64,000 nt of DNA from Janthinobacterium saanense (GTDB lineage: Bacteria > Pseudomonadota > Gammaproteobacteria > Burkholderiales > Burkholderiaceae_D). Made by a program: the position numbers and the translations under genes. Below the pieces are notes generated by a model, which was not told the origin of the DNA, did no database searches, and saw only the letters and a list, made by a program, of their open reading frames with translations. Below, in pieces: positions 1 to 64,000 of the stretch (position 1 is the first letter of the stretch; each line of letters opens with the position of its first letter). The stretch is from NCBI RefSeq assembly GCF_014200675.1, contig NZ_JACHCI010000002.1, positions 434,001-498,000 of the forward strand, in the 5' to 3' direction.

Positions 1-1
1 C

Positions 2-2566
2 CTGTTGCTGGGCGATATCTATATCGAAACGGGCGAAGTGCTGTCGGCCGAAAAAGAGCTGCGCAAGGCAAAATCGCTGGGCGTGCCGGCCACGCAAGTC
101 ATGCCCTTGCTGGGCAAGACCTGGCTGATGCAGGGGCAATTCGAGAAAGTCCTGAGCGACTTGCCGGACGACCCCGCGCAGCCGCAGCCTATCCTGGCCC
201 TGCGCGGCGACGCCCTGCTGGCGCTGGGGCGTCAGGATGAAGCGCGCGCACTGTATCAGCGCATGCTGCAAGCGCAGCCCGCACAAGCCGATGCCCTGCT
301 GGGCCTGGCGCGCATCGCCGCGCTGGACCAGCAATTGCCGCAAGCCGAGTTGCTGATCGCGCAAGCCTTGAAACACAGTCCGGCCAATCTGGAAGCCTTG
401 CGTCTGTCGGGCGACCTGCTGCGCCTGCAAGGCAAACCTGACGAGGCCCGCAAGGCCTACGCACACATCACCACGCTCAAGCCTGCCGATACGCAAGCCC
501 ATATCGACCTGGCCAATCTCGACATCGAGCAAGCGCGCTACAGCGAAGCGGGCGCGCAGCTGGCGGCGGCCCGCAAAACGGCGCCCAACAGCGTGGGCGT
601 GCTGCAGGCGCAGGCGCTGCTCGATTTTCGCCAGGGCAAGAACAAGGCGGCGCTGGAAGCCTTGCAGCTGGTGCTCAAGGCGGCGCCCGAGCATATGCCG
701 GCGCTGCTGCTGGCGGGCGCCGTGCAATTGGCGCTGGGATCGCCACAACTGGCGGAGAGCTATTTGCAACGATTTCTGGCCGTCTACCCCAAACATCTGT
801 ATGCCAACAAGATGATGGCCTCGATCCAGCTGATGCGCGGCAATAGCGATGGGGCCATCGACTTGCTGATGCCGCTATTGCAAAGCAATCCCGACGATGT
901 GGAACTGCTGTCGCTGGCCGGCGAGGCGCATTTGCGGGCCCGCCGCTACGACAAGGCCAGCGCCTACTTCGAAAAGGCCGCCCTGCTGGCGCCCGATACG
1001 GCCAGGCTGCATGCGGCGCTGGGCGTGAGCCGCCTGGGCATGGGCGAAAACGGGCGCGCCATCAATGAACTGGAACGCGCCACCATGCTCGATGGCAAAG
1101 CCCCGCAAGCGGGCACCATGCTGGTGATGACCTTGCTGCGCAACAAAGAAAATGCCAAGGCGCTGGCTGCCGTGCAAGCCATGGAAAAGCAGCAAGGCAG
1201 CAACCCTTTGCTGCTGAACCTGAAAGGCGGCGTGTATCTCGCCCAGCACGATTTGCCGGCCGCGCGCGCCGCCTTCGAACAGGCGCTGCGTTTGTCTCCC
1301 ACTTACCTGCCGGCATTGAGCAACCTGGCGCAGATCGACCTGGCCGAGAAACAGCCGGGACGGGCCAGGCAGCGTTTCGAGACGGCGCTGGCGAAAGATC
1401 CGAAAAATGCCGATCTCAGCGCCGCCCTGGCCAAGCTGGCGGCAGCGCAAGGTAAATTGGCCGAAGCGCAGCGCTGGCTGGAAAAAGCCCATGCAGACCA
1501 CCCGGACGCCGTGCCGCCGGCCCTGTTGCTGAGTAATTTCTACCTGCAGACGGGTGCGCCGCAAAAAGCGCTGGACCTGGCGCGCACCCTGCAAAGCGGC
1601 CACCCTGGCGACACCGATGCGCTGGCCTTGCGCGCCCAGGTGGAATACAGCGCGGGCCAGCCGCAGGCGGCGCTGGACAGTTATCTGCAACTGGCCAAGG
1701 TGCAAACCACGTCCGCGCCCCTGCAAATGCGTATTGCCAGCCTGCACCTGGCCTTGAACGACCATGCCAGCGCACTGCATGCCGTGAAGCGGGCACAGGT
1801 GCTGGACCCTGAGCTGCTCGACGCCCAGGTGGTCGAAGTGACCATGCAGCTGGCCTTGAACCGCCCGCGCGAAGCGCTGGCCGTGGCCCGCAAGGTGCAG
1901 CAGCAGCGGCCCAAACTGGCGGCCGGCTATAAACTCGAAGGCGATGTGCTGATGGCGCAAAACCAGCCGCAGCAGGCGTTCAAGCTGTACGAGCAAGCCT
2001 ACCAGATCAGCAGTATCGGCCCCTTGCAAGTGCAGATATACCGCGCCCTGCACCAGGCGGGACAGGACAAGGAAGCCGACCGGCGCATGGCAGCCTGGCT
2101 GGCGGCGCACCCGGACGACACGGCCACCCGCATCTACCTGGCCGGCAGCAAGCTGGCCAGCAAGCAATACCGGGCCGCCATCGAACAGTATCAGCAGATC
2201 GTTGCCCGCGACGCCGGCAACCTGGTGGCGCTGAACGACCTGGCCTGGGCCTATCAGCAAGACAAGGATGGCCGCGCGCTGGCCACGGCCGAACAGGCGC
2301 ACAAGCTGGCGCCCGAAAATCCGGCCGTGCTCGACACCCTGGGCTGGATCTGCCTGGAACAAGGCGACGTCAAGCGGGCCACGACCCTGCTGCGCAAGGC
2401 GGCCACCCTGGCACCCAAGTCGGCGGAAATCCAGTATCACCTGGGCGCCGCGCTGGTGAAATCGGGCGACAAGCTGGAGGCGCGCAAGCAACTTGAACAA
2501 TTGCTTGCCGCCAACAAGGAATTTCCGCAACGGGCCGACGCGCAAGCCCTGCTGGCCCAACTCTAG
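2..2566 (+). CDS. prsT: PEP-CTERM system TPR-repeat protein PrsT, 5' end outside window
   Basis: The reading frame is open from the window edge, so the N-terminus (signal peptide or lipobox) is missing and about 855 residues are visible. The protein is almost entirely tetratricopeptide repeats, alanine/leucine-rich helical pairs of about 34 residues running to the C-terminus. Very long TPR proteins of this kind are known in exosortase A loci as PrsT lipoproteins of roughly 900 residues, thought to scaffold polysaccharide assembly or export in the periplasm. The next gene starts 3 bases after the stop, so the two are probably co-transcribed. The PrsT name rests on length, TPR content and the XrtA genes nearby. 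Another long TPR protein is possible. Confidence 0.8.
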   Translation: MLLGDIYIETGEVLSAEKELRKAKSLGVPATQVMPLLGKTWLMQGQFEKVLSDLPDDPAQPQPILALRGDALLALGRQDEARALYQRMLQAQPAQADALLGLARIAALDQQLPQAELLIAQALKHSPANLEALRLSGDLLRLQGKPDEARKAYAHITTLKPADTQAHIDLANLDIEQARYSEAGAQLAAARKTAPNSVGVLQAQALLDFRQGKNKAALEALQLVLKAAPEHMPALLLAGAVQLALGSPQLAESYLQRFLAVYPKHLYANKMMASIQLMRGNSDGAIDLLMPLLQSNPDDVELLSLAGEAHLRARRYDKASAYFEKAALLAPDTARLHAALGVSRLGMGENGRAINELERATMLDGKAPQAGTMLVMTLLRNKENAKALAAVQAMEKQQGSNPLLLNLKGGVYLAQHDLPAARAAFEQALRLSPTYLPALSNLAQIDLAEKQPGRARQRFETALAKDPKNADLSAALAKLAAAQGKLAEAQRWLEKAHADHPDAVPPALLLSNFYLQTGAPQKALDLARTLQSGHPGDTDALALRAQVEYSAGQPQAALDSYLQLAKVQTTSAPLQMRIASLHLALNDHASALHAVKRAQVLDPELLDAQVVEVTMQLALNRPREALAVARKVQQQRPKLAAGYKLEGDVLMAQNQPQQAFKLYEQAYQISSIGPLQVQIYRALHQAGQDKEADRRMAAWLAAHPDDTATRIYLAGSKLASKQYRAAIEQYQQIVARDAGNLVALNDLAWAYQQDKDGRALATAEQAHKLAPENPAVLDTLGWICLEQGDVKRATTLLRKAATLAPKSAEIQYHLGAALVKSGDKLEARKQLEQLLAANKEFPQRADAQALLAQL

Positions 2567-2569
2567 GGC

Positions 2570-4987
2570 ATGACCATGGCCAAGCTCGCGGCGCGCCTGC
2601 TCGCCGTGCTGGCCGGCGCGGCCTTCGTCCAGGCGCTGCACTGGTATCCGCTGGGCCACGGCTGGCCCAGCTGGCTATTTGCCGGCTTGCTGCCCGTCTA
2701 TTTCCTGCTGCTGTGCTGGCGCCCTGCGCTCTGGCTGTTTTGTCTCCCTGCGCTGCTGCCCGTGCTGGACCTGGCGCCATGGACCGGTTGGTTTTTCCTG
2801 GAAGAAATCGACCTGCTGCTCTTGCTCACCGTGGCTTGCTGTTACTGGCAGTTGCACAAGAGACCCGCTACCCTGAGCCTCTCGCCAGCCGCGCGCCTGT
2901 GGCTGCTGCTGTGCTGCCTGGCCTGGCTGGCCGCGCTGCTGCGGGGCTTGCTGCCGCTGCCGCCCTGGGACGCCAACGCCTACAATAACTACCTGAGTTC
3001 CTACAATAGCCTGCGCCTGGGCAAAGCCTGGGCCTGGGCCATGCTGTTGCTGCCCTTGCTGCTGCACGACGCGGGCCATGGCGGCTGGCGCCGCTACGCC
3101 TTGCCGGGCCTGCTCACGGGCCTGGCGCTGGTGGCTGGCTGCGCCTTGTGGGAACGCGCGGCGTTTCCCGGCTTGCTCAATCTGTCCAGCGACTATCGCA
3201 TCACGGCGCCGTTTTCCGCCATGCACACGGGTGGCGCCGCGCTCGACGGCTATCTGGCGCTGGGCCTGCCATTTGCCGTGCTGTGGCTGCTGCGCGCACG
3301 CACGCGCTGGCACAGCGCGGCCGCCCTGCTGCTGCTGGCCATGGTCCTGCATGCTGCGCTGGCCACTTTTTCGCGCGGACTGTATGCGGCCATGCTGGCT
3401 GCCGCAGCGCTGGGCATGGTGTATGCAGTGAAAAAAATGCTGGCTGGCATGCCAGCGACGCAGGGCAGCCCGAAAGGCCGCCTTGCACTGTGCTTGCTGC
3501 TGGCGGCGGCAGCAGCGATTGCCCTCATCGCCATGTTCGGCAGCGCCGGCTACCGTGGCTTGCTGGCCGCCGTGGTCTTGTTCAGCGCATCCTTCGTGCT
3601 GGCGACGCAGGCGCTACCCTGGCGTCTGGCGCCAGGCGGCGTGCTGTGCGCGCTGGCCATCGAAGCTGTACTGGCCATGCTGTGGCCCGCCGACGTGGCC
3701 GGCTGGCTGAAAGCACCGTATTTTCTGTTCTTGCTGTCGGCCTTGCTGCTGACTGGCGCCTTATGGCCAGGGAGGCGTCCGCCTGGCCCTGTCCGGCTGT
3801 GCGTGGCCATGATGGCGTGGACCATGCTGGCCTGCAATCTTGCCTGGATCAGCTGGCATTGGGGCGGCAAGCCGGCCTTGCCTGGCGCTATCCTGGCCGT
3901 GCTGCTGGCCGCCTGCATGCTGTGCAATCGGCGCCTGAGTCCGCCGCTGTGGCGTTTGCAGCGCGCCAGCCTGAGCCTGGCGGGTGCGGCGGCCGTGCTG
4001 CTGGCGCTGGCGGTGCCCGTCTCGGCCAGCTATTACGCCACGGAACGCTTCGCCACCAGCGCCGGCGATTTGCAGGGCCGGCTGCGCCACTGGCAAGCTG
4101 CGCTGGACATGATGCCGGCGGACGCGGCCAGCGCCGCGTTCGGCATGGGCCTGGGCACGTTTCCCGCCAGCTATTACTGGTACAACCCGCTGCGCGAGGT
4201 GCCGGCCCGCATTGCTTACCTGGATGAAGCAGGCGAGCGCTATGTGCGCCTGGCCAGCCCTGGCTATAGCGCGGGATATGGCGAACTGCTGCGGCTGCTG
4301 CAAAGGCTTACCGTGCTGCCCAACACCGCTTATGTGCTCGCACTCGATGTACGCCGTGCGGCCGCCATGCCCGTGCTGCAAGTACGGTTGTGCCAGCGGC
4401 AACTGCTGTACGCGCAAAATTGCATCTCGGCCCCCCTGCGTTTGCGGGCGGCTGACGGTCTGTGGCAACACTATGCCTTGCCCATCAACAGCGCCTGGCT
4501 GGGTTCAGGCCATTGGCTGCAGCGCCTGCCGGTGCAACTGGAGCTGGCGGCCAGCGGCACGGCTGTCTCGTCCGTGATCGATATCGACAATCTCAGCCTG
4601 CGCGCGGCCGATGGCCTGGAACAGATCGCCAACGGGCAATTCACGCAAGCCAGCGATGACTGGTTTTTCAGCAGCGACCACCATCATTTACCCTGGCATC
4701 TCAAGAACCTGTTGCTGCAACTTTATGTCGAGGGCGGCCTGTGCAGCGTGCTGGCCATGCTCGGCCTGCTGATGCTGGCCAGTTCCCGTTTGCTGCGGCA
4801 GCACAGCCTGGGCCATGCCAGCATAGCGGCCCTGGCCGCCATCCTGGCCTTCCTGGTGGTGGGCCTGTTCGACAGCCTGCTCGACGTGCCGCGCATCGCC
4901 CTGCTGTTTTATCTATTGCTGCTGGGCGCGCTGTTGCAGCCGGCCAGATCCTCCCACACATTGCCCCAGGAAAGCCCGCCGCCATGA
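2570..4987 (+). CDS. O-antigen ligase/Wzy-like polytopic membrane protein with large soluble domain
   Basis: A protein of 805 residues with many hydrophobic segments through about residue 490, a soluble region of about 200 residues, and three more membrane segments at the end. The FSRG tetrapeptide near residue 265 and the GMGLGTFP stretch near residue 525 fit the O-antigen ligase/polymerase (Wzy_C) family, which joins polysaccharide repeat units on the periplasmic face. At 805 residues it is about twice the usual family length because of the inserted soluble domain. The start lies 3 bases after the PrsT-like stop, and the stop overlaps the protease start as ATGA. Its substrate is inferred only from context. 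Confidence 0.75.
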   Translation: MTMAKLAARLLAVLAGAAFVQALHWYPLGHGWPSWLFAGLLPVYFLLLCWRPALWLFCLPALLPVLDLAPWTGWFFLEEIDLLLLLTVACCYWQLHKRPATLSLSPAARLWLLLCCLAWLAALLRGLLPLPPWDANAYNNYLSSYNSLRLGKAWAWAMLLLPLLLHDAGHGGWRRYALPGLLTGLALVAGCALWERAAFPGLLNLSSDYRITAPFSAMHTGGAALDGYLALGLPFAVLWLLRARTRWHSAAALLLLAMVLHAALATFSRGLYAAMLAAAALGMVYAVKKMLAGMPATQGSPKGRLALCLLLAAAAAIALIAMFGSAGYRGLLAAVVLFSASFVLATQALPWRLAPGGVLCALAIEAVLAMLWPADVAGWLKAPYFLFLLSALLLTGALWPGRRPPGPVRLCVAMMAWTMLACNLAWISWHWGGKPALPGAILAVLLAACMLCNRRLSPPLWRLQRASLSLAGAAAVLLALAVPVSASYYATERFATSAGDLQGRLRHWQAALDMMPADAASAAFGMGLGTFPASYYWYNPLREVPARIAYLDEAGERYVRLASPGYSAGYGELLRLLQRLTVLPNTAYVLALDVRRAAAMPVLQVRLCQRQLLYAQNCISAPLRLRAADGLWQHYALPINSAWLGSGHWLQRLPVQLELAASGTAVSSVIDIDNLSLRAADGLEQIANGQFTQASDDWFFSSDHHHLPWHLKNLLLQLYVEGGLCSVLAMLGLLMLASSRLLRQHSLGHASIAALAAILAFLVVGLFDSLLDVPRIALLFYLLLLGALLQPARSSHTLPQESPPP

Positions 4988-5739
4988 AAACCATGCTGAC
5001 ATGCTTGTGCCTCTGCTTCTGCCTGCCACCCGCCTGCGCGGATTCGCTGGAGCAAGTGATCGCCAGGGTCAAACCCTCCGTCGTCGGCGTGGGCAGCTTT
5101 CAAAAGACGCGCACGCCGGCCCTGAGTTTTATCGGCACCGGTTTCGTCACGGGCGACGGCTTGAGCGTGCTGACCTGCTCCCATGTCATACAAAAACTGC
5201 TGGACAGCAACCCAAGCGAACTGGTCGGCATCCTCACGGGGCACGGCGACACGGCGCAATTCCGCTCGGCCACCGTGGTCGCCATCGACGCCGAGCACGA
5301 CCTGGCCTTGCTGCGCCTCGCCGGCGAGCCGCTGCCCGCCTTGCAGCTGGGCGACGCCGGCAGCGTGCGCGAAGGCCAGGCAATGGCCTTCACGGGTTTT
5401 CCGCTGGGCATGCTGCTGGGCCTGCATCACGTGACCCACCGCGCCACCGTGTCTGCGCTGACGCCCGTCGTCATGCCCAGCGAAAATGCGCTGCGGCTGG
5501 ACGTCAAACGCCTGGCGCAACTGCAAAAGTCCCCCTACACCGTGTTCCAGCTCGACGCGACGGCGTATCCGGGCAGCAGCGGCAGCCCTTTATATGATCC
5601 GGAAACCGGTCTCGTCTACGGTATCGTCAACATGGTGTATGTCAAAGGCTTGAAGGAAAGCGCCATCAGCACACCAAGCGGCATTACGTATGCCATTCCA
5701 GGCGTGCACATGCAGGCGCTACTATTAAAAAAACCGTAG
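4984..5739 (+). CDS. secreted trypsin-like (S1 family) serine protease
   Basis: A protein of 251 residues. The start was chosen at the ATGA overlap with the preceding gene, which gives a signal peptide of about 19 residues, cysteine-rich and ending ACA. The catalytic triad is visible as His67 in TCSHV, Asp106 in AEHDLAL and Ser199 in PGSSGSP, which is the order seen in DegP/trypsin-like peptidases. No PDZ domain follows. It probably acts in the periplasm or outside the cell. Its coupling to a TPR and a polymerase-like gene suggests a role in processing proteins of the exosortase/exopolysaccharide system, but the substrate is unknown. The gene ends 3 bases from the convergent acyltransferase gene. 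Confidence 0.85.
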   Translation: MKTMLTCLCLCFCLPPACADSLEQVIARVKPSVVGVGSFQKTRTPALSFIGTGFVTGDGLSVLTCSHVIQKLLDSNPSELVGILTGHGDTAQFRSATVVAIDAEHDLALLRLAGEPLPALQLGDAGSVREGQAMAFTGFPLGMLLGLHHVTHRATVSALTPVVMPSENALRLDVKRLAQLQKSPYTVFQLDATAYPGSSGSPLYDPETGLVYGIVNMVYVKGLKESAISTPSGITYAIPGVHMQALLLKKP

Positions 5740-5742
5740 CGT

Positions 5743-6489
5743 TCAGTTACGTCCCTGGCGCAAACGGTCGGTAATGCCAGGCTCATCCCATGTAGGAAAA
5801 AAAAAGGGGTAAAACGATCGTTCACCCCCATGTTGTTCCATCAAACCGCCGTATTTGCGTATCTGCTCTCCCATATAACCCAGGTCTAGCCGTAGCAGCA
5901 CGGCGGGCGCGCCCACGCGCGTGCATTCGCGCTCGCCGCCGAAGTCCCTGAATCCCAGCATGCGCTTGTAAAACACCACGTGACGCGGATTGACTTCAAT
6001 CACGTAATCCGTAAAGCCATGGATGTTGTGGGCATAGATATAGGAAATATGGATCAAGGCGGCAAACACGCGCTTGCTGACGCCCTTGTCGATGGCCAGG
6101 CGCGACGGTTCGCACAGCAGCCGTCCCTGCGCACGCAATTCGTCGAGCTTGTCGCGGAAATTTTCATCGGCCGGCAAGCCGGTCTCGTCATTATCCAGGC
6201 AAAGGGTCATGGTGCCGACGGTGGAGCCGGCCGTTTCTGCAAACAGGGTGATTTTATTGAGTGCATGGGCAATGCCGGGATCGACGGCATAACCGCGCCA
6301 GCCATACATCTTGCGTATCAACAGGCTGGCTGCTTCGCGGCGCCCGCGCGAATTGGCCATGCGGATATGAAAGCGCTGCAAATCAATTTCGTGTTCCATG
6401 GCGGGATCGATCCTGCCCTCGCCCACCACCAGGTCGCTGAAACCGCCAGGCGTATCGAAAGAAATAATAGGTTCGTCTTCAAAGCTCAT
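5743..6489 (-). CDS. PEP-CTERM/exosortase system-associated acyltransferase (GNAT fold, LuxI-like)
   Basis: A protein of 248 residues. The ATG at 6489 is preceded by GAGGACAAG, a good ribosome-binding site. A start 21 codons upstream is possible but has a less typical N-terminus. The sequence resembles a family of exosortase-associated N-acyltransferases distantly related to autoinducer synthases: an N-terminal RxxxYGWRGYAVDP-like stretch, then a GNAT core with ...CEPSRLAI and ...YAHNIHGFTDYVIEVNPRH. Family members are presumed to transfer an acyl group, but donor and acceptor are unknown. It lies downstream of, and on the same strand as, the export lipoprotein gene, separated by about 205 AT-rich bases that could hold its own promoter. 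Confidence 0.8.
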   Translation of the reverse strand: MSFEDEPIISFDTPGGFSDLVVGEGRIDPAMEHEIDLQRFHIRMANSRGRREAASLLIRKMYGWRGYAVDPGIAHALNKITLFAETAGSTVGTMTLCLDNDETGLPADENFRDKLDELRAQGRLLCEPSRLAIDKGVSKRVFAALIHISYIYAHNIHGFTDYVIEVNPRHVVFYKRMLGFRDFGGERECTRVGAPAVLLRLDLGYMGEQIRKYGGLMEQHGGERSFYPFFFPTWDEPGITDRLRQGRN

Positions 6490-6694
6490 CTTGTCCTCGC
6501 TATCAATGGCTGTCCATGTTTGAGACGGACTGAAGCCAATGCCTTGTGACAAGAGGAAAAGTAGAGAAGTTCCCGCAATACGCGAAAAAAACCAAAGAAA
6601 TTAGCAGGAAATGATCAAAGAAACATGCTTAAATTTTCCCGCGAGTATAAAAAGACAAATAAAGTGTATCTTTTGACAGCAAGTTCAGGCGCGG

Positions 6695-7315
6695 CTAAAA
6701 AAAGCTTTCCGGGATTAATAAGACGTCGCCGGGCCGCATCATGATATTGGCGGAAATATCGCCGTCTTTCAACAGGTCATCGATGCGCACGCGCAACTGC
6801 TGTTGCTGTCCTTCGCGCACGCGGATGATGCTGGCCTTGTTGCCGGCCGCAAAATCGGTAATGCCGCCCACGGCGATCAGCACGTCCATCAGCGACATGC
6901 CCAGCCGGTATGGCAGAGCCTGCGGCTTGGCCGCTTCGCCGATCACCCTGATCTGTTCCGCGTAGGGGCCGGAAAAATTGGTGACGATCACCGTCACCAC
7001 CGGTTGCTGGATGAACTTGCCCAGCGCCTGTTCGATATCGCGCGCCAGCTGGGTCGAAGTCTTGCCGCTGGCCGGCAAATCTTCCACCAGCGGCGTGCTG
7101 ATCTTGCCGTCGGGCCGCACCGCTACCGTCAGCGACACTTCCGGATTGCGCCAGACGAGGATGTTGACGGAGTCGCCCGGCCCGATCAGATAGTCGTGCA
7201 AGGGCGCGTTGTCCTCGGCCGGCGCCAGCGGGTAGCGCGTGCGGCAAGCCGCCAGCAGAGCCAGCGCCGCCAGGGCCAGTCCCCTTTCCATCACTGCACG
7301 GCGAAACAGATTCAT
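6695..7315 (-). CDS. XrtA system polysaccharide export lipoprotein (Wza/EpsE type)
   Basis: A protein of 206 residues with a lipoprotein signal peptide and lipobox LLAAC (Cys24). It has a poly-export domain (DYLIGPGDSVNILVWRNPE, about residues 41-60), a PDGKISTPL beta segment and an SLBB-like domain (residues 120-195). It ends in the typical MMRPGDVLLIPESFF tail. Proteins of this family form the outer-membrane channel for capsule or exopolysaccharide. This is the short form found in exosortase A loci, without a second SLBB domain. It is divergent from the Wzz-like gene, with 243 bases between them, so the two halves of the export machinery probably share a regulatory region. Confidence 0.9.
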   Translation of the reverse strand: MNLFRRAVMERGLALAALALLAACRTRYPLAPAEDNAPLHDYLIGPGDSVNILVWRNPEVSLTVAVRPDGKISTPLVEDLPASGKTSTQLARDIEQALGKFIQQPVVTVIVTNFSGPYAEQIRVIGEAAKPQALPYRLGMSLMDVLIAVGGITDFAAGNKASIIRVREGQQQQLRVRIDDLLKDGDISANIMMRPGDVLLIPESFF

Positions 7316-7558
7316 GCTGGACCTCTTAAAGTCGATGATGCGGCCATGAGGTCGCCCAGATTAGCCGGGCTGTGCCGCGAACTTCCTATGATTATGAGAT
7401 CGCAGCAAGTGATCCTTGAGGCGCATCAAGAAGCCTTCATCTGGGGAAATTTTTCTAAGGAGCAGCCCTATACTTTGCTTACTCGACAAGAGAAAAGTTC
7501 CCCGCCATCCCATGACACCCGTTCATTGCACCGATCGCCCTGACCTGAAGGAATTGAG
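7316..7558. promoter_or_regulatory. divergent intergenic region between export lipoprotein and Wzz genes
   Basis: These 243 bases separate divergent starts and must carry the promoters of the core exopolysaccharide operon and of the export gene. A TATACT hexamer lies at 7469-7474 toward the operon, but no good -35 element sits at the right distance. I looked for a sigma-54 GG-N10-GC pair and did not find a convincing one. No strong palindrome is seen. Assignment rests on gene orientation only. Confidence 0.4.
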
Positions 7559-9088
7559 ATGGAGGAATTAATACAGCAATTACTTTCCAGTCTCAAGGGG
7601 ATCTGGAAGTACCGCTGGCATGCGCTGCTGGTCGCCTGGCTGGTGGCGATTGCCGGTTTCATCAAGGTGATCAGCCTGCCCGACGACTTTCAAACCTCGG
7701 CGCGCGTGTTTGTCGATACGCAAACCATCCTGAAACCGCTGATGGCCGGCATGACCAGCGTGCCCAACACGGAACAGCAGGTGGCCATCATGAGCCGCAC
7801 CCTGCTCAGCCGTCCCAACGTGGAACGCGTGATACGCATGATCGATCTCGATATCGATACCAAGACCGTGCGCGAACATGAGGCCCAGCTCGACGACTTG
7901 ATGAGCCGCATCAAGATCACCGGCACCAACGCCTTCGACATTTACACCATCAGCTATAGCGGCAGGCAGCCCAAGGTGGTGCGCGACGTGGTGCAAAGCC
8001 TGCTGACGATTTTTGTCGAAGGCAGTTTCCAGGGCAAGAAAGGCGACTCGCAAAAAGCCGTGCAATTCATCGATGAGCAGATCAAGAATTATGAAGAGAA
8101 ACTGAGTTCGGCGGAAAACCTGCTCAAGGAATTCAAGATCCGCAACAACCTGCTGCTGCCGCGCCAGGGTATCGATTATGGCAGCCAGCTGCTGATAGCG
8201 TCCGATAGCCTGAATAATGCCAAGCTGGAACTGCTGGAAGCGGAACAGGCGCGCAAGGCCATCCATAGCCAGATCGAAGGCGACGAACCGGTGCTGGACC
8301 TGGAACCGAGCGCGTCCGCGATCAGCAATCCCGAACTCGACGAGCGCATCGCCGCCATCAACAAGAATCTCGACAGCCTGGCGCTGCAATATACGGAGCT
8401 GCACCCTGACATCATCGCCTCGCGGCGGCTGGTGACGCAGCTGGAAGAACGCAAGGTCGAAGAAAGCAAGCTGCGCGCCGCCGCTGGCGATCCCGGCAAG
8501 AATTACAGCCCCATGCTGCAGCAAATGAAGGTGGCCCTGACCGAAGCCGACGCCAAGGTGGCCGCCATCAAGGCGCGCGTGCAGGAATTCAATGCCCGCA
8601 ACGAGCGCCTGCTGGCGCAAAGTAATGCCGTGCCCGAGGTGGAATCGCAACTGGCGCAGCTGAACCGCGACTACATCATCAACAAGGATAACTATGAAAA
8701 GCTGATCGGCCGGCGCGAAGCGGCCAAACTGTCGGGCGAGCTCAGTTCGACCACCGACATGATGGCTTTCAAGATCATCGATCCGCCCACCGTGCCGTTT
8801 TCGCCGATGGGGCCGAACCGGCCGCTGCTGTTCAGCGCGGCCTTGGGCGCCGCCCTGGGCGCCGGCGTGGCGGCGGCATTGCTGATCAGCCAGATTCGCC
8901 CCACCTTCCTCAGCCCGGCCGAATTGCGCGACGCCACCGGCTTGAGCGTGCTCGGTACCGTATCGATGAACTGGACCACCTTGCAGCAGGTGCGGCGCCA
9001 GCGCGCACGCTACGGTTTTGGCGCCTGCCTGGGCGGCCTGTTCCTGCTGTACGGCGGCGTGATGGCGGCCGCGCTGTTCAAATTCTAG
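7559..9088 (+). CDS. XrtA system polysaccharide chain-length determinant (Wzz type)
   Basis: A protein of 509 residues with a transmembrane segment near residues 18-38, a long periplasmic coiled-coil-rich region (about residues 60-400), a second membrane segment near 420-442 and a third near 487-507. The N-terminal Wzz domain and the conserved proline-rich stretch before the second segment (IDPPTVPFSPMGPNRP) mark the polysaccharide co-polymerase family. The protein controls chain length and couples the inner-membrane kinase to the outer-membrane channel. There is no Walker motif, because the kinase is encoded separately just downstream. It is the first gene of the twelve-gene plus-strand operon. 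Confidence 0.92.
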   Translation: MEELIQQLLSSLKGIWKYRWHALLVAWLVAIAGFIKVISLPDDFQTSARVFVDTQTILKPLMAGMTSVPNTEQQVAIMSRTLLSRPNVERVIRMIDLDIDTKTVREHEAQLDDLMSRIKITGTNAFDIYTISYSGRQPKVVRDVVQSLLTIFVEGSFQGKKGDSQKAVQFIDEQIKNYEEKLSSAENLLKEFKIRNNLLLPRQGIDYGSQLLIASDSLNNAKLELLEAEQARKAIHSQIEGDEPVLDLEPSASAISNPELDERIAAINKNLDSLALQYTELHPDIIASRRLVTQLEERKVEESKLRAAAGDPGKNYSPMLQQMKVALTEADAKVAAIKARVQEFNARNERLLAQSNAVPEVESQLAQLNRDYIINKDNYEKLIGRREAAKLSGELSSTTDMMAFKIIDPPTVPFSPMGPNRPLLFSAALGAALGAGVAAALLISQIRPTFLSPAELRDATGLSVLGTVSMNWTTLQQVRRQRARYGFGACLGGLFLLYGGVMAAALFKF

Positions 9089-9109
9089 AGACCGGCACCG
9101 GGAGACGCG

Positions 9110-9919
9110 ATGGACAGCAAGGACGTGCAAGATCAACAGCAGCCCGTGCACCAGGTGGCTGAAGCACCGCAAGCTTATGGGGCGGACCACACCGCTTCGC
9201 CCCATTACCGCGAGCTGAACCTGGCCACCCTGCAGGCGCAGGGCATGGTCACGCACGATGGCGGGCGCACCTCGGTGGCCGAAGATTTCCGCATCATCAA
9301 GCGCCCGCTCTTGCGCAAGGCACGCGCCAGCGGCGCCGAAGCGATACGCCATGGCAACCTGATCGTCGTCACCAGCGCCATGCCCGGCGAAGGCAAGACC
9401 TATTGCGCCGTCAACCTGGCGATGAGCATCGCCATGGAAATGGATATCACGGTGCTGCTGGTGGACGCCGACGTGGCGCGCCCGTCCGTGCTGAAAGTAC
9501 TGGGCCTGCCGCCAGAACCGGGCCTGATGGACGTGCTGCTCGACGAGCAGCTGGAAATGGCCGACGTGATCCTGAAAACCAATGTCAGCACCCTGAGCAT
9601 CTTGCCGGCCGGGCGCAGCAACAAGCACGCCACAGAATTGCTGGCCAGCCGCGCCATGAGCCGGCTGCTGGCCGAGATCGCCAGCCGCTATGCGGACCGC
9701 ATCGTGGTGTTCGACTCGCCACCGCTATTGATTACCAGCGAAGCCCACGCGCTGGTGGGGCAGATGGGGCAAGTGGTGATGGTGGTGGAAGCGGAAACGA
9801 CCACCCAGCACGCCGTCAAGGAAGCGCTGCGCCAGATCGAATCGTGCGAACACATCCACCTGATCTACAACAAGACCAAGGGATTCCCCGGCAACGATTA
9901 TTATGGCTATTACGACTAG
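9110..9919 (+). CDS. XrtA-associated BY-type tyrosine autokinase
   Basis: A protein of 269 residues. Walker A is TSAMPGEGKT near residue 90, Walker A' is VLLVDADVARPS, and Walker B is RIVVFDSPPLL, the set that defines bacterial tyrosine kinases of the MinD/ParA fold. The C-terminus ends in a tyrosine cluster (NDYYGYYD) that would be autophosphorylated. The kinase stands alone, while proteobacterial enzymes such as Wzc are usually fused to the chain-length domain. The separate arrangement is usual in exosortase loci. It acts at the cytoplasmic face with the Wzz-like protein 21 bases upstream. The next gene begins inside its last codons. Confidence 0.92.
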   Translation: MDSKDVQDQQQPVHQVAEAPQAYGADHTASPHYRELNLATLQAQGMVTHDGGRTSVAEDFRIIKRPLLRKARASGAEAIRHGNLIVVTSAMPGEGKTYCAVNLAMSIAMEMDITVLLVDADVARPSVLKVLGLPPEPGLMDVLLDEQLEMADVILKTNVSTLSILPAGRSNKHATELLASRAMSRLLAEIASRYADRIVVFDSPPLLITSEAHALVGQMGQVVMVVEAETTTQHAVKEALRQIESCEHIHLIYNKTKGFPGNDYYGYYD

Positions 9920-11450
9920 CCATGGCCTGCGTTGTCCTGCTGCGGCCGGCGTGCCTGGCCTGGCGCTGGCGCTGTTCATGGCATTGCCCTTGCCGGCCAG
10001 CGCAATAGACTGGCTGGCCGTGCCCTCGCTGCGGCTGCGCGAAAGCTATACCGACAATGCGCTGCTGGCGCCGCAAGGCCATGCGCAGCCAGACTTCATC
10101 ACCGAAATCGCGCCCTCGATCGGCCTGATCGGCACCGGTCCCCGCCTGCAAGTGCACCTGGACGCCACCTGGCGGCAATTTCGCTACCAGCACCGGCCCG
10201 GCAGCGAGAACCAGGAGCTGCAGGCCTCGGCCAGCGCCGAACTGCTGAAGGACTGGCTACACCTCGACAGCGCGGCCAGCATCAGCCAGCGCAGCGTATC
10301 GCCGTTCGGCCCGCAAGTCATCAGCGATCTGCCCAACACGCAAAACGCCAGCACGGTGCGCACCGTCACCATCAGCCCCTATTTGCGCCACCGTTTCAGC
10401 AGCCTGGGCACGGCCGAGCTGCGCTACACGCGTAACACCGTGTCCAGCGGCGGCGACCTGTTATCGATGCACAGCGATGAAGTCCAGATGCTGTTCAATG
10501 GCGCGCCGCGTGGCGCGGGCTGGAGCTGGAATGCCAGCTACGATGTGCGCCGTACGCAAGACAGCAAGCTGGCGCCGCAGCGCATGGAGCGGGCCAGCGT
10601 CGGCCTGCGCTACCCGCTCAACAGCCGCTGGTCCGCCACCGCCAGCGCGGGCCAGGAACAGGAAGGCTATGCATCGAGCACCGGCCAGGACACGCAAGGC
10701 CGCTTCTGGACGGTGGGCGGCGTGTGGACGCCCTCGCCGCGCACCAGCGTGGCCGTCAGCATCGGCAGGCGCTTCTTTGGCCAGACCTACAGCCTGGACG
10801 CCGCGTTCCGGCAGCGCCAAACGAGCTGGTCGGCACAATACAGCGAAGACATCACCACCATGCCCGCGCAATTTTTGCGCCTGGGCAACCAGGATGCGGC
10901 CAGCCTGCTCGATCAGCTGTGGACTGGCCTGGTGCCCGATGCGCGCGAACGGCGCTTGCGCATCGATGCCTTTTTGCGTTATGCCAACGGCCTGGGCTCG
11001 CAAGGCGCCATCAATTACTTCAGCCACCGCTATTTCCTGCAAAAGCAGCTGAGCCTGAACGTGGCCCGCGCCACGCCGAAAGGCAGCTTGCTGGCCAGCC
11101 TGACCGCCGTGGACCGCACGGCGCTGACGGCCAGCGGCATCGACAGCGAGCTGCTGCCGGGCGTCGATTTCGGCAGCGAAGACCGCACGCGCCAGGTGGC
11201 TGGCAATCTGGGCTGGACCTGGCAGGCGTCGGCGCGCAACAGCCTCCGCGCCAATGCGGGCTACACCACCATCCGTTCGCTGAGCGTGCCGCGGCGCGAC
11301 GGCAATTTCACGCTGACGGCCGCCGCCAGCCGCATCATCAAGCCAAAAATGACGGCTTCCATCGAGCTAAGGCACACGGCGCACACCAGCACGCGCGGTG
11401 CCGCTTTCCGCGAAAACGGCGTCAGCGCCACGCTCACCATGCAATTCTGA
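9903..11450 (+). CDS. PEP-CTERM system-associated outer-membrane beta-barrel protein
   Basis: A protein of 515 residues with an N-terminal signal peptide ending near residue 34 (LPLPASA). It continues as alternating hydrophobic/aromatic strands to a terminal phenylalanine (LTMQF), which is the outer-membrane assembly signature. It matches the conserved barrel family located between the kinase and the epimerase in exosortase A loci. Family members are presumed to help carry polysaccharide across the outer membrane, but this has not been shown here. The start at 9903 overlaps the kinase gene by 17 bases. A later internal start would shorten the signal peptide. Confidence 0.85.
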   Translation: MAITTSHGLRCPAAAGVPGLALALFMALPLPASAIDWLAVPSLRLRESYTDNALLAPQGHAQPDFITEIAPSIGLIGTGPRLQVHLDATWRQFRYQHRPGSENQELQASASAELLKDWLHLDSAASISQRSVSPFGPQVISDLPNTQNASTVRTVTISPYLRHRFSSLGTAELRYTRNTVSSGGDLLSMHSDEVQMLFNGAPRGAGWSWNASYDVRRTQDSKLAPQRMERASVGLRYPLNSRWSATASAGQEQEGYASSTGQDTQGRFWTVGGVWTPSPRTSVAVSIGRRFFGQTYSLDAAFRQRQTSWSAQYSEDITTMPAQFLRLGNQDAASLLDQLWTGLVPDARERRLRIDAFLRYANGLGSQGAINYFSHRYFLQKQLSLNVARATPKGSLLASLTAVDRTALTASGIDSELLPGVDFGSEDRTRQVAGNLGWTWQASARNSLRANAGYTTIRSLSVPRRDGNFTLTAAASRIIKPKMTASIELRHTAHTSTRGAAFRENGVSATLTMQF

Positions 11451-11462
11451 AGAGAGACCGCC

Positions 11463-12617
11463 ATGTCCACACAAGCTCCGCTCCACCTGCTGTGCGTGGT
11501 CGCCGCGCGCCCCAACCTGATGAAGATGGCGCCCATCCTGGCCGCTCTGGAGCGCCAGGCCCCCAGCTTGAGAATCACCTTGTTGCACACCGGCCAGCAC
11601 TACGACCCGGCGATGAGCGGGCTAGTGTTTACCGCGCTGGGCATGCGCGCGCCCGACATCAGCCTGGACGTGGGTTCCGCCAGCCATGCGCAGCAAACGG
11701 CCGAGATCATGCGCCGCTACGAACCGGTGCACCTGGCCTTGCAACCGAAACTGGACGCCGTGATGGTGGTGGGCGACGTCAATTCCACCCTGGCCTGCGC
11801 ACTGGTGGCGGCCAAGCTGGGCACGCCGGTCATCCACGTTGAAGCGGGCCTGCGCAGTGGCGACCGCAGCATGCCTGAAGAAATCAACCGGCTGCTGACG
11901 GATCAGTTATCCGAGCTATTGTTCAGCAGCGAAACGGGCGCGCGCGCCAATCTGCTGCGCGAAGGCATCGCGCCCGAACGCATCCATTTCGTGGGCAATG
12001 TCATGATAGACAGCTTGCGGCAGCAATTGCCGCGTGCCGCCTCGCCCAGCGCCACCTTGCTCGATTACGGTCACGCCTGCCCGCCCGCCTACGGCCTGCT
12101 GACCTTGCACCGGCCCTCGAACGTGGATGACGGCGGGCGCCTGGGCGCGCTGCTGCTGGCCATGGCGGAATTGTCCAGGGAACTGCCGCTGCTGTTTCCC
12201 ATCCACCCGCGCACCCTGGCCATGCTGCGGAAAACCGGCCTGGAAGCGCTGTTCGAGCAGCACGCCATCGTGCCGCTGCCGCCGCTGGGCTACCTGGAAA
12301 TGCTGGGCCTGATGCAAGGCGCGCGCCTGGTGCTGACCGATTCGGGCGGCATCCAGGAAGAAACCACGGCGCTGGGCGTGCCCTGTCTGACCCTGCGCGA
12401 CAATACGGAACGCCCCGTGACGGTGGACGAAGGCACCAATACCGTGGCCGGCACGGTGCCCGCCACCATATTGGCGCTGGCGCGCGGCATCCTGCAATCG
12501 GATGGCAAGCGGGGCGGCAAGCGGGGCCGCATACCGGAATACTGGGATGGCCATGCGGCCGAGCGCATCGCCGCCATCAGCTTGCAATGGCTGCGTCTGC
12601 GCCGGGGTGCGCGATGA
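11463..12617 (+). CDS. wecB: UDP-N-acetylglucosamine 2-epimerase (non-hydrolysing)
   Basis: A protein of 384 residues, the usual length. It shows the family's GT-B fold motifs: HTGQHYD near residue 40, HVEAGLRSGDRSMPEEINR near 125 (containing the glutamate and arginine of the active site) and TDSGGIQEE near 295 that binds the UDP moiety. It interconverts UDP-GlcNAc and UDP-ManNAc in the cytoplasm, so the polysaccharide probably contains ManNAc or a derivative such as ManNAcA. No UDP-ManNAc dehydrogenase is seen nearby. The stop overlaps the deacetylase start (ATGA). Confidence 0.93.
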   Translation: MSTQAPLHLLCVVAARPNLMKMAPILAALERQAPSLRITLLHTGQHYDPAMSGLVFTALGMRAPDISLDVGSASHAQQTAEIMRRYEPVHLALQPKLDAVMVVGDVNSTLACALVAAKLGTPVIHVEAGLRSGDRSMPEEINRLLTDQLSELLFSSETGARANLLREGIAPERIHFVGNVMIDSLRQQLPRAASPSATLLDYGHACPPAYGLLTLHRPSNVDDGGRLGALLLAMAELSRELPLLFPIHPRTLAMLRKTGLEALFEQHAIVPLPPLGYLEMLGLMQGARLVLTDSGGIQEETTALGVPCLTLRDNTERPVTVDEGTNTVAGTVPATILALARGILQSDGKRGGKRGRIPEYWDGHAAERIAAISLQWLRLRRGAR

Positions 12618-13471
12618 TCGCCGTGAACGCCCAGATCACCAATGCCTTGACCATCGATGTCGAGGATTATTTCCAGGTTTCCGCGTTTGCACCGCATATC
12701 GCCCGCGCCGACTGGCCCAACATGCCTTGCCGCGTCGAAGCCAATATCGAGCGCATCCTGCTCTTGCTGGAAGCACAACACATCCACGCCACGTTTTTCA
12801 CCCTGGGCTGGATCGCCGAGCGCTACCCGGCCATGCTGCGCAGCATCGCTGCCGCCGGGCATGAAGTGGCCAGCCACGGTTATGCCCACTTGCGGGCCAC
12901 GGAGCAGTCGCGGGCCGATTTCGCGCACGACATCAGCTTAAGCAAAAGCATCCTCGAACAATTGACGGGCCTGGCCGTGCAAGGCTACCGGGCGCCCAGT
13001 TTTTCCATCGGGCCGGCCAATCTGTGGGCTTTCGAAGTCTTGCAAGAAGCGGGCTACCGCTACAGTTCCAGCATCTACCCGATCCGCCACGATCATTACG
13101 GCATGCCCGATGCGCCCCGTTTCGCCTGGCGCCCACGCGGCCTGCACGGGGTGCTGGAACTGCCCATCAGTACCGTGCGTGTGGGCCGGCGCAACTTCCC
13201 GGCCGGTGGCGGCGGCTACTTCCGGCTGCTGCCTTATGGCGTCACGCACTGGTGCTTGCGAAGGATCAACTCGCTCGACGGGCAAGCTGGCATATTCTAT
13301 TTTCATCCCTGGGAACTGGATCCGGGGCAGCCACGCCCCGCCGGCCTGGGCTGGAAAACACGATTTCGCCATTATGTGAATCTGCAGCGGATGGAGCCAC
13401 GGCTGGCGCGGCTGGCCAAGGACTTCCGCTGGGGCCGCATGGACCGCATTTTTCTTGACAGTACAGGCTAA
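12614..13471 (+). CDS. XrtA system polysaccharide deacetylase
   Basis: A protein of 285 residues. The ATG at 12614 overlaps the epimerase stop. NodB-type deacetylase motifs are in order: TIDVEDYFQV (metal-binding acidic pair), HATFFTLGW, SHGYAH (the two histidine ligands) and GYRAPSFSI. A C-terminal extension (about residues 200-285, PAGGGGYFRLLP...) corresponds to the extra domain seen in exosortase-associated deacetylases. It should remove N-acetyl groups from the polysaccharide or its precursors. No signal peptide is evident. A FemAB-like gene follows after 4 bases. A second, unrelated deacetylase is encoded at 37996. Confidence 0.92.
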   Translation: MIAVNAQITNALTIDVEDYFQVSAFAPHIARADWPNMPCRVEANIERILLLLEAQHIHATFFTLGWIAERYPAMLRSIAAAGHEVASHGYAHLRATEQSRADFAHDISLSKSILEQLTGLAVQGYRAPSFSIGPANLWAFEVLQEAGYRYSSSIYPIRHDHYGMPDAPRFAWRPRGLHGVLELPISTVRVGRRNFPAGGGGYFRLLPYGVTHWCLRRINSLDGQAGIFYFHPWELDPGQPRPAGLGWKTRFRHYVNLQRMEPRLARLAKDFRWGRMDRIFLDSTG

Positions 13472-13475
13472 CATC

Positions 13476-14567
13476 ATGCACCAAGCAGCATCCACTATCG
13501 CTCCACTCCACCCTGCCAGCGCGATCGAAATACGCCGGCTGCAGCCGCATGACCATGCGCGCTGGGATGCCTTCGTACAAGCTTGCCCGGAAGCGAGCTT
13601 TTTTCACCGCGCCGGCTGGCACACCATCATGGAACAAAGCTTCGGCCACAGCGGGCACTTCCTGTATGCCGAACAAGATGGACGCATCTGCGGCGTGTTG
13701 CCGCTAGCCCATATCCGCAGCCGCGTGTTCGGCAACACGCTGATTTCGCTGCCGTTTTGCGTCTACGGCGGCATCGCCAGCAGCCATGCCGCCGCCCACC
13801 AGGCACTCGATGCCGCTGCACAAGCGCTGGCGCAGCAATTGCAGGTGGGCCACCTGGAATACCGCCAGCGCAGCCAACCTGAGCGGCATGACGATAGCGG
13901 CCAGCATGGCTGGCTCAGCAAGCCGCTGTACGCGACCTTTCGCCGGCCCTTGCTGGCGGACGAACAGGATAATCTGCTGGCGATACCGCGCAAACAGCGC
14001 GCCGTGGTGCGCAAGGGCATCGCGGCCGGCTTGCATAGCTTGATCGACGACGACCTCAAACGTTTCTTTCCCCTCTACGCGGCCAGCGTGCACAGGCTGG
14101 GCACGCCGGTCTTCGCGCGCCGCCATTTCGCGCTGCTGCGCACGGTGTTCGGCGATGACTGCCAGATACTGACCGTGTGCCAGGGCGCACAGGCGCAAGC
14201 GAGCGTGATGACTTTCTATTTCCGCGATGAAGTGCTGCCCTATTATGGCGGCGGCAGCGTGCTGGCGCGCGACACGGGCGCCAATGACTTCATGTACTGG
14301 GAATTGATGCGGCGCGCCAGCGAGCGCGGCTATCGTTTGTTCGATTTCGGCCGCAGCAAGCTGGGCACGGGCGCTTACGACTTCAAGAAAAACTGGGGCT
14401 TTACGGCGCAGCCCTTGCCTTACGCCTACAAGCTGGTGGCCGCCGAGTCCTTGCCGGACACCAATCCCCTCAATCCCAAATACCGCTGGTTCATCCGTGC
14501 CTGGCGGTGCCTGCCGCTGCCGCTGGCCAATCTGCTGGGGCCGCATATCGTGCGGCAACTGGGCTAG
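13476..14567 (+). CDS. FemAB-family protein, XrtA/PEP-CTERM associated
   Basis: A protein of 363 residues. The ATG at 13476 was preferred over an upstream TTG lying inside the deacetylase gene. It has two GNAT-like halves as in FemAB aminoacyl or acyl transferases: an N-terminal half (CPEASFFHRAGWHTIMEQSFG) and a C-terminal half with VLARDTGANDFMYWELMRRA and FDFGRSKLGTGAYDFKKNWG, a stretch very typical of exosortase-associated FemAB proteins. It probably transfers an acyl or aminoacyl group onto a polysaccharide sugar or precursor in the cytoplasm. The substrate is not known. It sits in the operon with 2-4 bp spacing on each side. Confidence 0.9.
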   Translation: MHQAASTIAPLHPASAIEIRRLQPHDHARWDAFVQACPEASFFHRAGWHTIMEQSFGHSGHFLYAEQDGRICGVLPLAHIRSRVFGNTLISLPFCVYGGIASSHAAAHQALDAAAQALAQQLQVGHLEYRQRSQPERHDDSGQHGWLSKPLYATFRRPLLADEQDNLLAIPRKQRAVVRKGIAAGLHSLIDDDLKRFFPLYAASVHRLGTPVFARRHFALLRTVFGDDCQILTVCQGAQAQASVMTFYFRDEVLPYYGGGSVLARDTGANDFMYWELMRRASERGYRLFDFGRSKLGTGAYDFKKNWGFTAQPLPYAYKLVAAESLPDTNPLNPKYRWFIRAWRCLPLPLANLLGPHIVRQLG

Positions 14568-14569
14568 CC

Positions 14570-15841
14570 ATGCGCGAACTGCTCTATCTGACCCACCGCC
14601 TGCCGTATCCGCCCAACAAGGGCGACAAGATACGTTCCTGGCATATGCTGCAATACCTGAGCCGGCATTTCCGCGTGCACCTGGGTTGTTTCATCGACAA
14701 CGAAGAAGACTGGGAGCATACGCGCCGGGTGGCCGAACTGTGCGCCAGTACCCGCTTCATCGATTTGCGGCGCCATGCGGCCCGCTGGCGCGCCATGCAA
14801 GCGCTGCTGGCGCGCCAATCGATGAGCGTGCATTATTATCGCGACCCGCAGCTGCTGGCATGGGTCCATGATCTGCTGGCGGGCGGGCGCGTGCGCCATG
14901 CGCTGGCCTATTCCGGACCCATGGCCCAGTATCTCGACGGTGGCGCCGGCAGTGCCTTGTACCGCCTGATCGATTTTGTCGATGTCGATTCCGACAAATG
15001 GCGCCAGTACGCGGACAGCAAGCCCTGGCCTGTGTCGCTGCTGTACCGGCGCGAATCGCAGATGCTGTTGCAGTACGAACGCCATATCGCGCAGCAGTTC
15101 TCGGCCGCCAGCTTTGTCTCGCAAGCGGAAGCCACCCTGTTCCGCCAGTGCGCACCACTGGCGCGCCGCAAGACGGGGCATTTCAATAACGGCGTCGACG
15201 CCGCCTATTTTGCGCCCGGCCTTGCCTTGACCCCGGCACCGTACCCGGCCGGCGCGCAAGTGCTGGTATTTACGGGCGCCATGGATTACTGGCCCAATAT
15301 CGACGCCGCGCGCTGGTTCGTGCAGCAGATATGGCCCGCCCTGCGCTACCGCTACCCGGCACTGCTGTTTTATATCGTCGGCAGCCACCCGGCGGCACAA
15401 GTGCGCGAGCTGGCCAGGGTGCCCGGCGTGGTGGTCACGGGTACGGTGCCCGATATCCGGCCCTACCTCGCCGGCGCTACCCTGGCCGTGGCGCCCTTGC
15501 GCATCGCGCGCGGCGTGCAAAACAAGGTGCTTGAAGCCATGGCGATGGGCAAGATCGTGCTGGCTACACCGCAGGCGCTGGAAGGCATCGCCGCCCAGCC
15601 GGGGCTGGAACTGCTGCTGGCCCGCGACGAGATCGAGTTCATCCACCATGCCACGCGCGTGCTGCAGCAGCAGGCGCCGGAAAGCGCCATGGGCGCGGCG
15701 GCGCGGCAACTGGTGCTGCAAGACTACGATTGGGAACGCAATCTGCAAGGCCTGGGCGCCATGCTGGGCTTGCAGGCACAGGCGAACCCCGGCCACATTG
15801 TGCCGGCCGAGCAATTGCATCCCACGCGGGAACCATCGTGA
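14570..15841 (+). CDS. XrtA-associated glycosyltransferase (GT4, Stp1 type)
   Basis: A protein of 423 residues. The start at 14570 follows the FemAB stop by 2 bases and gives the family N-terminus RELLYLTHRLPYPPNKGDKIRS. The C-terminal GT-B domain includes VFTGAMDYWPNIDAARWFV near residue 225 and the nucleotide-sugar-binding region RGVQNKVLEAMAMGKIVLAT near 310. It should add a sugar from a nucleotide donor to the lipid-linked repeat unit. It overlaps the XrtA gene, whose GTG start lies in its last codons (GTGA). Confidence 0.9.
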   Translation: MRELLYLTHRLPYPPNKGDKIRSWHMLQYLSRHFRVHLGCFIDNEEDWEHTRRVAELCASTRFIDLRRHAARWRAMQALLARQSMSVHYYRDPQLLAWVHDLLAGGRVRHALAYSGPMAQYLDGGAGSALYRLIDFVDVDSDKWRQYADSKPWPVSLLYRRESQMLLQYERHIAQQFSAASFVSQAEATLFRQCAPLARRKTGHFNNGVDAAYFAPGLALTPAPYPAGAQVLVFTGAMDYWPNIDAARWFVQQIWPALRYRYPALLFYIVGSHPAAQVRELARVPGVVVTGTVPDIRPYLAGATLAVAPLRIARGVQNKVLEAMAMGKIVLATPQALEGIAAQPGLELLLARDEIEFIHHATRVLQQQAPESAMGAAARQLVLQDYDWERNLQGLGAMLGLQAQANPGHIVPAEQLHPTREPS

Positions 15842-17388
15842 GTGTGGAACCGGGCAGTGTCACCGCGCCGGCAAGGCTGGCCAAGGCGGCAGGCACGACA
15901 CTGGCTCCGCTGGCCTTGCTGGCACCGGCACTGCTGGCCATCGTACTGCTGTATCAGAGCACCTTCTGGTCCATGCTGGAACTATGGTCGCGTTCGCAGA
16001 CTTTTGCGCATGGCTACCTCATCGTTCCCATCAGCATCTGGCTGGCCTGGCGCCAGCGTCGCCGCCTGGCGGCCCTGCCGCCACAGCCGAACCTGGCAGG
16101 ACCGCTGCTGCTGGCCGGACTCGGCCTGGCCTGGCTGCTGGCCAATGCCGCCAACGTGCAAGTGGTGGAGCAATATGCGGCCACCGCCATGCTGCCGGCC
16201 TGCGTGCTGGCGATCCTGGGCTGGCCCGCCGTGCGCCTGCTGGCCTTTCCACTAGGCTATCTGTTCCTGGCCGTGCCGTTTGGCGAAGTCTTTATCGAAC
16301 CGCTGATCGATTTCACGGCCAGCTTTACCGTGGCCGCACTGCAACTGACGGGCGTACCCGTGTTTCGTGATGGCAGCAATTTCTTTTTACCCACGGGTAA
16401 CTGGTCCGTCGTCGAAGCATGCAGCGGCTTGCGCTACCTGATCGCCTCGCTGGCCCTGGGCGCCCTGTTTGCCCACCTCAACTGCCACAGCACGGGCCGC
16501 CGCCTGGCCGTTTTGGCCGCCGCGCTGGTGGTGCCCATCGTTGCCAACGGCGTGCGCGCCTATCTGATCGTCATGCTGGGCCATTTGAGCAATATGCGCC
16601 TGGCCGTGGGTCTCGACCACCTGATCTATGGCTGGCTGTTTTTCGGCCTGGTGGCGCTGCTACTGTTCTGGTTAGCCGCGCGCTGGCGCGAGCGGCCTCT
16701 TGCTGCCACGACGGCCGCAACACCAGCTGCCACATCCCGGCCAGCAGCCAGCATCAAGGCCGTGCTGGCCAGCCTGGCCATCGCCGCCCTGTGGCCAGGA
16801 CTGGCCTTGCTGCATCAGGATGACGCGGCTGCCGCCACGCCAGCCGCTACCCTGACCTTGCCCGCGCCACCCGGATGGCAGCAGCTGGCGGCGCCGCCGG
16901 CCTGGCGCGTCCCCGTCGCTGGCCATCCCATGTCATGGCTGGCCAGCTATCGCCAGGAGCCAGGCCAGGCGCAGGTCAGCCTGCAATTGTCCTGGTTTGC
17001 CCGGCAGGCGCCCGATGCGGAACTGCTGACGCACCAGGCCCACCCTTACGGCGAGCTCTGGACTTTACTGAAACACCAGAAACGCGAGGTCCAGGTGAAC
17101 GGGCGCAGCCTGGCCGTGCGCGAAGCGCTGCTGGCTCACGGCGGCGAGCGGTTGCTGGCATGGCGGCTGTACCGCCAGGGCGGCGTCGCCACGGCCGACC
17201 CGGTGCTGGTCAAGCTGCTGCTGGCCAGGGGCAAGCTGCTGGGCACGCGCCAGGATGGCGCCGACCTGATCATTTCCGCTACTTACGACGAACTGGCGCC
17301 GCCACCGCGCGCGCAGCTGCAGGCCTTCCTGCAGGCCGCCCTGCCCCTGATCGAACAGCGCTTGCAGGAGTTGCCGCATGGAAACTGA
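15838..17388 (+). CDS. xrtA: exosortase A fused to EpsI domain
   Basis: A protein of 516 residues. The GTG start at 15838 lies in a GTGA overlap with the previous gene. Residues 1-290 form a polytopic membrane exosortase with the cysteine/arginine/histidine triad: Cys195 in VVEACSGLRYL, Arg240 in NGVRAYL and His261 in LDHLIYGW. Residues from about 300 form a membrane-anchored EpsI-type domain. The enzyme is a transpeptidase-like sorting protease that cleaves C-terminal PEP-CTERM signals at the inner membrane. The fused XrtA-EpsI arrangement and the exopolysaccharide gene neighbourhood are the classic type A system. No PEP-CTERM substrate protein is seen in this window. Confidence 0.95.
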   Translation: MSVEPGSVTAPARLAKAAGTTLAPLALLAPALLAIVLLYQSTFWSMLELWSRSQTFAHGYLIVPISIWLAWRQRRRLAALPPQPNLAGPLLLAGLGLAWLLANAANVQVVEQYAATAMLPACVLAILGWPAVRLLAFPLGYLFLAVPFGEVFIEPLIDFTASFTVAALQLTGVPVFRDGSNFFLPTGNWSVVEACSGLRYLIASLALGALFAHLNCHSTGRRLAVLAAALVVPIVANGVRAYLIVMLGHLSNMRLAVGLDHLIYGWLFFGLVALLLFWLAARWRERPLAATTAATPAATSRPAASIKAVLASLAIAALWPGLALLHQDDAAAATPAATLTLPAPPGWQQLAAPPAWRVPVAGHPMSWLASYRQEPGQAQVSLQLSWFARQAPDAELLTHQAHPYGELWTLLKHQKREVQVNGRSLAVREALLAHGGERLLAWRLYRQGGVATADPVLVKLLLARGKLLGTRQDGADLIISATYDELAPPPRAQLQAFLQAALPLIEQRLQELPHGN

Positions 17389-18562
17389 CCTGCCGGACCC
17401 TGCGGCCCCCCTCATCGTGCACGTAATCCACCAGCTGGACGTGGGCGGACTCGAAAACGGCCTGGTCAACCTGATCAACCACATGCCGCCGGGGCGCTAC
17501 CGGCATGCCATCGTCTGCCTGAAAAGCGCCACCGCTTTTCGCCAGCGCCTGACGGCCGACGGCGTCGACATCATCAGCCTGGACAAGCGCGAAGGCAAGG
17601 ACCCGGCCCATTATCTGCGTTTGTACCGCACCTTGCGGCAACTGCGGCCCAGCTTGGTTCACACGCGCAACCTGGGCTGCATTGAAGCGCAACTGCTGGC
17701 CTGCCTGGCCGGCGTGCGCCTGCGCGTGCATGGCGAACACGGGCGCGATATCGACGACTTGCACGGCACCAGCCACAAATACCGGCTGCTGCGCAAGCTG
17801 ATGCGGCCACTGGTGCAGCAATTCATCGCCGTCAGCGCCGACCTGGGCACGTGGCTGGTGGACACCATCGGCGCTGCGCCGTCCACCGTCACGCAGATCG
17901 GCAATGGCGTCGACAGCGTGCAATTCCACCCACGCCTGGGCCCGCCCGCCGCCGTCGGGCCACCGGGTTTCATGTGCAATGGCGCGTACGTGATCGGCAG
18001 CGTGGGCCGCATGGCCGCCGTCAAGGATTTCGACAATCTGGTGCGCGCCTTCTTGCTGCTGCTGGCGCAACCGGGCGCGCGCGCGCGCCTGCGGCTGATG
18101 GTGATCGGCGATGGCCCCAGCCGCCAGGCCTGCCTGGACTTGCTGCAGCGCTCAGGCGCGCAGCAACTGGCCTGGCTGCCCGGCGCGCGCGACGACGTGG
18201 CGCAACTGATGCGCGCCATGGACCTGTTCGTGCTGCCCTCGCTGGCCGAAGGCAGTTCCAACACCATCCTCGAAGCGATGGCCAGCGGGCTGCCCGTGGT
18301 GGCAACCGCCGTGGGCGGCAACGCCGAACTGGTGCAGTCCGGCTGGAACGGCACCCTGGTGCCGCCCCGCTCGCCCGAAATGCTGGCCGACGCCATGCTT
18401 GACTACTACAGCATGCCCGAACTGGGGCCGCGCCAGGGCGCACGCGGCCGGCGCCGGGTGCTGGCCGAGCACAGCCTGCTGGCCATGGCCGGCGCCTACC
18501 TGGCCGTGTATGACCGCCTGACGGGCGCACCCGCCCCCGATCCGCTTTCCACCTTCCCCTGA
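17378..18562 (+). CDS. XrtA-associated glycosyltransferase (GT4, Stp2 type)
   Basis: A protein of 394 residues that starts 11 bases before the XrtA stop. The N-terminal motif VIHQLDVGGLENGLVNLINHMP and the later EGSSNTILEAMASGLPVVAT (the EX7E nucleotide-sugar site near residue 290) define a GT-B retaining glycosyltransferase. This gene conventionally follows XrtA in exosortase A loci. It acts in the cytoplasm on lipid-linked intermediates. Donor sugar not predictable. Confidence 0.9.
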   Translation: METDLPDPAAPLIVHVIHQLDVGGLENGLVNLINHMPPGRYRHAIVCLKSATAFRQRLTADGVDIISLDKREGKDPAHYLRLYRTLRQLRPSLVHTRNLGCIEAQLLACLAGVRLRVHGEHGRDIDDLHGTSHKYRLLRKLMRPLVQQFIAVSADLGTWLVDTIGAAPSTVTQIGNGVDSVQFHPRLGPPAAVGPPGFMCNGAYVIGSVGRMAAVKDFDNLVRAFLLLLAQPGARARLRLMVIGDGPSRQACLDLLQRSGAQQLAWLPGARDDVAQLMRAMDLFVLPSLAEGSSNTILEAMASGLPVVATAVGGNAELVQSGWNGTLVPPRSPEMLADAMLDYYSMPELGPRQGARGRRRVLAEHSLLAMAGAYLAVYDRLTGAPAPDPLSTFP

Positions 18563-18572
18563 AAGGCATTCC

Positions 18573-20525
18573 ATGTGCGGTATCGTCGGCATCTTTGATT
18601 TGCAGGGCCAGCGCGACATCGATGCGCTACTGCTGCTGCGCATGAACCACAGCCTGCGCCACCGGGGGCCGGACGAAGATGGTTTGCACCGCGAACCGGG
18701 GCTGGGGCTGGGCCACCGCCGCCTGTCCGTGATCGACCTGGCCAGCGGGCAGCAGCCGCTGTTCAACGCCGACCGCAGCGTGGCCATCGTCTTCAATGGC
18801 GAAATCTATAATTACCGGCTGCTGATGGCCGAGCTGCGCCAGTTCGGCCACGTGTTCCGCACCAATAGCGACACGGAAGTCATCGTCCACGCCTGGGAGC
18901 AATGGGGCGAACAATGCGTGCAGCGCCTGCGCGGCATGTTTGCCTTCGCCCTGTGGGACCGGCGCCGCCATCAGCTGTTCCTGGCGCGCGACCGCCTTGG
19001 CGTCAAGCCCCTGTATTACGGCCAGGCCAGCGACGGCACCTTGCTGTTCGGCTCCGAGCTGAAAGCCTTGCTGGCCCACCCGGCCATGCCGCGCACGCTG
19101 GACCCGCTGGCGGTGGAAGACTATTTTGCGTATGGCTACGTGCCCGAGCCGCGCAGCATCTTCCAGCATGCCTTGAAACTGCCGCCCGGCCACACCCTGA
19201 GCATACGCGCCGGCCAGCCGCTGCCCGCGCCGCGCCAGTACTGGGACGTGCCGTTCACGCCGCACGCCCATGCCAGCGAAGCGCAGGCGGGCGACGAATT
19301 GCTGGCGCGCTTGCGCGAAGCGGTGCGCATCCGCATGGTAGCCGAAGTGCCGCTGGGCGCATTCCTGTCGGGCGGCGTCGATTCCAGCGCCGTCGTCGCC
19401 ATGATGGCGGGCGCCAGTGCGTCTGCGGTGAACACCTGCTCGATCGCGTTCGGCGACCCGGCCTTTGACGAAACGCGCCATGCAGAGCTGGTGGCGCGCC
19501 GCTACGGCACCCAGCACCACACCCTGCAGGCCGGGCAAGACGATTTCCAGCTGATCGACTTGCTGGCCAATCTGTATGACGAACCGTTCGCCGACAGTTC
19601 GGCCATGCCCACCTACCGCGTCTGCCAACTGGCCCGCCAGCGGGTGACGGTGGCGCTGTCGGGCGATGGCGGCGATGAAAGCCTGGCCGGCTACCGGCGC
19701 TACCGGCTGCACACGCGCGAAGAAAAAGTACGCCGGGTGATGGACCCCTTGCTGCCGGCCAGCCTGCGCCAGTCGCTGTTCGGCACCCTGGGCCGGCTGT
19801 ATCCCAAGGCCGACTGGGCGCCCCGCTTCCTGCGCGCCAAGACCACCTTCGAAGGCCTGGCGCGCGACACCACCGATGCCTATTTTCATAGCGTCAGCAT
19901 CCTGGGCGACGCCATGCGGGCGCGCTTGTTCAGCTCCGCACTGCGGCACCAGCTGCAAGGCTACCGTGCGGTGGAAGTGCTGCGCCGCCACGCCGCCGCC
20001 AGCCCGGCGCCGGACGCGCTGTCGCAAGTGCAGTACCTGGACCTGAAAACCTATCTGCCCGGCGACATCCTCACCAAGGTGGACCGGGCCAGCATGGCGC
20101 ATGCGCTGGAAGTGCGCTCGCCGCTGCTGGACCATGAACTGGTGGCCTGGATGTCCGGCCTGCCGGCGCATTTCAAGCTGCACTGCGGCGAAGGCAAATA
20201 CCTGTTCAAGAAGGCCCTGCGCCCAATGCTGCCCGACAGCCTGCTATACCGCCAGAAGATGGGCTTTTCCGTGCCGCTGGCCAGCTGGCTGCGCGGCCCG
20301 CTGCGCCAGCGCCTGCAAGACCGTTTGCTCAGTCCCACCCTGGCGCAATGCGGCCTGTTCGAGATGGATTACGTGCGCCATCTGATCGAACAGCACGCTT
20401 CAAGCCGGCGCGACTACAGCGCGCCATTATGGTCGCTGCTGATGTTCGAGGCGTTTTTGCGGCAGGTACTGCCGGCGGCGGCCACGCCCGCTATCGTCGT
20501 CGCGCCGGCCATGGCACTGGATTAA
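18573..20525 (+). CDS. XrtA system asparagine synthetase-type amidotransferase
   Basis: A protein of 650 residues. It starts MCGIVGIF, so Cys2 is the nucleophile of a class II glutamine amidotransferase domain (RHRGPDEDG and FNGEIYNYR are also intact). The synthetase half carries the PP-loop SGGVDSS near residue 265, GDGGDESLAGYRRY, and KVDRASMAHALEVRSPLLD. The enzyme should activate a carboxylate with ATP and amidate it using ammonia from glutamine. In exosortase A loci it is thought to amidate a uronic acid or a protein component, which is unproven. It contrasts with the cysteine-less homologue encoded at 38834-40747. Confidence 0.93.
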   Translation: MCGIVGIFDLQGQRDIDALLLLRMNHSLRHRGPDEDGLHREPGLGLGHRRLSVIDLASGQQPLFNADRSVAIVFNGEIYNYRLLMAELRQFGHVFRTNSDTEVIVHAWEQWGEQCVQRLRGMFAFALWDRRRHQLFLARDRLGVKPLYYGQASDGTLLFGSELKALLAHPAMPRTLDPLAVEDYFAYGYVPEPRSIFQHALKLPPGHTLSIRAGQPLPAPRQYWDVPFTPHAHASEAQAGDELLARLREAVRIRMVAEVPLGAFLSGGVDSSAVVAMMAGASASAVNTCSIAFGDPAFDETRHAELVARRYGTQHHTLQAGQDDFQLIDLLANLYDEPFADSSAMPTYRVCQLARQRVTVALSGDGGDESLAGYRRYRLHTREEKVRRVMDPLLPASLRQSLFGTLGRLYPKADWAPRFLRAKTTFEGLARDTTDAYFHSVSILGDAMRARLFSSALRHQLQGYRAVEVLRRHAAASPAPDALSQVQYLDLKTYLPGDILTKVDRASMAHALEVRSPLLDHELVAWMSGLPAHFKLHCGEGKYLFKKALRPMLPDSLLYRQKMGFSVPLASWLRGPLRQRLQDRLLSPTLAQCGLFEMDYVRHLIEQHASSRRDYSAPLWSLLMFEAFLRQVLPAAATPAIVVAPAMALD

Positions 20526-20528
20526 GCC

Positions 20529-21743
20529 ATGCGCATCCTGCACATCCTCGACCATTCCCTGCCGCTGCACAGCGGCTACACCTTCCGCACCATCGCCATC
20601 CTGGGCCAGCAGCGCCGCCTGGGCTGGGAAACGGCGCAGCTGACCAGCGCAAAACAGGGTTGCACGGAAGCGGACGAACAAGACGTCGATGGCTGGCATT
20701 TTTACCGCACCGCGCCCAGCCGGTGCTGGTGGACGCGCCTGCCGGTGCTGCGCCAGTACGGCGTGATCCTGGGGCTGGCGCAGCGATTGCGCCAGCTGGC
20801 GCAGCAGCTCAAGCCCGACATACTGCACGCCCATTCGCCGGCCCTGAACGCCATCGCCGCCTTGAGCGTGGGCCGCGCGCTGGGCATCCCGGTGGTGTAT
20901 GAAGTGCGCGCCTTCTGGGAAGATGCGGCCGCCGACCATGGCAGCAGCCGGCCAGGCGGCTTGCGCTACCGGCTGACGCGGGCGCTGGAAGACCATGCGC
21001 TGCGGCGCGCCGACGCCATCACCACCATTTGCGAAGGCTTGCGGCGCGACCTGTGCCAGCGCGGCGTGCCGCCACAAAAAATCACCGTGATACCCAACGC
21101 CGTCGATGCCGCCAGCTTTCAAGGCAGCGCGGACTCCACGCTGACCCGCGCGCTAGGCCTGGATGGCCATCCCGTGATCGGTTTCATCGGCTCCTTCTAT
21201 GCCTATGAAGGCCTGGCCCTGCTGCTGCGCGCCATGCCGCGCATGCTGGCCGCACAGCCCACGCTGCGCCTGCTGCTGGCCGGCGGCGGCCCACAGGAAC
21301 AGGCGCTGATCACGCTGGCGCGTGAACTCGGCATCGCCCGGCAGGTGATCTTCGCCGGCCGCGTGCCGCACAGCCAGGTGGCCGACTATTATCAAATGAT
21401 CGACGTGCTCGTGTATCCGCGCCTGCCGATGCGCTTGACGGAACTGGTCACGCCATTAAAACCGCTCGAAGCGATGGCGCAAGGCTGCCTGGTGGCCGCT
21501 TCCGACGTGGGCGGCCACCGAGAACTGATCACGCATGGCCAGACGGGCATGCTGTTTCGCGCCGGCGACGCCAATGCGCTGGCGCAGACTGTACTGAGCT
21601 TGCTGCTGACACCGAACAGCTGGCCCGCCTTGCGCCGCAACGCCCGCGCCTGGGTGGAACAGGAACGCAACTGGGCCGGCAGCGTGCGCCGCTACTCCGC
21701 CGTGTATGCGCGCCTGGCGTTGGCGGCGGGCGGCCCGCCATGA
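20529..21743 (+). CDS. exosortase A-associated glycosyltransferase (GT4)
   Basis: A protein of 404 residues with the N-terminus RILHILDHSLPLHSGYTFRT, typical of the third glycosyltransferase of exosortase A operons. The GT-B C-terminal domain has VIPNAVDAASF near residue 190, GFIGSFYAYEGL near 218 and PLKPLEAMAQGCLVAASDVGG near 310. The start lies 3 bases after the amidotransferase stop, and its own stop overlaps the next start as ATGA. It probably adds another sugar of the repeat unit. Confidence 0.9.
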   Translation: MRILHILDHSLPLHSGYTFRTIAILGQQRRLGWETAQLTSAKQGCTEADEQDVDGWHFYRTAPSRCWWTRLPVLRQYGVILGLAQRLRQLAQQLKPDILHAHSPALNAIAALSVGRALGIPVVYEVRAFWEDAAADHGSSRPGGLRYRLTRALEDHALRRADAITTICEGLRRDLCQRGVPPQKITVIPNAVDAASFQGSADSTLTRALGLDGHPVIGFIGSFYAYEGLALLLRAMPRMLAAQPTLRLLLAGGGPQEQALITLARELGIARQVIFAGRVPHSQVADYYQMIDVLVYPRLPMRLTELVTPLKPLEAMAQGCLVAASDVGGHRELITHGQTGMLFRAGDANALAQTVLSLLLTPNSWPALRRNARAWVEQERNWAGSVRRYSAVYARLALAAGGPP

Positions 21744-24169
21744 AGCTGTGCGGCTTGCGCATCGCGCTGGTGGGCCCGCTGCCGCCACCGGCCGGCGGCA
21801 TGGCCAATCAAACGCAGCAACTGGCCGCCCTGCTGCGGGCCGATGGCGCCAGGGTGACGCTGATGGCCGTCAACGGTCCCGTCTTGCCACCGTGGCTGGC
21901 GCGCATACGCTATCTGCGCGCCGCACTGCGCCTGCCGCTGCACCTGTGGCGGCTGTGGCGGGCGGCCGATACGGTCGACCTGTTTCACATCATGGCCAAC
22001 TCGGGCTGGTCCTGGCATTTGCAGGCGGCGCCCGCCCTGTGGATCGCCAGCATCAAGGGCAAACCTGCCCTGCTCAATTACCGGGGCGGCGAGGCGGCAG
22101 CCTTCTTTGCCCGCTCGCCGCGCCTGCTCGCCCTCAGCCTGCGCCGCGCCAGCGCCATCGTCGTGCCCTCGCGCTTCCTGGCCGGGATCTTCGAACAATA
22201 CGGCCATACGGCGCATGTCGTGCCCAATATCGTCGACCTGGCACGCTTTACGCCTGGCCCGCGTACGTCCACTTTTGGTGATGGCCCCGTGATCATGGTG
22301 GCCCGCCACCTGGAAGCGCTGTACGACAACGCCAGCGCCGTGCGCGCGTTTGCCATCGTCCACGCCAGCATGCCGTCGGCCCGCCTGGTGCTGGCTGGCG
22401 ACGGCCCGGAACGGCAAGCCTTGCACAACCTGGCGATGGACTTGGACGTGCCGGTACACTTTGCCGGACATGTCGATAATGCAGACATGCCGGCGCTGTA
22501 CCGGGCCTGCGACCTGGTGCTCAATCCCAGCCTGGCCGACAATATGCCGATCTCGGTGCTGGAAGCGCAAGCCTGCGGCCTGCCCATCGTCAGCACCAAA
22601 GTGGGCGGCATTGCGGCACTGCTGCAAGACCAGGTCACGGCGCTGCTGGTGGCGCCCGGCGACAGTAGCGCCATGGCGGCGTCCATCCTGTCGCTGCTGC
22701 GCGAGCCGCAGCGCGCCCGCCAGCTGGCAAAGGCTGGGTTGGCGCAGGTGGCACAATATGACTGGCCGGCGATAGCCCCGCTGCTGCTGGCGCACTACCG
22801 GCGCATACGCGCCATTGCGCGCCCCGGCGCCTACACGCGGCTGGTCACGCAATGGCTGTTTCCGCTGCACGAACAAATTAAACGCCACCACAGCACGTCT
22901 TTGCTGCGCGAGCTGGAACGCTCGCAATGGTGGAACGCAGAACGCCTTCAGGCGCATCAGCTGGCCCGCCTGCGCAATCTGCTGCAGCACGCAGCCGGCC
23001 ATGTGCCGTATTACCAGGCGCTGTTTGAACGCAGCGGCTTTGATCCCGCCAGGGTGGATAGCCTGGCGGACCTGGCGCGGCTGCCGCTGCTGCACAAGGC
23101 CGACATCGCAGCGGCCCGCGACAGCTTCAAGTCTGGCCAGGCGGTGGGCTTGCGGCCGTTTGCCACGGGTGGCTCCAGCGGCGAGCCGCTGCTGTTTTTC
23201 CTGGGACGGCGCCGCATCAGCCACGACATCGCCGCCAAGTGGCGCGCCACGCGCTGGTGGGGCGTGGATATCGGCGACCGTGAAGCCGTGCTGTGGGGTT
23301 CACCGATCGAACTGCATGCGCAAGACCGCTTGCGCCGATTGCGCGACTGGCTGCTGCGCAGCACCTTGCTACCCGCCTTCGCCATGTCGCCGGTGCGCAT
23401 CGACGGCTATATCGCACAGCTGCGCCGCCTGCGCCCGCGCATGCTGTTCGGCTATCCCTCGGCGCTGTGCCGCATCGCCAGCCATGCCCACGCACACAAC
23501 ACGCCGCTCGACGGCATGGGCGTAAAAGTCGCTTTCGTTACCTCCGAACGCCTGTACGACGCGCAGCGCGAGCAGATCGGCGCCGCCTTCGGCTGCCTGG
23601 TGGCCAACGGCTATGGCGGGCGCGACGCCGGCTTCATCGCCCACGAATGCCCGGAAGGCGGCATGCATCTCACGGCCGAAGACCTGATCGTGGAAATCGT
23701 CGACGCCGCCGGCCAGCCGCTGCCCACCGGCAGCACCGGCGAAATCGTCATCACCCACCTGGGCACGCAGGATTATCCCTTCATCCGCTACGCCACCGGC
23801 GACGTGGGCGCACTGGGCATTGCACCCTGCCCCTGCGGACGCGGCTTGCCGCTGCTGCAAAAACTGGAAGGGCGCAGCACGGATTTTCTGACGGCACTGG
23901 ACGGCACCGTCATGCATGGCCTGGCCCTGGTCTACATCGTGCGCGAACTGCCGCAAGTGCGCAGTTTTAAAATAGTCCAGGAAACCCTGTTGCTGACGCG
24001 CGTGCTGCTGGTCTGTTTGCCGCGCCTGGACGAGACCACGCGCACCCTGATCGTGGCAGGTTTCCAGGCCAGGCTGGGGGCGCAGGTAACGATCGCCATC
24101 GAAGAAGTCGATGAAATCGCGGCGGAAGCCTCGGGCAAGTACCGTTATGTGATCAGCAAGGTGGTTTGA
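21740..24169 (+). CDS. glycosyltransferase (GT4) fused to CapK/phenylacetate-CoA ligase-like adenylation domain
   Basis: A protein of 809 residues with two domains in one uninterrupted frame. Residues 1-375 are a GT-B glycosyltransferase (IALVGPLPPPAGGMANQTQQ at the start, ADNMPISVLEAQACGLPIVS near residue 275). Residues 380-809 resemble CapK/phenylacetate-CoA ligase-type adenylate-forming enzymes: PYYQALFERSGFDP, the phosphate loop ATGGSSGEP near 475, YGGRDAGFIAHECP, and TGDVGALGIAPCPCGRGLP with a cysteine pair. The second half should activate a carboxylic acid as an acyl-adenylate, perhaps to decorate the sugar added by the first. The two activities are usually encoded separately. It is the last gene of the core operon. 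Confidence 0.85.
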   Translation: MKLCGLRIALVGPLPPPAGGMANQTQQLAALLRADGARVTLMAVNGPVLPPWLARIRYLRAALRLPLHLWRLWRAADTVDLFHIMANSGWSWHLQAAPALWIASIKGKPALLNYRGGEAAAFFARSPRLLALSLRRASAIVVPSRFLAGIFEQYGHTAHVVPNIVDLARFTPGPRTSTFGDGPVIMVARHLEALYDNASAVRAFAIVHASMPSARLVLAGDGPERQALHNLAMDLDVPVHFAGHVDNADMPALYRACDLVLNPSLADNMPISVLEAQACGLPIVSTKVGGIAALLQDQVTALLVAPGDSSAMAASILSLLREPQRARQLAKAGLAQVAQYDWPAIAPLLLAHYRRIRAIARPGAYTRLVTQWLFPLHEQIKRHHSTSLLRELERSQWWNAERLQAHQLARLRNLLQHAAGHVPYYQALFERSGFDPARVDSLADLARLPLLHKADIAAARDSFKSGQAVGLRPFATGGSSGEPLLFFLGRRRISHDIAAKWRATRWWGVDIGDREAVLWGSPIELHAQDRLRRLRDWLLRSTLLPAFAMSPVRIDGYIAQLRRLRPRMLFGYPSALCRIASHAHAHNTPLDGMGVKVAFVTSERLYDAQREQIGAAFGCLVANGYGGRDAGFIAHECPEGGMHLTAEDLIVEIVDAAGQPLPTGSTGEIVITHLGTQDYPFIRYATGDVGALGIAPCPCGRGLPLLQKLEGRSTDFLTALDGTVMHGLALVYIVRELPQVRSFKIVQETLLLTRVLLVCLPRLDETTRTLIVAGFQARLGAQVTIAIEEVDEIAAEASGKYRYVISKVV

Positions 24170-24190
24170 CACCGTGGCCTGACCATAAAA

Positions 24191-25564
24191 TCAAAGCTTA
24201 CCATCCCCGGCTTGGGCGCCCCCGGCATCGGTGCCCCCGGCAACGGTGCCCCCGGCAAAATCCTGCACGGCGTAGCGGACCGGCTGCGACGGCAGCATCA
24301 GCATCGGCGCAGCAGTGCCTGCGCTGACCAGCACCTGATCGATGGGAATCGCGTCCCCTTCCTCGCCGGCCAAGAAAGCCTGCACCAGGCGCATGCCGGA
24401 TGCCGGCAGCAAGTCTTGCGGCACCGGCACCGGCTTGCGCTGCATGATCGTCAACCAGTCGGGCCGGCCACCAGCCTGCACAGTGGGCGGATGCACGACT
24501 TGCAGATCGACCGAACCGGCCAGCAAGCCCACCACCAGCGGCTGACCGTGGCGCATCAGGACCATGGACTGGCCCTGCGCCTTGGGCGCCGCGATGGCAT
24601 ACAGGTGGGTGTCGGGACGGTTCATCGGCAGCGACGAAAGTCCGGCCTGGTCGATCGTCAACGGGTCGATCCCCGTGACCCGCTTCAGGCGCTCGGCCAT
24701 CATCGCCACCTTGCCGCCTTCGGCCGCAATCGGCCGTTCGGCGATATGGTGCTCGCCCACATACACCAGGATCTTCGCGCCCGGGTACTGCTTTACCGCC
24801 CGCCGGATGAGGTTATCGGCCTGGTCCTGCTCGCGCTGGCCCTGCGCCTCAAGCGGGTCCTTGGCATAGTCGGTGCGCGTCGACTCGTACGCCACGGGCA
24901 GGTAGCCCAGCGCGAGCGACTGGCGGATAAAATCGGCAAACACCGGATCGTCCAGGTAATAGCCGCTAGCCTGGCGCGGATAGCCATCGGCCGCCAGCTT
25001 CGCCATCCTGCTGAACGATGCGGCATCCTCGACGTCGCGTTTCAAGGCTTCGGCCGCCAGCACAGTATAGCCGAGCGGGCGCAAGGCGCGCGCCACTTCA
25101 AGCCCGAAGGCCCGGCCGCGGGGATCCAGATGGTTTTCATCGAGGATGACGATGCTGGTTTCTTTTGCGCGCCGGACGATTTCGGGTATGGCGGCCACCG
25201 CGTCTGCCGCGCGCAGGTCGGCGACCTGTTCGGCGGGCACCTTGAAATCGGCGCCTTTCGCCGGGTTGAAGGTTGGCAGACCGGTCATGCAGGACGTCAC
25301 CTGCGCCCATTGGTCGACCACGTCCGGGTCATCGATCTGCTCTATCCGCTGGACGCCCAGGCGCTTGAGCATGCCGAAGGTCGCGTCGAGATACTTGCCA
25401 TGCGATGCATCGCTGATCGATTGCTTGTAGGCTTCCAGCAAGATGTCGTTGTCCAGCGGCTTGATTGCCTGCGCCGCAGCGGATGACTGAGCCGTGGCCG
25501 TCATCGACATGATGGGCGCGGTGATGACGGCCAGGGCAGCAGTCATGGCTAACTTAAAACGCAT
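24191..25564 (-). CDS. secreted EreA/ChaN-like (TIKI superfamily) protein of unknown function
   Basis: A protein of 457 residues. The ATG at 25564 has AGGA six bases upstream and begins a signal peptide (MRFKLAMTAALAVITAPIMS). An in-frame start 12 codons earlier gives no signal peptide. In the middle, ILDENHLDPRGR near residue 130 and VYVGEHHIAERP near 258 look like the ENH/GEHH active-site motifs of the erythromycin-esterase/ChaN/TraB (TIKI) hydrolase-like superfamily. Function cannot be fixed: metal-dependent hydrolase and haem-binding protein are both possible. The glycine/alanine-rich tail is encoded by a short tandem repeat. It is convergent with the exopolysaccharide operon. Confidence 0.7.
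   Translation of the reverse strand: MRFKLAMTAALAVITAPIMSMTATAQSSAAAQAIKPLDNDILLEAYKQSISDASHGKYLDATFGMLKRLGVQRIEQIDDPDVVDQWAQVTSCMTGLPTFNPAKGADFKVPAEQVADLRAADAVAAIPEIVRRAKETSIVILDENHLDPRGRAFGLEVARALRPLGYTVLAAEALKRDVEDAASFSRMAKLAADGYPRQASGYYLDDPVFADFIRQSLALGYLPVAYESTRTDYAKDPLEAQGQREQDQADNLIRRAVKQYPGAKILVYVGEHHIAERPIAAEGGKVAMMAERLKRVTGIDPLTIDQAGLSSLPMNRPDTHLYAIAAPKAQGQSMVLMRHGQPLVVGLLAGSVDLQVVHPPTVQAGGRPDWLTIMQRKPVPVPQDLLPASGMRLVQAFLAGEEGDAIPIDQVLVSAGTAAPMLMLPSQPVRYAVQDFAGGTVAGGTDAGGAQAGDGKL
24209..24253. repeat. three 15-bp tandem units inside the 3' end of the TIKI-like gene
   Basis: Three imperfect copies of GGC-N5-GYGCCCCC-type units (24209-24223, 24224-24238, 24239-24253) encode a five-residue repeat rich in Gly/Ala at the C-terminus of the minus-strand protein. 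The in-frame unit length means copy-number change would not disrupt the frame. Confidence 0.7.
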
Positions 25565-25745
25565 GGAACGTCCTATCTGGTAGTGTAGTGCATCGTGCAA
25601 TCCATCCGATTCTAGCAGCGGCGGTTTGATCTTGTATAGTGCCAGTCGCGGCCATCAAAAAACCGAACAAATTACAGCATGACAAATTCGAGTGCGCGGT
25701 TTTATGTACAATGCCAGCCCTGTCAACAGCGTGCGGGGCCTCACC

Positions 25746-26645
25746 GTGAACCAACTACTCGCCATGCGCGCTTTTGTGCGTGTCGTGGAAAACGGCTCGT
25801 TCAGCCGCACAGCCGACCAGTTGATCTTGCCGCGCTCGACCGTCAGCAAACTCATCACCGACCTGGAACGGCATCTGGGCATCAAGCTGATGCAGCGCAC
25901 CACGCGTGCCGTTGTCCCCACTTCGGATGGCCTCGAATATTACAGCCACGCTGCGCGCCTGATCGCCGAACTCGATGCAGTCGACACGGCTGCGCGCAGC
26001 AACAAGCTCAAGCCGGGCGGCCATTTGCGCATCGACGCGCCCGCCTCGTTTGCCAATTGCCTGCTGATTCCCACGCTGCCTGACTTTCACCGGCTTTACC
26101 CGGACATCACCATCGCGCTGGGCATCAGCGACCGCGCCGTCAACATCGTGGGGGAAGGCGTCGATTGCGTACTACGGGCGGGCAAACTTGACGACATGAC
26201 GATGATAGCCCGCAAGATCACCGACTTGCAATACATCACGTGCGCGGCGCCCGCCTACCTGGAGCGCATGGGCACGCCGGCTTCGCCGCTCGATTTGCAG
26301 CAAGGCCACGTGCAGGCTGGATACTTTTTTGCCGCCTCGGGCAAGCTGGATGCGCTGGTATTTGAACAGGGAACCGAGCGCCACACACTGGCCAGCACGG
26401 TGTTTTCCACCAATGACGGCAATGGTTTGAAAGAAATGCTGCTGGCGGGCCTGGGCATAGGCCAGCACTTCCAGCGTGTGGTGCAACCATATCTGGATGG
26501 GGGCCAGCTGCTGCAGATTTTGCCGCAATGGTCACGGCCAGCCATCCCACTGCATGTGCTGTATCCACCCAACCGCCATCAAAATGCGAGATTGAAAGTG
26601 TTTATCGACTGGCTGCTGCGCACTTTTGGCGATACAGTAGATTAG
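25746..26645 (+). CDS. LysR-family transcriptional regulator
   Basis: A protein of 299 residues from a GTG at 25746, chosen because it gives the canonical N-terminus NQLLAMRAFVRVVENGSFS. An ATG 18 codons upstream (25692) is possible but adds a non-family extension. The winged helix-turn-helix is at residues 15-60 (TADQLILPRSTVSKLITDLE), followed by the periplasmic-binding-protein-like effector domain (about 90-295). It is divergent from the secreted TIKI-like gene, with about 180 bases between starts, so that gene is a plausible target. The stop codon abuts the stop of the convergent RidA gene with no gap. Confidence 0.9.
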   Translation: MNQLLAMRAFVRVVENGSFSRTADQLILPRSTVSKLITDLERHLGIKLMQRTTRAVVPTSDGLEYYSHAARLIAELDAVDTAARSNKLKPGGHLRIDAPASFANCLLIPTLPDFHRLYPDITIALGISDRAVNIVGEGVDCVLRAGKLDDMTMIARKITDLQYITCAAPAYLERMGTPASPLDLQQGHVQAGYFFAASGKLDALVFEQGTERHTLASTVFSTNDGNGLKEMLLAGLGIGQHFQRVVQPYLDGGQLLQILPQWSRPAIPLHVLYPPNRHQNARLKVFIDWLLRTFGDTVD

Positions 26646-27050
26646 TTAGTCAGGAAGTATCGCCGTCACGCGTATCTCAATCCGCATCTGCGGCAATCCC
26701 AGCGCGGCAACGCCCGTTTCCGTCCAGATCGGCGAATGATGCGGCATGTAATGGCGGTACATGCGCGTCATCGTTTGATTGACTTCCGGCGGGAAACCGC
26801 CCACGTGGTAGGAATTGACGTGCACCACATGCTCCCACTTTGCGCCGGCCGTGGCCAGCGTGCTGTCCAGGTTCTTGAAGGCCTGGACGATCTCATCCTC
26901 GACGCTTTCGGGGAAATTCAATCCATCATCCCAGCCACCCTGGCCAGACGTTTCAATCCGGTTGCCTATCTTCACCGCTTGGGAATAATGCAGTTCCTTT
27001 TGCAGCAGCGGGCCATAACCGGGGGTAAGGAAAAATTCAGGCTTGCTCAT
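26646..27050 (-). CDS. RidA family protein (enamine/imine deaminase fold)
   Basis: A protein of 134 residues, the normal YjgF/YER057c/UK114 length. The conserved IETSGQGGWD near residue 32 and the C-terminal RIEIRVTAI with the substrate-binding arginine support the family. RidA proteins hydrolyse reactive 2-aminoacrylate imines, and other subgroups have different substrates. It stands as a single gene, convergent with LysR. A hairpin 40 bases upstream of its start may end transcription from the small gene beyond. Confidence 0.88.
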   Translation of the reverse strand: MSKPEFFLTPGYGPLLQKELHYSQAVKIGNRIETSGQGGWDDGLNFPESVEDEIVQAFKNLDSTLATAGAKWEHVVHVNSYHVGGFPPEVNQTMTRMYRHYMPHHSPIWTETGVAALGLPQMRIEIRVTAILPD

Positions 27051-27090
27051 GGACTTCCTTTGCTTGTTTATGCAATACGATCATCAAAAG

Positions 27091-27138
27091 AGTTTCCGCA
27101 TCGGGACTTGCTAGCTAGCTAGCCCGATGCCTGAAACT
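27091..27138 (-). terminator. probable intrinsic terminator hairpin
   Basis: A long inverted repeat (AGTTTCCGCATCGGG at 27091-27105 against CCCGATGCCTGAAACT at 27123-27138, one bulge) encloses a CTAG-rich loop. On the minus strand the stem is followed by CTTTTG, so it could end transcripts from the small gene at 27330-27557 before ridA. The short U-run makes it a moderate candidate. Confidence 0.5.
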
Positions 27139-27329
27139 GATGAACATCTTATTGAATTAAAACGAGCAACAAAAGACAGGATCTACGCCATGACTGTCCA
27201 TGCTCATGCACAATAAAGTGCTTGTGTCTGCATCGGCAAACCTCACATTCTGACGTTACGCGGCGGTGCGCATTGGCATAAGGCCTATCGCTTCAGCAAT
27301 GGGCACCTGCCCCAAGCTATCCCACACCG

Positions 27330-27557
27330 TCATTCCGCGCTGAACTCCGCTGCCGCCCTGGCTGCCCACAGTGCTTCGGCGTGACTGGCAAACGGGCTGT
27401 CGTAACCATCGATCGATCCATCGCTATCGACAAAATACAGCCACCAGCCATCGCCCTGTTCGCGGATGGCGGTGTGGCCTGGCGCGCAATGCTGGGCCAC
27501 CTCCTGGGTCGATGCCAAGGTAGCGATGGTGATGCCGCGGTGGAGGATGGTTTTCAT
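27330..27557 (-). CDS. small hypothetical protein
   Basis: A protein of 75 residues from an ATG at 27557 (MKTILHRGITIAT). A longer in-frame version starting at 27608 exists but its first 17 residues do not look like part of a soluble protein. The sequence is soluble and tryptophan-rich (EQGDGWWLYFVDSDGSIDGYD, then an alanine-rich helix). I do not recognise a family, and no neighbour suggests a role. The start is 63 bases from the divergent TfoX gene, so they may share a promoter region. Confidence 0.6.
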   Translation of the reverse strand: MKTILHRGITIATLASTQEVAQHCAPGHTAIREQGDGWWLYFVDSDGSIDGYDSPFASHAEALWAARAAAEFSAE

Positions 27558-27620
27558 GGCAAAATAGACAAAAGAGAGAGTGTAACCGCCCACCCGGCAT
27601 AATGACATAGGGAAAACAAC

Positions 27621-27968
27621 ATGGCATCACAGCAAGGCACGGTGGATTTTTTGCTGGACCAGATGGCGGGCGCGGGCGGCCTCAGCGCGAAGAAGATGTT
27701 TGGCGAGTACGGCGTGTATTGCGACGGCAAGATGTTCGCCATCATTGCCGACGACCAGCTATTCATCAAGCCGACGGACGCCGGGCGGGCCTGGATCAGT
27801 GCGCAAGGCACGCTGCAGGAAGCGCCGCCCTACCCGCAAGCCAAACCCTATTTTTTGATCAGTGGCGAACTGTGGGACGAGCGCGACTGGCTGTCCCAGC
27901 TGGCGCGGCGTACGGCCGACGCCTTGCCGGTGCCCAAACCGAAGCCGCCGCCGAAAGCGCGAAAGTAA
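27621..27968 (+). CDS. TfoX/Sxy N-terminal-domain protein
   Basis: A protein of 115 residues. The N-terminal domain shows the family signature SAKKMFGEYGVYCDGKMFAI near residue 22 and LFIKPTDAGR. It has only the N-terminal TfoX domain, lacking the C-terminal helix-hairpin-helix half of full-length Sxy. It ends in a lysine/proline-rich tail. Full-length relatives activate competence genes, but single-domain forms are widespread and mostly uncharacterised, so a competence role should not be assumed. Confidence 0.85.
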   Translation: MASQQGTVDFLLDQMAGAGGLSAKKMFGEYGVYCDGKMFAIIADDQLFIKPTDAGRAWISAQGTLQEAPPYPQAKPYFLISGELWDERDWLSQLARRTADALPVPKPKPPPKARK

Positions 27969-28032
27969 ATTCCAGGCTACGGGCATTATGAGCGTTCAGT
28001 TAGCGCTATTTCCCCACACACAAGCAAAGACT

Positions 28033-28098
28033 GGGGGCAGTCCCTGCGGGATCGGAATGCTCTCCATTGGAGAGCATTCCCCCGGCGGGTCTGCCCCC
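28033..28098. repeat. REP-like nested palindrome (copy 1)
   Basis: The outer arms GGGGGCAGTCCC (from 28033) and GGGTCTGCCCCC (to 28098) pair imperfectly. Inside them, GGAATGCTCTCC (28054-28065) and its perfect complement (28069-28080) form a 12-bp stem with a three-base loop. The outer arms resemble the element at 54296-54336. It lies between the 3' ends of convergent genes and could also end transcription of both, although no T-run follows. Confidence 0.65.
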
Positions 28099-28107
28099 GG
28101 CACTTCA

Positions 28108-29112
28108 TTAGTCAGCCAGCACGCTGTTATCACAAACCTTGCCCTGCCGGTAGCAGTCCAGGTTGTGATAGGTGATGGCGGCGATTTCGCGCAGGGCTTC
28201 GATGGTGAAGAAACCCTGGTGGCCCGTGACCAGGACGTTGGGGAAAGTCATCAGGCGCTGGAAGATGTCGTCGTCGATGATGTCGGATGAGCGGTCCTGG
28301 AAGAACAGGCTGCTTTCCTGCTCGTAGACGTCGATGGCAAGCGAACCGAGCTGGCGCGATTTCAGGGCGTCGATGACGGCGCCCGTGTCGATCAGGCCGC
28401 CACGCGAGGTGTTCACCAGCATGGCGCCCTTCTTCATCAGCGGCAAGGTGTCGGCGCTGATCATGTGGCGCGTGCTGTCCATCAGCGGGCAATGCAGGGA
28501 GACGATGTCGGACTCGGCCAGCAATTGCGGCAAGTCAGCCAGAGTGCCCAGGCCATCGAAGGCTGGCGCCGGATACGGATCGTGGCCCAGTACGCGGCAG
28601 CCAAAACCTTTGAAAATGCGGGCCGTGGCCAGGCCGATCTTGCCCAGGCCGACGATGCCCACCGTCTTGCCGTGCAAGGTGGAGCCGAGCAAGCCGTCGA
28701 GGGCAAAATTGCCTTCGCGCACGCGGGCATAGGCGCGGTGCGTGTGGCGGTTTAAGGTTTGCACCAGCGCCAGGGTGTGTTCGGCCACCGCTTCCGGCGA
28801 GTACGCAGGCACGCGGGCGACGAAAAAGCCCAGGCGTTTGGCCGTGTCCAGGTCCAGGTTGTTGTAGCCGGCGCAGCGCAAGAGGATGGCGCGCACGCCG
28901 TAGCCGTGCAAGGCTTCCAGCACGGGCGCATCGAGCACGTCGTTGACGAAGACGCAGACGGCGTCGGCGCCTTGCGCCAGGACCACTGTTTCCTGTTCCA
29001 GCAAGGCGCTGTGGTAAATCAGTTCGATGCCGGCGGCGTCCGGTTGCGAAGGCAAGGCTTCATCGAAGAAACGGCGGTCGTAGGGCTGGCTGCCAAAAAA
29101 GGCGATTTTCAT
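28108..29112 (-). CDS. ldhA: D-2-hydroxyacid dehydrogenase (D-lactate dehydrogenase type)
   Basis: A protein of 334 residues, the standard fermentative D-LDH length. The NAD-binding motif GIVGLGKIGLATARIF is near residue 148. The catalytic residues are Arg in NTSRGGLIDT, Glu in DVYEQESSLFF and His in VTGHQGFFT, in the order of the family. It reduces pyruvate to D-lactate with NADH in the cytoplasm. The DVYEQE...FQDRSS segment is close to E. coli LdhA and supports the specific call. It is a single gene with no link to the exopolysaccharide genes around it. Confidence 0.9.
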   Translation of the reverse strand: MKIAFFGSQPYDRRFFDEALPSQPDAAGIELIYHSALLEQETVVLAQGADAVCVFVNDVLDAPVLEALHGYGVRAILLRCAGYNNLDLDTAKRLGFFVARVPAYSPEAVAEHTLALVQTLNRHTHRAYARVREGNFALDGLLGSTLHGKTVGIVGLGKIGLATARIFKGFGCRVLGHDPYPAPAFDGLGTLADLPQLLAESDIVSLHCPLMDSTRHMISADTLPLMKKGAMLVNTSRGGLIDTGAVIDALKSRQLGSLAIDVYEQESSLFFQDRSSDIIDDDIFQRLMTFPNVLVTGHQGFFTIEALREIAAITYHNLDCYRQGKVCDNSVLAD

Positions 29113-29214
29113 GGGGCTTCCTAGTTGGAGTGCGCAGGCAAAATAAATTGCCGCATGTCAAAACGCCATCATAGCGCATGCCCATGCTTGCCCGCCACAC
29201 AGGAAGTCAAGGGA

Positions 29215-30405
29215 TTAATCTTTTATACGCGGCGCAGCGAGCGCAGCACGCACGAAGGCCGTTTCTTCCACATGCGCCTGGTGATAACGCTCGCGCGCGG
29301 CCTGCATGGCTGCATGATGAAAGGCCAGGCTGGCGGGCGTCAGCTCGATGCCAAAATCATCGGGAGGCACTGGCTCGCCACCAAACAATCGCGCCAATAT
29401 CATGTGGCCCACGTTGTCGCGGTAATGCGATGCTTCCCAGTAATACTGCATTTCGCGCTGGCCGCTCACTTGCGGGATGGTTTCGCTGGTGATGCTGTTG
29501 AAACCGGAAAAATCGAACAGGCGCACATCGCAGCCCTGCTCGCGCTGGTGCTGGGCCAGCTGCGCCAGACTGGCCTGCCACTGTTCCATGGCGGGCCACT
29601 TGCCGCGCCAATACAGGGCATCCATGCTCAAAGCATGCGTGGGATTGATGTACAGGCGCAAGCGCGTGCCGCCACGGCACAGCCTGGCGATACTGCCAGC
29701 GAACGCCTGCAGCGCACTCGCCGTGGGGCCCAGGCCATCGCCAAACTCTTGCAGGCGCGGCTGCATGGCGCGCGCCGTGCCGACCCAGCCATAGCTGGGC
29801 TTGCTTATGCAGGACTGGTCGCGCTGGCCATGCAAAGCCAGGCTGGACAGGCAAACGCCGTCATAACTGCCGTTGAGGATGCGCCAGCTATCGTGCGTCA
29901 TGTCCACCGTCAAGCCGCGCTTCACATTGAGCAGCGCGCGGCGCGCAAAAAAGGCGGGGCCACCATCGGTCAGGCCCGGCTCCACGCCGGCCGAGCCCAG
30001 CTCCATGGAAAACGAGGGCGCATCGATGCCCCACACCAGGGTATCGACATGGCTGACCCTGGCTGCATGTTCAGCCAGCAGCATGGCGTCACCGATAGAC
30101 GCGCCCGACACCGCGCTATTGAACACCGTCAAACCACCAAACAAGGGCCGCACGGCGGTGGGCAAGCCGATTTCCGTACGCGAATTACCGATGTACACGA
30201 CGGCCGGGCGGTAGCGGGCCACGGCGTAGGTCTTGCCCCAGACACTGAGTTTTTCATAGGTGGGCCGCAAGCGCTGCAGCAAGGGGCTGTCCCACTGGTG
30301 CAGCAGATAGGGGTCGAGCCGGTAATTCAGGGCCGAAACAGCTGTCAGCGCGATCAGCACGCAGGTGCAAAACCAGGCGAGGTAGCGGCGGGCGGAAGTA
30401 TCCAT
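29215..30405 (-). CDS. AlgJ/AlgX-like SGNH-type protein paired with MBOAT acetyltransferase
   Basis: A protein of 396 residues. The ATG at 30405 follows the MBOAT stop by 2 bases and begins a single N-terminal membrane anchor (residues 8-28). The motif VYIGNSRTEIGLP near residue 72 corresponds to the SGNH block I, and EASHYRDNVGHMI near 350 could supply the catalytic Asp/His. This arrangement matches partners of AlgI-type proteins, which complete O-acetylation of exopolysaccharide in the periplasm. The overall sequence is divergent, so the exact family is uncertain. It is the last gene of the five-gene minus-strand unit. Confidence 0.75.
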   Translation of the reverse strand: MDTSARRYLAWFCTCVLIALTAVSALNYRLDPYLLHQWDSPLLQRLRPTYEKLSVWGKTYAVARYRPAVVYIGNSRTEIGLPTAVRPLFGGLTVFNSAVSGASIGDAMLLAEHAARVSHVDTLVWGIDAPSFSMELGSAGVEPGLTDGGPAFFARRALLNVKRGLTVDMTHDSWRILNGSYDGVCLSSLALHGQRDQSCISKPSYGWVGTARAMQPRLQEFGDGLGPTASALQAFAGSIARLCRGGTRLRLYINPTHALSMDALYWRGKWPAMEQWQASLAQLAQHQREQGCDVRLFDFSGFNSITSETIPQVSGQREMQYYWEASHYRDNVGHMILARLFGGEPVPPDDFGIELTPASLAFHHAAMQAARERYHQAHVEETAFVRAALAAPRIKD

Positions 30406-30407
30406 GG

Positions 30408-31943
30408 TCAGAATTGAAAGTAGAGAAATTCGCTGACGCGGTTCATGCCGAAGATGCAGGCGATGAAGAGCGCGGCCAGGCCTACGCTCCAGCGCGGCGT
30501 GGGCCGCCAGCTGAGCCGCCAACGGCCGGCGGGCTGAAATATTCTTTCAATCGCAGGCTGGTAGTGACAGAATATTTCTTGCGTATTGGGCGCCTTGAAG
30601 GCGAGCAGCATGGCGCCCAGCAAGACCGGCAAACCGGGCCCGGCCAGCTCGATCCAGCGGATGCCGTCAAAAGTGGGGTGCAGTCCCCATGATGCAAGAA
30701 ATGCCCCCTGCCCCGCCAAGCCCCGTGGCAGGCTGAGACCGTTGGCGCCAAACAGGGCGCCGAAAATATCCCAGGCGGTGGCCACATCGGGCGCGCGGAA
30801 AAAGATCCAGGCCAGCATGACGGCAAAAAAGGTCAGCACGGCCGGCCACCAGCGCCCTGCTTTTGCCGTGCCGAACAGATGGCGCCAGGCTTGCTGTATC
30901 ACCAGATACAGGCCGTGCAAGCCGCCCCAGATAATGAAAGTCCAGCCGGCGCCATGCCACAGGCCGCCCAGCAGCATGGTCAGCATCAGGTTGCGGTAGC
31001 GCAGCAGCGTGCCACGGCGGCTGCCGCCCAGGGTGATGTAGAGATAATCGCGCAGGAAACGCGACAAGGTCATGTGCCAGCGGCGCCAGAAATCGGCGAT
31101 ATTGCCTGCCTTGTAAGGCGAATTGAAGTTCAGCGGCAGCTTGACGCCAAACAAACGCGACAGGCCGATGGCCATGTCGGAATAGCCGGAAAAATCAAAA
31201 TACAGCTGGAAGGTGTAGGCCAGCACGCCTATCCAGGCCTCGATCAGGGTCGGTTCGGCGCCCGCCGCGAAGATGGGCATGGCCAACGGCGATAAATTGT
31301 CGGCGATCAGCACCTTTTTGGCCAGCCCCAGCACGAAGATCGACAGGCCGATGGCGAAGTTGGCCGCCTGCGGCCGGCTGTTGATGGGGTCGGCGAACTG
31401 CGGCATCATGTCGCGGTGGTGCAGCACGGGGCCGGCGATCAGGTGGGGGAAATAGCTGACGAACAGCACATAGTGAATGAAACGGTATTCGCGCACTTCG
31501 CCCCGGTAGCAATCGACCAGAAAGGCAATCTGCGTGAAGGTGAAGAAAGAGATGCCGATCGGCAGCAAGATTTGCCAGTCGGCCCAATGCAGGCCGGTAG
31601 CCGCATTCACGCTATCGATAAAGAAATTCGCATACTTATAGTAGGCCAGCAAGCCCAGGTTCATGGCCAGCGCCAGCACCAGCAAACGCTTGCGGACCGG
31701 GCCCGTGCTGGCCGCGATCCAGCGGCCGGCCGTGTAATTGATGCAGATCGAGGTCAGCAGCAGTGGCAGGTAGCGCCATTCCCACCATGCATAAAAAAAC
31801 AGCGAAGCGGCCGCCAGCCAGGCAGCGGGCGCCAGCTTGCGCCAGCCGGTTTGCCCATGGCGTGCCAGCCGCCCCAGCAAAAAGTAGCCGGCCAGCACGA
31901 TAGGCAAATAGAAAAACAGAAAACCAAACGAATTAAACAGCAT
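30408..31943 (-). CDS. MBOAT-family O-acyltransferase (AlgI type)
   Basis: A protein of 511 residues with about ten to twelve membrane helices. Family hallmarks are YFDFSGYSDMAIGLSRLFG near residue 245, NIADFWRRWHMTLSRFLRDY near 280 and GLWHGAGWTFIIWGGLHG near 330, the last holding the conserved histidine. AlgI-type proteins move acetyl groups from the cytoplasm across the inner membrane for transfer to polysaccharide. The coupled downstream SGNH protein is the probable periplasmic transferase. The start overlaps the preceding glycosyltransferase by 11 bases, indicating one operon. Confidence 0.93.
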   Translation of the reverse strand: MLFNSFGFLFFYLPIVLAGYFLLGRLARHGQTGWRKLAPAAWLAAASLFFYAWWEWRYLPLLLTSICINYTAGRWIAASTGPVRKRLLVLALAMNLGLLAYYKYANFFIDSVNAATGLHWADWQILLPIGISFFTFTQIAFLVDCYRGEVREYRFIHYVLFVSYFPHLIAGPVLHHRDMMPQFADPINSRPQAANFAIGLSIFVLGLAKKVLIADNLSPLAMPIFAAGAEPTLIEAWIGVLAYTFQLYFDFSGYSDMAIGLSRLFGVKLPLNFNSPYKAGNIADFWRRWHMTLSRFLRDYLYITLGGSRRGTLLRYRNLMLTMLLGGLWHGAGWTFIIWGGLHGLYLVIQQAWRHLFGTAKAGRWWPAVLTFFAVMLAWIFFRAPDVATAWDIFGALFGANGLSLPRGLAGQGAFLASWGLHPTFDGIRWIELAGPGLPVLLGAMLLAFKAPNTQEIFCHYQPAIERIFQPAGRWRLSWRPTPRWSVGLAALFIACIFGMNRVSEFLYFQF

Positions 31944-33033
31944 GGCGCCTCCCGCCCTGCCCGGCCAAGGCGCTCATTGCGCCAGCGCCAGCCTGCAAGC
32001 CAAAATAGCAATCGGCGATCTGGCAAGCGACACGGTCCCAGGTAAATTGTTCGACCAGCGCCTGCACGGCGCTCCGCTCGGGGCGCTGCGCCACCAGTTG
32101 CTCGATGGCCAGCCTTTGCGCCTGGCCATCGTCCCAGCGCACCTTGCGCAATGCAAACGCGGAAGCGGGCAAGTCGAGCGCGCTTTGCGCCGTCATGACC
32201 ACCGGCGTGCCAGCCGCCAGCGCTTCGAGCACGGACAAGGGAAACACTTCGCCCTGGCTGGGCAAGGCGACCACGGCGGCCGCATGGTAGGCGCTGGCCA
32301 GCAGCGGATCGGCATGATCGAGCGGCCCCAGCCAGCTGACATGGGGCAAGGCCAGCAGTTTCTGCAAATAAACCTTGTCGCCACCGGGCGCCGCGCCTAT
32401 CAGCACCACGGGCAGGCCGCTGCCGGCCAGCGCCTGCGCCAGTCCCAGCTGGTTTTTATACGCAGAAATACTGCCTACCATCAGCACGAAGGGACGATCG
32501 ATACCGGTTTCACGCCGGAACAGATCGCTATTGGCCGTGAAGAAATGCGGATTGATACCATTGGGGAAGACTCTTATCTTGCTCTCGCTCATGTCAAAAC
32601 CATGAACGATGGCCGTGCGCTCGGCCTCGCCCAGCGCGATCACCAGGCTGGACAATTGCAAGGCCCGCTTGCTCTGGGCGTAACTGGTTTGCACCATCCA
32701 GTCCGTCAAACGGCCCGCCAGCCTGTCGGCCAGCCGTGCGCGCCAGGCAGCGGCCCGGTTCCAGCCCGGTGACAGCAGCGGCGACAGCACTACCGGCAAG
32801 CCCAGTTCACACGCCATTTCCACGATGCGGTAATTACCGTTCGCCGAAGAAAAAACGTGGATCAGATCATAGTCGCTGAGGCGGCCGTGATTGGCGTCCA
32901 CCAGTTGCACCTGCAGCTGGCGCGGCGCGCAGGGCACGACACGGTTCAGGGCAGCAATGGTTTCACGTACCTGTATCTGCAGGCCGCCGTCACGCTGGAA
33001 CAGCATCGGGTAAGACAGTATGCCGACACGCAT
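31933..33033 (-). CDS. glycosyltransferase family 4 protein
   Basis: A protein of 366 residues. The ATG at 33033 is chosen because AAAGGA sits at the proper distance. The ATG two codons earlier would abut it. The N-terminus RVGILSYPMLFQRDGGLQIQ and the C-terminal LPSQGEVFPLSVLEALAAGTPVVMT (EX7E site) identify a GT-B enzyme. It transfers a sugar to the growing lipid-linked unit in the cytoplasm. It lies between the Wzx flippase and the MBOAT gene. Donor unknown. Confidence 0.88.
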   Translation of the reverse strand: MRVGILSYPMLFQRDGGLQIQVRETIAALNRVVPCAPRQLQVQLVDANHGRLSDYDLIHVFSSANGNYRIVEMACELGLPVVLSPLLSPGWNRAAAWRARLADRLAGRLTDWMVQTSYAQSKRALQLSSLVIALGEAERTAIVHGFDMSESKIRVFPNGINPHFFTANSDLFRRETGIDRPFVLMVGSISAYKNQLGLAQALAGSGLPVVLIGAAPGGDKVYLQKLLALPHVSWLGPLDHADPLLASAYHAAAVVALPSQGEVFPLSVLEALAAGTPVVMTAQSALDLPASAFALRKVRWDDGQAQRLAIEQLVAQRPERSAVQALVEQFTWDRVACQIADCYFGLQAGAGAMSALAGQGGRRHAV

Positions 33034-33052
33034 GGACATCCTTTCAGCTGGT

Positions 33053-34507
33053 TCAATGTGATCTGGCGGCAAACATGCGGCCCGTCAGCTTGCGCTGCAA
33101 CAACAGGAACTCGGTAGCGATATCGTGTTTCAGCAAAAAGATGCCGGCGATCCAGCAAGCCAGCATGGCCAGCGCCGTGACGGCCAGCGCCAGCAGCGGT
33201 CTTACGTGCGGATGCCATACCAGCATGCTCAGCGGTGGCGCCGCCGTCAGCAGGCACAAGACCATGCTTTTGCGCAAGGCCTGGAACAGCACGCGCCACT
33301 CCAGGCCGCTCAAGCGCCGCAAACAGCGGTAAATCAGCCAGCTGCGCACTAGGGTGCTCGCCACCACGCCCCAGGCCACGGCCAGCAAGCCGAACGGCGC
33401 CGCGCCCAGCAAGACCGCCACTCGCAACAGCCCGGCCCAGGCATCGAGCCTGGCCTGGGCACGCATCTGCCCGGTCGCCACGAATAGATAGCGGGCCATG
33501 CTGAACATGCTAAGCACCGCCGCCGAAAGACACATGATGCTGATCAAGGGCGCACAGGCGCTCCATTGTTCGCCATATAACACCTTGACCAAAGGCAAGG
33601 CCATGCAGGCCAGGAAGAGGAAAAACGGCCACGACAGCGCCGTCATGCAGCTGATGGTGCGCAGATACACCGGCACCGCCCCGCCTTCTTCCCGGTTGCG
33701 CAGGGCAAACAGGGGAAACACCACGGGAGAAATCGCACTGGTGATGGCCTGGTTAAAAATACCGAGCATGCTTTGCGCCTTGCCGAACAGGGCCAGGCTT
33801 TCGACATCGATCATCTTGCCGATAATCAGGTCGGGCGCCACCAGCCCCGCTTCGTCCACCAGGCCGCCCCCCGTCGAATAGGCGCCAAAGGTGATGATGT
33901 GCTTCATGCCGCGCCGCGATGGCAGCCACGGCAATTCACGGGGACGCACCACCAGGCTGGTCAGCAAGGACGCCAGCGAACCGGCCAGCACGGCGCCCAC
34001 CAGGCTCATGTAACTGCAACCGAGCAGCGCCAGGCTCACGCCGACCACCATATTGCTCACACTATTGGCCGCATTGATGGCATAGATGGCGCGAAAGCGC
34101 AGTTGCCGCCGCAACATGGGCAAGGTCAAGGCGCTGAAGGGAATCAGCAGGAAATTGATAGCCAGCAGTTGCAGCACCAGCTTGAGCCGTGGTTCCTCGT
34201 AGAAATGCGCCAACGGCCCGCTGGCGATCAGCACCAGAGCCGCCAGCAGCCAGGCCACGATCAGGCTGGTGCCCAGCGCGGCGCGCAGCTTGTCCATGTC
34301 CAAGGTCTTTTCCTGGATCAGATATTGGCCCACGCCAAAATCGCGCACCACCTGGGCCAGCGCCATCAGCACCGCGCCCAGCGAATACACGCCCACCTCG
34401 GCCGGAGTCAACAGGCGCGACAGCACCATGGTCGCTACCATGCCCAGCAGCAGCACCGTATATTTCTCGGCGAAGGAAAAGAGAAAGGAATGATGCGTGG
34501 CGTTCAT
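33053..34507 (-). CDS. wzx: Wzx-type oligosaccharide flippase
   Basis: A protein of 484 residues with about 12-14 membrane helices and the N-terminus FAEKYTVLLLGMVATMVLSRLLTPAEVGVYSL, characteristic of lipopolysaccharide/exopolysaccharide flippases of the MOP superfamily. It would move undecaprenyl-linked repeat units to the periplasmic face. It is the only flippase candidate in the window, so it probably serves the whole exopolysaccharide system. It starts 6 bases after the stop of the fused glycosyltransferase gene and ends 19 bases before the next. Confidence 0.9.
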   Translation of the reverse strand: MNATHHSFLFSFAEKYTVLLLGMVATMVLSRLLTPAEVGVYSLGAVLMALAQVVRDFGVGQYLIQEKTLDMDKLRAALGTSLIVAWLLAALVLIASGPLAHFYEEPRLKLVLQLLAINFLLIPFSALTLPMLRRQLRFRAIYAINAANSVSNMVVGVSLALLGCSYMSLVGAVLAGSLASLLTSLVVRPRELPWLPSRRGMKHIITFGAYSTGGGLVDEAGLVAPDLIIGKMIDVESLALFGKAQSMLGIFNQAITSAISPVVFPLFALRNREEGGAVPVYLRTISCMTALSWPFFLFLACMALPLVKVLYGEQWSACAPLISIMCLSAAVLSMFSMARYLFVATGQMRAQARLDAWAGLLRVAVLLGAAPFGLLAVAWGVVASTLVRSWLIYRCLRRLSGLEWRVLFQALRKSMVLCLLTAAPPLSMLVWHPHVRPLLALAVTALAMLACWIAGIFLLKHDIATEFLLLQRKLTGRMFAARSH

Positions 34508-34513
34508 GGCATG

Positions 34514-36598
34514 CTAGACCAGCCCTGCATAAAAGCTGCGCAATTGCTGCTCCAGCCGCTGCATGGAATAACGCTGTTCCGCCTCGATCCTGGCCTGCCG
34601 CCCCATCTCGGTGCGCCTGGGTTGATCCTGCAGCAAGGCGGCCACGGCCTCGCAAGCGGCGTGGGCATCGCCCGGCGGCAGCAGCAAGCCGCCGCGGCTG
34701 CCACGCAAAATATCGGCCGTGCCCGGCACATCGGTGCCCACGGCCGGCACGCCGCAAGCCATCGCCTCGATAGTGGAAATACCGAATCCTTCATTTTTAC
34801 TGAGCAGCAGATGCAGATCGAAGGCTGGCATCAGCAAATCGATGCGCTGCTGGAAACCGGTAAACAAGACGTAGCCGCCCAGGCCTGCCGCCTGCACTTG
34901 CAGCCGCAACATCGCTTCGAGCGGACCGCTGCCGGCCAGCACCAGATACAAATGAGGAAAGCGCGGCTGCAGGCGGATGAACAGCGCCAGCAGTTCCTGC
35001 GGCCGCTTTTGCGCCGACAGCCGCGCCACCGAACCGAGCACCAGCGCGTCTTGCGGCAAGCCCAACAGCCGGCGGGCTTGCTCGCGCCGGGCAGCGGAAA
35101 CGATGAAACGGTCGGTATCGACGCCGTTCGGGATCACGGCCAGCCGCGTGCCGGGCGCCAGCCAGTCGCGGTAGAGCGCCAGAAAGTGTTGCATGGATGA
35201 TAGCGAGACGGCGTACACGCCCTTTACGCTGCGAAACGCTTCGCGCATCAAGGGCTGCTGCCAGGCACTGAGGTTTTCCAGCGGGAAGGCATTGTGCACG
35301 CTGATCACGGTAGGAAAACGGCATTGGCGCGCTTGCCACAGGATAGACGCACCATAAGTGGTCCAGCAAAACGCCACGTGCACCAGGTCGGGCCGGTAGC
35401 GCCGCAGCCGCCAGGCGCCCAGCAGCCTGGCACGCAGTAAATTGAGGCGCCGCCAGGCCCAGTGCTCGATGAACAGCGGCGGCTCGTAGATGCTGACCCG
35501 CAACTGCTCCGCTTTCAGCCCCTGCGCCCAGGCGTGAAATCCGGGAAAGCGCCGCAGCGCCAGCATGCTGTGATAGCCGGCCGCGTCCAGCACGCGCGCC
35601 TCTTGCGCCATGCGCAGCTCCATGCCGCCCAGCTCGCCTGAATAACTGCTGATCATGATGCGGGGCAGCCGCTTGCGCCGTCCACGCCAGGTTTCATGGA
35701 AAAAACCACGCAAGGAAGCCAGCTCCCAGCGCCGCTGGAACAAGGATTCCTGGTCGCGCCGCAAGCAGTCGAGCACGCTGCCGGCCAGGTGGCGCAGATA
35801 CAGTCCCAGCATCCAGCGGGGCACGCCCAGCCATTCCACCGTTTGTTCGGGTGCTTGCAGCCGGCATTTGCCGCGTCCGAACATGTAGGCGCGGCGCACC
35901 ACCCAGGCCATTTCCACCTGGTGTGCGCGGATGATGTGGTTCACCCTGGCCTGCGGACAAAACCAGGGCAGATGGCCCGCCTGGTGCATCTCCAGGTTCA
36001 AGCGCGTTTCACTGCCCATGGCGTAGCTGGCGCCTTTCGGGCCTATGCTTTCGTCGTAGCGGGCGCCCGTCTCGAACACGCGGCGCCGGACGGCCATATT
36101 GGCGCCCCACACCAGGCCCGGATAAACGGGACCGTCGCGCAGCGCGGGGCTGGTCACGCCCCAGGTCAAGCCTTCGGGCGTCAACCGCAGCAGCCATGGC
36201 GCGGGCGGCACCCGCCAGGCAGGCACGATGGCGCCGCCGAACAGGGCGCGGTCCGGATGCAGCTGTGCGCAATGGAGCATGCGGCGCAGCCAATCGCTGG
36301 CGGGGATGGCGTCATCGTCGCCAAACACGAACAGCTCGCTGCCATCGCCGGCCTGGCGCAAAGCCCGCGCCACGGCCCCGTTCAAGGCGGCGCTCCTGCC
36401 GCGCCGCGCCACTTGCACCACGGTCAGCGGCAAGCGTCCACGGAAACGTTCCAGCACGGCGGCAGTGCCGTCGATGCTGCCATTGTCGGCGACGATCAGC
36501 CGCCAGCCACCCGGTGGTGGCAACAAGCCCGTGTAGGCGTGCAGCACTTCGGGCAAAGTGCCGGCGCCATTGTAGGTAGGCATGAGAACGGTCAACAA
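34514..36598 (-). CDS. bifunctional glycosyltransferase (GT2-GT4 fusion)
   Basis: A protein of 694 residues. Residues 1-300 form a GT-A domain (TVLMPTYNGAGTLPEVL, DNGSIDGT, the acidic metal site FGDDDAIP near residue 95). Residues 315-694 form a GT-B domain (SSYSGELGGMELRMAQEAR, NGVDTDRF, SKNEGFGISTIEAMACGVPA near 610). It could add two successive sugars. The start is a TTG, supported by AAGGAGG seven bases upstream. The first ATG (residue 6) would cut into the GT-A strand. It opens the five-gene minus-strand unit and faces the O-ligase gene divergently. Confidence 0.88.
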   Translation of the reverse strand: MLTVLMPTYNGAGTLPEVLHAYTGLLPPPGGWRLIVADNGSIDGTAAVLERFRGRLPLTVVQVARRGRSAALNGAVARALRQAGDGSELFVFGDDDAIPASDWLRRMLHCAQLHPDRALFGGAIVPAWRVPPAPWLLRLTPEGLTWGVTSPALRDGPVYPGLVWGANMAVRRRVFETGARYDESIGPKGASYAMGSETRLNLEMHQAGHLPWFCPQARVNHIIRAHQVEMAWVVRRAYMFGRGKCRLQAPEQTVEWLGVPRWMLGLYLRHLAGSVLDCLRRDQESLFQRRWELASLRGFFHETWRGRRKRLPRIMISSYSGELGGMELRMAQEARVLDAAGYHSMLALRRFPGFHAWAQGLKAEQLRVSIYEPPLFIEHWAWRRLNLLRARLLGAWRLRRYRPDLVHVAFCWTTYGASILWQARQCRFPTVISVHNAFPLENLSAWQQPLMREAFRSVKGVYAVSLSSMQHFLALYRDWLAPGTRLAVIPNGVDTDRFIVSAARREQARRLLGLPQDALVLGSVARLSAQKRPQELLALFIRLQPRFPHLYLVLAGSGPLEAMLRLQVQAAGLGGYVLFTGFQQRIDLLMPAFDLHLLLSKNEGFGISTIEAMACGVPAVGTDVPGTADILRGSRGGLLLPPGDAHAACEAVAALLQDQPRRTEMGRQARIEAEQRYSMQRLEQQLRSFYAGLV

Positions 36599-36605
36599 GG
36601 GCGCG

Positions 36606-36612
36606 CCTCCTT
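36606..36612 (-). promoter_or_regulatory. strong ribosome-binding site that fixes a TTG start
   Basis: AAGGAGG on the minus strand, seven bases before the TTG at 36598, is a near-perfect anti-Shine-Dalgarno match. It is too far from the first ATG of the frame to serve it well. Confidence 0.7.
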
Positions 36613-36745
36613 CGTCTTACCATGGCAAAACTGATTCACAGATTCACTACTGAACTGAGTACCGTACTGAGCAGTGTACTGAGCCTCCCCAGCAGCCTCT
36701 TGCGCGGTATCAAGTACACCGCCTCAACCAGGACAGCCCAGCTCC

Positions 36746-37999
36746 ATGCGCGATATCCTCGTCACCCTCGTGATCCTTGGCTCCCTGCCCTTCATCCTGA
36801 AGTCGCCGGCGGTTGGCGGCCTGATGTGGGTCTGGGTCAGCGTCATGAATCCGCACACGCAGGCATGGGGTTTTGCCACCCATTTGCCGTTCGCCTTCAT
36901 CATCGCGATTGCTACCATGTTCAGCCTGCTGATTTCGCATGGCCCCAAAAGCCTGCCGCTGACTTCCGTCAGCGTGCTGCTGCTGATGTTTGTTGCCTGG
37001 ATGAATATCACCGCGCCGTTTGCGCTCTTGCCCGAGTCGTCCTGGGTGCAATGGAACAAGGTCATGAAGATCATGCTGATGAGCTTTGTGGTGATGATGG
37101 TGATACGCAAGCGGCAAGATATTGTGCGTCTGGTATGGGTGCTGGTCGGCTCGATCGGCTATTACGGCGTGAAGGGCGGCATCTTTACCATCCGCAGCGG
37201 CGGCACGGAGCGGGTCTGGGGGCCGGAGGAAACTTTCATCGGCGACAATAACTCCCTGGCCCTGGCCCTGATCATCACCATCCCGCTGATGTTCTATCTG
37301 CAGCAAAACAGCGACAAACGCTGGCTGCGCCACGGCTTGAGCGCCGCCATGCTGCTCTCGGCACTGGCCGCCCTGGGCTCGTATTCGCGCGGCGCGCTGC
37401 TGGCGATCGCCGCCATGTGCCTGTTCATGTGGATCAAGAGCGGGCGTAAAGTGGCGCTGGGTGCAGTGCTGTGCCTGCTCACGCCGCTGTTGCTGGCCTT
37501 CATGCCCGAGCGCTGGTCCGAACGCATGGAGTCGATTAACACTTACCAGGAAGACAGTTCCGCCCAGGGCCGATTGAACGCCTGGGAAATGGCCTGGAAC
37601 CTGGCGCGCGACCGTTTCCTGGGCGGCGGCTTCGACGTGTCCGATCCGGGCATCTTCGCCCGCTATGCGCCCAACCCCATGGATGTCCACGCGGCGCACA
37701 GCATTTATTTCCAGGTGCTGGGCGAACACGGCTTTGTCGGCCTGGCGATTTACCTGGCGCTGGGCATCGCCACCTGGCGCGCAGCCAGCGGCATCATCAA
37801 GCTGACGCGCAATGCGGCCGAGCTGCGCTGGGCGCTGGGCCTGGCGACGATGATACAGGCGAGCATGATCGGCTTTGCCGTGGGCGGCGCCTTCCTCAGC
37901 CTGCTGTATTTCGACATGCCCTATTATTTGATGGCCGTGCTGATCGCCACGCGCATCGTGGTCGAGCGGCAACTGCTGACGGGGAAAGTCCAGCCATGA
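36746..37999 (+). CDS. exosortase A-associated O-glycosylation ligase/polymerase
   Basis: A protein of 417 residues with about ten membrane helices. The N-terminus RDILVTLVILGSLPFILKSP and the segment WVWVSVMNPHTQAWGF are typical of the O-ligase-like family found in exosortase A loci. Further marks are FIGDNNSLALALIITIPL near residue 168, SYSRGALLAIAAMC near 212 and VHAAHSIYFQVLGEHGFVGL near 315. Related to O-antigen ligases, it may polymerise the exopolysaccharide or transfer glycans to proteins. The window holds a second, longer ligase-like protein at 2570, so division of labour is likely. It overlaps the deacetylase start (ATGA). Confidence 0.9.
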   Translation: MRDILVTLVILGSLPFILKSPAVGGLMWVWVSVMNPHTQAWGFATHLPFAFIIAIATMFSLLISHGPKSLPLTSVSVLLLMFVAWMNITAPFALLPESSWVQWNKVMKIMLMSFVVMMVIRKRQDIVRLVWVLVGSIGYYGVKGGIFTIRSGGTERVWGPEETFIGDNNSLALALIITIPLMFYLQQNSDKRWLRHGLSAAMLLSALAALGSYSRGALLAIAAMCLFMWIKSGRKVALGAVLCLLTPLLLAFMPERWSERMESINTYQEDSSAQGRLNAWEMAWNLARDRFLGGGFDVSDPGIFARYAPNPMDVHAAHSIYFQVLGEHGFVGLAIYLALGIATWRAASGIIKLTRNAAELRWALGLATMIQASMIGFAVGGAFLSLLYFDMPYYLMAVLIATRIVVERQLLTGKVQP

Positions 38000-38916
38000 G
38001 TCTGCCGACCCTGTCTATCCTGATCTACCACCGCGTGCTGGCCAGTCCCGACCCCTTGTTTCCCGGCGAAGTCGATGCCCGCCTGTTTGAACGCCAATTG
38101 ATGCTGCTGAAGCACTTTTTCACGCCGCTGCCGCTGCCGCAAGCCTTGCAGCGCTTGCAGGATGGCAGTTTGCCACCGCGCGCGGCCTGCATTACCTTCG
38201 ACGATGGCTACGCAGACAATGCGCAGATCGCCTTGCCGCTGCTGCAAAAACATGGCTTGCACGCGACTTTTTTTATTGCCAGCGCTTACCTGGACGGCGG
38301 CCAGATGTGGAATGACAAGCTGATCGAGACCGTGCGCCACGCTCCCGGCCCCAGCCTGGACTTGCGTCCGTGGGGCTTGGGGTGCCTGCCCGTTGCCAAG
38401 CTGGCGCAGCGCCAGGCCGCCATCGCCCAGTTGCTGGGCCAGCTGAAATACCTGCCGTTTGCACAGCGCGAGACCTTAGCCAGGCAAATCGCCAGGGCGG
38501 GCCATCAAACAGAGCTGATGCTGAGCGTGGAGCAATTACGCCAGCTGCAGCGGGCCGGCATGCAGATCGGTGCCCACACCGTCCATCACCCCATTTTGGC
38601 AGCGCTGCCCGATCACGCTGCGCAGCAGGAAATCGCCGCTGGCAAGGCCCAGCTGGAGCAGTGGCTGCAAACCCCGGTCACGCTGTTTGCCTACCCAAAT
38701 GGCAAGCAAGGCCGCGATTATGGCCCATGCCACGTGGAGATGGTCAAGGCGCTGGGCTTTACGGCGGCCCTGGCGACAGACTGGGGCGCCAGCCGGCCAG
38801 GTCCGGAACTGGACCTGTTCCAGCTGCCCCGCTTTACGCCGTGGGATCGAGGACGCTTGATGTTTCTGTGGCGCTTGCAGCAGAACCTGCGGCAACCGCC
38901 CCCGGGTGCAAACTGA
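37996..38916 (+). CDS. polysaccharide deacetylase family protein
   Basis: A protein of 306 residues. The NodB motifs are ILIYHRVL at the N-terminus, AACITFDDGYADN near residue 65 (catalytic/metal aspartates), HATFFIASAYLDGGQMW, GAHTVHHPIL near 195 (histidine ligands) and a C-terminal LFAYPNG. The order and length resemble PgaB/IcaB-like or exosortase-linked deacetylases. No cleavable signal peptide is obvious. It is translationally coupled to the O-ligase (ATGA). Its last 83 bases overlap the 3' end of the convergent AsnB-like gene, a long tail-to-tail overlap. Confidence 0.9.
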   Translation: MSLPTLSILIYHRVLASPDPLFPGEVDARLFERQLMLLKHFFTPLPLPQALQRLQDGSLPPRAACITFDDGYADNAQIALPLLQKHGLHATFFIASAYLDGGQMWNDKLIETVRHAPGPSLDLRPWGLGCLPVAKLAQRQAAIAQLLGQLKYLPFAQRETLARQIARAGHQTELMLSVEQLRQLQRAGMQIGAHTVHHPILAALPDHAAQQEIAAGKAQLEQWLQTPVTLFAYPNGKQGRDYGPCHVEMVKALGFTAALATDWGASRPGPELDLFQLPRFTPWDRGRLMFLWRLQQNLRQPPPGAN

Positions 38917-40747
38917 GCCATTGTTCCAGCATCATCAAGATCCACACCATGGTGCCGTGATAGGCCGGGTGTTCCTGCAGCAAGCGGCCCTGCAGATCGG
39001 ACAAAAAGGCGGGCCGCACGATGCCGCGCCGGCGCAGCTGAGTCAAATTATCGAAGGCAAAGTCGCGCAAACCCGCATGGCTGTGCAGCCACAGGCCGAA
39101 AGGCAAGCCAAAACCGTGCTTTTTCTTGTGCAAGATAGCGGGCGGCAAGGTGCCGGCCAGGGCCCGCTTGAAAAATGGCCGCAGCTGCATGCCGTCCAGC
39201 TTGTCGCCAGGCGCCAGGCTGGCCGCAAAGGCCACCATCTCGTCGTGCAGGAAGGGAAAAGCCGCTTCCACGCCGGCCAGCTCGCAAGCCTTGCGCACCT
39301 TGGGCAAGTCATTGTCGGCCAGGGTAAAGCGCATGTCCAGCGCCAGCAGTTGATTGATCTGGCTCAGCTTCAGATCTTGCCGCTGCCAGTACGCGCCATT
39401 CAGGCAACCGGGCGCCACGCCGGGATCGATGGTGTCGATAAAGCCGTCTTCCAGCACCGTGCGGTGGCCATAACACTGCAAGAGATTGTAGCTTTCCATG
39501 CGGGCCGGCAAAGGCAGGCTGGCTTGCTCGATATAACGGCGCACCTTCTCGGGCAACCGCCAGGGCCCGGTGTTCTGCGTGCGAAATAGCAGCGGCTCGA
39601 TGATGGCCTGGCGCAACATGGCCGGCAAGCGCTCATAGCGCGACAGCAAGGCCTGGCGCGCATAACGTTCGTTCCCGCCAAACAATTCATCGCCGCCGTC
39701 GCCGCCCAGCAAGCGCGTCACGCCATCTTCGCGCGCCATCTGCGCGCAATAAAAGGCGGGAATTGCCGAAGCGTTGCCAAACGGCTGGTCGAATGCGGCG
39801 GCGATTTGCGGGATCGCGGCCAGCACATCATCGGCCGTCACATAACGTTCATGGTGGATGCTGCCCGTGTGGCGGGCAGCCAGGCGCGCATAGGCCATTT
39901 CATCATAGCCGGGCGCATCGAAACCGATGGAATAGGTGCGTGCCGGCTGGCCAGTGACCTTCCCAACGATGGCGGCGATGCTGGAACTGTCGGTGCCGCC
40001 GCTGAGGAAAGAACCCGTGGTTTCCACCTCGCTGCCCAGGCTGCGTTCCACCGCCAGCCGCAAGATACGCAGGAATTCCTGCTGCCGGCGGGCAAAACTG
40101 GCGCCCCGCCTGCGCTGCGCTGTTTCCTTGAAGACCAGGTCCCAGTATTTCCCCTTGCACAGTTTACCAGCCTGCACATGCAAGTACTCGCCGGGCAGCA
40201 GGCGCTGCTGGCCCAGATACGCCGTGGCTGGGCCGGGCACCATGTGGAAGTACAGATAGTTGTACAAGGCTTGCGGATCAAGCGCACCGCGCACGGCCGG
40301 ATGGGCCAGCATGGCGTCGTGCGAAGAAGCAAAAAACAAGCCCTGCGCGTGGCTGACATAGCTGAGCGGATGCTGGCCAGCCCGGTCCACGGCCAGCAAA
40401 GCTGTCCCTGAAAATTCATCGAGGATGGCCAGTGCAAACGGGCCGGACAGGGAAACGCAGGCAGCCACGCCCCGGCTCAGCCACAGGGGCGCCAGGCGCC
40501 GCGCCACCTCCAGGCCTGAGCCGTCCAGCTCGGGCCGGCCCCAGATGGCGAGCAGCAAGCCATCTTTCTGATACACATGGCTGGCGCCTGCACAGGCGGC
40601 CACGGCCACGGCACTGCCGTAGCCTGTACGCAGCTGTACCGGCACGCGGTCAAAGCGCGCCAGCGGTTCCGCCATCCTGGCCACCAGCTGTTCATTATCG
40701 GGCGCGGTATTGTCCTGCAGCGCCAGCCAGCCGCACAGGCCGCTCAT
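38834..40747 (-). CDS. asparagine synthetase-like protein with degenerate glutaminase domain
   Basis: A protein of 637 residues. The start at 40747 is fixed by the ATGA overlap with the decarboxylase and a GGAGG site. It begins MSGLCGW: the residue after Met is Ser, where the amidotransferase nucleophile should be Cys2. The HRGPD and FNGEIYN motifs are also missing (AIWGRPELD stands in place of the latter). The synthetase half looks intact: SGGTDSSS PP-loop near residue 255, GGDGGDELFGGNERYA near 345, and KKHGFGLPFGLWL near 570. It should therefore activate a carboxylate with ATP but not use glutamine, as in beta-lactam synthetases. It may form an amide with an amine made by the adjacent decarboxylase. 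That role is inference. Confidence 0.87.
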   Translation of the reverse strand: MSGLCGWLALQDNTAPDNEQLVARMAEPLARFDRVPVQLRTGYGSAVAVAACAGASHVYQKDGLLLAIWGRPELDGSGLEVARRLAPLWLSRGVAACVSLSGPFALAILDEFSGTALLAVDRAGQHPLSYVSHAQGLFFASSHDAMLAHPAVRGALDPQALYNYLYFHMVPGPATAYLGQQRLLPGEYLHVQAGKLCKGKYWDLVFKETAQRRRGASFARRQQEFLRILRLAVERSLGSEVETTGSFLSGGTDSSSIAAIVGKVTGQPARTYSIGFDAPGYDEMAYARLAARHTGSIHHERYVTADDVLAAIPQIAAAFDQPFGNASAIPAFYCAQMAREDGVTRLLGGDGGDELFGGNERYARQALLSRYERLPAMLRQAIIEPLLFRTQNTGPWRLPEKVRRYIEQASLPLPARMESYNLLQCYGHRTVLEDGFIDTIDPGVAPGCLNGAYWQRQDLKLSQINQLLALDMRFTLADNDLPKVRKACELAGVEAAFPFLHDEMVAFAASLAPGDKLDGMQLRPFFKRALAGTLPPAILHKKKHGFGLPFGLWLHSHAGLRDFAFDNLTQLRRRGIVRPAFLSDLQGRLLQEHPAYHGTMVWILMMLEQWLSLHPGAVAAGSAASATETSSVLDPTA

Positions 40748-41967
40748 ACCAGCACCTCCGCCGGCAAGGGATGGCTGAGGAAGGCGGTGGGGCTGGCCGT
40801 CAAGCCATACGCGCCCGACTGGAACACCACCACCAGGTCGCCCGTATCGGCCCGCGCCATTTCCATCTGGTCGGCCAGCAAGTCCAGCGGCGTGCACAGG
40901 GGGCCAACCACCGACGCCAGTTCGCGCTCGCCACCGTGCAGACGGTTGCCGATGGCGACCGGATAATTCTTGCGTATCAGCTGGCCAAAATTGCCGGATG
41001 CGGCCAGATGGTGATGCAGGCCGCCATCGGTGACGAGAAACACTTGCCCATGCGACAGCTTGCGTTCGATCACCTTGCACACATAGATGCCTGATTCCGC
41101 CACCAGATAGCGGCCCAGCTCGAGATTCAGCCGCGTGCCGGGCGAGACCGCCTGCAAGCGGTCCAGCTGGCGCTGCAAGCCGTCGGCCAGGGGCGCCAGG
41201 TCCAGCGCCTGGTCACCGGGAAAATACGGCACGCCAAAGCCGCCGCCGATATTGAGCACGCGCAAGGGGCCAGGCGCATGATCGGCCAGGCGCAAGGCCA
41301 GTTCCACGCTTTGCCCCTGCGCTTCGGCCAGGGCCGTGGCGCACAGGTTTTGCGAGCCCGTATAAATATGCAAGCCGTGAAACTCCAGCGCCATCTGCCG
41401 CAAACGGGCCAGCAAGGCCGGCACCTGCTCGGCATCCAGGCCAAACGGCTGCGCGCCGCCGCCCATGCGCATGCCGGCGCGGCGCAGGGAAAAGTCGGGA
41501 TTCACACGCACCGCCACCTTGCCCGCCACACCGAGCCGCTCGCTGGCCAGCGCCACTCTTTCCAGCTGGACCAGCGATTCCACATTGATCAGCACGCCAG
41601 CGGCCACGGCGCAAGACAATTCGCCATCGCCCTTGCCCGGCCCCGCAAAGCTGATGCGCTGCGCCGGCATGACGGTGTCGAGGGCGATGGCCAGCTCGCC
41701 GCCCGAGGCCACGTCGATGCCATCGACCAGGCCCGCCAGGTATTGCACCACGGCCGGCATGGGATTGGCCTTCATCGCATAATGCAAATGCACGCCGGCC
41801 GGCAGCGCGGCCCGCAAACCGGCCACGCGGCGCGCGATATGCTGGCGCTCATAGGCATAAAACGGCGTGCGGCCCACCCGCTGGGCCAGACGGACCAGCG
41901 GCAAACCACCGAGCTGCAGCATGTCGCCGGCCACGGCAAACTGCGTTTGCGGCGCATGCGCGATCAT
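40744..41967 (-). CDS. exosortase A system-associated PLP-dependent decarboxylase (fold III)
   Basis: A protein of 407 residues in the alanine-racemase-like barrel family of diaminopimelate and ornithine decarboxylases. HYAMKANP near residue 62 holds the PLP lysine, NIGGGFGVPY near 240 binds phosphate, and GPLCTPLDLLAD near 350 has the active-site cysteine and aspartate. HIYTGSQN lies where HIGSQ is usual. It should decarboxylate an amino acid or its carrier-bound form, giving an amine. The substrate is not predictable. It is coupled by ATGA overlaps to the ligase before it and the AsnB-like gene after it. Confidence 0.92.
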   Translation of the reverse strand: MIAHAPQTQFAVAGDMLQLGGLPLVRLAQRVGRTPFYAYERQHIARRVAGLRAALPAGVHLHYAMKANPMPAVVQYLAGLVDGIDVASGGELAIALDTVMPAQRISFAGPGKGDGELSCAVAAGVLINVESLVQLERVALASERLGVAGKVAVRVNPDFSLRRAGMRMGGGAQPFGLDAEQVPALLARLRQMALEFHGLHIYTGSQNLCATALAEAQGQSVELALRLADHAPGPLRVLNIGGGFGVPYFPGDQALDLAPLADGLQRQLDRLQAVSPGTRLNLELGRYLVAESGIYVCKVIERKLSHGQVFLVTDGGLHHHLAASGNFGQLIRKNYPVAIGNRLHGGERELASVVGPLCTPLDLLADQMEMARADTGDLVVVFQSGAYGLTASPTAFLSHPLPAEVLV

Positions 41968-43565
41968 GTGTGGTCTCCATGGGCGGCGGCCAGTTCCGCC
42001 GCCAGCAGCGGCCGGTCTATCTTGCCGTTCGGATTGCGCGGCAGGCAGTCGCCACGGATCACGATGTACACGGGCACCATGTAAGCGGGCAAGCGCAGGC
42101 GGCAGGCGGCCAGCAGCGCGTCGCGGCTCAGTTCCACGCCGGGGGCGGCCGTCACCAGCAAGGCAATCGCTGCACCCAGCACCGGATGCGGCACGCCGAG
42201 CGCCGCCGCTTCGCCCACCAGGCCGCTGGCATACACCACTTCTTCAACCTCGGCCGGGCTGACCCGGTAGCCCGAAGTCTTGATCATGTCGTCATTGCGG
42301 CCGACAAAATACAGATAGCCATCCGCATCGCGGCGCACCGTGTCGCCCGACCAGACGGCCAGTTCCGGCACCACCAGGCCCGCCGTCTGGGCCGGCAGCG
42401 GCTTGAAGCGCTCGGCCGTGCGCGCTGCATCGTTCCAATAGCCGAGCGCCACCAGCGCGCCCCGGTGCACCAGTTCACCGGGCTCGTCCGCCTCGCAGAC
42501 GCTGCCGTCCGGGCGCAGCACCAGCACTTCCGCATTCGGGATGGCCTGGCCGATGGAATCGGGCCGCCGCTCCAGCTGTTCCGGCGCCAGATAGGTGGAA
42601 CGGAACGCTTCGGTCAAGCCATACATCAGGAAAATCTGCGTGCGCGGCAACGATAAACGTAAATGCTCGATGGTAGAGCGCTGCATCGCGCCGCCCGAAT
42701 TGGTGATGTAGCGCAGCGGCGAAGACAAGGGCCAGCTCAGCTGCGACAACTGTATCCACAAGGGCGGCACGGCGGCCAGGCCCGTGATCGCTTCCTGTTC
42801 CACCGTTTCGATGATGTCGCGCAGCAGCAGATAATTCATCAGCACGGCGCAGGCGCCGCTGGCAAAGGCCGTCGTCAGCTGGCTCAAGCCATAATCAAAA
42901 CTGAGCGGCAAGACACACAGGATGCGGTCTTCCGGCGTATTGCGCAGATAGCTGGCAACGCTGAGCGCGCCGCTCACCATATTCCGGTGCGACAAGACCA
43001 CGCCCTTGGGCCGGCCCGTGCTGCCCGAGGTGTACAAAATGGCCGCCATGTCGGTATCGATCACGACGTGCGGCGCCATCGGGATATCGGCGCCGGCCGC
43101 CAGCAAGGACTTCCATGCCATGATGGGCAGCGCGCTGGCGGGCAGCTCATCATGGCCGGTCACAATAATCGTGCGCAAGTCCGGACAGGCCGCCAGCGCC
43201 GGCGCCAGCTGGGCCAGCCGTTCGCGCGAGGTGACCAGGATGCTGACGTTGCAATCGGCAAGTATGTAGGCTAGCTGCTGCGGCTTGAGCAAGGGATTGA
43301 CGGGGACGAAGACGCCGCCGGCGGCCGCCGCGCCAAACATGGCCGTCACATTTTCGGGACATTTTTCCAGGTAGACGGCGACTCTTTCCGCGCGCCGCAG
43401 CCCCAGGCTCAGCAAGGCCGAGGCGCAATCGCGCACGCGACGGGCCAGTTCTGTATAACTGAGCAGCTTTTCCTGGGACGGATAAGCAGCAGGATAAGAC
43501 AGCGCCGGCGTGCCAGGTGCGCGCTGCGCCGTCTCGAAAATGAAGTCGTGTAGTAGTGTCGCCAT
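41964..43565 (-). CDS. exosortase A system-associated acyl-CoA ligase (AMP-forming)
   Basis: A protein of 533 residues. The start ATG at 43565 gives ATLLHDFIFETAQRAPGTPAL. An in-frame extension of 40 codons looks non-coding. All adenylation core motifs are present: ILYTSGSTGRPKGVVLSH near residue 180, YGLTEAFRSTYL near 305, GDTVRRDADGYLYFVGRNDD near 400, KTSGYRVSPAEVE, and the lysine in RNPNGKIDRP near the end. It should form an acyl-adenylate and load CoA or, given the acyl carrier protein encoded on the other strand, a phosphopantetheine arm. It is first in the three-gene minus-strand operon. Confidence 0.92.
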   Translation of the reverse strand: MATLLHDFIFETAQRAPGTPALSYPAAYPSQEKLLSYTELARRVRDCASALLSLGLRRAERVAVYLEKCPENVTAMFGAAAAGGVFVPVNPLLKPQQLAYILADCNVSILVTSRERLAQLAPALAACPDLRTIIVTGHDELPASALPIMAWKSLLAAGADIPMAPHVVIDTDMAAILYTSGSTGRPKGVVLSHRNMVSGALSVASYLRNTPEDRILCVLPLSFDYGLSQLTTAFASGACAVLMNYLLLRDIIETVEQEAITGLAAVPPLWIQLSQLSWPLSSPLRYITNSGGAMQRSTIEHLRLSLPRTQIFLMYGLTEAFRSTYLAPEQLERRPDSIGQAIPNAEVLVLRPDGSVCEADEPGELVHRGALVALGYWNDAARTAERFKPLPAQTAGLVVPELAVWSGDTVRRDADGYLYFVGRNDDMIKTSGYRVSPAEVEEVVYASGLVGEAAALGVPHPVLGAAIALLVTAAPGVELSRDALLAACRLRLPAYMVPVYIVIRGDCLPRNPNGKIDRPLLAAELAAAHGDHT

Positions 43566-43684
43566 GGTTTTGTCCCTGTCTTTCAACCCTGTTACGGAGC
43601 ACCGGCAGACGGCCGCGCTCCCCGATGCCCAGGCAAGCTGCCCCATGCATCCCGCTATGATTGGGAAAAATGACAAGATCGACA

Positions 43685-43698
43685 TTGATTTTTATCAA
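43685..43698. promoter_or_regulatory. inverted repeat in the divergent promoter region
   Basis: TTGAT-TTTT-ATCAA forms a short perfect inverted repeat within the 236-base AT-richer region between the ligase and GNAT genes. It could be an operator shared by the two operons. No known regulator consensus is matched. Confidence 0.3.
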
Positions 43699-43801
43699 CT
43701 AAAACAGCAAGCGCGACAGCTTGAGACAACGCAACACTGACGCGCCCGGCTGCGCTCTAATGAATAGCGTAGCCTAGCCAGGCGCCTCCAGCGTAACCGC
43801 C

Positions 43802-44569
43802 ATGCCATTCAACACCGCACAACGCATCCGCAACAGCATCGCCGAACTGGGCTGGCGCGACAGCGCCTGGCACGCACTGGCGCGCTTGCTGCAGCGTGTG
43901 CCAGGGCAGCGCTGCGCCTTGCACCGCTATCAGTTCGTGGCGCAAGCCGTGGCGCCCGGCACCCTGTGCGGTGGGCGCGGCAAGTCTGTCGTGGTCACGC
44001 CGTGCGTGGATATCGAGACGCTGCCGCCCGCTTCGCAGCGTCCGCCACGTCCACCGGCCACCTTGCAAGCGCGTTTCCGCCAGGGCGCGCGCTGCCTGCT
44101 GGCCCACTCTTCACAAGCACCGCTGGCCGGCTGGCTATGGATGGTGCCCGGCGCCTGCCAGGAAGACGAGGTGCGCGCCCGTTACGTGCTGCCGTCGCCG
44201 CAATCGTCGTGGGATCTCGACGTATGGGTGCAGCCGGAACTGCGCGGCGGCCTGGTCTTCGCCCGCCTGTGGGAAGAAGCCAATACCGTGCTGCATGCAC
44301 AGGGAGTGCGCTGGTCGTGCAGCCGCATCTCGCGCTTCAACCTGGCCTCGATGGCCGCCCACGCACGTCTGGGTACGCTGGATCTGGGCACGGCGACCTT
44401 TTTGCGCTGCGGCCGCTGGCAATGGATGGTGGCCAGCCGGCCGCCCTATCTGCACCTGTCACGCCGGGCAGATAGCTTCCCCAGCTTCATTTTCGACACC
44501 AGCGGCTTGCCGCACATTCCTTCCCTGGAGCTGACATGCCGCATCCTGAAACAATCAACGACACCGTAA
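43802..44569 (+). CDS. GNAT-like protein, exosortase A system-associated
   Basis: A protein of 255 residues. The central and C-terminal parts (GWLWMVPGACQEDEVRARYVLPSP, VWVQPELRGGLVFARLWEEAN, SRISRFNLASMAAHARLG) fit a GNAT acyltransferase core, with the ...RISRFN...SMAAHARLG stretch like the region that follows the acyl-CoA binding loop. The canonical Q/RxxGxG/A pyrophosphate loop is not clear (PELRGGLV is the nearest), so activity is uncertain. It is first in a six-gene operon, and its last 34 bases overlap the acyl carrier protein gene. It may acylate an amine built by the adjacent pathway. Confidence 0.75.
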   Translation: MPFNTAQRIRNSIAELGWRDSAWHALARLLQRVPGQRCALHRYQFVAQAVAPGTLCGGRGKSVVVTPCVDIETLPPASQRPPRPPATLQARFRQGARCLLAHSSQAPLAGWLWMVPGACQEDEVRARYVLPSPQSSWDLDVWVQPELRGGLVFARLWEEANTVLHAQGVRWSCSRISRFNLASMAAHARLGTLDLGTATFLRCGRWQWMVASRPPYLHLSRRADSFPSFIFDTSGLPHIPSLELTCRILKQSTTP

Positions 44570-44805
44570 GCACCGCCGTCCAGCAACTGCTCTGCCTGAC
44601 CCTGGGACTGGGCACGCGGCCCCTGACGGCAGAAACGCCGCTGCTGGGCAGCTTGCCTGAACTCGATTCCATGGCCGTCATCAGCGTGATCGCCGCGCTG
44701 GAAGGCCAATTCGGCTTCGAGGTGGCCGACGACGAGATCCATGCGCGCCACTTCGCCACGGTGGGCAGCCTGAGCGATTTTGTCCGCGCCCGGCTGATGA
44801 CATGA
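44536..44805 (+). CDS. acyl carrier protein
   Basis: A protein of 89 residues with the ACP four-helix pattern. The phosphopantetheine serine is in LPELDSMAVISVIAALE near residue 42, followed by QFGFEVADDEI. No ACP synthase or phosphopantetheinyl transferase lies nearby, so a housekeeping one must modify it. It overlaps the GNAT-like gene by 34 bases and the first hydrolase by 4 (ATGA), so stoichiometric co-expression is likely. It probably carries the acyl or aminoacyl group activated by the ligase encoded on the other strand. Confidence 0.93.
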   Translation: MPHPETINDTVSTAVQQLLCLTLGLGTRPLTAETPLLGSLPELDSMAVISVIAALEGQFGFEVADDEIHARHFATVGSLSDFVRARLMT

Positions 44806-45692
44806 TGCGCGCTATACCTTCAAGCGCCAGCCTGCTGCCCTTCTTCCTGCCCGCCAGCGGCGGCCAGCGCTATTGTCTGCTGCACCTGCCTGCGCCTGAA
44901 TCGGGGCAAAAGAGGCCCTCGCGCGGCGGCATCGTGTACCTGCATCCGTTTGCAGAAGAACTCAATAAAAGCCGGCGCGTGGCGGCGCTGCAGGCACGCG
45001 CCTTCGCCGACGCCGGCTACAGCGTGCTGCAGATCGATCTGCATGGCTGCGGCGATAGCAGCGGCGACTTCTCCGATGCGCGCTGGCCCATCTGGCGCAA
45101 CGATGTGCACCTGGCCTGCGCCTGGCTGCAGCAAAGGGTCAGCGGGCCATTGACCTTGTGGGGCGTGCGCCTGGGCGCGCTGCTGGCGCTCGACATCGCC
45201 CGCCACCCGCCAGTGCCACTGGCCCGTTTGCTGCTGTGGCAGCCCGAGCTGGTGGGCCGGCGCAGCATGGACCAGTTCCTGCGCCTGCGCCTGGCTGCGC
45301 GCATGCTGGCCGATAACGGCCCGAAGGAAGCGGCTGGCCATGCGCGCGCGCAGCTGGCGGCCGGCCAGAGCATCGAAGTGGCCGGCTATACTTTGGCCCC
45401 CGAGCTGGTGCACGCCATCGACGACATCGATGCAGCCAGGCTGGCGCCCACGCTTCCCGTGTATTGGCTTGAATACGGCGCCAGCACCGGACCAAACACC
45501 TTGCCCGCGCCAGCCGCGCGCCTGGCCCAGCGCTGGCGCGACGAAGGCGCACAGCTGCAACTGGCAGTCTTCGGCGATGGCGCTTTCTGGTCCAGCGCAG
45601 AGATCATGGAATGCCCGCAACTGCTGCAGGCCACCCGCCAGTTGTGCGACGACTGGATGACTGAAGCGGGGAGCGTGCCGCATGGCCGATGA
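44802..45692 (+). CDS. alpha/beta hydrolase-like protein, exosortase A-associated (hydrolase 2 type)
   Basis: A protein of 296 residues with an alpha/beta hydrolase fold (YLHPFAEELNKSRR oxyanion region, LQIDLHGCGDSSG near residue 80). The nucleophile elbow reads GVRLG in LTLWGVRLGALLALD, with Arg where GxSxG would have Ser. The region where the catalytic His is expected reads GDGAFWSS, without His. It is therefore probably not a classical serine hydrolase and may be a binding or structural partner of the adjacent hydrolase. I recall a similar elbow in other members of the exosortase A hydrolase 2 family. It overlaps the next gene by 11 bases. Confidence 0.88.
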   Translation: MMRAIPSSASLLPFFLPASGGQRYCLLHLPAPESGQKRPSRGGIVYLHPFAEELNKSRRVAALQARAFADAGYSVLQIDLHGCGDSSGDFSDARWPIWRNDVHLACAWLQQRVSGPLTLWGVRLGALLALDIARHPPVPLARLLLWQPELVGRRSMDQFLRLRLAARMLADNGPKEAAGHARAQLAAGQSIEVAGYTLAPELVHAIDDIDAARLAPTLPVYWLEYGASTGPNTLPAPAARLAQRWRDEGAQLQLAVFGDGAFWSSAEIMECPQLLQATRQLCDDWMTEAGSVPHGR

Positions 45693-46527
45693 CCATCAAC
45701 AGACTCCTTGCCAGGAGCTGGCGCTGCGCTTCAGCTGTGGCGATGAAAAACTGATAGGCATCCTCAGCCTGCCGCGCACACCCGGCCCGCGCGGGGTGCT
45801 GATCGTCACGGGCGGGCCGCAATACCGGGCCGGCAGCCATCGCCAGTTCACCTTGCTGGCACGCAGGCTGGCGGCCCAAGGTTTTCCCGTGCTGCGTTTC
45901 GATTACCGGGGCATGGGCGACAGCGAAGGCCAGGTGCGCGACTACCGCAGCATCACCGGCGACATCGACAGCGCGCTGCTCCAGTTCTTCCATAGCGTGC
46001 CCGCGCTGCGCGAAGTGATACTGTGGGGACTATGCGATGGCGCCACGGCTGCCGCCTGCCATGCGCCACGCGACGCGCGCATCACAGGGCTGGTCTTGCT
46101 CAACCCCTGGGTGCGCAGTCCGGCCAGCCTGGCGCGCACCACCTTGCGCCATTATTATCTGCGCCGCCTGGGGCAAGGGGACTTCTGGCGCAAGCTGGCC
46201 GGCGGCGGTCTGCATTGGGCGGCCAGCCTGGCTACCCTGCGCAGCACGGCGGCCGACGCCGCACTGACCGAGGCCGAGCTGCCGCAGGCGGAGCTGTACC
46301 ACGCGCTGTGCCAGTTTCAGGGCAAGGTGTTCATCATACTGAGCGGAGAAGACCTGGGCGCCCGCGAATGGGACCAGCTGATCAAAACATCGAGTGCCTG
46401 GCGCACGCTGGCCAGCTGCGCGCCATGGCAGCACGCCCACATCGCTGGCGCCAACCATACCTTCGCCAGCGCCGCCTGGCGTGCCCAGGTCGAACACGCA
46501 TGCCTGGCCTGGATGCGCCCATGCTAA
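45682..46527 (+). CDS. alpha/beta hydrolase, exosortase A-associated (hydrolase 1 type, Cys nucleophile)
   Basis: A protein of 281 residues. TGGPQYRAGSHRQFTLLARRL near residue 33 and RFDYRGMGDSEG near 73 belong to the fold. The nucleophile elbow is GLCDG (near residue 115), with Cys in place of Ser, as in dienelactone hydrolase. Acid and base are probably Asp in SGEDLGAREW and His in GANHTFAS near 255. A thioesterase-like release of an acyl group from the nearby ACP is a reasonable inference. Start overlaps the preceding gene, and the stop overlaps the next start. Confidence 0.9.
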   Translation: MADDHQQTPCQELALRFSCGDEKLIGILSLPRTPGPRGVLIVTGGPQYRAGSHRQFTLLARRLAAQGFPVLRFDYRGMGDSEGQVRDYRSITGDIDSALLQFFHSVPALREVILWGLCDGATAAACHAPRDARITGLVLLNPWVRSPASLARTTLRHYYLRRLGQGDFWRKLAGGGLHWAASLATLRSTAADAALTEAELPQAELYHALCQFQGKVFIILSGEDLGAREWDQLIKTSSAWRTLASCAPWQHAHIAGANHTFASAAWRAQVEHACLAWMRPC

Positions 46528-47762
46528 AACGCGTCCTGATGATCGCCTATCACTACCCGCCGCTGCAGGGCGGCAGCGGCATCTTGCGCACCCGGGGTTT
46601 TGTCCGCCATTTACCTGCCCACGGCTGGCAGCCGCTGCTGCTGTGCCCCAGCCCCGGCGCGTATGGGCAAACAGGGGACATCGGCGCGGACCCGGCGATA
46701 GTGCACCGCAGCCTGGCGCTGGACGCGGGCCGCCATCTGGCGATCAGGGGCCGTTATCCACGCTGGCTGGCGCTGCCCGACCGCTGGAGCTCCTGGTGGC
46801 TGAGCGCCGTGCCGGCAGGCCTGCGCATGATCAAACAATACCAACCTGACGCGATCTGGTCTACCTACCCGATCGCCACCGCCCACCTGATCGCCCTCAC
46901 CCTGCAAAAACTCAGCGGCCTGCCGTGGATCGCCGACCAGCGCGACCCCATGCTGGACGATAGCGACAGCGGCGCGCTGTATCCGGCCGATCCGCGCCTT
47001 TACCGCATGCATGGCTGGATAGAACAGCGGATCGCGGCCGGCAGCGCCGCCATCGTCTGCACCACGCCGGGCGCGGTGCGCATGCACCGCCGGCGCCTGG
47101 CCCACGCGCGCTGCGTGCTGATTGAAAACGGCCATGACGAGGAAGACTACAGTAGCACTACACGGCCTGGTGACCGGCCCGGTGAGCGCTTCGTGCTGCT
47201 GCACAGCGGCGTGATCTACCCGTCCGAACGCGATCCGCAGCAGCTGTTCGCAGCGCTGGCCAGCTTGCAAGCACAAGGAGTGCTGGCGCCGCATAATTTC
47301 CAGCTGCTGCTGCGCGCCACCGGCCACGATGCCTGGCTGGCCAGCCTGCTCGTCAACTATGGCGTCACCGGCCTGGTCACGCTGGCGCCCTTGCAAACCC
47401 ATGCGGCCGCACTGCAGGAAATGCAAACGGCTGATGGTTTGCTGTTGCTGCAGGCCGCCAATTGCAATAGCCAGATACCCGCCAAGCTGTATGAATACCT
47501 GCGCTGCCGCCGGCCCGTGCTGGCTTTGACCGACCTGGCCGGCGACAGCGCGGCCAGGCTGCGTTTGTGCGGCATAACCACCATCGGCCAGCTGGACAGC
47601 GCCAGCGATTGCGCGCGCGCGCTGATGCATTTCATGACACTGGCACGCCAGGGCCAGGCACCGCTGGCCAGCGCCGCATCCATCGTCCAACAATCGCGGT
47701 CAGCCCGGGCCGGCGCCCTGGCCACGCTGCTGCATGAAGTTTGCCACCGGAGTCCGCCATGA
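46521..47762 (+). CDS. glycosyltransferase (GT4-like)
   Basis: A protein of 413 residues. The start at 46521 overlaps the hydrolase stop (ATGCTAA). The N-terminus LKRVLMIAYHYPPLQGGSGILRTRGF is a GT-B acceptor-domain signature. The C-terminal half includes LLHSGVIYPSERDPQQLF and the nucleotide-sugar region CNSQIPAKLYEYLRCRRPVLA near residue 320, a variant of the EX7E site. It would add a sugar, probably one handled by the neighbouring acyl/amide pathway. A longer in-frame reading starting at 46023 lies over the hydrolase gene and is rejected. Confidence 0.85.
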   Translation: MLKRVLMIAYHYPPLQGGSGILRTRGFVRHLPAHGWQPLLLCPSPGAYGQTGDIGADPAIVHRSLALDAGRHLAIRGRYPRWLALPDRWSSWWLSAVPAGLRMIKQYQPDAIWSTYPIATAHLIALTLQKLSGLPWIADQRDPMLDDSDSGALYPADPRLYRMHGWIEQRIAAGSAAIVCTTPGAVRMHRRRLAHARCVLIENGHDEEDYSSTTRPGDRPGERFVLLHSGVIYPSERDPQQLFAALASLQAQGVLAPHNFQLLLRATGHDAWLASLLVNYGVTGLVTLAPLQTHAAALQEMQTADGLLLLQAANCNSQIPAKLYEYLRCRRPVLALTDLAGDSAARLRLCGITTIGQLDSASDCARALMHFMTLARQGQAPLASAASIVQQSRSARAGALATLLHEVCHRSPP

Positions 47763-48415
47763 AAATCAGTGCGCTAGTGTTGTTGATGCCTTGGTGCGCC
47801 ATGGCCAGCACAAGCTGTCCGCCTTACGTCAAGCACGATCCGGGCGGCGACTACACGAATGCGCAAGACCGTACCGGCCTGACGGTGGTCGAGCAATTCC
47901 ATTTCAATCAGGGCGTGGAAAAACTGGTGAAAGGCATGACGGGCAGCCTGGGCAACGATATCAGCTACACACTGGAGCACTTCCCCAATCACCACCGGGC
48001 CTTGTCGGCCATGGCCAGACTGGGCCTGCGCGACAAGAGCGTGCAACCGGTGGGCGCGCGCTACACGATCAACTGTTATTTTGAGCGCGCCATCGCCTAC
48101 GCGCCCGCCGACGCGACGGCGCGCTCCGTGTTCGGCAGCTATCTGCTGGCGACGGGACAGCAGGACGCCGCGCTGGAACAATTGCGCGAGGCGGGCCGGT
48201 TGGCGCCCGGGCAGGCCACCATCCAGTACAACCTGGGCTTGATGTACATGAAAAAAAAGGATTATGCGCAGGCGCTGGCCTACGCGCACAAGGCCTACGC
48301 GCTGGGCTTTCCGCTGCCGGGGCTGAAGAACCAGCTGAAAAAAGCTGGCAAGTGGCAAGAGCCACCTCCACCGCCTGTCGCTGAAAACGCGCCTGACCTC
48401 CCTAGCGGGGAATAA
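47759..48415 (+). CDS. secreted TPR-containing protein
   Basis: A protein of 218 residues. The ATG at 47759 overlaps the glycosyltransferase stop and begins a signal peptide (MKISALVLLMPWCAMAS). An N-terminal region with three or four cysteines (TSCPPYVKHDPGGDY, ...INCYFERAI) precedes two or three TPR motifs (about residues 115-195, YNLGLMYMKKKDYAQALAYA). It ends in a proline-rich tail. Probably periplasmic, possibly a scaffold for assembly. It is the last gene of the six-gene operon, convergent with purT 15 bases away. Confidence 0.8.
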   Translation: MKISALVLLMPWCAMASTSCPPYVKHDPGGDYTNAQDRTGLTVVEQFHFNQGVEKLVKGMTGSLGNDISYTLEHFPNHHRALSAMARLGLRDKSVQPVGARYTINCYFERAIAYAPADATARSVFGSYLLATGQQDAALEQLREAGRLAPGQATIQYNLGLMYMKKKDYAQALAYAHKAYALGFPLPGLKNQLKKAGKWQEPPPPPVAENAPDLPSGE

Positions 48416-48430
48416 GCACTGGCCGCTTGA

Positions 48431-49651
48431 TCAGCGGGCGACTGGCTTGACCTTCGATGCCGCCAGCACGGCACGTTCACGCGCCGTATCGATATCGTCG
48501 GCGGTGGCCAGCGCCACGCCCATGCGGCGGCGGGCGAACGATTCGGGCTTGCCGAACAGGCGCAAGTCGGCGCCAGGCACGCGCAAGGCTTCAGCCACGC
48601 CTTCGAAGGCGATGCCTTTTGCTTCCAGCTGGCCGTAGATGACGGCCGAGGCAGCCGGCGAGCGCAGCGCCACGTTGACGGGCAAGCCCAAGATCGCCTT
48701 GGCGTGCAGCTCGAATTCGCTTTGCAGCTGGCTGGCCATGGTCACCATGCCCGTGTCGTGCGGACGCGGGCTCACTTCCGAAAACCACACCATGTCGCCC
48801 TTGACGAACAGCTCCACGCCGAACAGGCCCAGGCCGCCCAGGTTGTCCGTCACCTTGCGCGCGATTTCGCGCGAACGCTCCAGCGCCAGCTCCGCCATGC
48901 GCGCCGGCTGCCACGATTCGACGTAATCGCCCTGCACCTGGCGATGGCCGATCGGCTCGCAAAACTGCGTCTCGATCTGGCCCGACGCACCGACGGCGCG
49001 CACCGTCAGCAAGGTGATTTCATAGTCGAAATCGATAAAGCCCTCGACGATCACGCGGCCCGAATCGACCCTCCCGCCGCTGGCCGCATAATTCCACGCC
49101 GTTTCCACGTCTTGCGGACCATCGAGCCTGGACTGGCCCTTGCCCGATGACGACATGACAGGTTTCACCACGCAAGGGAAACCGATTTCCTGGCAGGCGG
49201 TCTGCAATTCCTGCAAACTGCTGGCGAAGCGGTAGGGTGACGTAGCCACTCCCAGCTCTTCGGCGGCCAGGCAGCGTATGCCTTCGCGGTTCATCGTCAG
49301 CACGGCGGCGCGTGCGTTCGGGATGCAGGTGATCTGGCCAGCCGCTTCCAGCGCGGCCAGGGTGTCGGTGGCGATGGCTTCGATTTCCGGCACGATCAGG
49401 TCCGGCTTTTCCAGGGCGATCAGCGCAGCCAGGGCCACGCCGTCGCTCATGTCGATCACGTGCGAACGGTGCGCCACCGGATGGCCGGGCGCGTTCGGAT
49501 AACGGTCGACGGCGATCACTTCCACGCCCAGGCGCTGCAGCGAAATGATCACTTCCTTGCCCAGTTCACCGGAGCCCAGCAGCATGACTTTGATGGCGGT
49601 GGACGACAAGGGAGTACCGAAGGTGCGGGGAGTCTGGATAGCGTTGGTCAT
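48431..49651 (-). CDS. purT: formate-dependent phosphoribosylglycinamide formyltransferase
   Basis: A protein of 406 residues. The ATG at 49651 gives MTNAIQ. An extension four codons longer is possible. It is an ATP-grasp enzyme: [31 protein letters not shown] at the N-terminus, [15 protein letters not shown] near residue 155, and [17 protein letters not shown] near 285 with the metal-binding glutamate. It makes formyl-GAR from formate and ATP in purine synthesis. Unrelated to its exopolysaccharide neighbours. Confidence 0.95.
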
Positions 49652-49779
49652 GTAAACGATCATGGTGAACGAAGGATGGCCCGGACTATAACAAATGCAG
49701 GCCGCTTTGGGCAGGGTGCGCTCCTATCGTGTCCCCCTTGCCCGAGGTTCTTGCCAATTTGCTTAGTCAATGCAATAAT

Positions 49780-49794
49780 TGAGAATGATTCTCA
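49780..49794. promoter_or_regulatory. Fur box upstream of the FecI-type sigma gene
   Basis: TGAGAATGATTCTCA is a perfect 7-1-7 palindrome that matches the core of the Fur consensus. It lies 22 bases upstream of the sigma factor start. Iron-replete repression of the sigma/anti-sigma pair is the expected result. Confidence 0.8.
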
Positions 49795-49816
49795 GTTAAA
49801 GTCATACCCAAAGTCC

Positions 49817-50329
49817 ATGAGCCACGCCGCGCCACCCGACCTGTCCACCCTGTACAGCGCCCATCACGGCTGGCTGCAAGGCTGGCTGCGGCTCAAGCTG
49901 GGCAGCGGCGCCGATGCGGCCGACGTGGCGCACGATACCTTTTTGCGTTTGCTGCAGCGGCAGGACAGACCACGGCCGCAACCCGTGTTTCGCGAACCGC
50001 GCGCCTACCTGACACGCATCGCGCAAGGCCTGGTGATCGACCATTACCGGCGCCGCGACGTGGAACACGCGTATCTGCAGGCGCTCGCCGCCCTGCCCGA
50101 GCCGACGGCGCCCTCGCCTGAAACCCGTTTGCTGATCATCGACACCCTGGTGCGCCTCGATACGGCGCTCGATGCACTCAAGCCGCGCGCGCGCCAGGCA
50201 TTCTTGCTGGCGCAGCTAGATGGCTTGACGGGGCCGGCCATCGCCGCAGAACTCAATATTTCACTGGCCACCGTCGAACGCGACCTGGCCAGCGCCTGGC
50301 GTGCCTGCTACCGCGTGTATTTTTCATGA
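49817..50329 (+). CDS. ECF RNA polymerase sigma factor, FecI type
   Basis: A protein of 170 residues. Region 2 (TLYSAHHGWLQGWLRLKLGSGADAADVAHDTFLRLL, residues 8-45) and region 4 (PRARQAFLLAQLDGLTGPAIAAELNISLATVERDL, residues 118-155) are clear. The ATG at 49817 is chosen over long in-frame extensions that run back through the Fur box. The start overlaps nothing upstream, and FecR follows by ATGA overlap. It would direct transcription of the TonB-dependent receptor gene downstream. Iron control through the Fur box is likely. Confidence 0.92.
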   Translation: MSHAAPPDLSTLYSAHHGWLQGWLRLKLGSGADAADVAHDTFLRLLQRQDRPRPQPVFREPRAYLTRIAQGLVIDHYRRRDVEHAYLQALAALPEPTAPSPETRLLIIDTLVRLDTALDALKPRARQAFLLAQLDGLTGPAIAAELNISLATVERDLASAWRACYRVYFS

Positions 50330-51264
50330 GGGCTCTTACGCAGGACGACAACGCCGTCGAACAAGCCATCGCCTGGGCCGTGCGCCTGCAAATGCACGGC
50401 CCCGTGCCCGATACCGTGCAAGCCTTGCGCCAGTGGCGCGACGCCGACGCCAGCCACGAACAGGCCTGGCAACGCATCGCCTCCATGGGGGCGCAGTTGT
50501 CCAGTTTGCCGCCCGAAGCCAGCCGCAGCACCCTGGATGCGAGCCTGGCGCGCCGCCGGCAACGCCGCAATGCCTTGAAAATCCTGGCCGTGGCCGGCTT
50601 TGCCGGCAGCGCCACCTGGATCGCCATCGACACGGCCGACTACAGCACCGGCACCGGCCAGCGCCTGACCGTGCAACTCGATGACGGCAGCATGCTGACC
50701 CTCAATTCGGGCACCTCCGTGAACGTACGCTTTGATGGCGCGCGCCGCCTGCTGACGGTGCTGCATGGAGAGATCGCCGTCACTACAGGCAGCGACCTTT
50801 TACATCGTCCGTTCTGGGTAATGACAGCCGAAGCGCGCATGCAGGCGCTGGGCACGCGCTTTACGGTGCGGCACCTGGATAGTCAGCTGACGCGATTGAG
50901 CGTGCAGGAACACGCCGTGCAATTGCACGCGGCGCATGGCGACACGCCCGTGCTGGCGCAGACGGGCGACACCATGCTGACCGACGGCCAGCGCATCTGG
51001 CGTGATACGCAGCTGCATGAAGACCCGGCCGCCTGGCTCGATGGCGTGATCGCCGCGCGCGAGATGCCGTTGGGGCAACTGGTGGCGGAACTGGCGCGCC
51101 ACCGCCCTGGCTTGCTGCGCTGCGATCCCGAGATCGCGCATTTACCTGTCTCCGGCGTATTCCAGCTCGACGACCCGGAACGGGCGCTGCGCGTGCTCCT
51201 GCAAACGCAGCCCATCGTGGCCGTCTACCGCACGCGTTTTTGGGTCACCTTGAAAAAAGCCTGA
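50326..51264 (+). CDS. FecR-type anti-sigma regulator
   Basis: A protein of 312 residues. The N-terminal cytoplasmic part (AIAWAVRLQMHGPVPDTVQALRQWRDADASHEQAW, residues 13-50) is the domain that holds the sigma factor. One membrane segment follows near residues 83-103, then the periplasmic FecR domain (TVQLDDGSMLTLNSGTSVNV) and a secretin/TonB-like short N-terminal-type C-terminus. It passes the ligand signal from the outer-membrane receptor to the FecI-type factor. It lies between the sigma gene (ATGA) and the receptor gene (65 bases). Confidence 0.92.
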   Translation: MRALTQDDNAVEQAIAWAVRLQMHGPVPDTVQALRQWRDADASHEQAWQRIASMGAQLSSLPPEASRSTLDASLARRRQRRNALKILAVAGFAGSATWIAIDTADYSTGTGQRLTVQLDDGSMLTLNSGTSVNVRFDGARRLLTVLHGEIAVTTGSDLLHRPFWVMTAEARMQALGTRFTVRHLDSQLTRLSVQEHAVQLHAAHGDTPVLAQTGDTMLTDGQRIWRDTQLHEDPAAWLDGVIAAREMPLGQLVAELARHRPGLLRCDPEIAHLPVSGVFQLDDPERALRVLLQTQPIVAVYRTRFWVTLKKA

Positions 51265-51329
51265 AAAAGATGAGGGGATATCGATCGCCGCACGGCATAC
51301 AGGGTGAGTCCACTCTTTGATAAACCACC

Positions 51330-53765
51330 ATGACCCACGTATTTCCCCTGCGTTCCCGCCTGGCTTGCGCCGTCACCAGCGCCCTGCTCGTCCTGTCCAC
51401 GCCTGTGCTGGCCCAGCCTGCCAGCGCCAGCACCACCCACAGCCTGCAAATCTCCGCCGGTCCGCTCGATGCGGCGCTGGAACAACTGGCCCGCAAGGCT
51501 GGCCTGACACTGACTTACCAGGCGGCCGATGTGCGCGGCCTGCGCACCGTGGGCCTGGCCGGCAGCTACAGCGCCGAAGCGGGGTTGCAATTGCTGTTGT
51601 CCGGTAGCGGCCTGACGGCCGTGCGCCTGGCGCCCAATGATTTTGCCTTGCGCCCGGTGCCCAAGACCGGCGATGCCAGCCAGGGCAGCGAACAGCAAAT
51701 GGCGGAAATCAGCGTCACGGCCGCCAATGAAGCCAAGCTGGAAACAGAAGGCAGCGGCTCTTACGCAGCGGCGCTGGCCAGCACGGCCACCCGCTTTGCC
51801 CTGTCGCCGCGCGAAACGCCGCAGTCGCTGACCGTCATCACGCGCCAGCAGATGGATGACCAGGGCATTTCCACCCTGGCCGACGTGCTGCAGCAAACAC
51901 CGGGCGTGAGCGTTTCGCATGACGATTCCGAGCGCTATAACTACTATGCGCGTGGTTTTAATCTGAACAGCTTTCAATATGATGGCGTGCCCACCTTCGA
52001 TTTCAGCACCAATTCGAATGGCCTGGGCATCCGCGACATGGCTGTCTACGACCGGGTGGAAGTGGTGCGCGGCGCCAGCGGCCTGATGAGCGGCGCGGGC
52101 AGCCCGGCCGGCGCCGTCAACCTGGTGCGCAAAAAGCCTACTTCCACCTTCCAGGCGTATGCACAAGCCAGTGTCGGCAGCTGGAGCCGCTACCGCGCCG
52201 AAGCCGACATTTCCGGCCCGCTCAATGACAGCGGCTCCGTACGTGGCCGCCTGGTCACCGCTTACCAGGACCACGGCTCGTATATCGATTTTTACAAGCA
52301 GAATAAAAGCGTGGCCTATGGCGTAATCGAAGCCGATGTAGCGCCAGGCACACGCCTGACGGCTGGTGTCGACTACCAGAAAATCGATTCCGCCGGTTCT
52401 TCGTTTGGCCAGAACCCGCTGTTTTACAGCGACGGTAGCCGCACGCAGTTCCCGCGCTCCTTCAATCCAGCCGCCCGCTGGACGGACGCGGGCAGCACTA
52501 GCACGCGCGTGTTTGCCGGCGCCGAACACCTGTTCCAGAATGGCTGGCAAATCAAGGCCGAGGCGAGCCACTGGAAAGGCGACACCGACCAGCTGCAAGC
52601 GAACATCATCAGTTGGGGCCCGTATCCGGACCTGGATACAGGCCTGGCTAGCGTACAGCGGGGCGCCAAGACTTACGTCATCAACAATAATTCGCTGGAC
52701 CTGTACGCCACCGGCCCGTTTAGCTGGCTGGGCCGCCAGCATGAACTGGTGCTGGGCATGAATGTCAGCGACCGCAATTCCGATTACATCGCTTACAGCG
52801 GCGGCAATGTGGAAGTCGATTATCGTCACTGGAATAATCAAGTCCCACGGCCAGCTGTCATGAAAGTCAGCCTGACGCAGGAATACGCGTTCAAGGAATA
52901 TGCAGCCTATGCGGCCGCCCGTTTCAAGCCGGCTGATGGCCTGTCGCTGATACTCGGTAGCCGCTTCAATTCCTATGAGCGTACGGGTAATCTGATCTAC
53001 GGTTCGGGTGACACGGGCCGCGACGATGCCAGGGAAAAGAACAAGCTGGTGCCATATGCCGGCGCCGTCTACGATATTAATCAAACTTATTCGGCGTATA
53101 TCAGCTACGCCAATATCTTCGAGCCGCAATCGGTCAGCGACGCCAATTACCAGGCACTACCACCGACCACCGGCAAGTCCTGGGAAACCGGTATCAAGGG
53201 CGAGTTCTTTGACCGCAAGCTCAATGCCAGCGTGGCGCTGTTCCACATCAAGCAAGACAACCTGGCCGATTATGTGGGCACGGACGACAATGAGCGCGAT
53301 ATCTACCGCGCCATCGATGGCACGACCACGCGCGGTATCGAGCTGGAAGTGTCGGGCCAGTTGCAACCGGGCTGGCAAGTGCAGGCCGGCGCCACCTACA
53401 GCCGTCCGCGCGACAAGGATGGCCAGCGCATCGACACCACCCGCCCCGAGCGTAGTTTCAAGCTGGCCACCAGCTACCGCCTGCACGGCGACTGGCAGCG
53501 GCTGACGGTGGGCGCGAACGTCAACTGGCAAGGCCGCACCTATTACCACACCGTGCTGAACGATGATGCACCGGCCTATGCCGATGAAGGCAGTTTTTCG
53601 GTGGCTGGCCTGATGGCCCGCTACGCCTTCAGCAACAAGGTCAGCGCCGTGCTGAACATCAACAACCTGTTCAACAAGACCTATTACAGCGGTTATGGCT
53701 TGTATGGCAGCGGCTATTATGGCGACCCGCGCAATGTGCAGCTGACTGTACGGGCCAGTTTTTAA
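51330..53765 (+). CDS. TonB-dependent siderophore receptor with STN signalling domain (FpvA/FecA type)
   Basis: A protein of 811 residues. The signal peptide (residues 1-27, ending VLAQPASA) is followed by an STN domain (LQISAGPLDAALEQLARKAGLTLTYQAAD, residues 33-110), the signalling module of transducing receptors. The plug has SVTAANEAKLETEGSG near the TonB box and RETPQSLTVITRQQMDDQGI. The C-terminal barrel ends in ...VQLTVRASF, the outer-membrane terminal phenylalanine. It imports a ferric siderophore and activates FecR/FecI. The specific ligand cannot be told. The stop overlaps the convergent VOC gene by 4 bases. Confidence 0.93.
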   Translation: MTHVFPLRSRLACAVTSALLVLSTPVLAQPASASTTHSLQISAGPLDAALEQLARKAGLTLTYQAADVRGLRTVGLAGSYSAEAGLQLLLSGSGLTAVRLAPNDFALRPVPKTGDASQGSEQQMAEISVTAANEAKLETEGSGSYAAALASTATRFALSPRETPQSLTVITRQQMDDQGISTLADVLQQTPGVSVSHDDSERYNYYARGFNLNSFQYDGVPTFDFSTNSNGLGIRDMAVYDRVEVVRGASGLMSGAGSPAGAVNLVRKKPTSTFQAYAQASVGSWSRYRAEADISGPLNDSGSVRGRLVTAYQDHGSYIDFYKQNKSVAYGVIEADVAPGTRLTAGVDYQKIDSAGSSFGQNPLFYSDGSRTQFPRSFNPAARWTDAGSTSTRVFAGAEHLFQNGWQIKAEASHWKGDTDQLQANIISWGPYPDLDTGLASVQRGAKTYVINNNSLDLYATGPFSWLGRQHELVLGMNVSDRNSDYIAYSGGNVEVDYRHWNNQVPRPAVMKVSLTQEYAFKEYAAYAAARFKPADGLSLILGSRFNSYERTGNLIYGSGDTGRDDAREKNKLVPYAGAVYDINQTYSAYISYANIFEPQSVSDANYQALPPTTGKSWETGIKGEFFDRKLNASVALFHIKQDNLADYVGTDDNERDIYRAIDGTTTRGIELEVSGQLQPGWQVQAGATYSRPRDKDGQRIDTTRPERSFKLATSYRLHGDWQRLTVGANVNWQGRTYYHTVLNDDAPAYADEGSFSVAGLMARYAFSNKVSAVLNINNLFNKTYYSGYGLYGSGYYGDPRNVQLTVRASF

Positions 53766-54262
53766 GCAATCGTGTAAGCGCGCTTGAGCTGTTCTATGTC
53801 CAGCTTCTTCATGCCCAGCATGACTTTCATCACGCGCTGGGCCTTGACGGGATCGGGGTCGCTCAGCAATTTCGACAGGATCAGGGGCACGATTTGCCAG
53901 GACACGCCAAACTGGTCCTTGAGCCAGCCGCATTGCTGGGCCTGCGGCGGTCCGCCCTCGGATAATTGCTGCCAGTAATGATCGACCTCATCCTGGGTTT
54001 CACAATTGACCTGGAACGAGATCGCTTCCGAAAACTGAAACAGCGGGCCGCCATTCAAGCCTGTAAAGCTCTGGCCATCCAGTTCAAATGCCACGGTCAG
54101 CACACTGCCGGGTTCCTGGCCGTGAATTTCCTGCCCTTCCTCACCATAGCGACTGATCTGGCCAACCTTGGAATTGGGAAAGATACCCGTATAAAACAAG
54201 GCCGCCGCCTCGGCGTGGCCGTTGAACCATAAACAGGGCGTGATTTTCTGGATGCGCTGCAT
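53762..54262 (-). CDS. VOC family protein (PhnB/3-demethylubiquinone methyltransferase-like)
   Basis: A protein of 166 residues. The ATG at 54262 (MQRIQKITPCLWFNGHAEAAALFYTG) has an AAAGGGA site. An extension of ten codons is possible. The two glyoxalase-like repeats, FYTGIFPNSKVGQI and NCETQDEVDHYWQQLSEGG...CGWLKDQFGVSWQIVP, match the PhnB-like subgroup. These are often annotated as putative methyltransferases or glyoxalase-like enzymes with unknown substrate. No context clue. Confidence 0.85.
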   Translation of the reverse strand: MQRIQKITPCLWFNGHAEAAALFYTGIFPNSKVGQISRYGEEGQEIHGQEPGSVLTVAFELDGQSFTGLNGGPLFQFSEAISFQVNCETQDEVDHYWQQLSEGGPPQAQQCGWLKDQFGVSWQIVPLILSKLLSDPDPVKAQRVMKVMLGMKKLDIEQLKRAYTIA

Positions 54263-54295
54263 GATGTTTCCCTTTATCGGCAAACTATTCATTCC

Positions 54296-54336
54296 GGGGT
54301 CAGACCCGCCGGGACTCGGCGCCCCCGTCTGACCCC
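54296..54336. repeat. REP-like palindrome (copy 2)
   Basis: GGGGTCAGAC at 54296 and GTCTGACCCC ending at 54336 form a perfect 10-bp stem, with GC-rich sequence between. The arms resemble the outer arms of the element at 28033-28098. It is an intergenic element upstream of the VOC gene. Confidence 0.65.
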
Positions 54337-54390
54337 AGCTCTATATTCATCAACTAATATAGAGAACTTCGTCACCGTATGGCGCACCAA

Positions 54391-55293
54391 TCACAGCTCC
54401 CTCACGGCCCCCCCGAAAACACGCTCCTGAAAGTGTTCCACCAGAAAATCAATGAAGGCGCGCAGCCTTGGCGGCATGTGGCGGCTGGCCGGCCACAGCA
54501 GCCAGAAGCTGGCTTGCTGCGGCGTGTAATCGTCCAATACGGTCAATAACTGGCCCGCCGCCAGCTCGCGCTGCACCGTAAAGGCAGGCAGGTAGGCGAT
54601 GCCCTGCCCCTGCACGGCCAGGAAAACGCGCATTTCCACGCTATTGCAGACCATGCCAGGCGCTAAAGGCAGGCCCTCGTCGGCCATCGGCCAGGTTTCC
54701 AGCCGCCCGGTGGCAGGGAAACGGTATTGCAGGCGCGCGTGCTGCACCAGGTCCGCAGGGCTGGCGGGCCGCCCGTGTTGCGCCAGGTAGGCAGGCGAGG
54801 CCACCAGCAGGCGGCGGAAGGTGCACAAACGCCGCCGCGTCAGGCCGGAATCATCGAGTTCCCCGCTGCGCAAGACGGCGTCATAACCGTCACCCACCAC
54901 ATTGACCAGTTCGTCCGAGAAATCGAGATCGAGCTCGATGGCGGGATAGGCTTGCATGAAGGCAAGAATAACCGGCTCGAACAAGCCGCTATACCGTGGC
55001 AGGCTGATGCGCAGCCGGCCGCTGGGCGCGCTGGCAGACTCGCTCAGTTCCTGCTCCGCCGCTTCCACCTCGGCCAGGATGCGCTTGCAGCGGTCGAGGA
55101 ATTTCTCGCCTTCCGCCGTCAGCGCCAAATGGCGCGTGCTGCGCTGGAACAGGCGCACGCTAAGGCGCGCTTCCATGCGGGCCACGCTCTTGCCCACCGC
55201 CGACGACGACAAGCCCAGCTGGCGGCCGGTGGCCGAGAAACTGCCGCTGTCGGCCACTTGCACGAACATCGCCATGCCATGCAAACCTTCCAT
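54391..55293 (-). CDS. LysR-family transcriptional regulator
   Basis: A protein of 300 residues. The N-terminal HTH (LHGMAMFVQVADSGSFSATGRQLGLSSSAVGKSVARMEARLSV) and the LysR substrate-binding domain (residues 92-290) are intact. It is divergent from an MFS efflux gene, with 112 bases between starts, so it probably regulates that transporter. Two palindromes 9-30 bases upstream of its start are candidate operators, consistent with autoregulation. Confidence 0.92.
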   Translation of the reverse strand: MEGLHGMAMFVQVADSGSFSATGRQLGLSSSAVGKSVARMEARLSVRLFQRSTRHLALTAEGEKFLDRCKRILAEVEAAEQELSESASAPSGRLRISLPRYSGLFEPVILAFMQAYPAIELDLDFSDELVNVVGDGYDAVLRSGELDDSGLTRRRLCTFRRLLVASPAYLAQHGRPASPADLVQHARLQYRFPATGRLETWPMADEGLPLAPGMVCNSVEMRVFLAVQGQGIAYLPAFTVQRELAAGQLLTVLDDYTPQQASFWLLWPASRHMPPRLRAFIDFLVEHFQERVFGGAVREL

Positions 55294-55300
55294 GCTGCTC

Positions 55301-55323
55301 CTTAATTAAGGACAAATTTGTCC
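55301..55323. promoter_or_regulatory. palindromic candidate LysR operator
   Basis: CTTAATTAAG (55301-55310) is followed immediately by GGACAAATTTGTCC (55310-55323), two perfect palindromes sharing a G. They lie just upstream of the LysR start and in the shared region with the MFS gene. LysR proteins bind dyads of this kind. Confidence 0.5.
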
Positions 55324-55405
55324 AATATGTTGATCAGTGTAGCCCATTTTTCTTTAATCATGACAAGACCATACTCTGCGCTCTTTCTTTACGTATGAGT
55401 CCGCC

Positions 55406-56911
55406 ATGCCTGTTTCGCCCCCTTCCCGACTATCCTTATTGCTGCAAGTGCTGGCTGCCTGCCTGAGCGGATTGCTGATACCGCTGTGTTTCACGGGCCC
55501 GGCCGTCGTGCTGCCCGCCCTCAGCGCCGAGCTGGGCGGCAGCGCCTCTACCCTCAACTGGGTCATCAATGCCTACATCCTCAGTTATGGCAGCGCCATG
55601 ATGGTGGCCGGTAGCCTGACCGATGTGCTGGGACGGCGCCGCGTGTGGCTGGCGGGCTTGCTGGTGTTTTGCGGGGCCACCGTGGCGATTGCCGCCGCCC
55701 CCAGCGTGCCAGTCATCGCTGTGCTGCGCTTCGTGCAGGGACTCGGTGGCGCGGCCGCATTTGCCGCCGCCATGTCGTCGCTGGCGCCTTTGTTCCAGGG
55801 GGCGGCACGCAACCGCATCATGAGCTTACTGGGCACCACTTTTGGCCTGGGCCTGGCTTTCGGCCCGCTGGCGGCCGGCGCCATGCTGGAACTGGCCGCT
55901 TGGCCAGCCGTTTTTTACGCCACCGCCTTGCTGGGCCTGCTGGGCTTGCTCCTGGTGGCAGTCAGCGTGCCGGCCGACAAGCCACAGGCTGCGGGCCGGC
56001 TCGATTGGCCAGGCGCCCTCAGTTTCAGCGCAGCACTGGGCCTGCTGACCTTTGCGATGCTGCTGGCGCCCGAACATGGCTGGTCCAGCGCCGGCGTATG
56101 GCTGCCGCTGGCCGTGGCGCTGCTGCTGTTTTGCCTGTTCATCAGGATCGAGCGCAAGACGCTCCAGCCGATGCTGGACTTGTCGCTATTTCGCCAGCGC
56201 CGCTTCGTGGGCGTGCAAGTGCTGGCCGCCTCGCCCGCCTTTTTGTTCATCGTGCTGATCGTGATGCTGCCGGGCCGCTTTATCGGCATCGATGGTTACA
56301 GTCCCCTGGAAGCGGGCCGTTTGATGATCGCCCTGGCCGCGCCGCTGCTGTGCGTGCCCATGCTGGCGGCCCTGTTATTGCGCTGGTACAGTGCGGGTAC
56401 CTTGTGCGCGGCGGGCTTGCTGCTGACGGCCGCCGGCCTGGCCTGGCTGGCCGTGGTGATGGCCGATGGCAGCGGCGCCACGCTGGTCTTGCCGCTGCTG
56501 CTGATCGGCGTCGGCATAGGCTTGCCCTGGGGCTTGATGGATGGCATGGCGCTGAGCGTGGTAGAGCCAGCACGGGCCGGCATGGCGACGGGCATCTTCA
56601 ATACCGTACGCGTCAGCGCCGATGGCGTGGCGCTGGCCGTGGCCGGCGCCGTGCTGGCAGGCTTGCTCGCTACGCGTCTGGCGCAACTGTTGCCGCCTGG
56701 CCTGCCCTTGCTGGCAGCGGCCAGCCGCGCCGCGCTCGGTGATTTACAGCAGGCGGCCGTATTATTGCCGGGCCAGCAGCACCTGTTGCGCGCAGCTTAT
56801 GACAGCGCCTTTTGCGAAATGCTGGCCTGCTTATCCGGCCTGGCAGTGCTGCTGGCGGCGCTGGTGAGGTATTTGCTGCTTAAGCGTCCAGGCCAAACGA
56901 TATCGCGATGA
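55406..56911 (+). CDS. MFS transporter, DHA2/EmrB-QacA type
   Basis: A protein of 501 residues with about 14 membrane helices. STLNWVINAYILSYGSAMMVAGSLTDVLGRRRVWLAG near residue 45 holds the MFS motif A (GxLxDxxGRRR) after the second helix. FVQGLGGAAAFAAAMSSLAPLF near 110 belongs to the family. It should export a hydrophobic drug or metabolite with proton antiport. Regulated presumably by the divergent LysR. The last 32 bases overlap the 3' end of the convergent CPBP-like gene. Confidence 0.9.
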   Translation: MPVSPPSRLSLLLQVLAACLSGLLIPLCFTGPAVVLPALSAELGGSASTLNWVINAYILSYGSAMMVAGSLTDVLGRRRVWLAGLLVFCGATVAIAAAPSVPVIAVLRFVQGLGGAAAFAAAMSSLAPLFQGAARNRIMSLLGTTFGLGLAFGPLAAGAMLELAAWPAVFYATALLGLLGLLLVAVSVPADKPQAAGRLDWPGALSFSAALGLLTFAMLLAPEHGWSSAGVWLPLAVALLLFCLFIRIERKTLQPMLDLSLFRQRRFVGVQVLAASPAFLFIVLIVMLPGRFIGIDGYSPLEAGRLMIALAAPLLCVPMLAALLLRWYSAGTLCAAGLLLTAAGLAWLAVVMADGSGATLVLPLLLIGVGIGLPWGLMDGMALSVVEPARAGMATGIFNTVRVSADGVALAVAGAVLAGLLATRLAQLLPPGLPLLAAASRAALGDLQQAAVLLPGQQHLLRAAYDSAFCEMLACLSGLAVLLAALVRYLLLKRPGQTISR

Positions 56912-57428
56912 GTATCGCCGTGTTATTGCAGGCGCGTGAAAAAGCCGTGGTGGTGTAGGCGGCGGCCACGCCCTGGTCGCGGTAGCGCAGGTAGACAAAG
57001 CTGAACATGGCGCCGGAACCGAGGGCGACGATGGCGTGCAGCAAGCCGCCGCTCAGGTAATGGATGATGCCCCAGAAGATGGCGCCGATAAATATGCTCC
57101 ACGGCCGGTTCACGCGTATGCGCTTGAGTATTTCCAGCGGCAGCAGCTGGCCCAGGAAGGTTTCCAGTATCGGCGAATAAATGATGACCCAGAACACCAG
57201 CAGCGGCAGCGACATTTCGCGCTTGAATTTGGCCAGCCCCGTATGCGCGCCCCAGTACTGCGGCGGCAGCAACCATTTTGTCAGTGTCAAAATAGCAAAA
57301 CACAGCACGCAGGTCAGCAGACCCCAGCCCAATCCGGCCAGGGCCAGTTTCAACACGGGCGGCGACGGCTTGTGAACCAGCTCGATACCTTCCGGATTGA
57401 CAACTTCATCGTTGCTGCGCGCTTGCAT
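56880..57428 (-). CDS. CPBP-like membrane protein (CAAX-protease/bacteriocin-processing family), possibly degenerate
   Basis: A protein of 182 residues. The ATG at 57428 gives MQARSNDEVV. A ten-codon extension exists. Four to five membrane helices are seen. YSPILETFLGQLLPLEI stands where the family has EExxxR: a single Glu, no second Glu and no Arg. IFWGIIHYLSGG supplies the motif-2 histidine, and HAIVALGSGAMFSFVYLR follows. Family membership is plausible, but protease activity is doubtful. It is downstream of the chemoreceptor gene on the same strand and convergent with the MFS gene. Confidence 0.6.
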   Translation of the reverse strand: MQARSNDEVVNPEGIELVHKPSPPVLKLALAGLGWGLLTCVLCFAILTLTKWLLPPQYWGAHTGLAKFKREMSLPLLVFWVIIYSPILETFLGQLLPLEILKRIRVNRPWSIFIGAIFWGIIHYLSGGLLHAIVALGSGAMFSFVYLRYRDQGVAAAYTTTAFSRACNNTAILIAISFGLDA

Positions 57429-57500
57429 GGTGTTTCCTGGCAGTGGTCCAGCTTTCATTGTAGCGTGGAATAGCCAATCCGCACGCTACAAGCAGCTCGC

Positions 57501-59129
57501 TTACCTGGCCGCCAGGCGCAATGGACGCTGGGGACTTTGCGCTGGCTGCGCACGCACGGGACGCTGCACGCGGCCAGGCGCGTGCGCCAGCTTGAAGATG
57601 CCCACTTCCTGCTCCAGTTGGGCCGCCTGCTGCTGCAATTCCTGGGCAGCGGCCGCCGCCTGTTCCACCAGCGCCGCATTTTGCTGGGTGACCCGGTCCA
57701 TGTCGACGATGGCGCGGTTGACCTGTTCGATGCCGGAACCCTGCTCCTGCGTGGCGTGGCTGATCTCGGCCATGATGCCCGTCACCCGGCCTATGCCGGC
57801 CACCACTTCATGCATGGTGGCGCCCGCCTGTTCGACCAGCACCGTGCCCGTGCCGACCTTGCGCACGGAATCGTCGATCAGCAGCTTGATTTCACGCGCG
57901 GCAGCGCTAGACCTCTGCGCCAGGCTGCGCACTTCCGTGGCCACCACGGCAAAGCCGCGTCCCTGCTCGCCGGCGCGGGCCGCTTCCACGGCCGCGTTCA
58001 AGGCCAGGATATTGGTCTGGAAAGCAATGCTGTCGATCACGCCGATGATGTCGACGATCTTGTTCGACGAGGCGTGAATCAGGCCCATGGTCTGCACCAC
58101 TTCGGCCACCGCCTTGCCGCCCTGCTCCGATACCCTGGACGCTTCGCGCGCCAGCAGGTTCGCCTGCTGGGCGTTGTCGGCGTTCTGGCGCACGGCCGTA
58201 ATCAGTTGCTCCATCGACGAGGCGACTTCTTCCAGCGAACCGGCTTGCTGCTCGGTGCGCTGCGACAGGTCGCGGTTGCCCGAGGCGATCTCGGTCGACG
58301 CGGTGGCGATGCTTTCCGTTCCCAGGCGCACTTTGCCAACGATGGCGGCCAGATTATCGCGCATGGTCTTGATGGCAAACAGCAAGCTGCTGTCGTCGCC
58401 GCAGCGCGTTGCCACCTCGATATCGAGTTCGCCATGGGCGATGCGGCCCGCGATGGCGGCCGCGTAAGCCGGTTCACCGCCCAACTGGCGCAGCAAGCCG
58501 CGCGTGATCACGATGGCAATCACGATACAGACCAGCACGCTGACCACGGCCAGCAGCGCAATCCAGCGCAAGGAATGGCTGTAAATGGCGCGCGCGGCGT
58601 CGCTGGCCAGGTTCGATTCACCCTGCACCGATTTAAGCATGGTGTCGATATCGAGCACGATCTGGCGCCGCAAGGGGCTGCATTCATGGACCAGGAAACT
58701 GCCGTATTGCTCCATCTGTCCCGTTTCGCGGAACTTACGCGGACGCTGCAATTCTTTCGCCATGGCCTTCAAGCCCCTGCTGACCTTGTCGAATTGCGGA
58801 TCGCCGGCAAAGCGGGGCGCCAGTTGGGCCAGCGCATTCAGATAACGGTCCTTCTGGCGGTCGAGGATATCGAGTTCCTTGTCGGCAGCCTCGCGCTCAT
58901 GGAAAATATAGGCATTGCGGGCGGCCAGGCCCGTCTGGTCCAGCGCTTCGCGGGCCACGTACAGCGGTTCGAGTTTTTCCTGCCGCACCAGTTCCTGGGC
59001 GCTGACCGCGTCCGCGATAGCGCCTATGCGCAACAGCGCAAACGCCGCCAGTAGCAGCATCAGCACGATCAGCGCGCCAAAACCGGCGGAAAGGCGAGCG
59101 CCTATCGTCAGACTATTCAGTGTCTTCAT
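57501..59129 (-). CDS. methyl-accepting chemotaxis protein
   Basis: A protein of 542 residues. A membrane helix at 15-35, a periplasmic four-helix-bundle sensor (residues 36-188, ...[24 protein letters not shown]), a second helix at 192-213, a HAMP domain (215-268) and the cytoplasmic signalling domain (270-515) follow in order. The hairpin tip sequence [36 protein letters not shown] is intact. There is no C-terminal NWETF-like tether for CheR. It should signal to CheA. The ligand is unknown, and no che genes lie nearby. Confidence 0.93.
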
Positions 59130-59317
59130 TGGGTATCCTATGTCCAGCTGTTAATCAGTGATTGCTTTCCGCTTCCTGCATGCATCAGGAATAAACGGAT
59201 AGAACGCGTCAGTCGATGTGCCATGCCCTGAAATCAAGGAAAAATCAGGCATAGCTTGCTTCTAACTGGCGTTTTTTGGGCAGTCAGCTTTGCTACGGAC
59301 AATCGGTGCGATGCGGT

Positions 59318-59337
59318 CTCACGCGCGTCCGCGTGAG
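59318..59337. promoter_or_regulatory. intergenic hairpin between chemoreceptor and AraC genes
   Basis: CTCACGCG-CGTC-CGCGTGAG is a perfect 8-bp stem with four-base loop in the 294-base divergent region. There is no T-run, so it is more likely an operator or mRNA structure than a terminator. A TATAAT hexamer follows at 59366-59371 toward the AraC gene, with no clear -35. Confidence 0.35.
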
Positions 59338-59423
59338 CGGTGCAAACTATATCCCACCAGCAATTTATAATAGTTCCACAAGTCCATAATTAATGTCTTG
59401 ACGTACATCAAGTAGAGCAACAA

Positions 59424-60314
59424 ATGTTACCAATAGACAATCTTTCTTCTCTACTAAGCCAACATACGCTGCAGGCCCACGTCTTTTTCAACGGGAGTTT
59501 CTGCGGCAGCACGCGCTTTGAAGAAGATGGCGAAGGCGGCCATCTGCATCTGGTGCGCAGCGGCCGGGTTCTACTACACCATCGGCAACGCGAAGCGCTG
59601 GAAGTAAGCGGCCCTGCCCTGGTGTTTTACCCGCGCGGCCTGGAACATCAGGTGCAAGTGGATCAGGAAGACGCCTTGCTGCTATGCGCACGCATCCGTT
59701 TCGACGGCGGCGCCGGCGACACCCTGGCCCTGTCGCTGCCCGAATGCATGACGGTCGCGCCCAAGCAGGTTGATGGCATGGCGGCCAGCCTGGCCTTGCT
59801 GCATGAGGAAGCGGAGCGGCCGGGACCGGGCCAGCAAGTGCTGCTCGACCGCGTGTGTGCGGTAATCGTGACGCAATTGCTGCGTCACGCCCATCGGCAC
59901 GGCCACTTGCATACCAGCGTGGTGGCCGCGCGCGTGGACCCCGGCCTGTCGCGCCTGCTGGACTTGCTGCACGATGAGCCGGCGCAGGCCTGGCCGCTGG
60001 CGCGCATGGCCAAGCTGGCAAACATGTCACGCAGTAAATTTTCCAGCCATTTTCACGCCACCCTGGGCCTGACGCCGGCCGATTACCTGGGCGAGCGACG
60101 CATGCTGCTGGCGCAAACCCTGCTGCAAAAAGGCGCCAGCGTGCAAGCGGTGGCGATCCGCGTGGGCTACGCCAGCCAGTCCGCCTTCAGCAAGGCCTTT
60201 ACGGCGCGGCGCGGCATGTCCCCTCGCGCCTGGCTCAAGACCAGGAATAAATCGCCTGAAAAAGTCCTGGCTACGGCAGACACTTCACCATTCCTTCACC
60301 GCGGTGAAGGGTAA
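59424..60314 (+). CDS. AraC-family transcriptional regulator
   Basis: A protein of 296 residues. The N-terminal cupin-like sensor domain (residues 15-150, HVFFNGSFCGSTRFEEDGEGGHLHLVRSG) precedes two helix-turn-helix motifs at the C-terminus: PLARMAKLANMSRSKFSSHFHATLGLTPADYLGERR and AVAIRVGYASQSAFSKAFTARRGMSPRAW. The arrangement matches the cupin-6 AraC subgroup, several of which control efflux or siderophore genes. Target unknown. The last bases form an 18-base palindrome near the LpxO gene. Confidence 0.92.
   Translation: MLPIDNLSSLLSQHTLQAHVFFNGSFCGSTRFEEDGEGGHLHLVRSGRVLLHHRQREALEVSGPALVFYPRGLEHQVQVDQEDALLLCARIRFDGGAGDTLALSLPECMTVAPKQVDGMAASLALLHEEAERPGPGQQVLLDRVCAVIVTQLLRHAHRHGHLHTSVVAARVDPGLSRLLDLLHDEPAQAWPLARMAKLANMSRSKFSSHFHATLGLTPADYLGERRMLLAQTLLQKGASVQAVAIRVGYASQSAFSKAFTARRGMSPRAWLKTRNKSPEKVLATADTSPFLHRGEG
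60293..60310. promoter_or_regulatory. 18-base perfect palindrome at the end of the AraC gene
   Basis: CCTTCACCGCGGTGAAGG lies just before the AraC stop and 57 bases upstream of the LpxO start. It could be an operator for lpxO or a weak terminator without T-run. A TATAAT hexamer follows at 60332-60337. Confidence 0.4.
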
Positions 60315-60366
60315 GCCCGTGATTAACTGTATATAATTGCCCCATTCTTTACAATCGGGGTGTGGT

Positions 60367-61266
60367 ATGAAGTGGGCCTTGTTGGGCATTTTTGTAATTT
60401 CTATTTTACATATTCATTTTCGTGGCAAGGTGCGCCTGCCGTTCCGTCGTCAATTGTTCGACCATTCGTCGTTCATGGCGCCGCTGAACCTGTTCATGCA
60501 TGTCTTTTCGAAAGTCCCGGCCACGCCTTACCTGGCCGTTAGCGACTTCCCGGAACTGGCGCCGCTGCAGCAGAACTGGCACATCATCCGCGATGAAGCG
60601 CTGCGCATGCAGGAGCTGAAAAAGATCAAGGCGGCGGAAAAGAATGATGACGTGGGTTTCAATTCCTTCTTTAAATATGGCTGGAAGCGTTTTTACCTGA
60701 AATGGTATGACGCGAATCACCCGTCGGCACAGCAGATGTGCCCGCAAACCTATGCGCTGCTGCAATCGATTCCGTCGATCAAGGCCGCCATGTTTGCCGA
60801 GTTGCCCAAGGGCGGCAAGCTCAATCCGCACCGCGACCCGTTCGCCGGTTCCTTGCGCTATCACCTGGGCCTGCAAACGCCGAACGACGACCGCTGCTAC
60901 ATCGATGTCGATGGCGAACGCCACAGCTGGCGCGACGGCCTGGCCGTGATGTTCGATGAAACCTATATCCACTCGGCCCGCAACGACGCCGACAGCGACC
61001 GCATCATCCTGTTCTGCGATATCGAACGCCCGATGCGCTACCGCTGGGCGCAAGGCTTGAACCGCTGGCTGGGCCGCACCCTGATGACGGCCGCCGCCTC
61101 ACCAAACGAACTGGGCGACCAGGTCGGCGGCGTGAGCAAGCTGTTCCGTATTTCCTGGGCCATGGGCCAGTACCGCCGCCAGTTCAAGGCGTGGAACAAG
61201 ACGGCGTATCAGTTGTCCAAGGTAGGCTTGATCGTGGCCATCGTCGCTTTGATCTACTTTATCTGA
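60367..61266 (+). CDS. lpxO: lipid A hydroxylase LpxO (Fe(II)/2-oxoglutarate-dependent)
   Basis: A protein of 299 residues. The ATG at 60367 gives a membrane-anchored N-terminus (MKWALLGIFVISILHIHFRGK). The aspartyl/asparaginyl beta-hydroxylase-type catalytic domain has the metal-binding His-x-Asp region (KLNPHRDPFAGSLRYHLGLQ near residue 155), and FDETYIHSARNDADSDRIILFCDIERPM near 200 with the distal His and the 2-oxoglutarate Arg. A second hydrophobic segment ends the protein. It hydroxylates the secondary acyl chain of lipid A at the inner membrane. Single gene followed by a terminator. Confidence 0.92.
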   Translation: MKWALLGIFVISILHIHFRGKVRLPFRRQLFDHSSFMAPLNLFMHVFSKVPATPYLAVSDFPELAPLQQNWHIIRDEALRMQELKKIKAAEKNDDVGFNSFFKYGWKRFYLKWYDANHPSAQQMCPQTYALLQSIPSIKAAMFAELPKGGKLNPHRDPFAGSLRYHLGLQTPNDDRCYIDVDGERHSWRDGLAVMFDETYIHSARNDADSDRIILFCDIERPMRYRWAQGLNRWLGRTLMTAAASPNELGDQVGGVSKLFRISWAMGQYRRQFKAWNKTAYQLSKVGLIVAIVALIYFI

Positions 61267-61298
61267 TCTACTTTATCTGACACTGCCAGTAGCAAACA

Positions 61299-61326
61299 AA
61301 ACAAGCCGCCCTCGGGCGGCTTGTTT
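61299..61326. terminator. bidirectional intrinsic terminator after lpxO
   Basis: AAACAAGCCGCC and its perfect complement form a 12-bp stem with a CTCG loop. The A-rich left and T-rich right flanks suit termination on both strands. It lies between the convergent lpxO and lipoprotein genes. Confidence 0.85.
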
Positions 61327-61344
61327 CATTTACAGACCTGTTGT

Positions 61345-61935
61345 TTACTTCGCCGGCTCAACCGTCACCACCAGGCCATCGCTGGTGGTCTTGATTTGCG
61401 TGGGCACGAATTGCACGCCGGCGTAGCGCAGCTCATCGGGCTTGAAGGTGTAGATCGGAGTTTCATGCAGCAGCTGGTCGGCTACCAGGCTGGCGATCTT
61501 GGCGAACTGGCGTTGCTGGCCTTCATCCATGCCATCGATGCCCACCTTGTCCACGCTGGCGTCGTTCAGATAAACGGCGTTGCGCTGCGGGTTGAAGATC
61601 AAGCGGCCCGAAATAGCCAGGCTGCCATGCCAGGACTTGCGGATGAATGGCGGCGCCACATCGGCGTCCAGCGACAGGGCGACGCGGTCGCGTTCCGGCT
61701 GCATGGCCAATTGCGGATGCGAGAGCTTCACATCGATCACGGACAAGACGCGCTTGTCGATAGGAAAGCGGCGATCCAGGCCTTGCTGCATCTTGCTCAG
61801 CGACAGATTCACATCGCGCGGCCCGATAAAGGTCGAGCAGGAAGCGAGCATGGTGCAGGCGATGGCGGCATAAGCCAGGGTTTTCAAGATAGGGCGTGCG
61901 GCGGTGGCTGTCATGGCGGTTTTTTTCAACATCAT
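61345..61935 (-). CDS. DUF1439-type lipoprotein (YceB-like)
   Basis: A protein of about 196 residues from the ATG at 61935. Other candidate starts at 61932 and 61914 lack clear ribosome sites. The signal peptide ends in a lipobox (MLASC, Cys near residue 32). The mature part (MQQGLDRRFPIDKRVLSVIDVKLSHPQL, ...IYTFKPDELRYAGVQFVPTQIK) matches DUF1439/YceB-like envelope lipoproteins of unknown role. Not connected to other genes. The upstream small gene is separated by a terminator. Confidence 0.8.
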   Translation of the reverse strand: MMLKKTAMTATAARPILKTLAYAAIACTMLASCSTFIGPRDVNLSLSKMQQGLDRRFPIDKRVLSVIDVKLSHPQLAMQPERDRVALSLDADVAPPFIRKSWHGSLAISGRLIFNPQRNAVYLNDASVDKVGIDGMDEGQQRQFAKIASLVADQLLHETPIYTFKPDELRYAGVQFVPTQIKTTSDGLVVTVEPAK

Positions 61936-61977
61936 CAACAAAGTGCGTACATCTTACACACCTGTCTGTATCAACAC

Positions 61978-62009
61978 AAACGGCGCCCACTGTGCGATGG
62001 GCGCCGTTT
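61978..62009. terminator. intrinsic terminator between small membrane gene and lipoprotein gene
   Basis: AAACGGCGCCCA pairs perfectly with its complement ending at 62009 (12-bp stem, eight-base loop). TTTTTATTT follows on the plus strand, and a shorter T-run follows on the minus strand. It probably ends the transcript of the 24-residue protein. Confidence 0.7.
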
Positions 62010-62031
62010 TTATTTGCTTATTTATTCAATA

Positions 62032-62106
62032 TTAACGGACAAACAAGGCGATCAGGATCACGATGGGCAGCGGAATACCGAGCAGCAGTAAAAGAATCGA
62101 ACGCAT
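62032..62106 (-). CDS. 24-residue single-pass membrane microprotein
   Basis: An ORF of 24 codons, MRSILLLLLGIPLPIVILIA followed by LFVR. GGAG lies six bases before the ATG, and a hairpin terminator follows the stop. The sequence is one hydrophobic helix flanked by arginines. Similar tiny proteins occur widely in proteobacteria without known function, as I recall. Too short for most gene callers. It is upstream of the lipoprotein gene and downstream of the membrane protein gene, both on the same strand. Confidence 0.6.
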   Translation of the reverse strand: MRSILLLLLGIPLPIVILIALFVR

Positions 62107-62151
62107 GGTTATCTCCTATTTAATTAGATGATCAGATGAGCGTGACAGGGC

Positions 62152-63063
62152 CTAAACCGTGACTTGGCGCAATACGCGTTCATGGTCGCGCTGGCGTCCG
62201 CCCCAGGTTGCCGCCAGGCTGGCCACAAAAGCGCCCAGCAACAGGGCCACGAACATCCACAGGGCCGTGTGGGCGCCCGCCTTGCGGGCTGTGTCGGCCG
62301 CTTGCTGCGCTTTCTCCTTGGCGTCGGCAGCGGCCTTCGCGGCGCGGTTGTAGACGGCGTCGACGCGCGCTTCGGCATCGGCCTGGCTCAAGCCTGTGCG
62401 TTTGGCCACCAGCTGGCCCAGATAGGCGCGGTCGTCAGGCGCCAGGCTGCCCGTGCTGAGACTGGTGGCGAAAATCTTGCCGACTTCGCCGCGCTGGTCA
62501 GCCGTATTTGCGCCGCTAGTTGCACTGGCATCGGTGGTGGGGGCTGCGCGCAGCAAGATGTCAGAAAAATAATCGAGCGGGTTGCCAGTATTGCTGGCAC
62601 TGCCCTCGCCTGCTTTCGAGGCCGCCACTGCGCCGGCCGGCGCCACTGCTTGCGCCACGCCGCTGCCTGCTTCGATGGCGCCGCTCAGCACGGCCCGCGT
62701 GCCGCCAGCCAGCACGGCCACGGTAATCAAGGTAGCGACGGCCCAGGCCAGCAAGCCATGCGCCGTGTCGCGGAAATGCACTTCATCGGCATGCACATAG
62801 GTCCATTTGGTGCGCAAGCGGCCGGCCATATAGCCGCCGATGCCGGAAGCGGCCAGTTGCATGAAGGCCAGCCAGACGATGGTCGACACGCCGATGGCCG
62901 TGGCGTTGAAGGACCATGGCGACATGGACGACAGGCCCAGGCCCACGCCCAGTATCAGCAGGATGAAGGACAAAGCGGCAGCAGCGGCGGCGCCCGCAAG
63001 TACAGCGCCCCAGGAAACGCCCGCGTGGTTCAGGTCCGTCGCGGATAGTTGTGTAGCTTGCAT
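62152..63063 (-). CDS. conserved hypothetical membrane protein
   Basis: A protein of 303 residues. GGGGAG six bases before the ATG at 63063 supports the start. Two N-terminal helices (residues 18-45 and 58-80, ...AVLAGAAAAAALSFILLILGVGLG), a third near 107-125 and one near 275-293. In between lies an alanine-rich soluble region with a coiled-coil-like stretch (SQADAEARVDAVYNRAAKAAADAKEKAQQAADTARK). The N-terminus resembles a family sometimes labelled PhnA-like without functional proof. I cannot assign a role. Confidence 0.75.
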   Translation of the reverse strand: MQATQLSATDLNHAGVSWGAVLAGAAAAAALSFILLILGVGLGLSSMSPWSFNATAIGVSTIVWLAFMQLAASGIGGYMAGRLRTKWTYVHADEVHFRDTAHGLLAWAVATLITVAVLAGGTRAVLSGAIEAGSGVAQAVAPAGAVAASKAGEGSASNTGNPLDYFSDILLRAAPTTDASATSGANTADQRGEVGKIFATSLSTGSLAPDDRAYLGQLVAKRTGLSQADAEARVDAVYNRAAKAAADAKEKAQQAADTARKAGAHTALWMFVALLLGAFVASLAATWGGRQRDHERVLRQVTV

Positions 63064-63181
63064 AGATTACTCCCCAGGAACGTGGTTGGTGAGTCGCCAG
63101 CATGGCCCGCCGCCGTTTTCGCGTATGTGCGGCGTCGTACACAATCTTGATATTCATGCCATTATCGAAAGACCATGTGAT

Positions 63182-64000
<819 letters not shown>

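Follow-up and report, generated by a model that had tools for sequence, protein, structure and literature searches.

Seven genes arranged divergently within an exosortase A (XrtA) locus of Janthinobacterium saanense (Table 1) are predicted to encode an activation and decarboxylation line that is tethered to an acyl carrier protein (ACP) and serves an exosortase-A envelope or exopolysaccharide system. The stretch of DNA analysed, hereafter the window, is 64,000 nucleotides long. In the proposed pathway, the TIGR03098 ligase would adenylate an acidic amino acid, likeliest L-aspartate, at its side-chain carboxylate and load it on the ACP, and the TIGR03099 decarboxylase would strip the alpha-carboxylate on the ACP to leave an omega-aminoacyl thioester (beta-alanyl-ACP from aspartate, GABA-ACP from glutamate). 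That an acidic amino acid is loaded on the ACP and decarboxylated there is proposed with moderate confidence on the basis of homology, conserved residues, phylogeny and co-occurrence. The AsnB-like protein may then make an amide, for which the simplest pair of partners would be the omega-amine just formed and a carboxylate activated by adenylation; the Cys-Asp-His hydrolase (hydrolase 1) and its nucleophile-less partner (hydrolase 2) may remove the acyl group from the ACP, and the GNAT-like protein, or acyltransferases encoded elsewhere, may pass it to an amino sugar. These later steps and a polysaccharide destination are put forward with less confidence, from the degenerate or intact state of catalytic motifs and from gene context, and similar caution applies to the product and to its acceptor, perhaps an exopolysaccharide.

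Table 1. Features of the window that make up or surround the predicted module
Feature	Position	Strand	Evidence or remark
Exosortase A (XrtA) with EpsI domain (context)	15730..17388	+	TIGR03109, 337 bits
True TIGR03108 XrtA/PEP-CTERM amidotransferase	18573-20525		1063 bits
DltB-like MBOAT	30411-31943		TIGR04091, 175 bits (cut-off 375)
Putative O-glycosylation ligase, exosortase A associated (context)	36746..37999	+	TIGR03097, 513 bits
Polysaccharide deacetylase (context)	37996..38916	+	PF01522
AsnB-like amide synthetase, degenerate glutaminase domain	38834..40747	-	637 aa, starts MSGLCGW
Fold-III PLP decarboxylase, predicted aminoacyl-ACP decarboxylase	40744..41967	-	TIGR03099, 602 bits (cut-off 478); BtrK, tree, CTP motif
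Adenylating ligase, predicted acidic-amino-acid:ACP ligase	41964..43565	-	TIGR03098, 764 bits (cut-off 592); VinN core match, pocket residues
Intergenic gap between arms, presumably with both promoters	43566..43801	.	Coordinates; 236 bp
GNAT-fold acyltransferase (predicted)	43802..44569	+	AlphaFold model, Foldseek; no Pfam/NCBIfam match
Stand-alone ACP, DSM phosphopantetheine site	44536..44805	+	PF00550
Hydrolase 2, alpha/beta-hydrolase relative, Arg at elbow	44802..45692	+	TIGR03101, 295 bits (cut-off 203)
Hydrolase 1, Cys-Asp-His alpha/beta-hydrolase	45682..46527	+	TIGR03100, 309 bits (cut-off 168)
GT4-like glycosyltransferase coupled to hydrolase 1	46521..47762	+	PF13579

Gene organization

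All seven genes are intact reading frames, and the layout given in the original prediction, three minus-strand genes divergent to those of the GNAT-like protein, the ACP and two hydrolases, was confirmed. So was the claim that the genes overlap or are coupled: ATGA overlaps of 4 nt join asnB to the decarboxylase gene, the decarboxylase gene to the ligase gene and the ACP gene to that of hydrolase 2, and longer overlaps join GNAT to ACP (34 nt), hydrolase 2 to hydrolase 1 (11 nt) and hydrolase 1 to a GT4-like glycosyltransferase (7 nt), which was also met near hydrolase 1 at other loci and probably belongs to the module operon. The polysaccharide deacetylase gene is convergent with asnB and overlaps it by 83 bp. 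The gap between the arms contains no match to TGGCAC-N5-TTGC with at most one mismatch, the sole promoter pattern scanned. Sigma-54 promoters, as in work on Aquincola PEP-CTERM proteins, were set aside at 15 such matches in the window versus 12.1 expected. As claimed for most of the parts, the ligase, the decarboxylase and both hydrolases belong to exosortase A-associated families, each exceeding the curated cut-off.

Relationships of the decarboxylase

Among solved structures, the best matches to the decarboxylase are two entries of BtrK (257 and 256 bits), the nearest solved relative of TIGR03099, followed by diaminopimelate (DAP) decarboxylase at 149 bits. A maximum likelihood tree of 76 sequences (of 79 distinct ones, 87 before duplicates were removed; L196, L197 and L204 were excluded as distant) placed every TIGR03099 sequence and BtrK inside a 55-member clade (support 97/87); the lysine-type enzymes formed a separate clade of 17 (99/95), and the ornithine decarboxylases (ODC) also stood apart from TIGR03099. 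The inner clade of BtrK and TIGR03099 has support of 94/96, slightly below the mark of 95, with BtrK on a long branch and a program warning of further long branches. The LysA motif GP[VI]CE[ST] is replaced by GPLCTPLD in 80 of 81 family members and by GALCTPLD in the other, the named loci being the best 80 of 588 confirmed candidates and therefore biased towards close relatives; its counterpart in BtrK is GPLCTPED. Two sequences with GPLCESGD (L179, L195) are BtrK-like by the motif pattern, yet were placed with the lysine enzymes in the tree. By sequence, then, the decarboxylase belongs with BtrK and not with LysA or ODC, and a LysA or polyamine role was rejected from the ranking of structures, the motif and the tree. 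In butirosin biosynthesis, BtrK converts an L-glutamyl group on an ACP to GABA-ACP (excerpts of PMC7857480). The TIGR03099 enzyme is probably of the BtrK/VinO type, acting on aminoacyl-ACP; VinO, whose sequence is outside the tree, is likened to it by description.

The pocket of the ligase

The pocket-bearing core of the ligase has VinN as its best match of solved structure (109 bits), the next protein being LgrA (81 bits), while the full-length query gave 243 bits for gramicidin synthetase LgrA, with two adenylation domains summed, and 191 for VinN. VinN loads 3-methylaspartate on an ACP after activating it at the beta-carboxyl, and its Asp230, Ser299 and Arg331 read the amino and alpha-carboxyl groups of the substrate, according to the excerpts of PMC7756342 and PMC11253843 from which the pocket residues were taken. 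The equivalents in the window ligase are D, S and R. Among aligned ligases of the best 80 of 588 loci, window included (71 of 81 sources, the others having less than 80% coverage or falling under the score limit), position 230 is D and position 331 is R in 71/71, and position 299 is S in 56 and T in 15. Lys330 is replaced by Phe, and Phe231 by Tyr or Ala, so the pocket differs from that of VinN; Tyr231 is paired with Ser299 in 56 of these 71 ligases and Ala231 with Thr299 in 15, the window ligase having the Tyr/Ser form, which is closer to the Phe/Ser of VinN. The adenylase of one locus (L129), NRPS-like by motif, reads DSGTV instead.

The AsnB-like protein

The glutaminase motifs of glutamine-dependent asparagine synthetase are an N-terminal Cys2, RGPD and NGE. 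A motif check of the AsnB-like protein, of which a 621-aa stretch (38837-40699) matches the Asn_synthase family PF00733 at 3e-74, found MCG, RGPD and NGE all absent and the synthetase motif SGGTDSS present. Likewise, the glutaminase motifs are missing in 33 of 34 aligned AsnB sequences, window included (L119 has them; L118, among the 33, is N-terminally truncated), and the ATP-binding motif SGGxDS is present in 34/34. Since the glutaminase motifs are lost and the synthetase motif is kept, the amine that the protein uses probably comes from a source other than glutamine. Identity with the known XrtA amidotransferase was ruled out: the 621-aa stretch scores 241 bits against TIGR03108, below the cut-off of 817, and the window has a separate TIGR03108 gene. 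Both belong to the AsnB superfamily, but the TIGR03108 member, used as a control, carries the glutaminase motifs. The amide-forming type of enzyme originally described stands, with the correction that it lacks the glutaminase motifs.

The ACP, the GNAT-like protein and the hydrolases

The ACP, whose best match of solved structure is 2lki, has the DSM site in 31 of 34 matched ORFs (best 80 of 588 loci). The GNAT-like protein matches no Pfam or NCBIfam family; the top Foldseek match of its AlphaFold model (pLDDT 88) is 3frm, a protein of unknown function (E 7e-6), and the best GNAT-labelled match is 7q3a (E 6e-5, TM 0.44). The model indicates a GNAT fold of remote likeness, and homologues occur in 12 of 81 sources (best 80 of 588 loci). 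Among hydrolases aligned at 75% coverage or more, window included (best 80 of 588 loci), Cys, Asp and His of the hydrolase 1 triad are each conserved in 23/23 and the nucleophile position of hydrolase 2 is Arg in 27/27; the hydrolase and ACP counts come from single-pass searches, and first-pass HMMs cross-matched other ORFs. The predicted Cys-hydrolase was thus found, and of the two hydrolases foreseen, the first has an intact triad and the second is no nucleophile-bearing hydrolase. Fold matches of the hydrolase 1 model are mainly generic esterases and lipases plus the thioesterase DcsB, so that the protein may be either a thioesterase or an acyltransferase.

Co-occurrence of the genes

Comparative genomics, suggested with the original prediction, supports the gene set. 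A tblastn search of 29 stretches of at most 20 kb surrounding the decarboxylase gene, taken from other genomes within the order, found the ligase in 25, AsnB and the ACP in 18 each, both hydrolases in 14 and GNAT in 4; the ACP is divergent from the ligase in 13 of the 18 ACP-bearing stretches by hand count. The gene set is not a chance assembly, and its co-occurrence agrees with the claim of one module centred on an ACP, with activation, decarboxylation and an amide-forming type of enzyme. Among 150 genomes of the order, counted without regard to relatedness, TIGR03099 is over its cut-off in 29, TIGR03098 is found at E <= 1e-120 in 28 (over its cut-off in 23; in many genomes the best 9 candidates were scored, so that misses are possible), and the two occur together in 27. 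In 50 chosen genomes, the ACP model matched 27 of 29 with TIGR03099 and 2 of 21 others (2/16 XrtA-positive genomes without TIGR03099, 0/5 of the rest). Decarboxylase genomes without the ligase are G103 and G128, and those without the ACP are G103 and G082; of two genomes in which TIGR03099 is not over its cut-off, G037 has the ligase, the ACP and hydrolase 1, and G092 has the ACP and hydrolase 1 and no ligase at E <= 1e-120.

Hydrolase 1 is accompanied by XrtA over its cut-off in 22/22 genomes. XrtA is below its cut-off in 5 of the 29 module genomes, and the core chemistry is therefore not bound to exosortase; conversely, the decarboxylase is missing from 16 of 40 XrtA genomes. Four XrtA-less genomes of one genus (g6) have the ligase, the decarboxylase and the ACP, with no AsnB or hydrolase match in the fetched stretches and no hydrolase 1 genome-wide. 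Around BtrK-query loci, which include five genomes already in the set and the window itself, a VinN-type ligase ORF of at least 350 aa lies within flanks of about 1.5 kb in 19 of 30, and the remaining 11 have no adjoining ligase ORF; no VinN-type ligase lies beside any of the 17 control loci of lysine or ornithine type, whose flanks were a little shorter.

Comparison with known systems and alternative explanations

The resemblance to butirosin biosynthesis lies in BtrI/BtrK; the acyl chain there goes onto an aminoglycoside, no XrtA locus is known to be involved, and the butirosin ligase, BtrJ, is of another type. The Dlt system is comparable to the module as proposed in that a ligase (DltA) and a carrier (DltC) supply an envelope polymer with aminoacyl groups, DltB being the MBOAT; the module differs in having a decarboxylase, and homologues of the window's MBOAT lie within the fetched flanks of 9/109 loci, so that it is an optional partner at best and was set aside as an obligate one. 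The vicenistatin enzymes VinN, VinL and VinO offer an acidic-amino-acid ligase, a stand-alone ACP and a PLP decarboxylase whose substrate is the ACP thioester, but there VinM adds an aminoacyl group to the product, which the acyltransferase VinK recognises and which goes to a type I PKS (excerpts of PMC11284099), whereas no PKS was found here among 40 window proteins and the module has instead the AsnB without glutaminase motifs, the Cys hydrolase and exopolysaccharide genes. By description, BolO, BolC and BolN of bolagladin biosynthesis are likewise a VinN-like ligase with Asp230, Ser299 and Arg331, a free ACP and a BtrK-like decarboxylase; the route proposed for them leads from aspartate, activated by BolO at its beta-carboxyl, to beta-alanyl-ACP, and fed beta-alanine does not rescue a bolN deletion, but this route supplies an NRPS lipodepsipeptide (excerpts of PMC7756342 and, for BolO, PMC11253843). 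The original prediction had a separately activated carboxylate joined to a decarboxylated amino acid; this is probably wrong or too loose, because BtrK/VinN kinship, the pocket residues and ACP co-occurrence suggest that one ACP-bound acidic amino acid is handled in turn. That no product had been described agrees with the literature search, which found none in its listings; for sheath glycoconjugates of Leptothrix as a product precedent, nothing usable was among the matches listed.

It is quite unlikely that the ligase is an acyl-CoA ligase whose fatty or other simple acid is destined for N- or O-linkage to the polysaccharide, with the decarboxylase working apart from it to produce a free amine of the diamine or lysine type. 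The names of TIGR03098 and TIGR03099 say so, and PRK06187 scores 304 bits on the ligase, below its own cut-off, but VinN ranks above acyl-CoA ligases among solved structures, the pocket Asp and Arg are invariant, a dedicated ACP co-occurs, and the decarboxylase sits with BtrK, away from lysine and ornithine enzymes and without the CE[ST]GD motif of the former. If the same ACP chemistry is accepted, the substrate could instead be glutamate, with GABA-ACP as the product as in butirosin biosynthesis, or an acidic amino acid of larger size, though this is less probable than aspartate: L-glutamyl-ACP is BtrK's own substrate (PMC7857480, in excerpt), and the Ala231 and Thr299 of the 15 ligases would widen the pocket, so that this subgroup may differ, but the window ligase has the form nearer to VinN's, and VinN acts, as BolO is proposed to, on a beta-carboxyl.

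As for the destination, it is unlikely that the module makes a small diffusible beta-aminoacyl amide and owes its exosortase location to co-regulation or history. The known systems of this kind yield antibiotics or lipopeptides (excerpts of PMC11284099 and PMC7756342), and the XrtA-less genomes of g6 carry the core enzymes without hydrolase 1; on the other hand, no PKS or NRPS model is over its cut-off in the 40 window proteins scanned with NCBIfam, up to 55.3 kb (NRPS models do match the ligase, though with scores under their cut-offs), hydrolase 1 keeps company with XrtA, and a glycosyltransferase is coupled to the module operon. With polysaccharide decoration as the preferred destination, a highly improbable extension is that beta-alanyl groups on an exosortase-A exopolysaccharide or lipid-linked precursor present free amines as the XrtA acceptor for cleaved PEP-CTERM proteins. 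Such decoration would provide the missing anchor for one class of exosortase systems, and the XrtA genomes without the decarboxylase and module genomes without XrtA would limit this role to some systems.

Implications

The families TIGR03098 to TIGR03101 have been named chiefly for the company of exosortase A, without a specific reaction, whereas reactions are proposed here. If the proposal is true, TIGR03098 would be an acidic-amino-acid:ACP ligase and TIGR03099 an aminoacyl-ACP decarboxylase, and a gene set without a given function would become testable with three purified proteins. The AsnB branch without glutaminase motifs may be a sign of non-ammonia amide formation. On the proposed reading, starter-unit chemistry of the antibiotic type would be housed in a locus for surface polysaccharide in bacteria of soil, water and sludge and in nitrifiers, and an omega-amino-acid unit, beta-alanine or GABA, would be expected in or near the exosortase-A matrix, as a substituent that could be sought in biofilms and flocs.

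The gene set and its surroundings

As the original prediction had it, the divergent seven-gene module is a real unit, in that all of its genes are intact and tightly packed and the gene set is conserved in other genomes. The ligase, the decarboxylase, hydrolase 1 and hydrolase 2 exceed the cut-offs of TIGR03098, TIGR03099, TIGR03100 and TIGR03101, respectively, and none of AsnB, the GNAT-like protein and the ACP reaches a cut-off in the NCBIfam scan. The module lies downstream of the exosortase-A exopolysaccharide genes of a 6.1-Mb genome, which encode PrsT, an export protein, a chain-length determinant, a tyrosine autokinase, the XrtA deacetylase, FemAB, exosortase A (XrtA) with an EpsI domain, three named XrtA glycosyltransferases and a TIGR03108 amidotransferase. 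Among the matches listed, the closest named relatives of the decarboxylase are from Janthinobacterium, with 81-82% identity in the best five loci.

Coordinates of the module genes and of other features in the window and in related loci
Feature	Sequence	Position	Strand
AsnB-like synthetase	window	38834-40747	-
PLP decarboxylase	window	40744-41967	-
Ligase	window	41964-43565	-
GNAT-like protein	window	43802-44569	+
ACP	window	44536-44805	+
Hydrolase 2	window	44802-45692	+
Hydrolase 1	window	45682-46527	+
Deacetylase	window	37996-38916	
GT4/ligase protein	window	21740-24169	+
SGNH/DltD-like protein	window	29215-30522	-
DltB-like MBOAT	window	30408-31943	-
FecI/FecR/FauA-like genes	window	49460-53765	+
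Second exosortase-like gene	G000:C18	48912-49691	
Aminotransferase and GNAT/FemAB-like genes	L077	3418-5873	
Aminotransferase and GNAT/FemAB-like genes	L079	5774-8025	
Second ligase-decarboxylase set	L059	3881-11186	

Several neighboring features deserve mention. The convergent deacetylase gene and asnB overlap by 83 bp. Inside the XrtA locus, a protein of 809 aa combines a GT4-type glycosyltransferase region (approximately residues 130-356) with a PaaK/CapK-like AMP-forming ligase region, of which residues 547-712 match NF045666 below its cut-off. The gene for a DltB-like MBOAT (PF03062; best PDB match DltB) is followed by that for a protein that is SGNH/DltD-like by eye, without a Pfam or NCBIfam match; of 109 loci, 9 have an MBOAT homologue close to the module, namely seven Janthinobacterium/Rugamonas/Oxalobacteraceae loci, L107 (where the gene adjoins the ligase) and L136. 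Past a purT-like gene, a FecI-like sigma factor, a FecR-like regulator and a FauA-like TonB siderophore receptor are an ordinary iron-uptake set. Outside the window, the genome has another exosortase-like gene, whose score of 130 bits is below the XrtA cut-off.

Decarboxylase and ligase

The nearest structures to the decarboxylase in the PDB are two entries of BtrK of butirosin biosynthesis (257 and 256 bits), followed by DAP decarboxylase at 149 bits. The GP[VI]CE[ST]GD motif of the lysine enzymes reads GPLCTPLD in 80 of 81 aligned members of TIGR03099 and GPLCTPED in BtrK. A maximum likelihood tree of 76 rows, in which ornithine decarboxylases serve as the outgroup, separates a clade of lysine-type enzymes (17 rows, support 99/95) from one that unites BtrK with all TIGR03099 rows (55 rows, 97/87, with an inner clade of 52 rows, 94/96); BtrK is on a long branch, and the program warns of long branches. 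According to excerpts of PMC7857480, BtrK acts on glutamate bound to the carrier protein BtrI and yields BtrI-bound GABA.

When the full-length ligase is searched against the PDB, multidomain NRPS proteins score best, with LgrA on top by the sum of two domains, and the best stand-alone matches are the vicenistatin 3-methylaspartate:ACP ligase VinN and other beta-amino acid:ACP ligases; with the 210-residue core of the ligase, VinN is on top (109 bits versus 81 bits for the next match). Asp, Ser and Arg of the window's ligase face residues 246, 315 and 347 of the VinN chain, which would be Asp230, Ser299 and Arg331 of VinN assuming 16 extra chain residues, a presumed offset that as a single value accommodates all three positions. 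Further features given in excerpts of PMC11253843 are Phe231, Lys330 and a loop shorter by one residue. Across 71 aligned ligases including that of the window, position 230 is Asp and position 331 is Arg in all 71, position 330 is always Phe, and positions 231 and 299 always change together, being Tyr and Ser in 56 and Ala and Thr in 15. Retention of both charged residues would not be expected of a fatty-acid or plain acyl-CoA ligase. Of the two resulting pocket types, D-Y-S-F-R (56/71) and D-A-T-F-R (15/71), the latter suggests a second substrate, Asp being predicted for the former and a larger diacid for the latter. The D-A-T-F-R type is found in Thauera, Accumulibacter, Mitsuaria and others. 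An adenylase at another locus (L129), NRPS-like by motif, has DSGTV at the pocket positions.

AsnB, hydrolases and GNAT-like protein

The AsnB paralogue begins with MSGLCGW and lacks the MCG, RGPD and NGE motifs, all three of which the window's TIGR03108 member has. These motifs are missing from 33 of 34 aligned AsnB rows including that of the window (one of the 33, L118, is N-terminally truncated); the remaining row (L119), which has all three, resembles a TIGR03108-type gene by motifs, and SGGxDS is present in all 34. Beta-lactam synthetase and other AsnB relatives that form amides independently of glutamine show the same pattern. A transposon screen of Rubrivivax, as excerpted from PMC3684757, hit two (RGS1_10407, RGS1_10435) of the three asparagine-synthase genes listed for a 75-kb polysaccharide region; this ties AsnB-type genes of Rubrivivax to biofilm, the module's AsnB paralogue not being singled out there, and PMC3684757 contains none of the terms "decarboxylase", "acyl carrier" and "AMP-dependent".

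Release of the product by a Cys-hydrolase had been proposed. Cys, Asp and His are kept in 23 of 23 sequences of hydrolase 1, and the nucleophile position of hydrolase 2 is Arg in 27 of 27; therefore, the Cys assignment holds for one hydrolase of the two. Structural matches to the model of hydrolase 1 (pLDDT 85) include the thioesterase DcsB as well as esterases and lipases. A GNAT-like fold is predicted for the GNAT-like protein, and only 12 of 81 sources yielded a homologue of it; in one locus each of Massilia and Noviherbaspirillum (L077, L079), different genes, GNAT/FemAB-like and DegT-like aminotransferase by eye, adjoin the ACP gene in the place of the window's GNAT gene. On both counts, the transfer step looks exchangeable, and the ligase-ACP-decarboxylase core much less so.

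Distribution

The comparative genomics that the original prediction called for supports a conserved gene set. In raw counts that ignore kinship among 150 genomes of the order, the decarboxylase is above its cut-off in 29, the ligase is present at E <= 1e-120 in 28 (23 of them above its own cut-off), and the two are together in 27. XrtA is above its cut-off in 40 genomes, and 24 of these have the decarboxylase as well. The 22 genomes with hydrolase 1 all have XrtA, and 20 of them have the decarboxylase. An ACP model made from 17 rows and searched in 50 chosen genomes finds one copy in each of 27 of the 29 decarboxylase genomes (17 of these 27 supplied rows to the model and 10 did not), in 2 of 16 XrtA genomes without the decarboxylase, and in 0 of 5 others. 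Four genomes of one genus (g6; L053-L056) without an XrtA match keep the ligase (below the TIGR03098 cut-off), the decarboxylase and the ACP, and no match to AsnB or the hydrolases was found within their fetched stretches. From these counts and the g6 genomes, the ligase, decarboxylase and ACP appear to form a self-contained triad, and hydrolase 1 accompanies XrtA. A VinN-type ligase is in the short flanks of 19 of 30 loci fetched with BtrK versus 0 of 17 lysine/ornithine control loci, a count that is not wholly independent because five of the 30 loci belong to genomes already in the survey set (one being the window).

One genome (G029, locus L059) has a second, divergent set consisting of a BtrK-like decarboxylase (40% identity), a VinN-type ligase with a DYTFR pocket and a GNAT-like protein. 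Upstream of the ligase-decarboxylase pair in two Nitrosovibrio/Nitrosomonas loci (L066, L068) are genes that are EpsB-, PrsK- and PrsR-type by eye.

Predicted pathway

The best reading of homology, conserved residues, the tree and co-occurrence is that aspartate (or glutamate) would be loaded through its side-chain carboxylate to give an aminoacyl-ACP; alpha-decarboxylation on the ACP would yield beta-alanyl-ACP (or GABA-ACP); AsnB would form an amide; and hydrolase 1 and/or an acyltransferase would release or transfer the product, probably onto exopolysaccharide. The substrate, the order of steps, the roles of AsnB and the hydrolase, and the destination are all predicted. The closest published logic is that of bolagladin, for which excerpts of PMC7756342 report that feeding of beta-alanine does not rescue the decarboxylase mutant; there, beta-alanyl-ACP is the proposed product of a BtrK-like enzyme working with a VinN-like ligase and a free ACP. 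Among the matches listed from the open-access literature, no paper on the function of the module enzymes was found, and the excerpts of PMC11340318 and PMC9850573 do not mention the ligase-decarboxylase pair. The module is real and conserved, a known kind of chemistry in a new setting.
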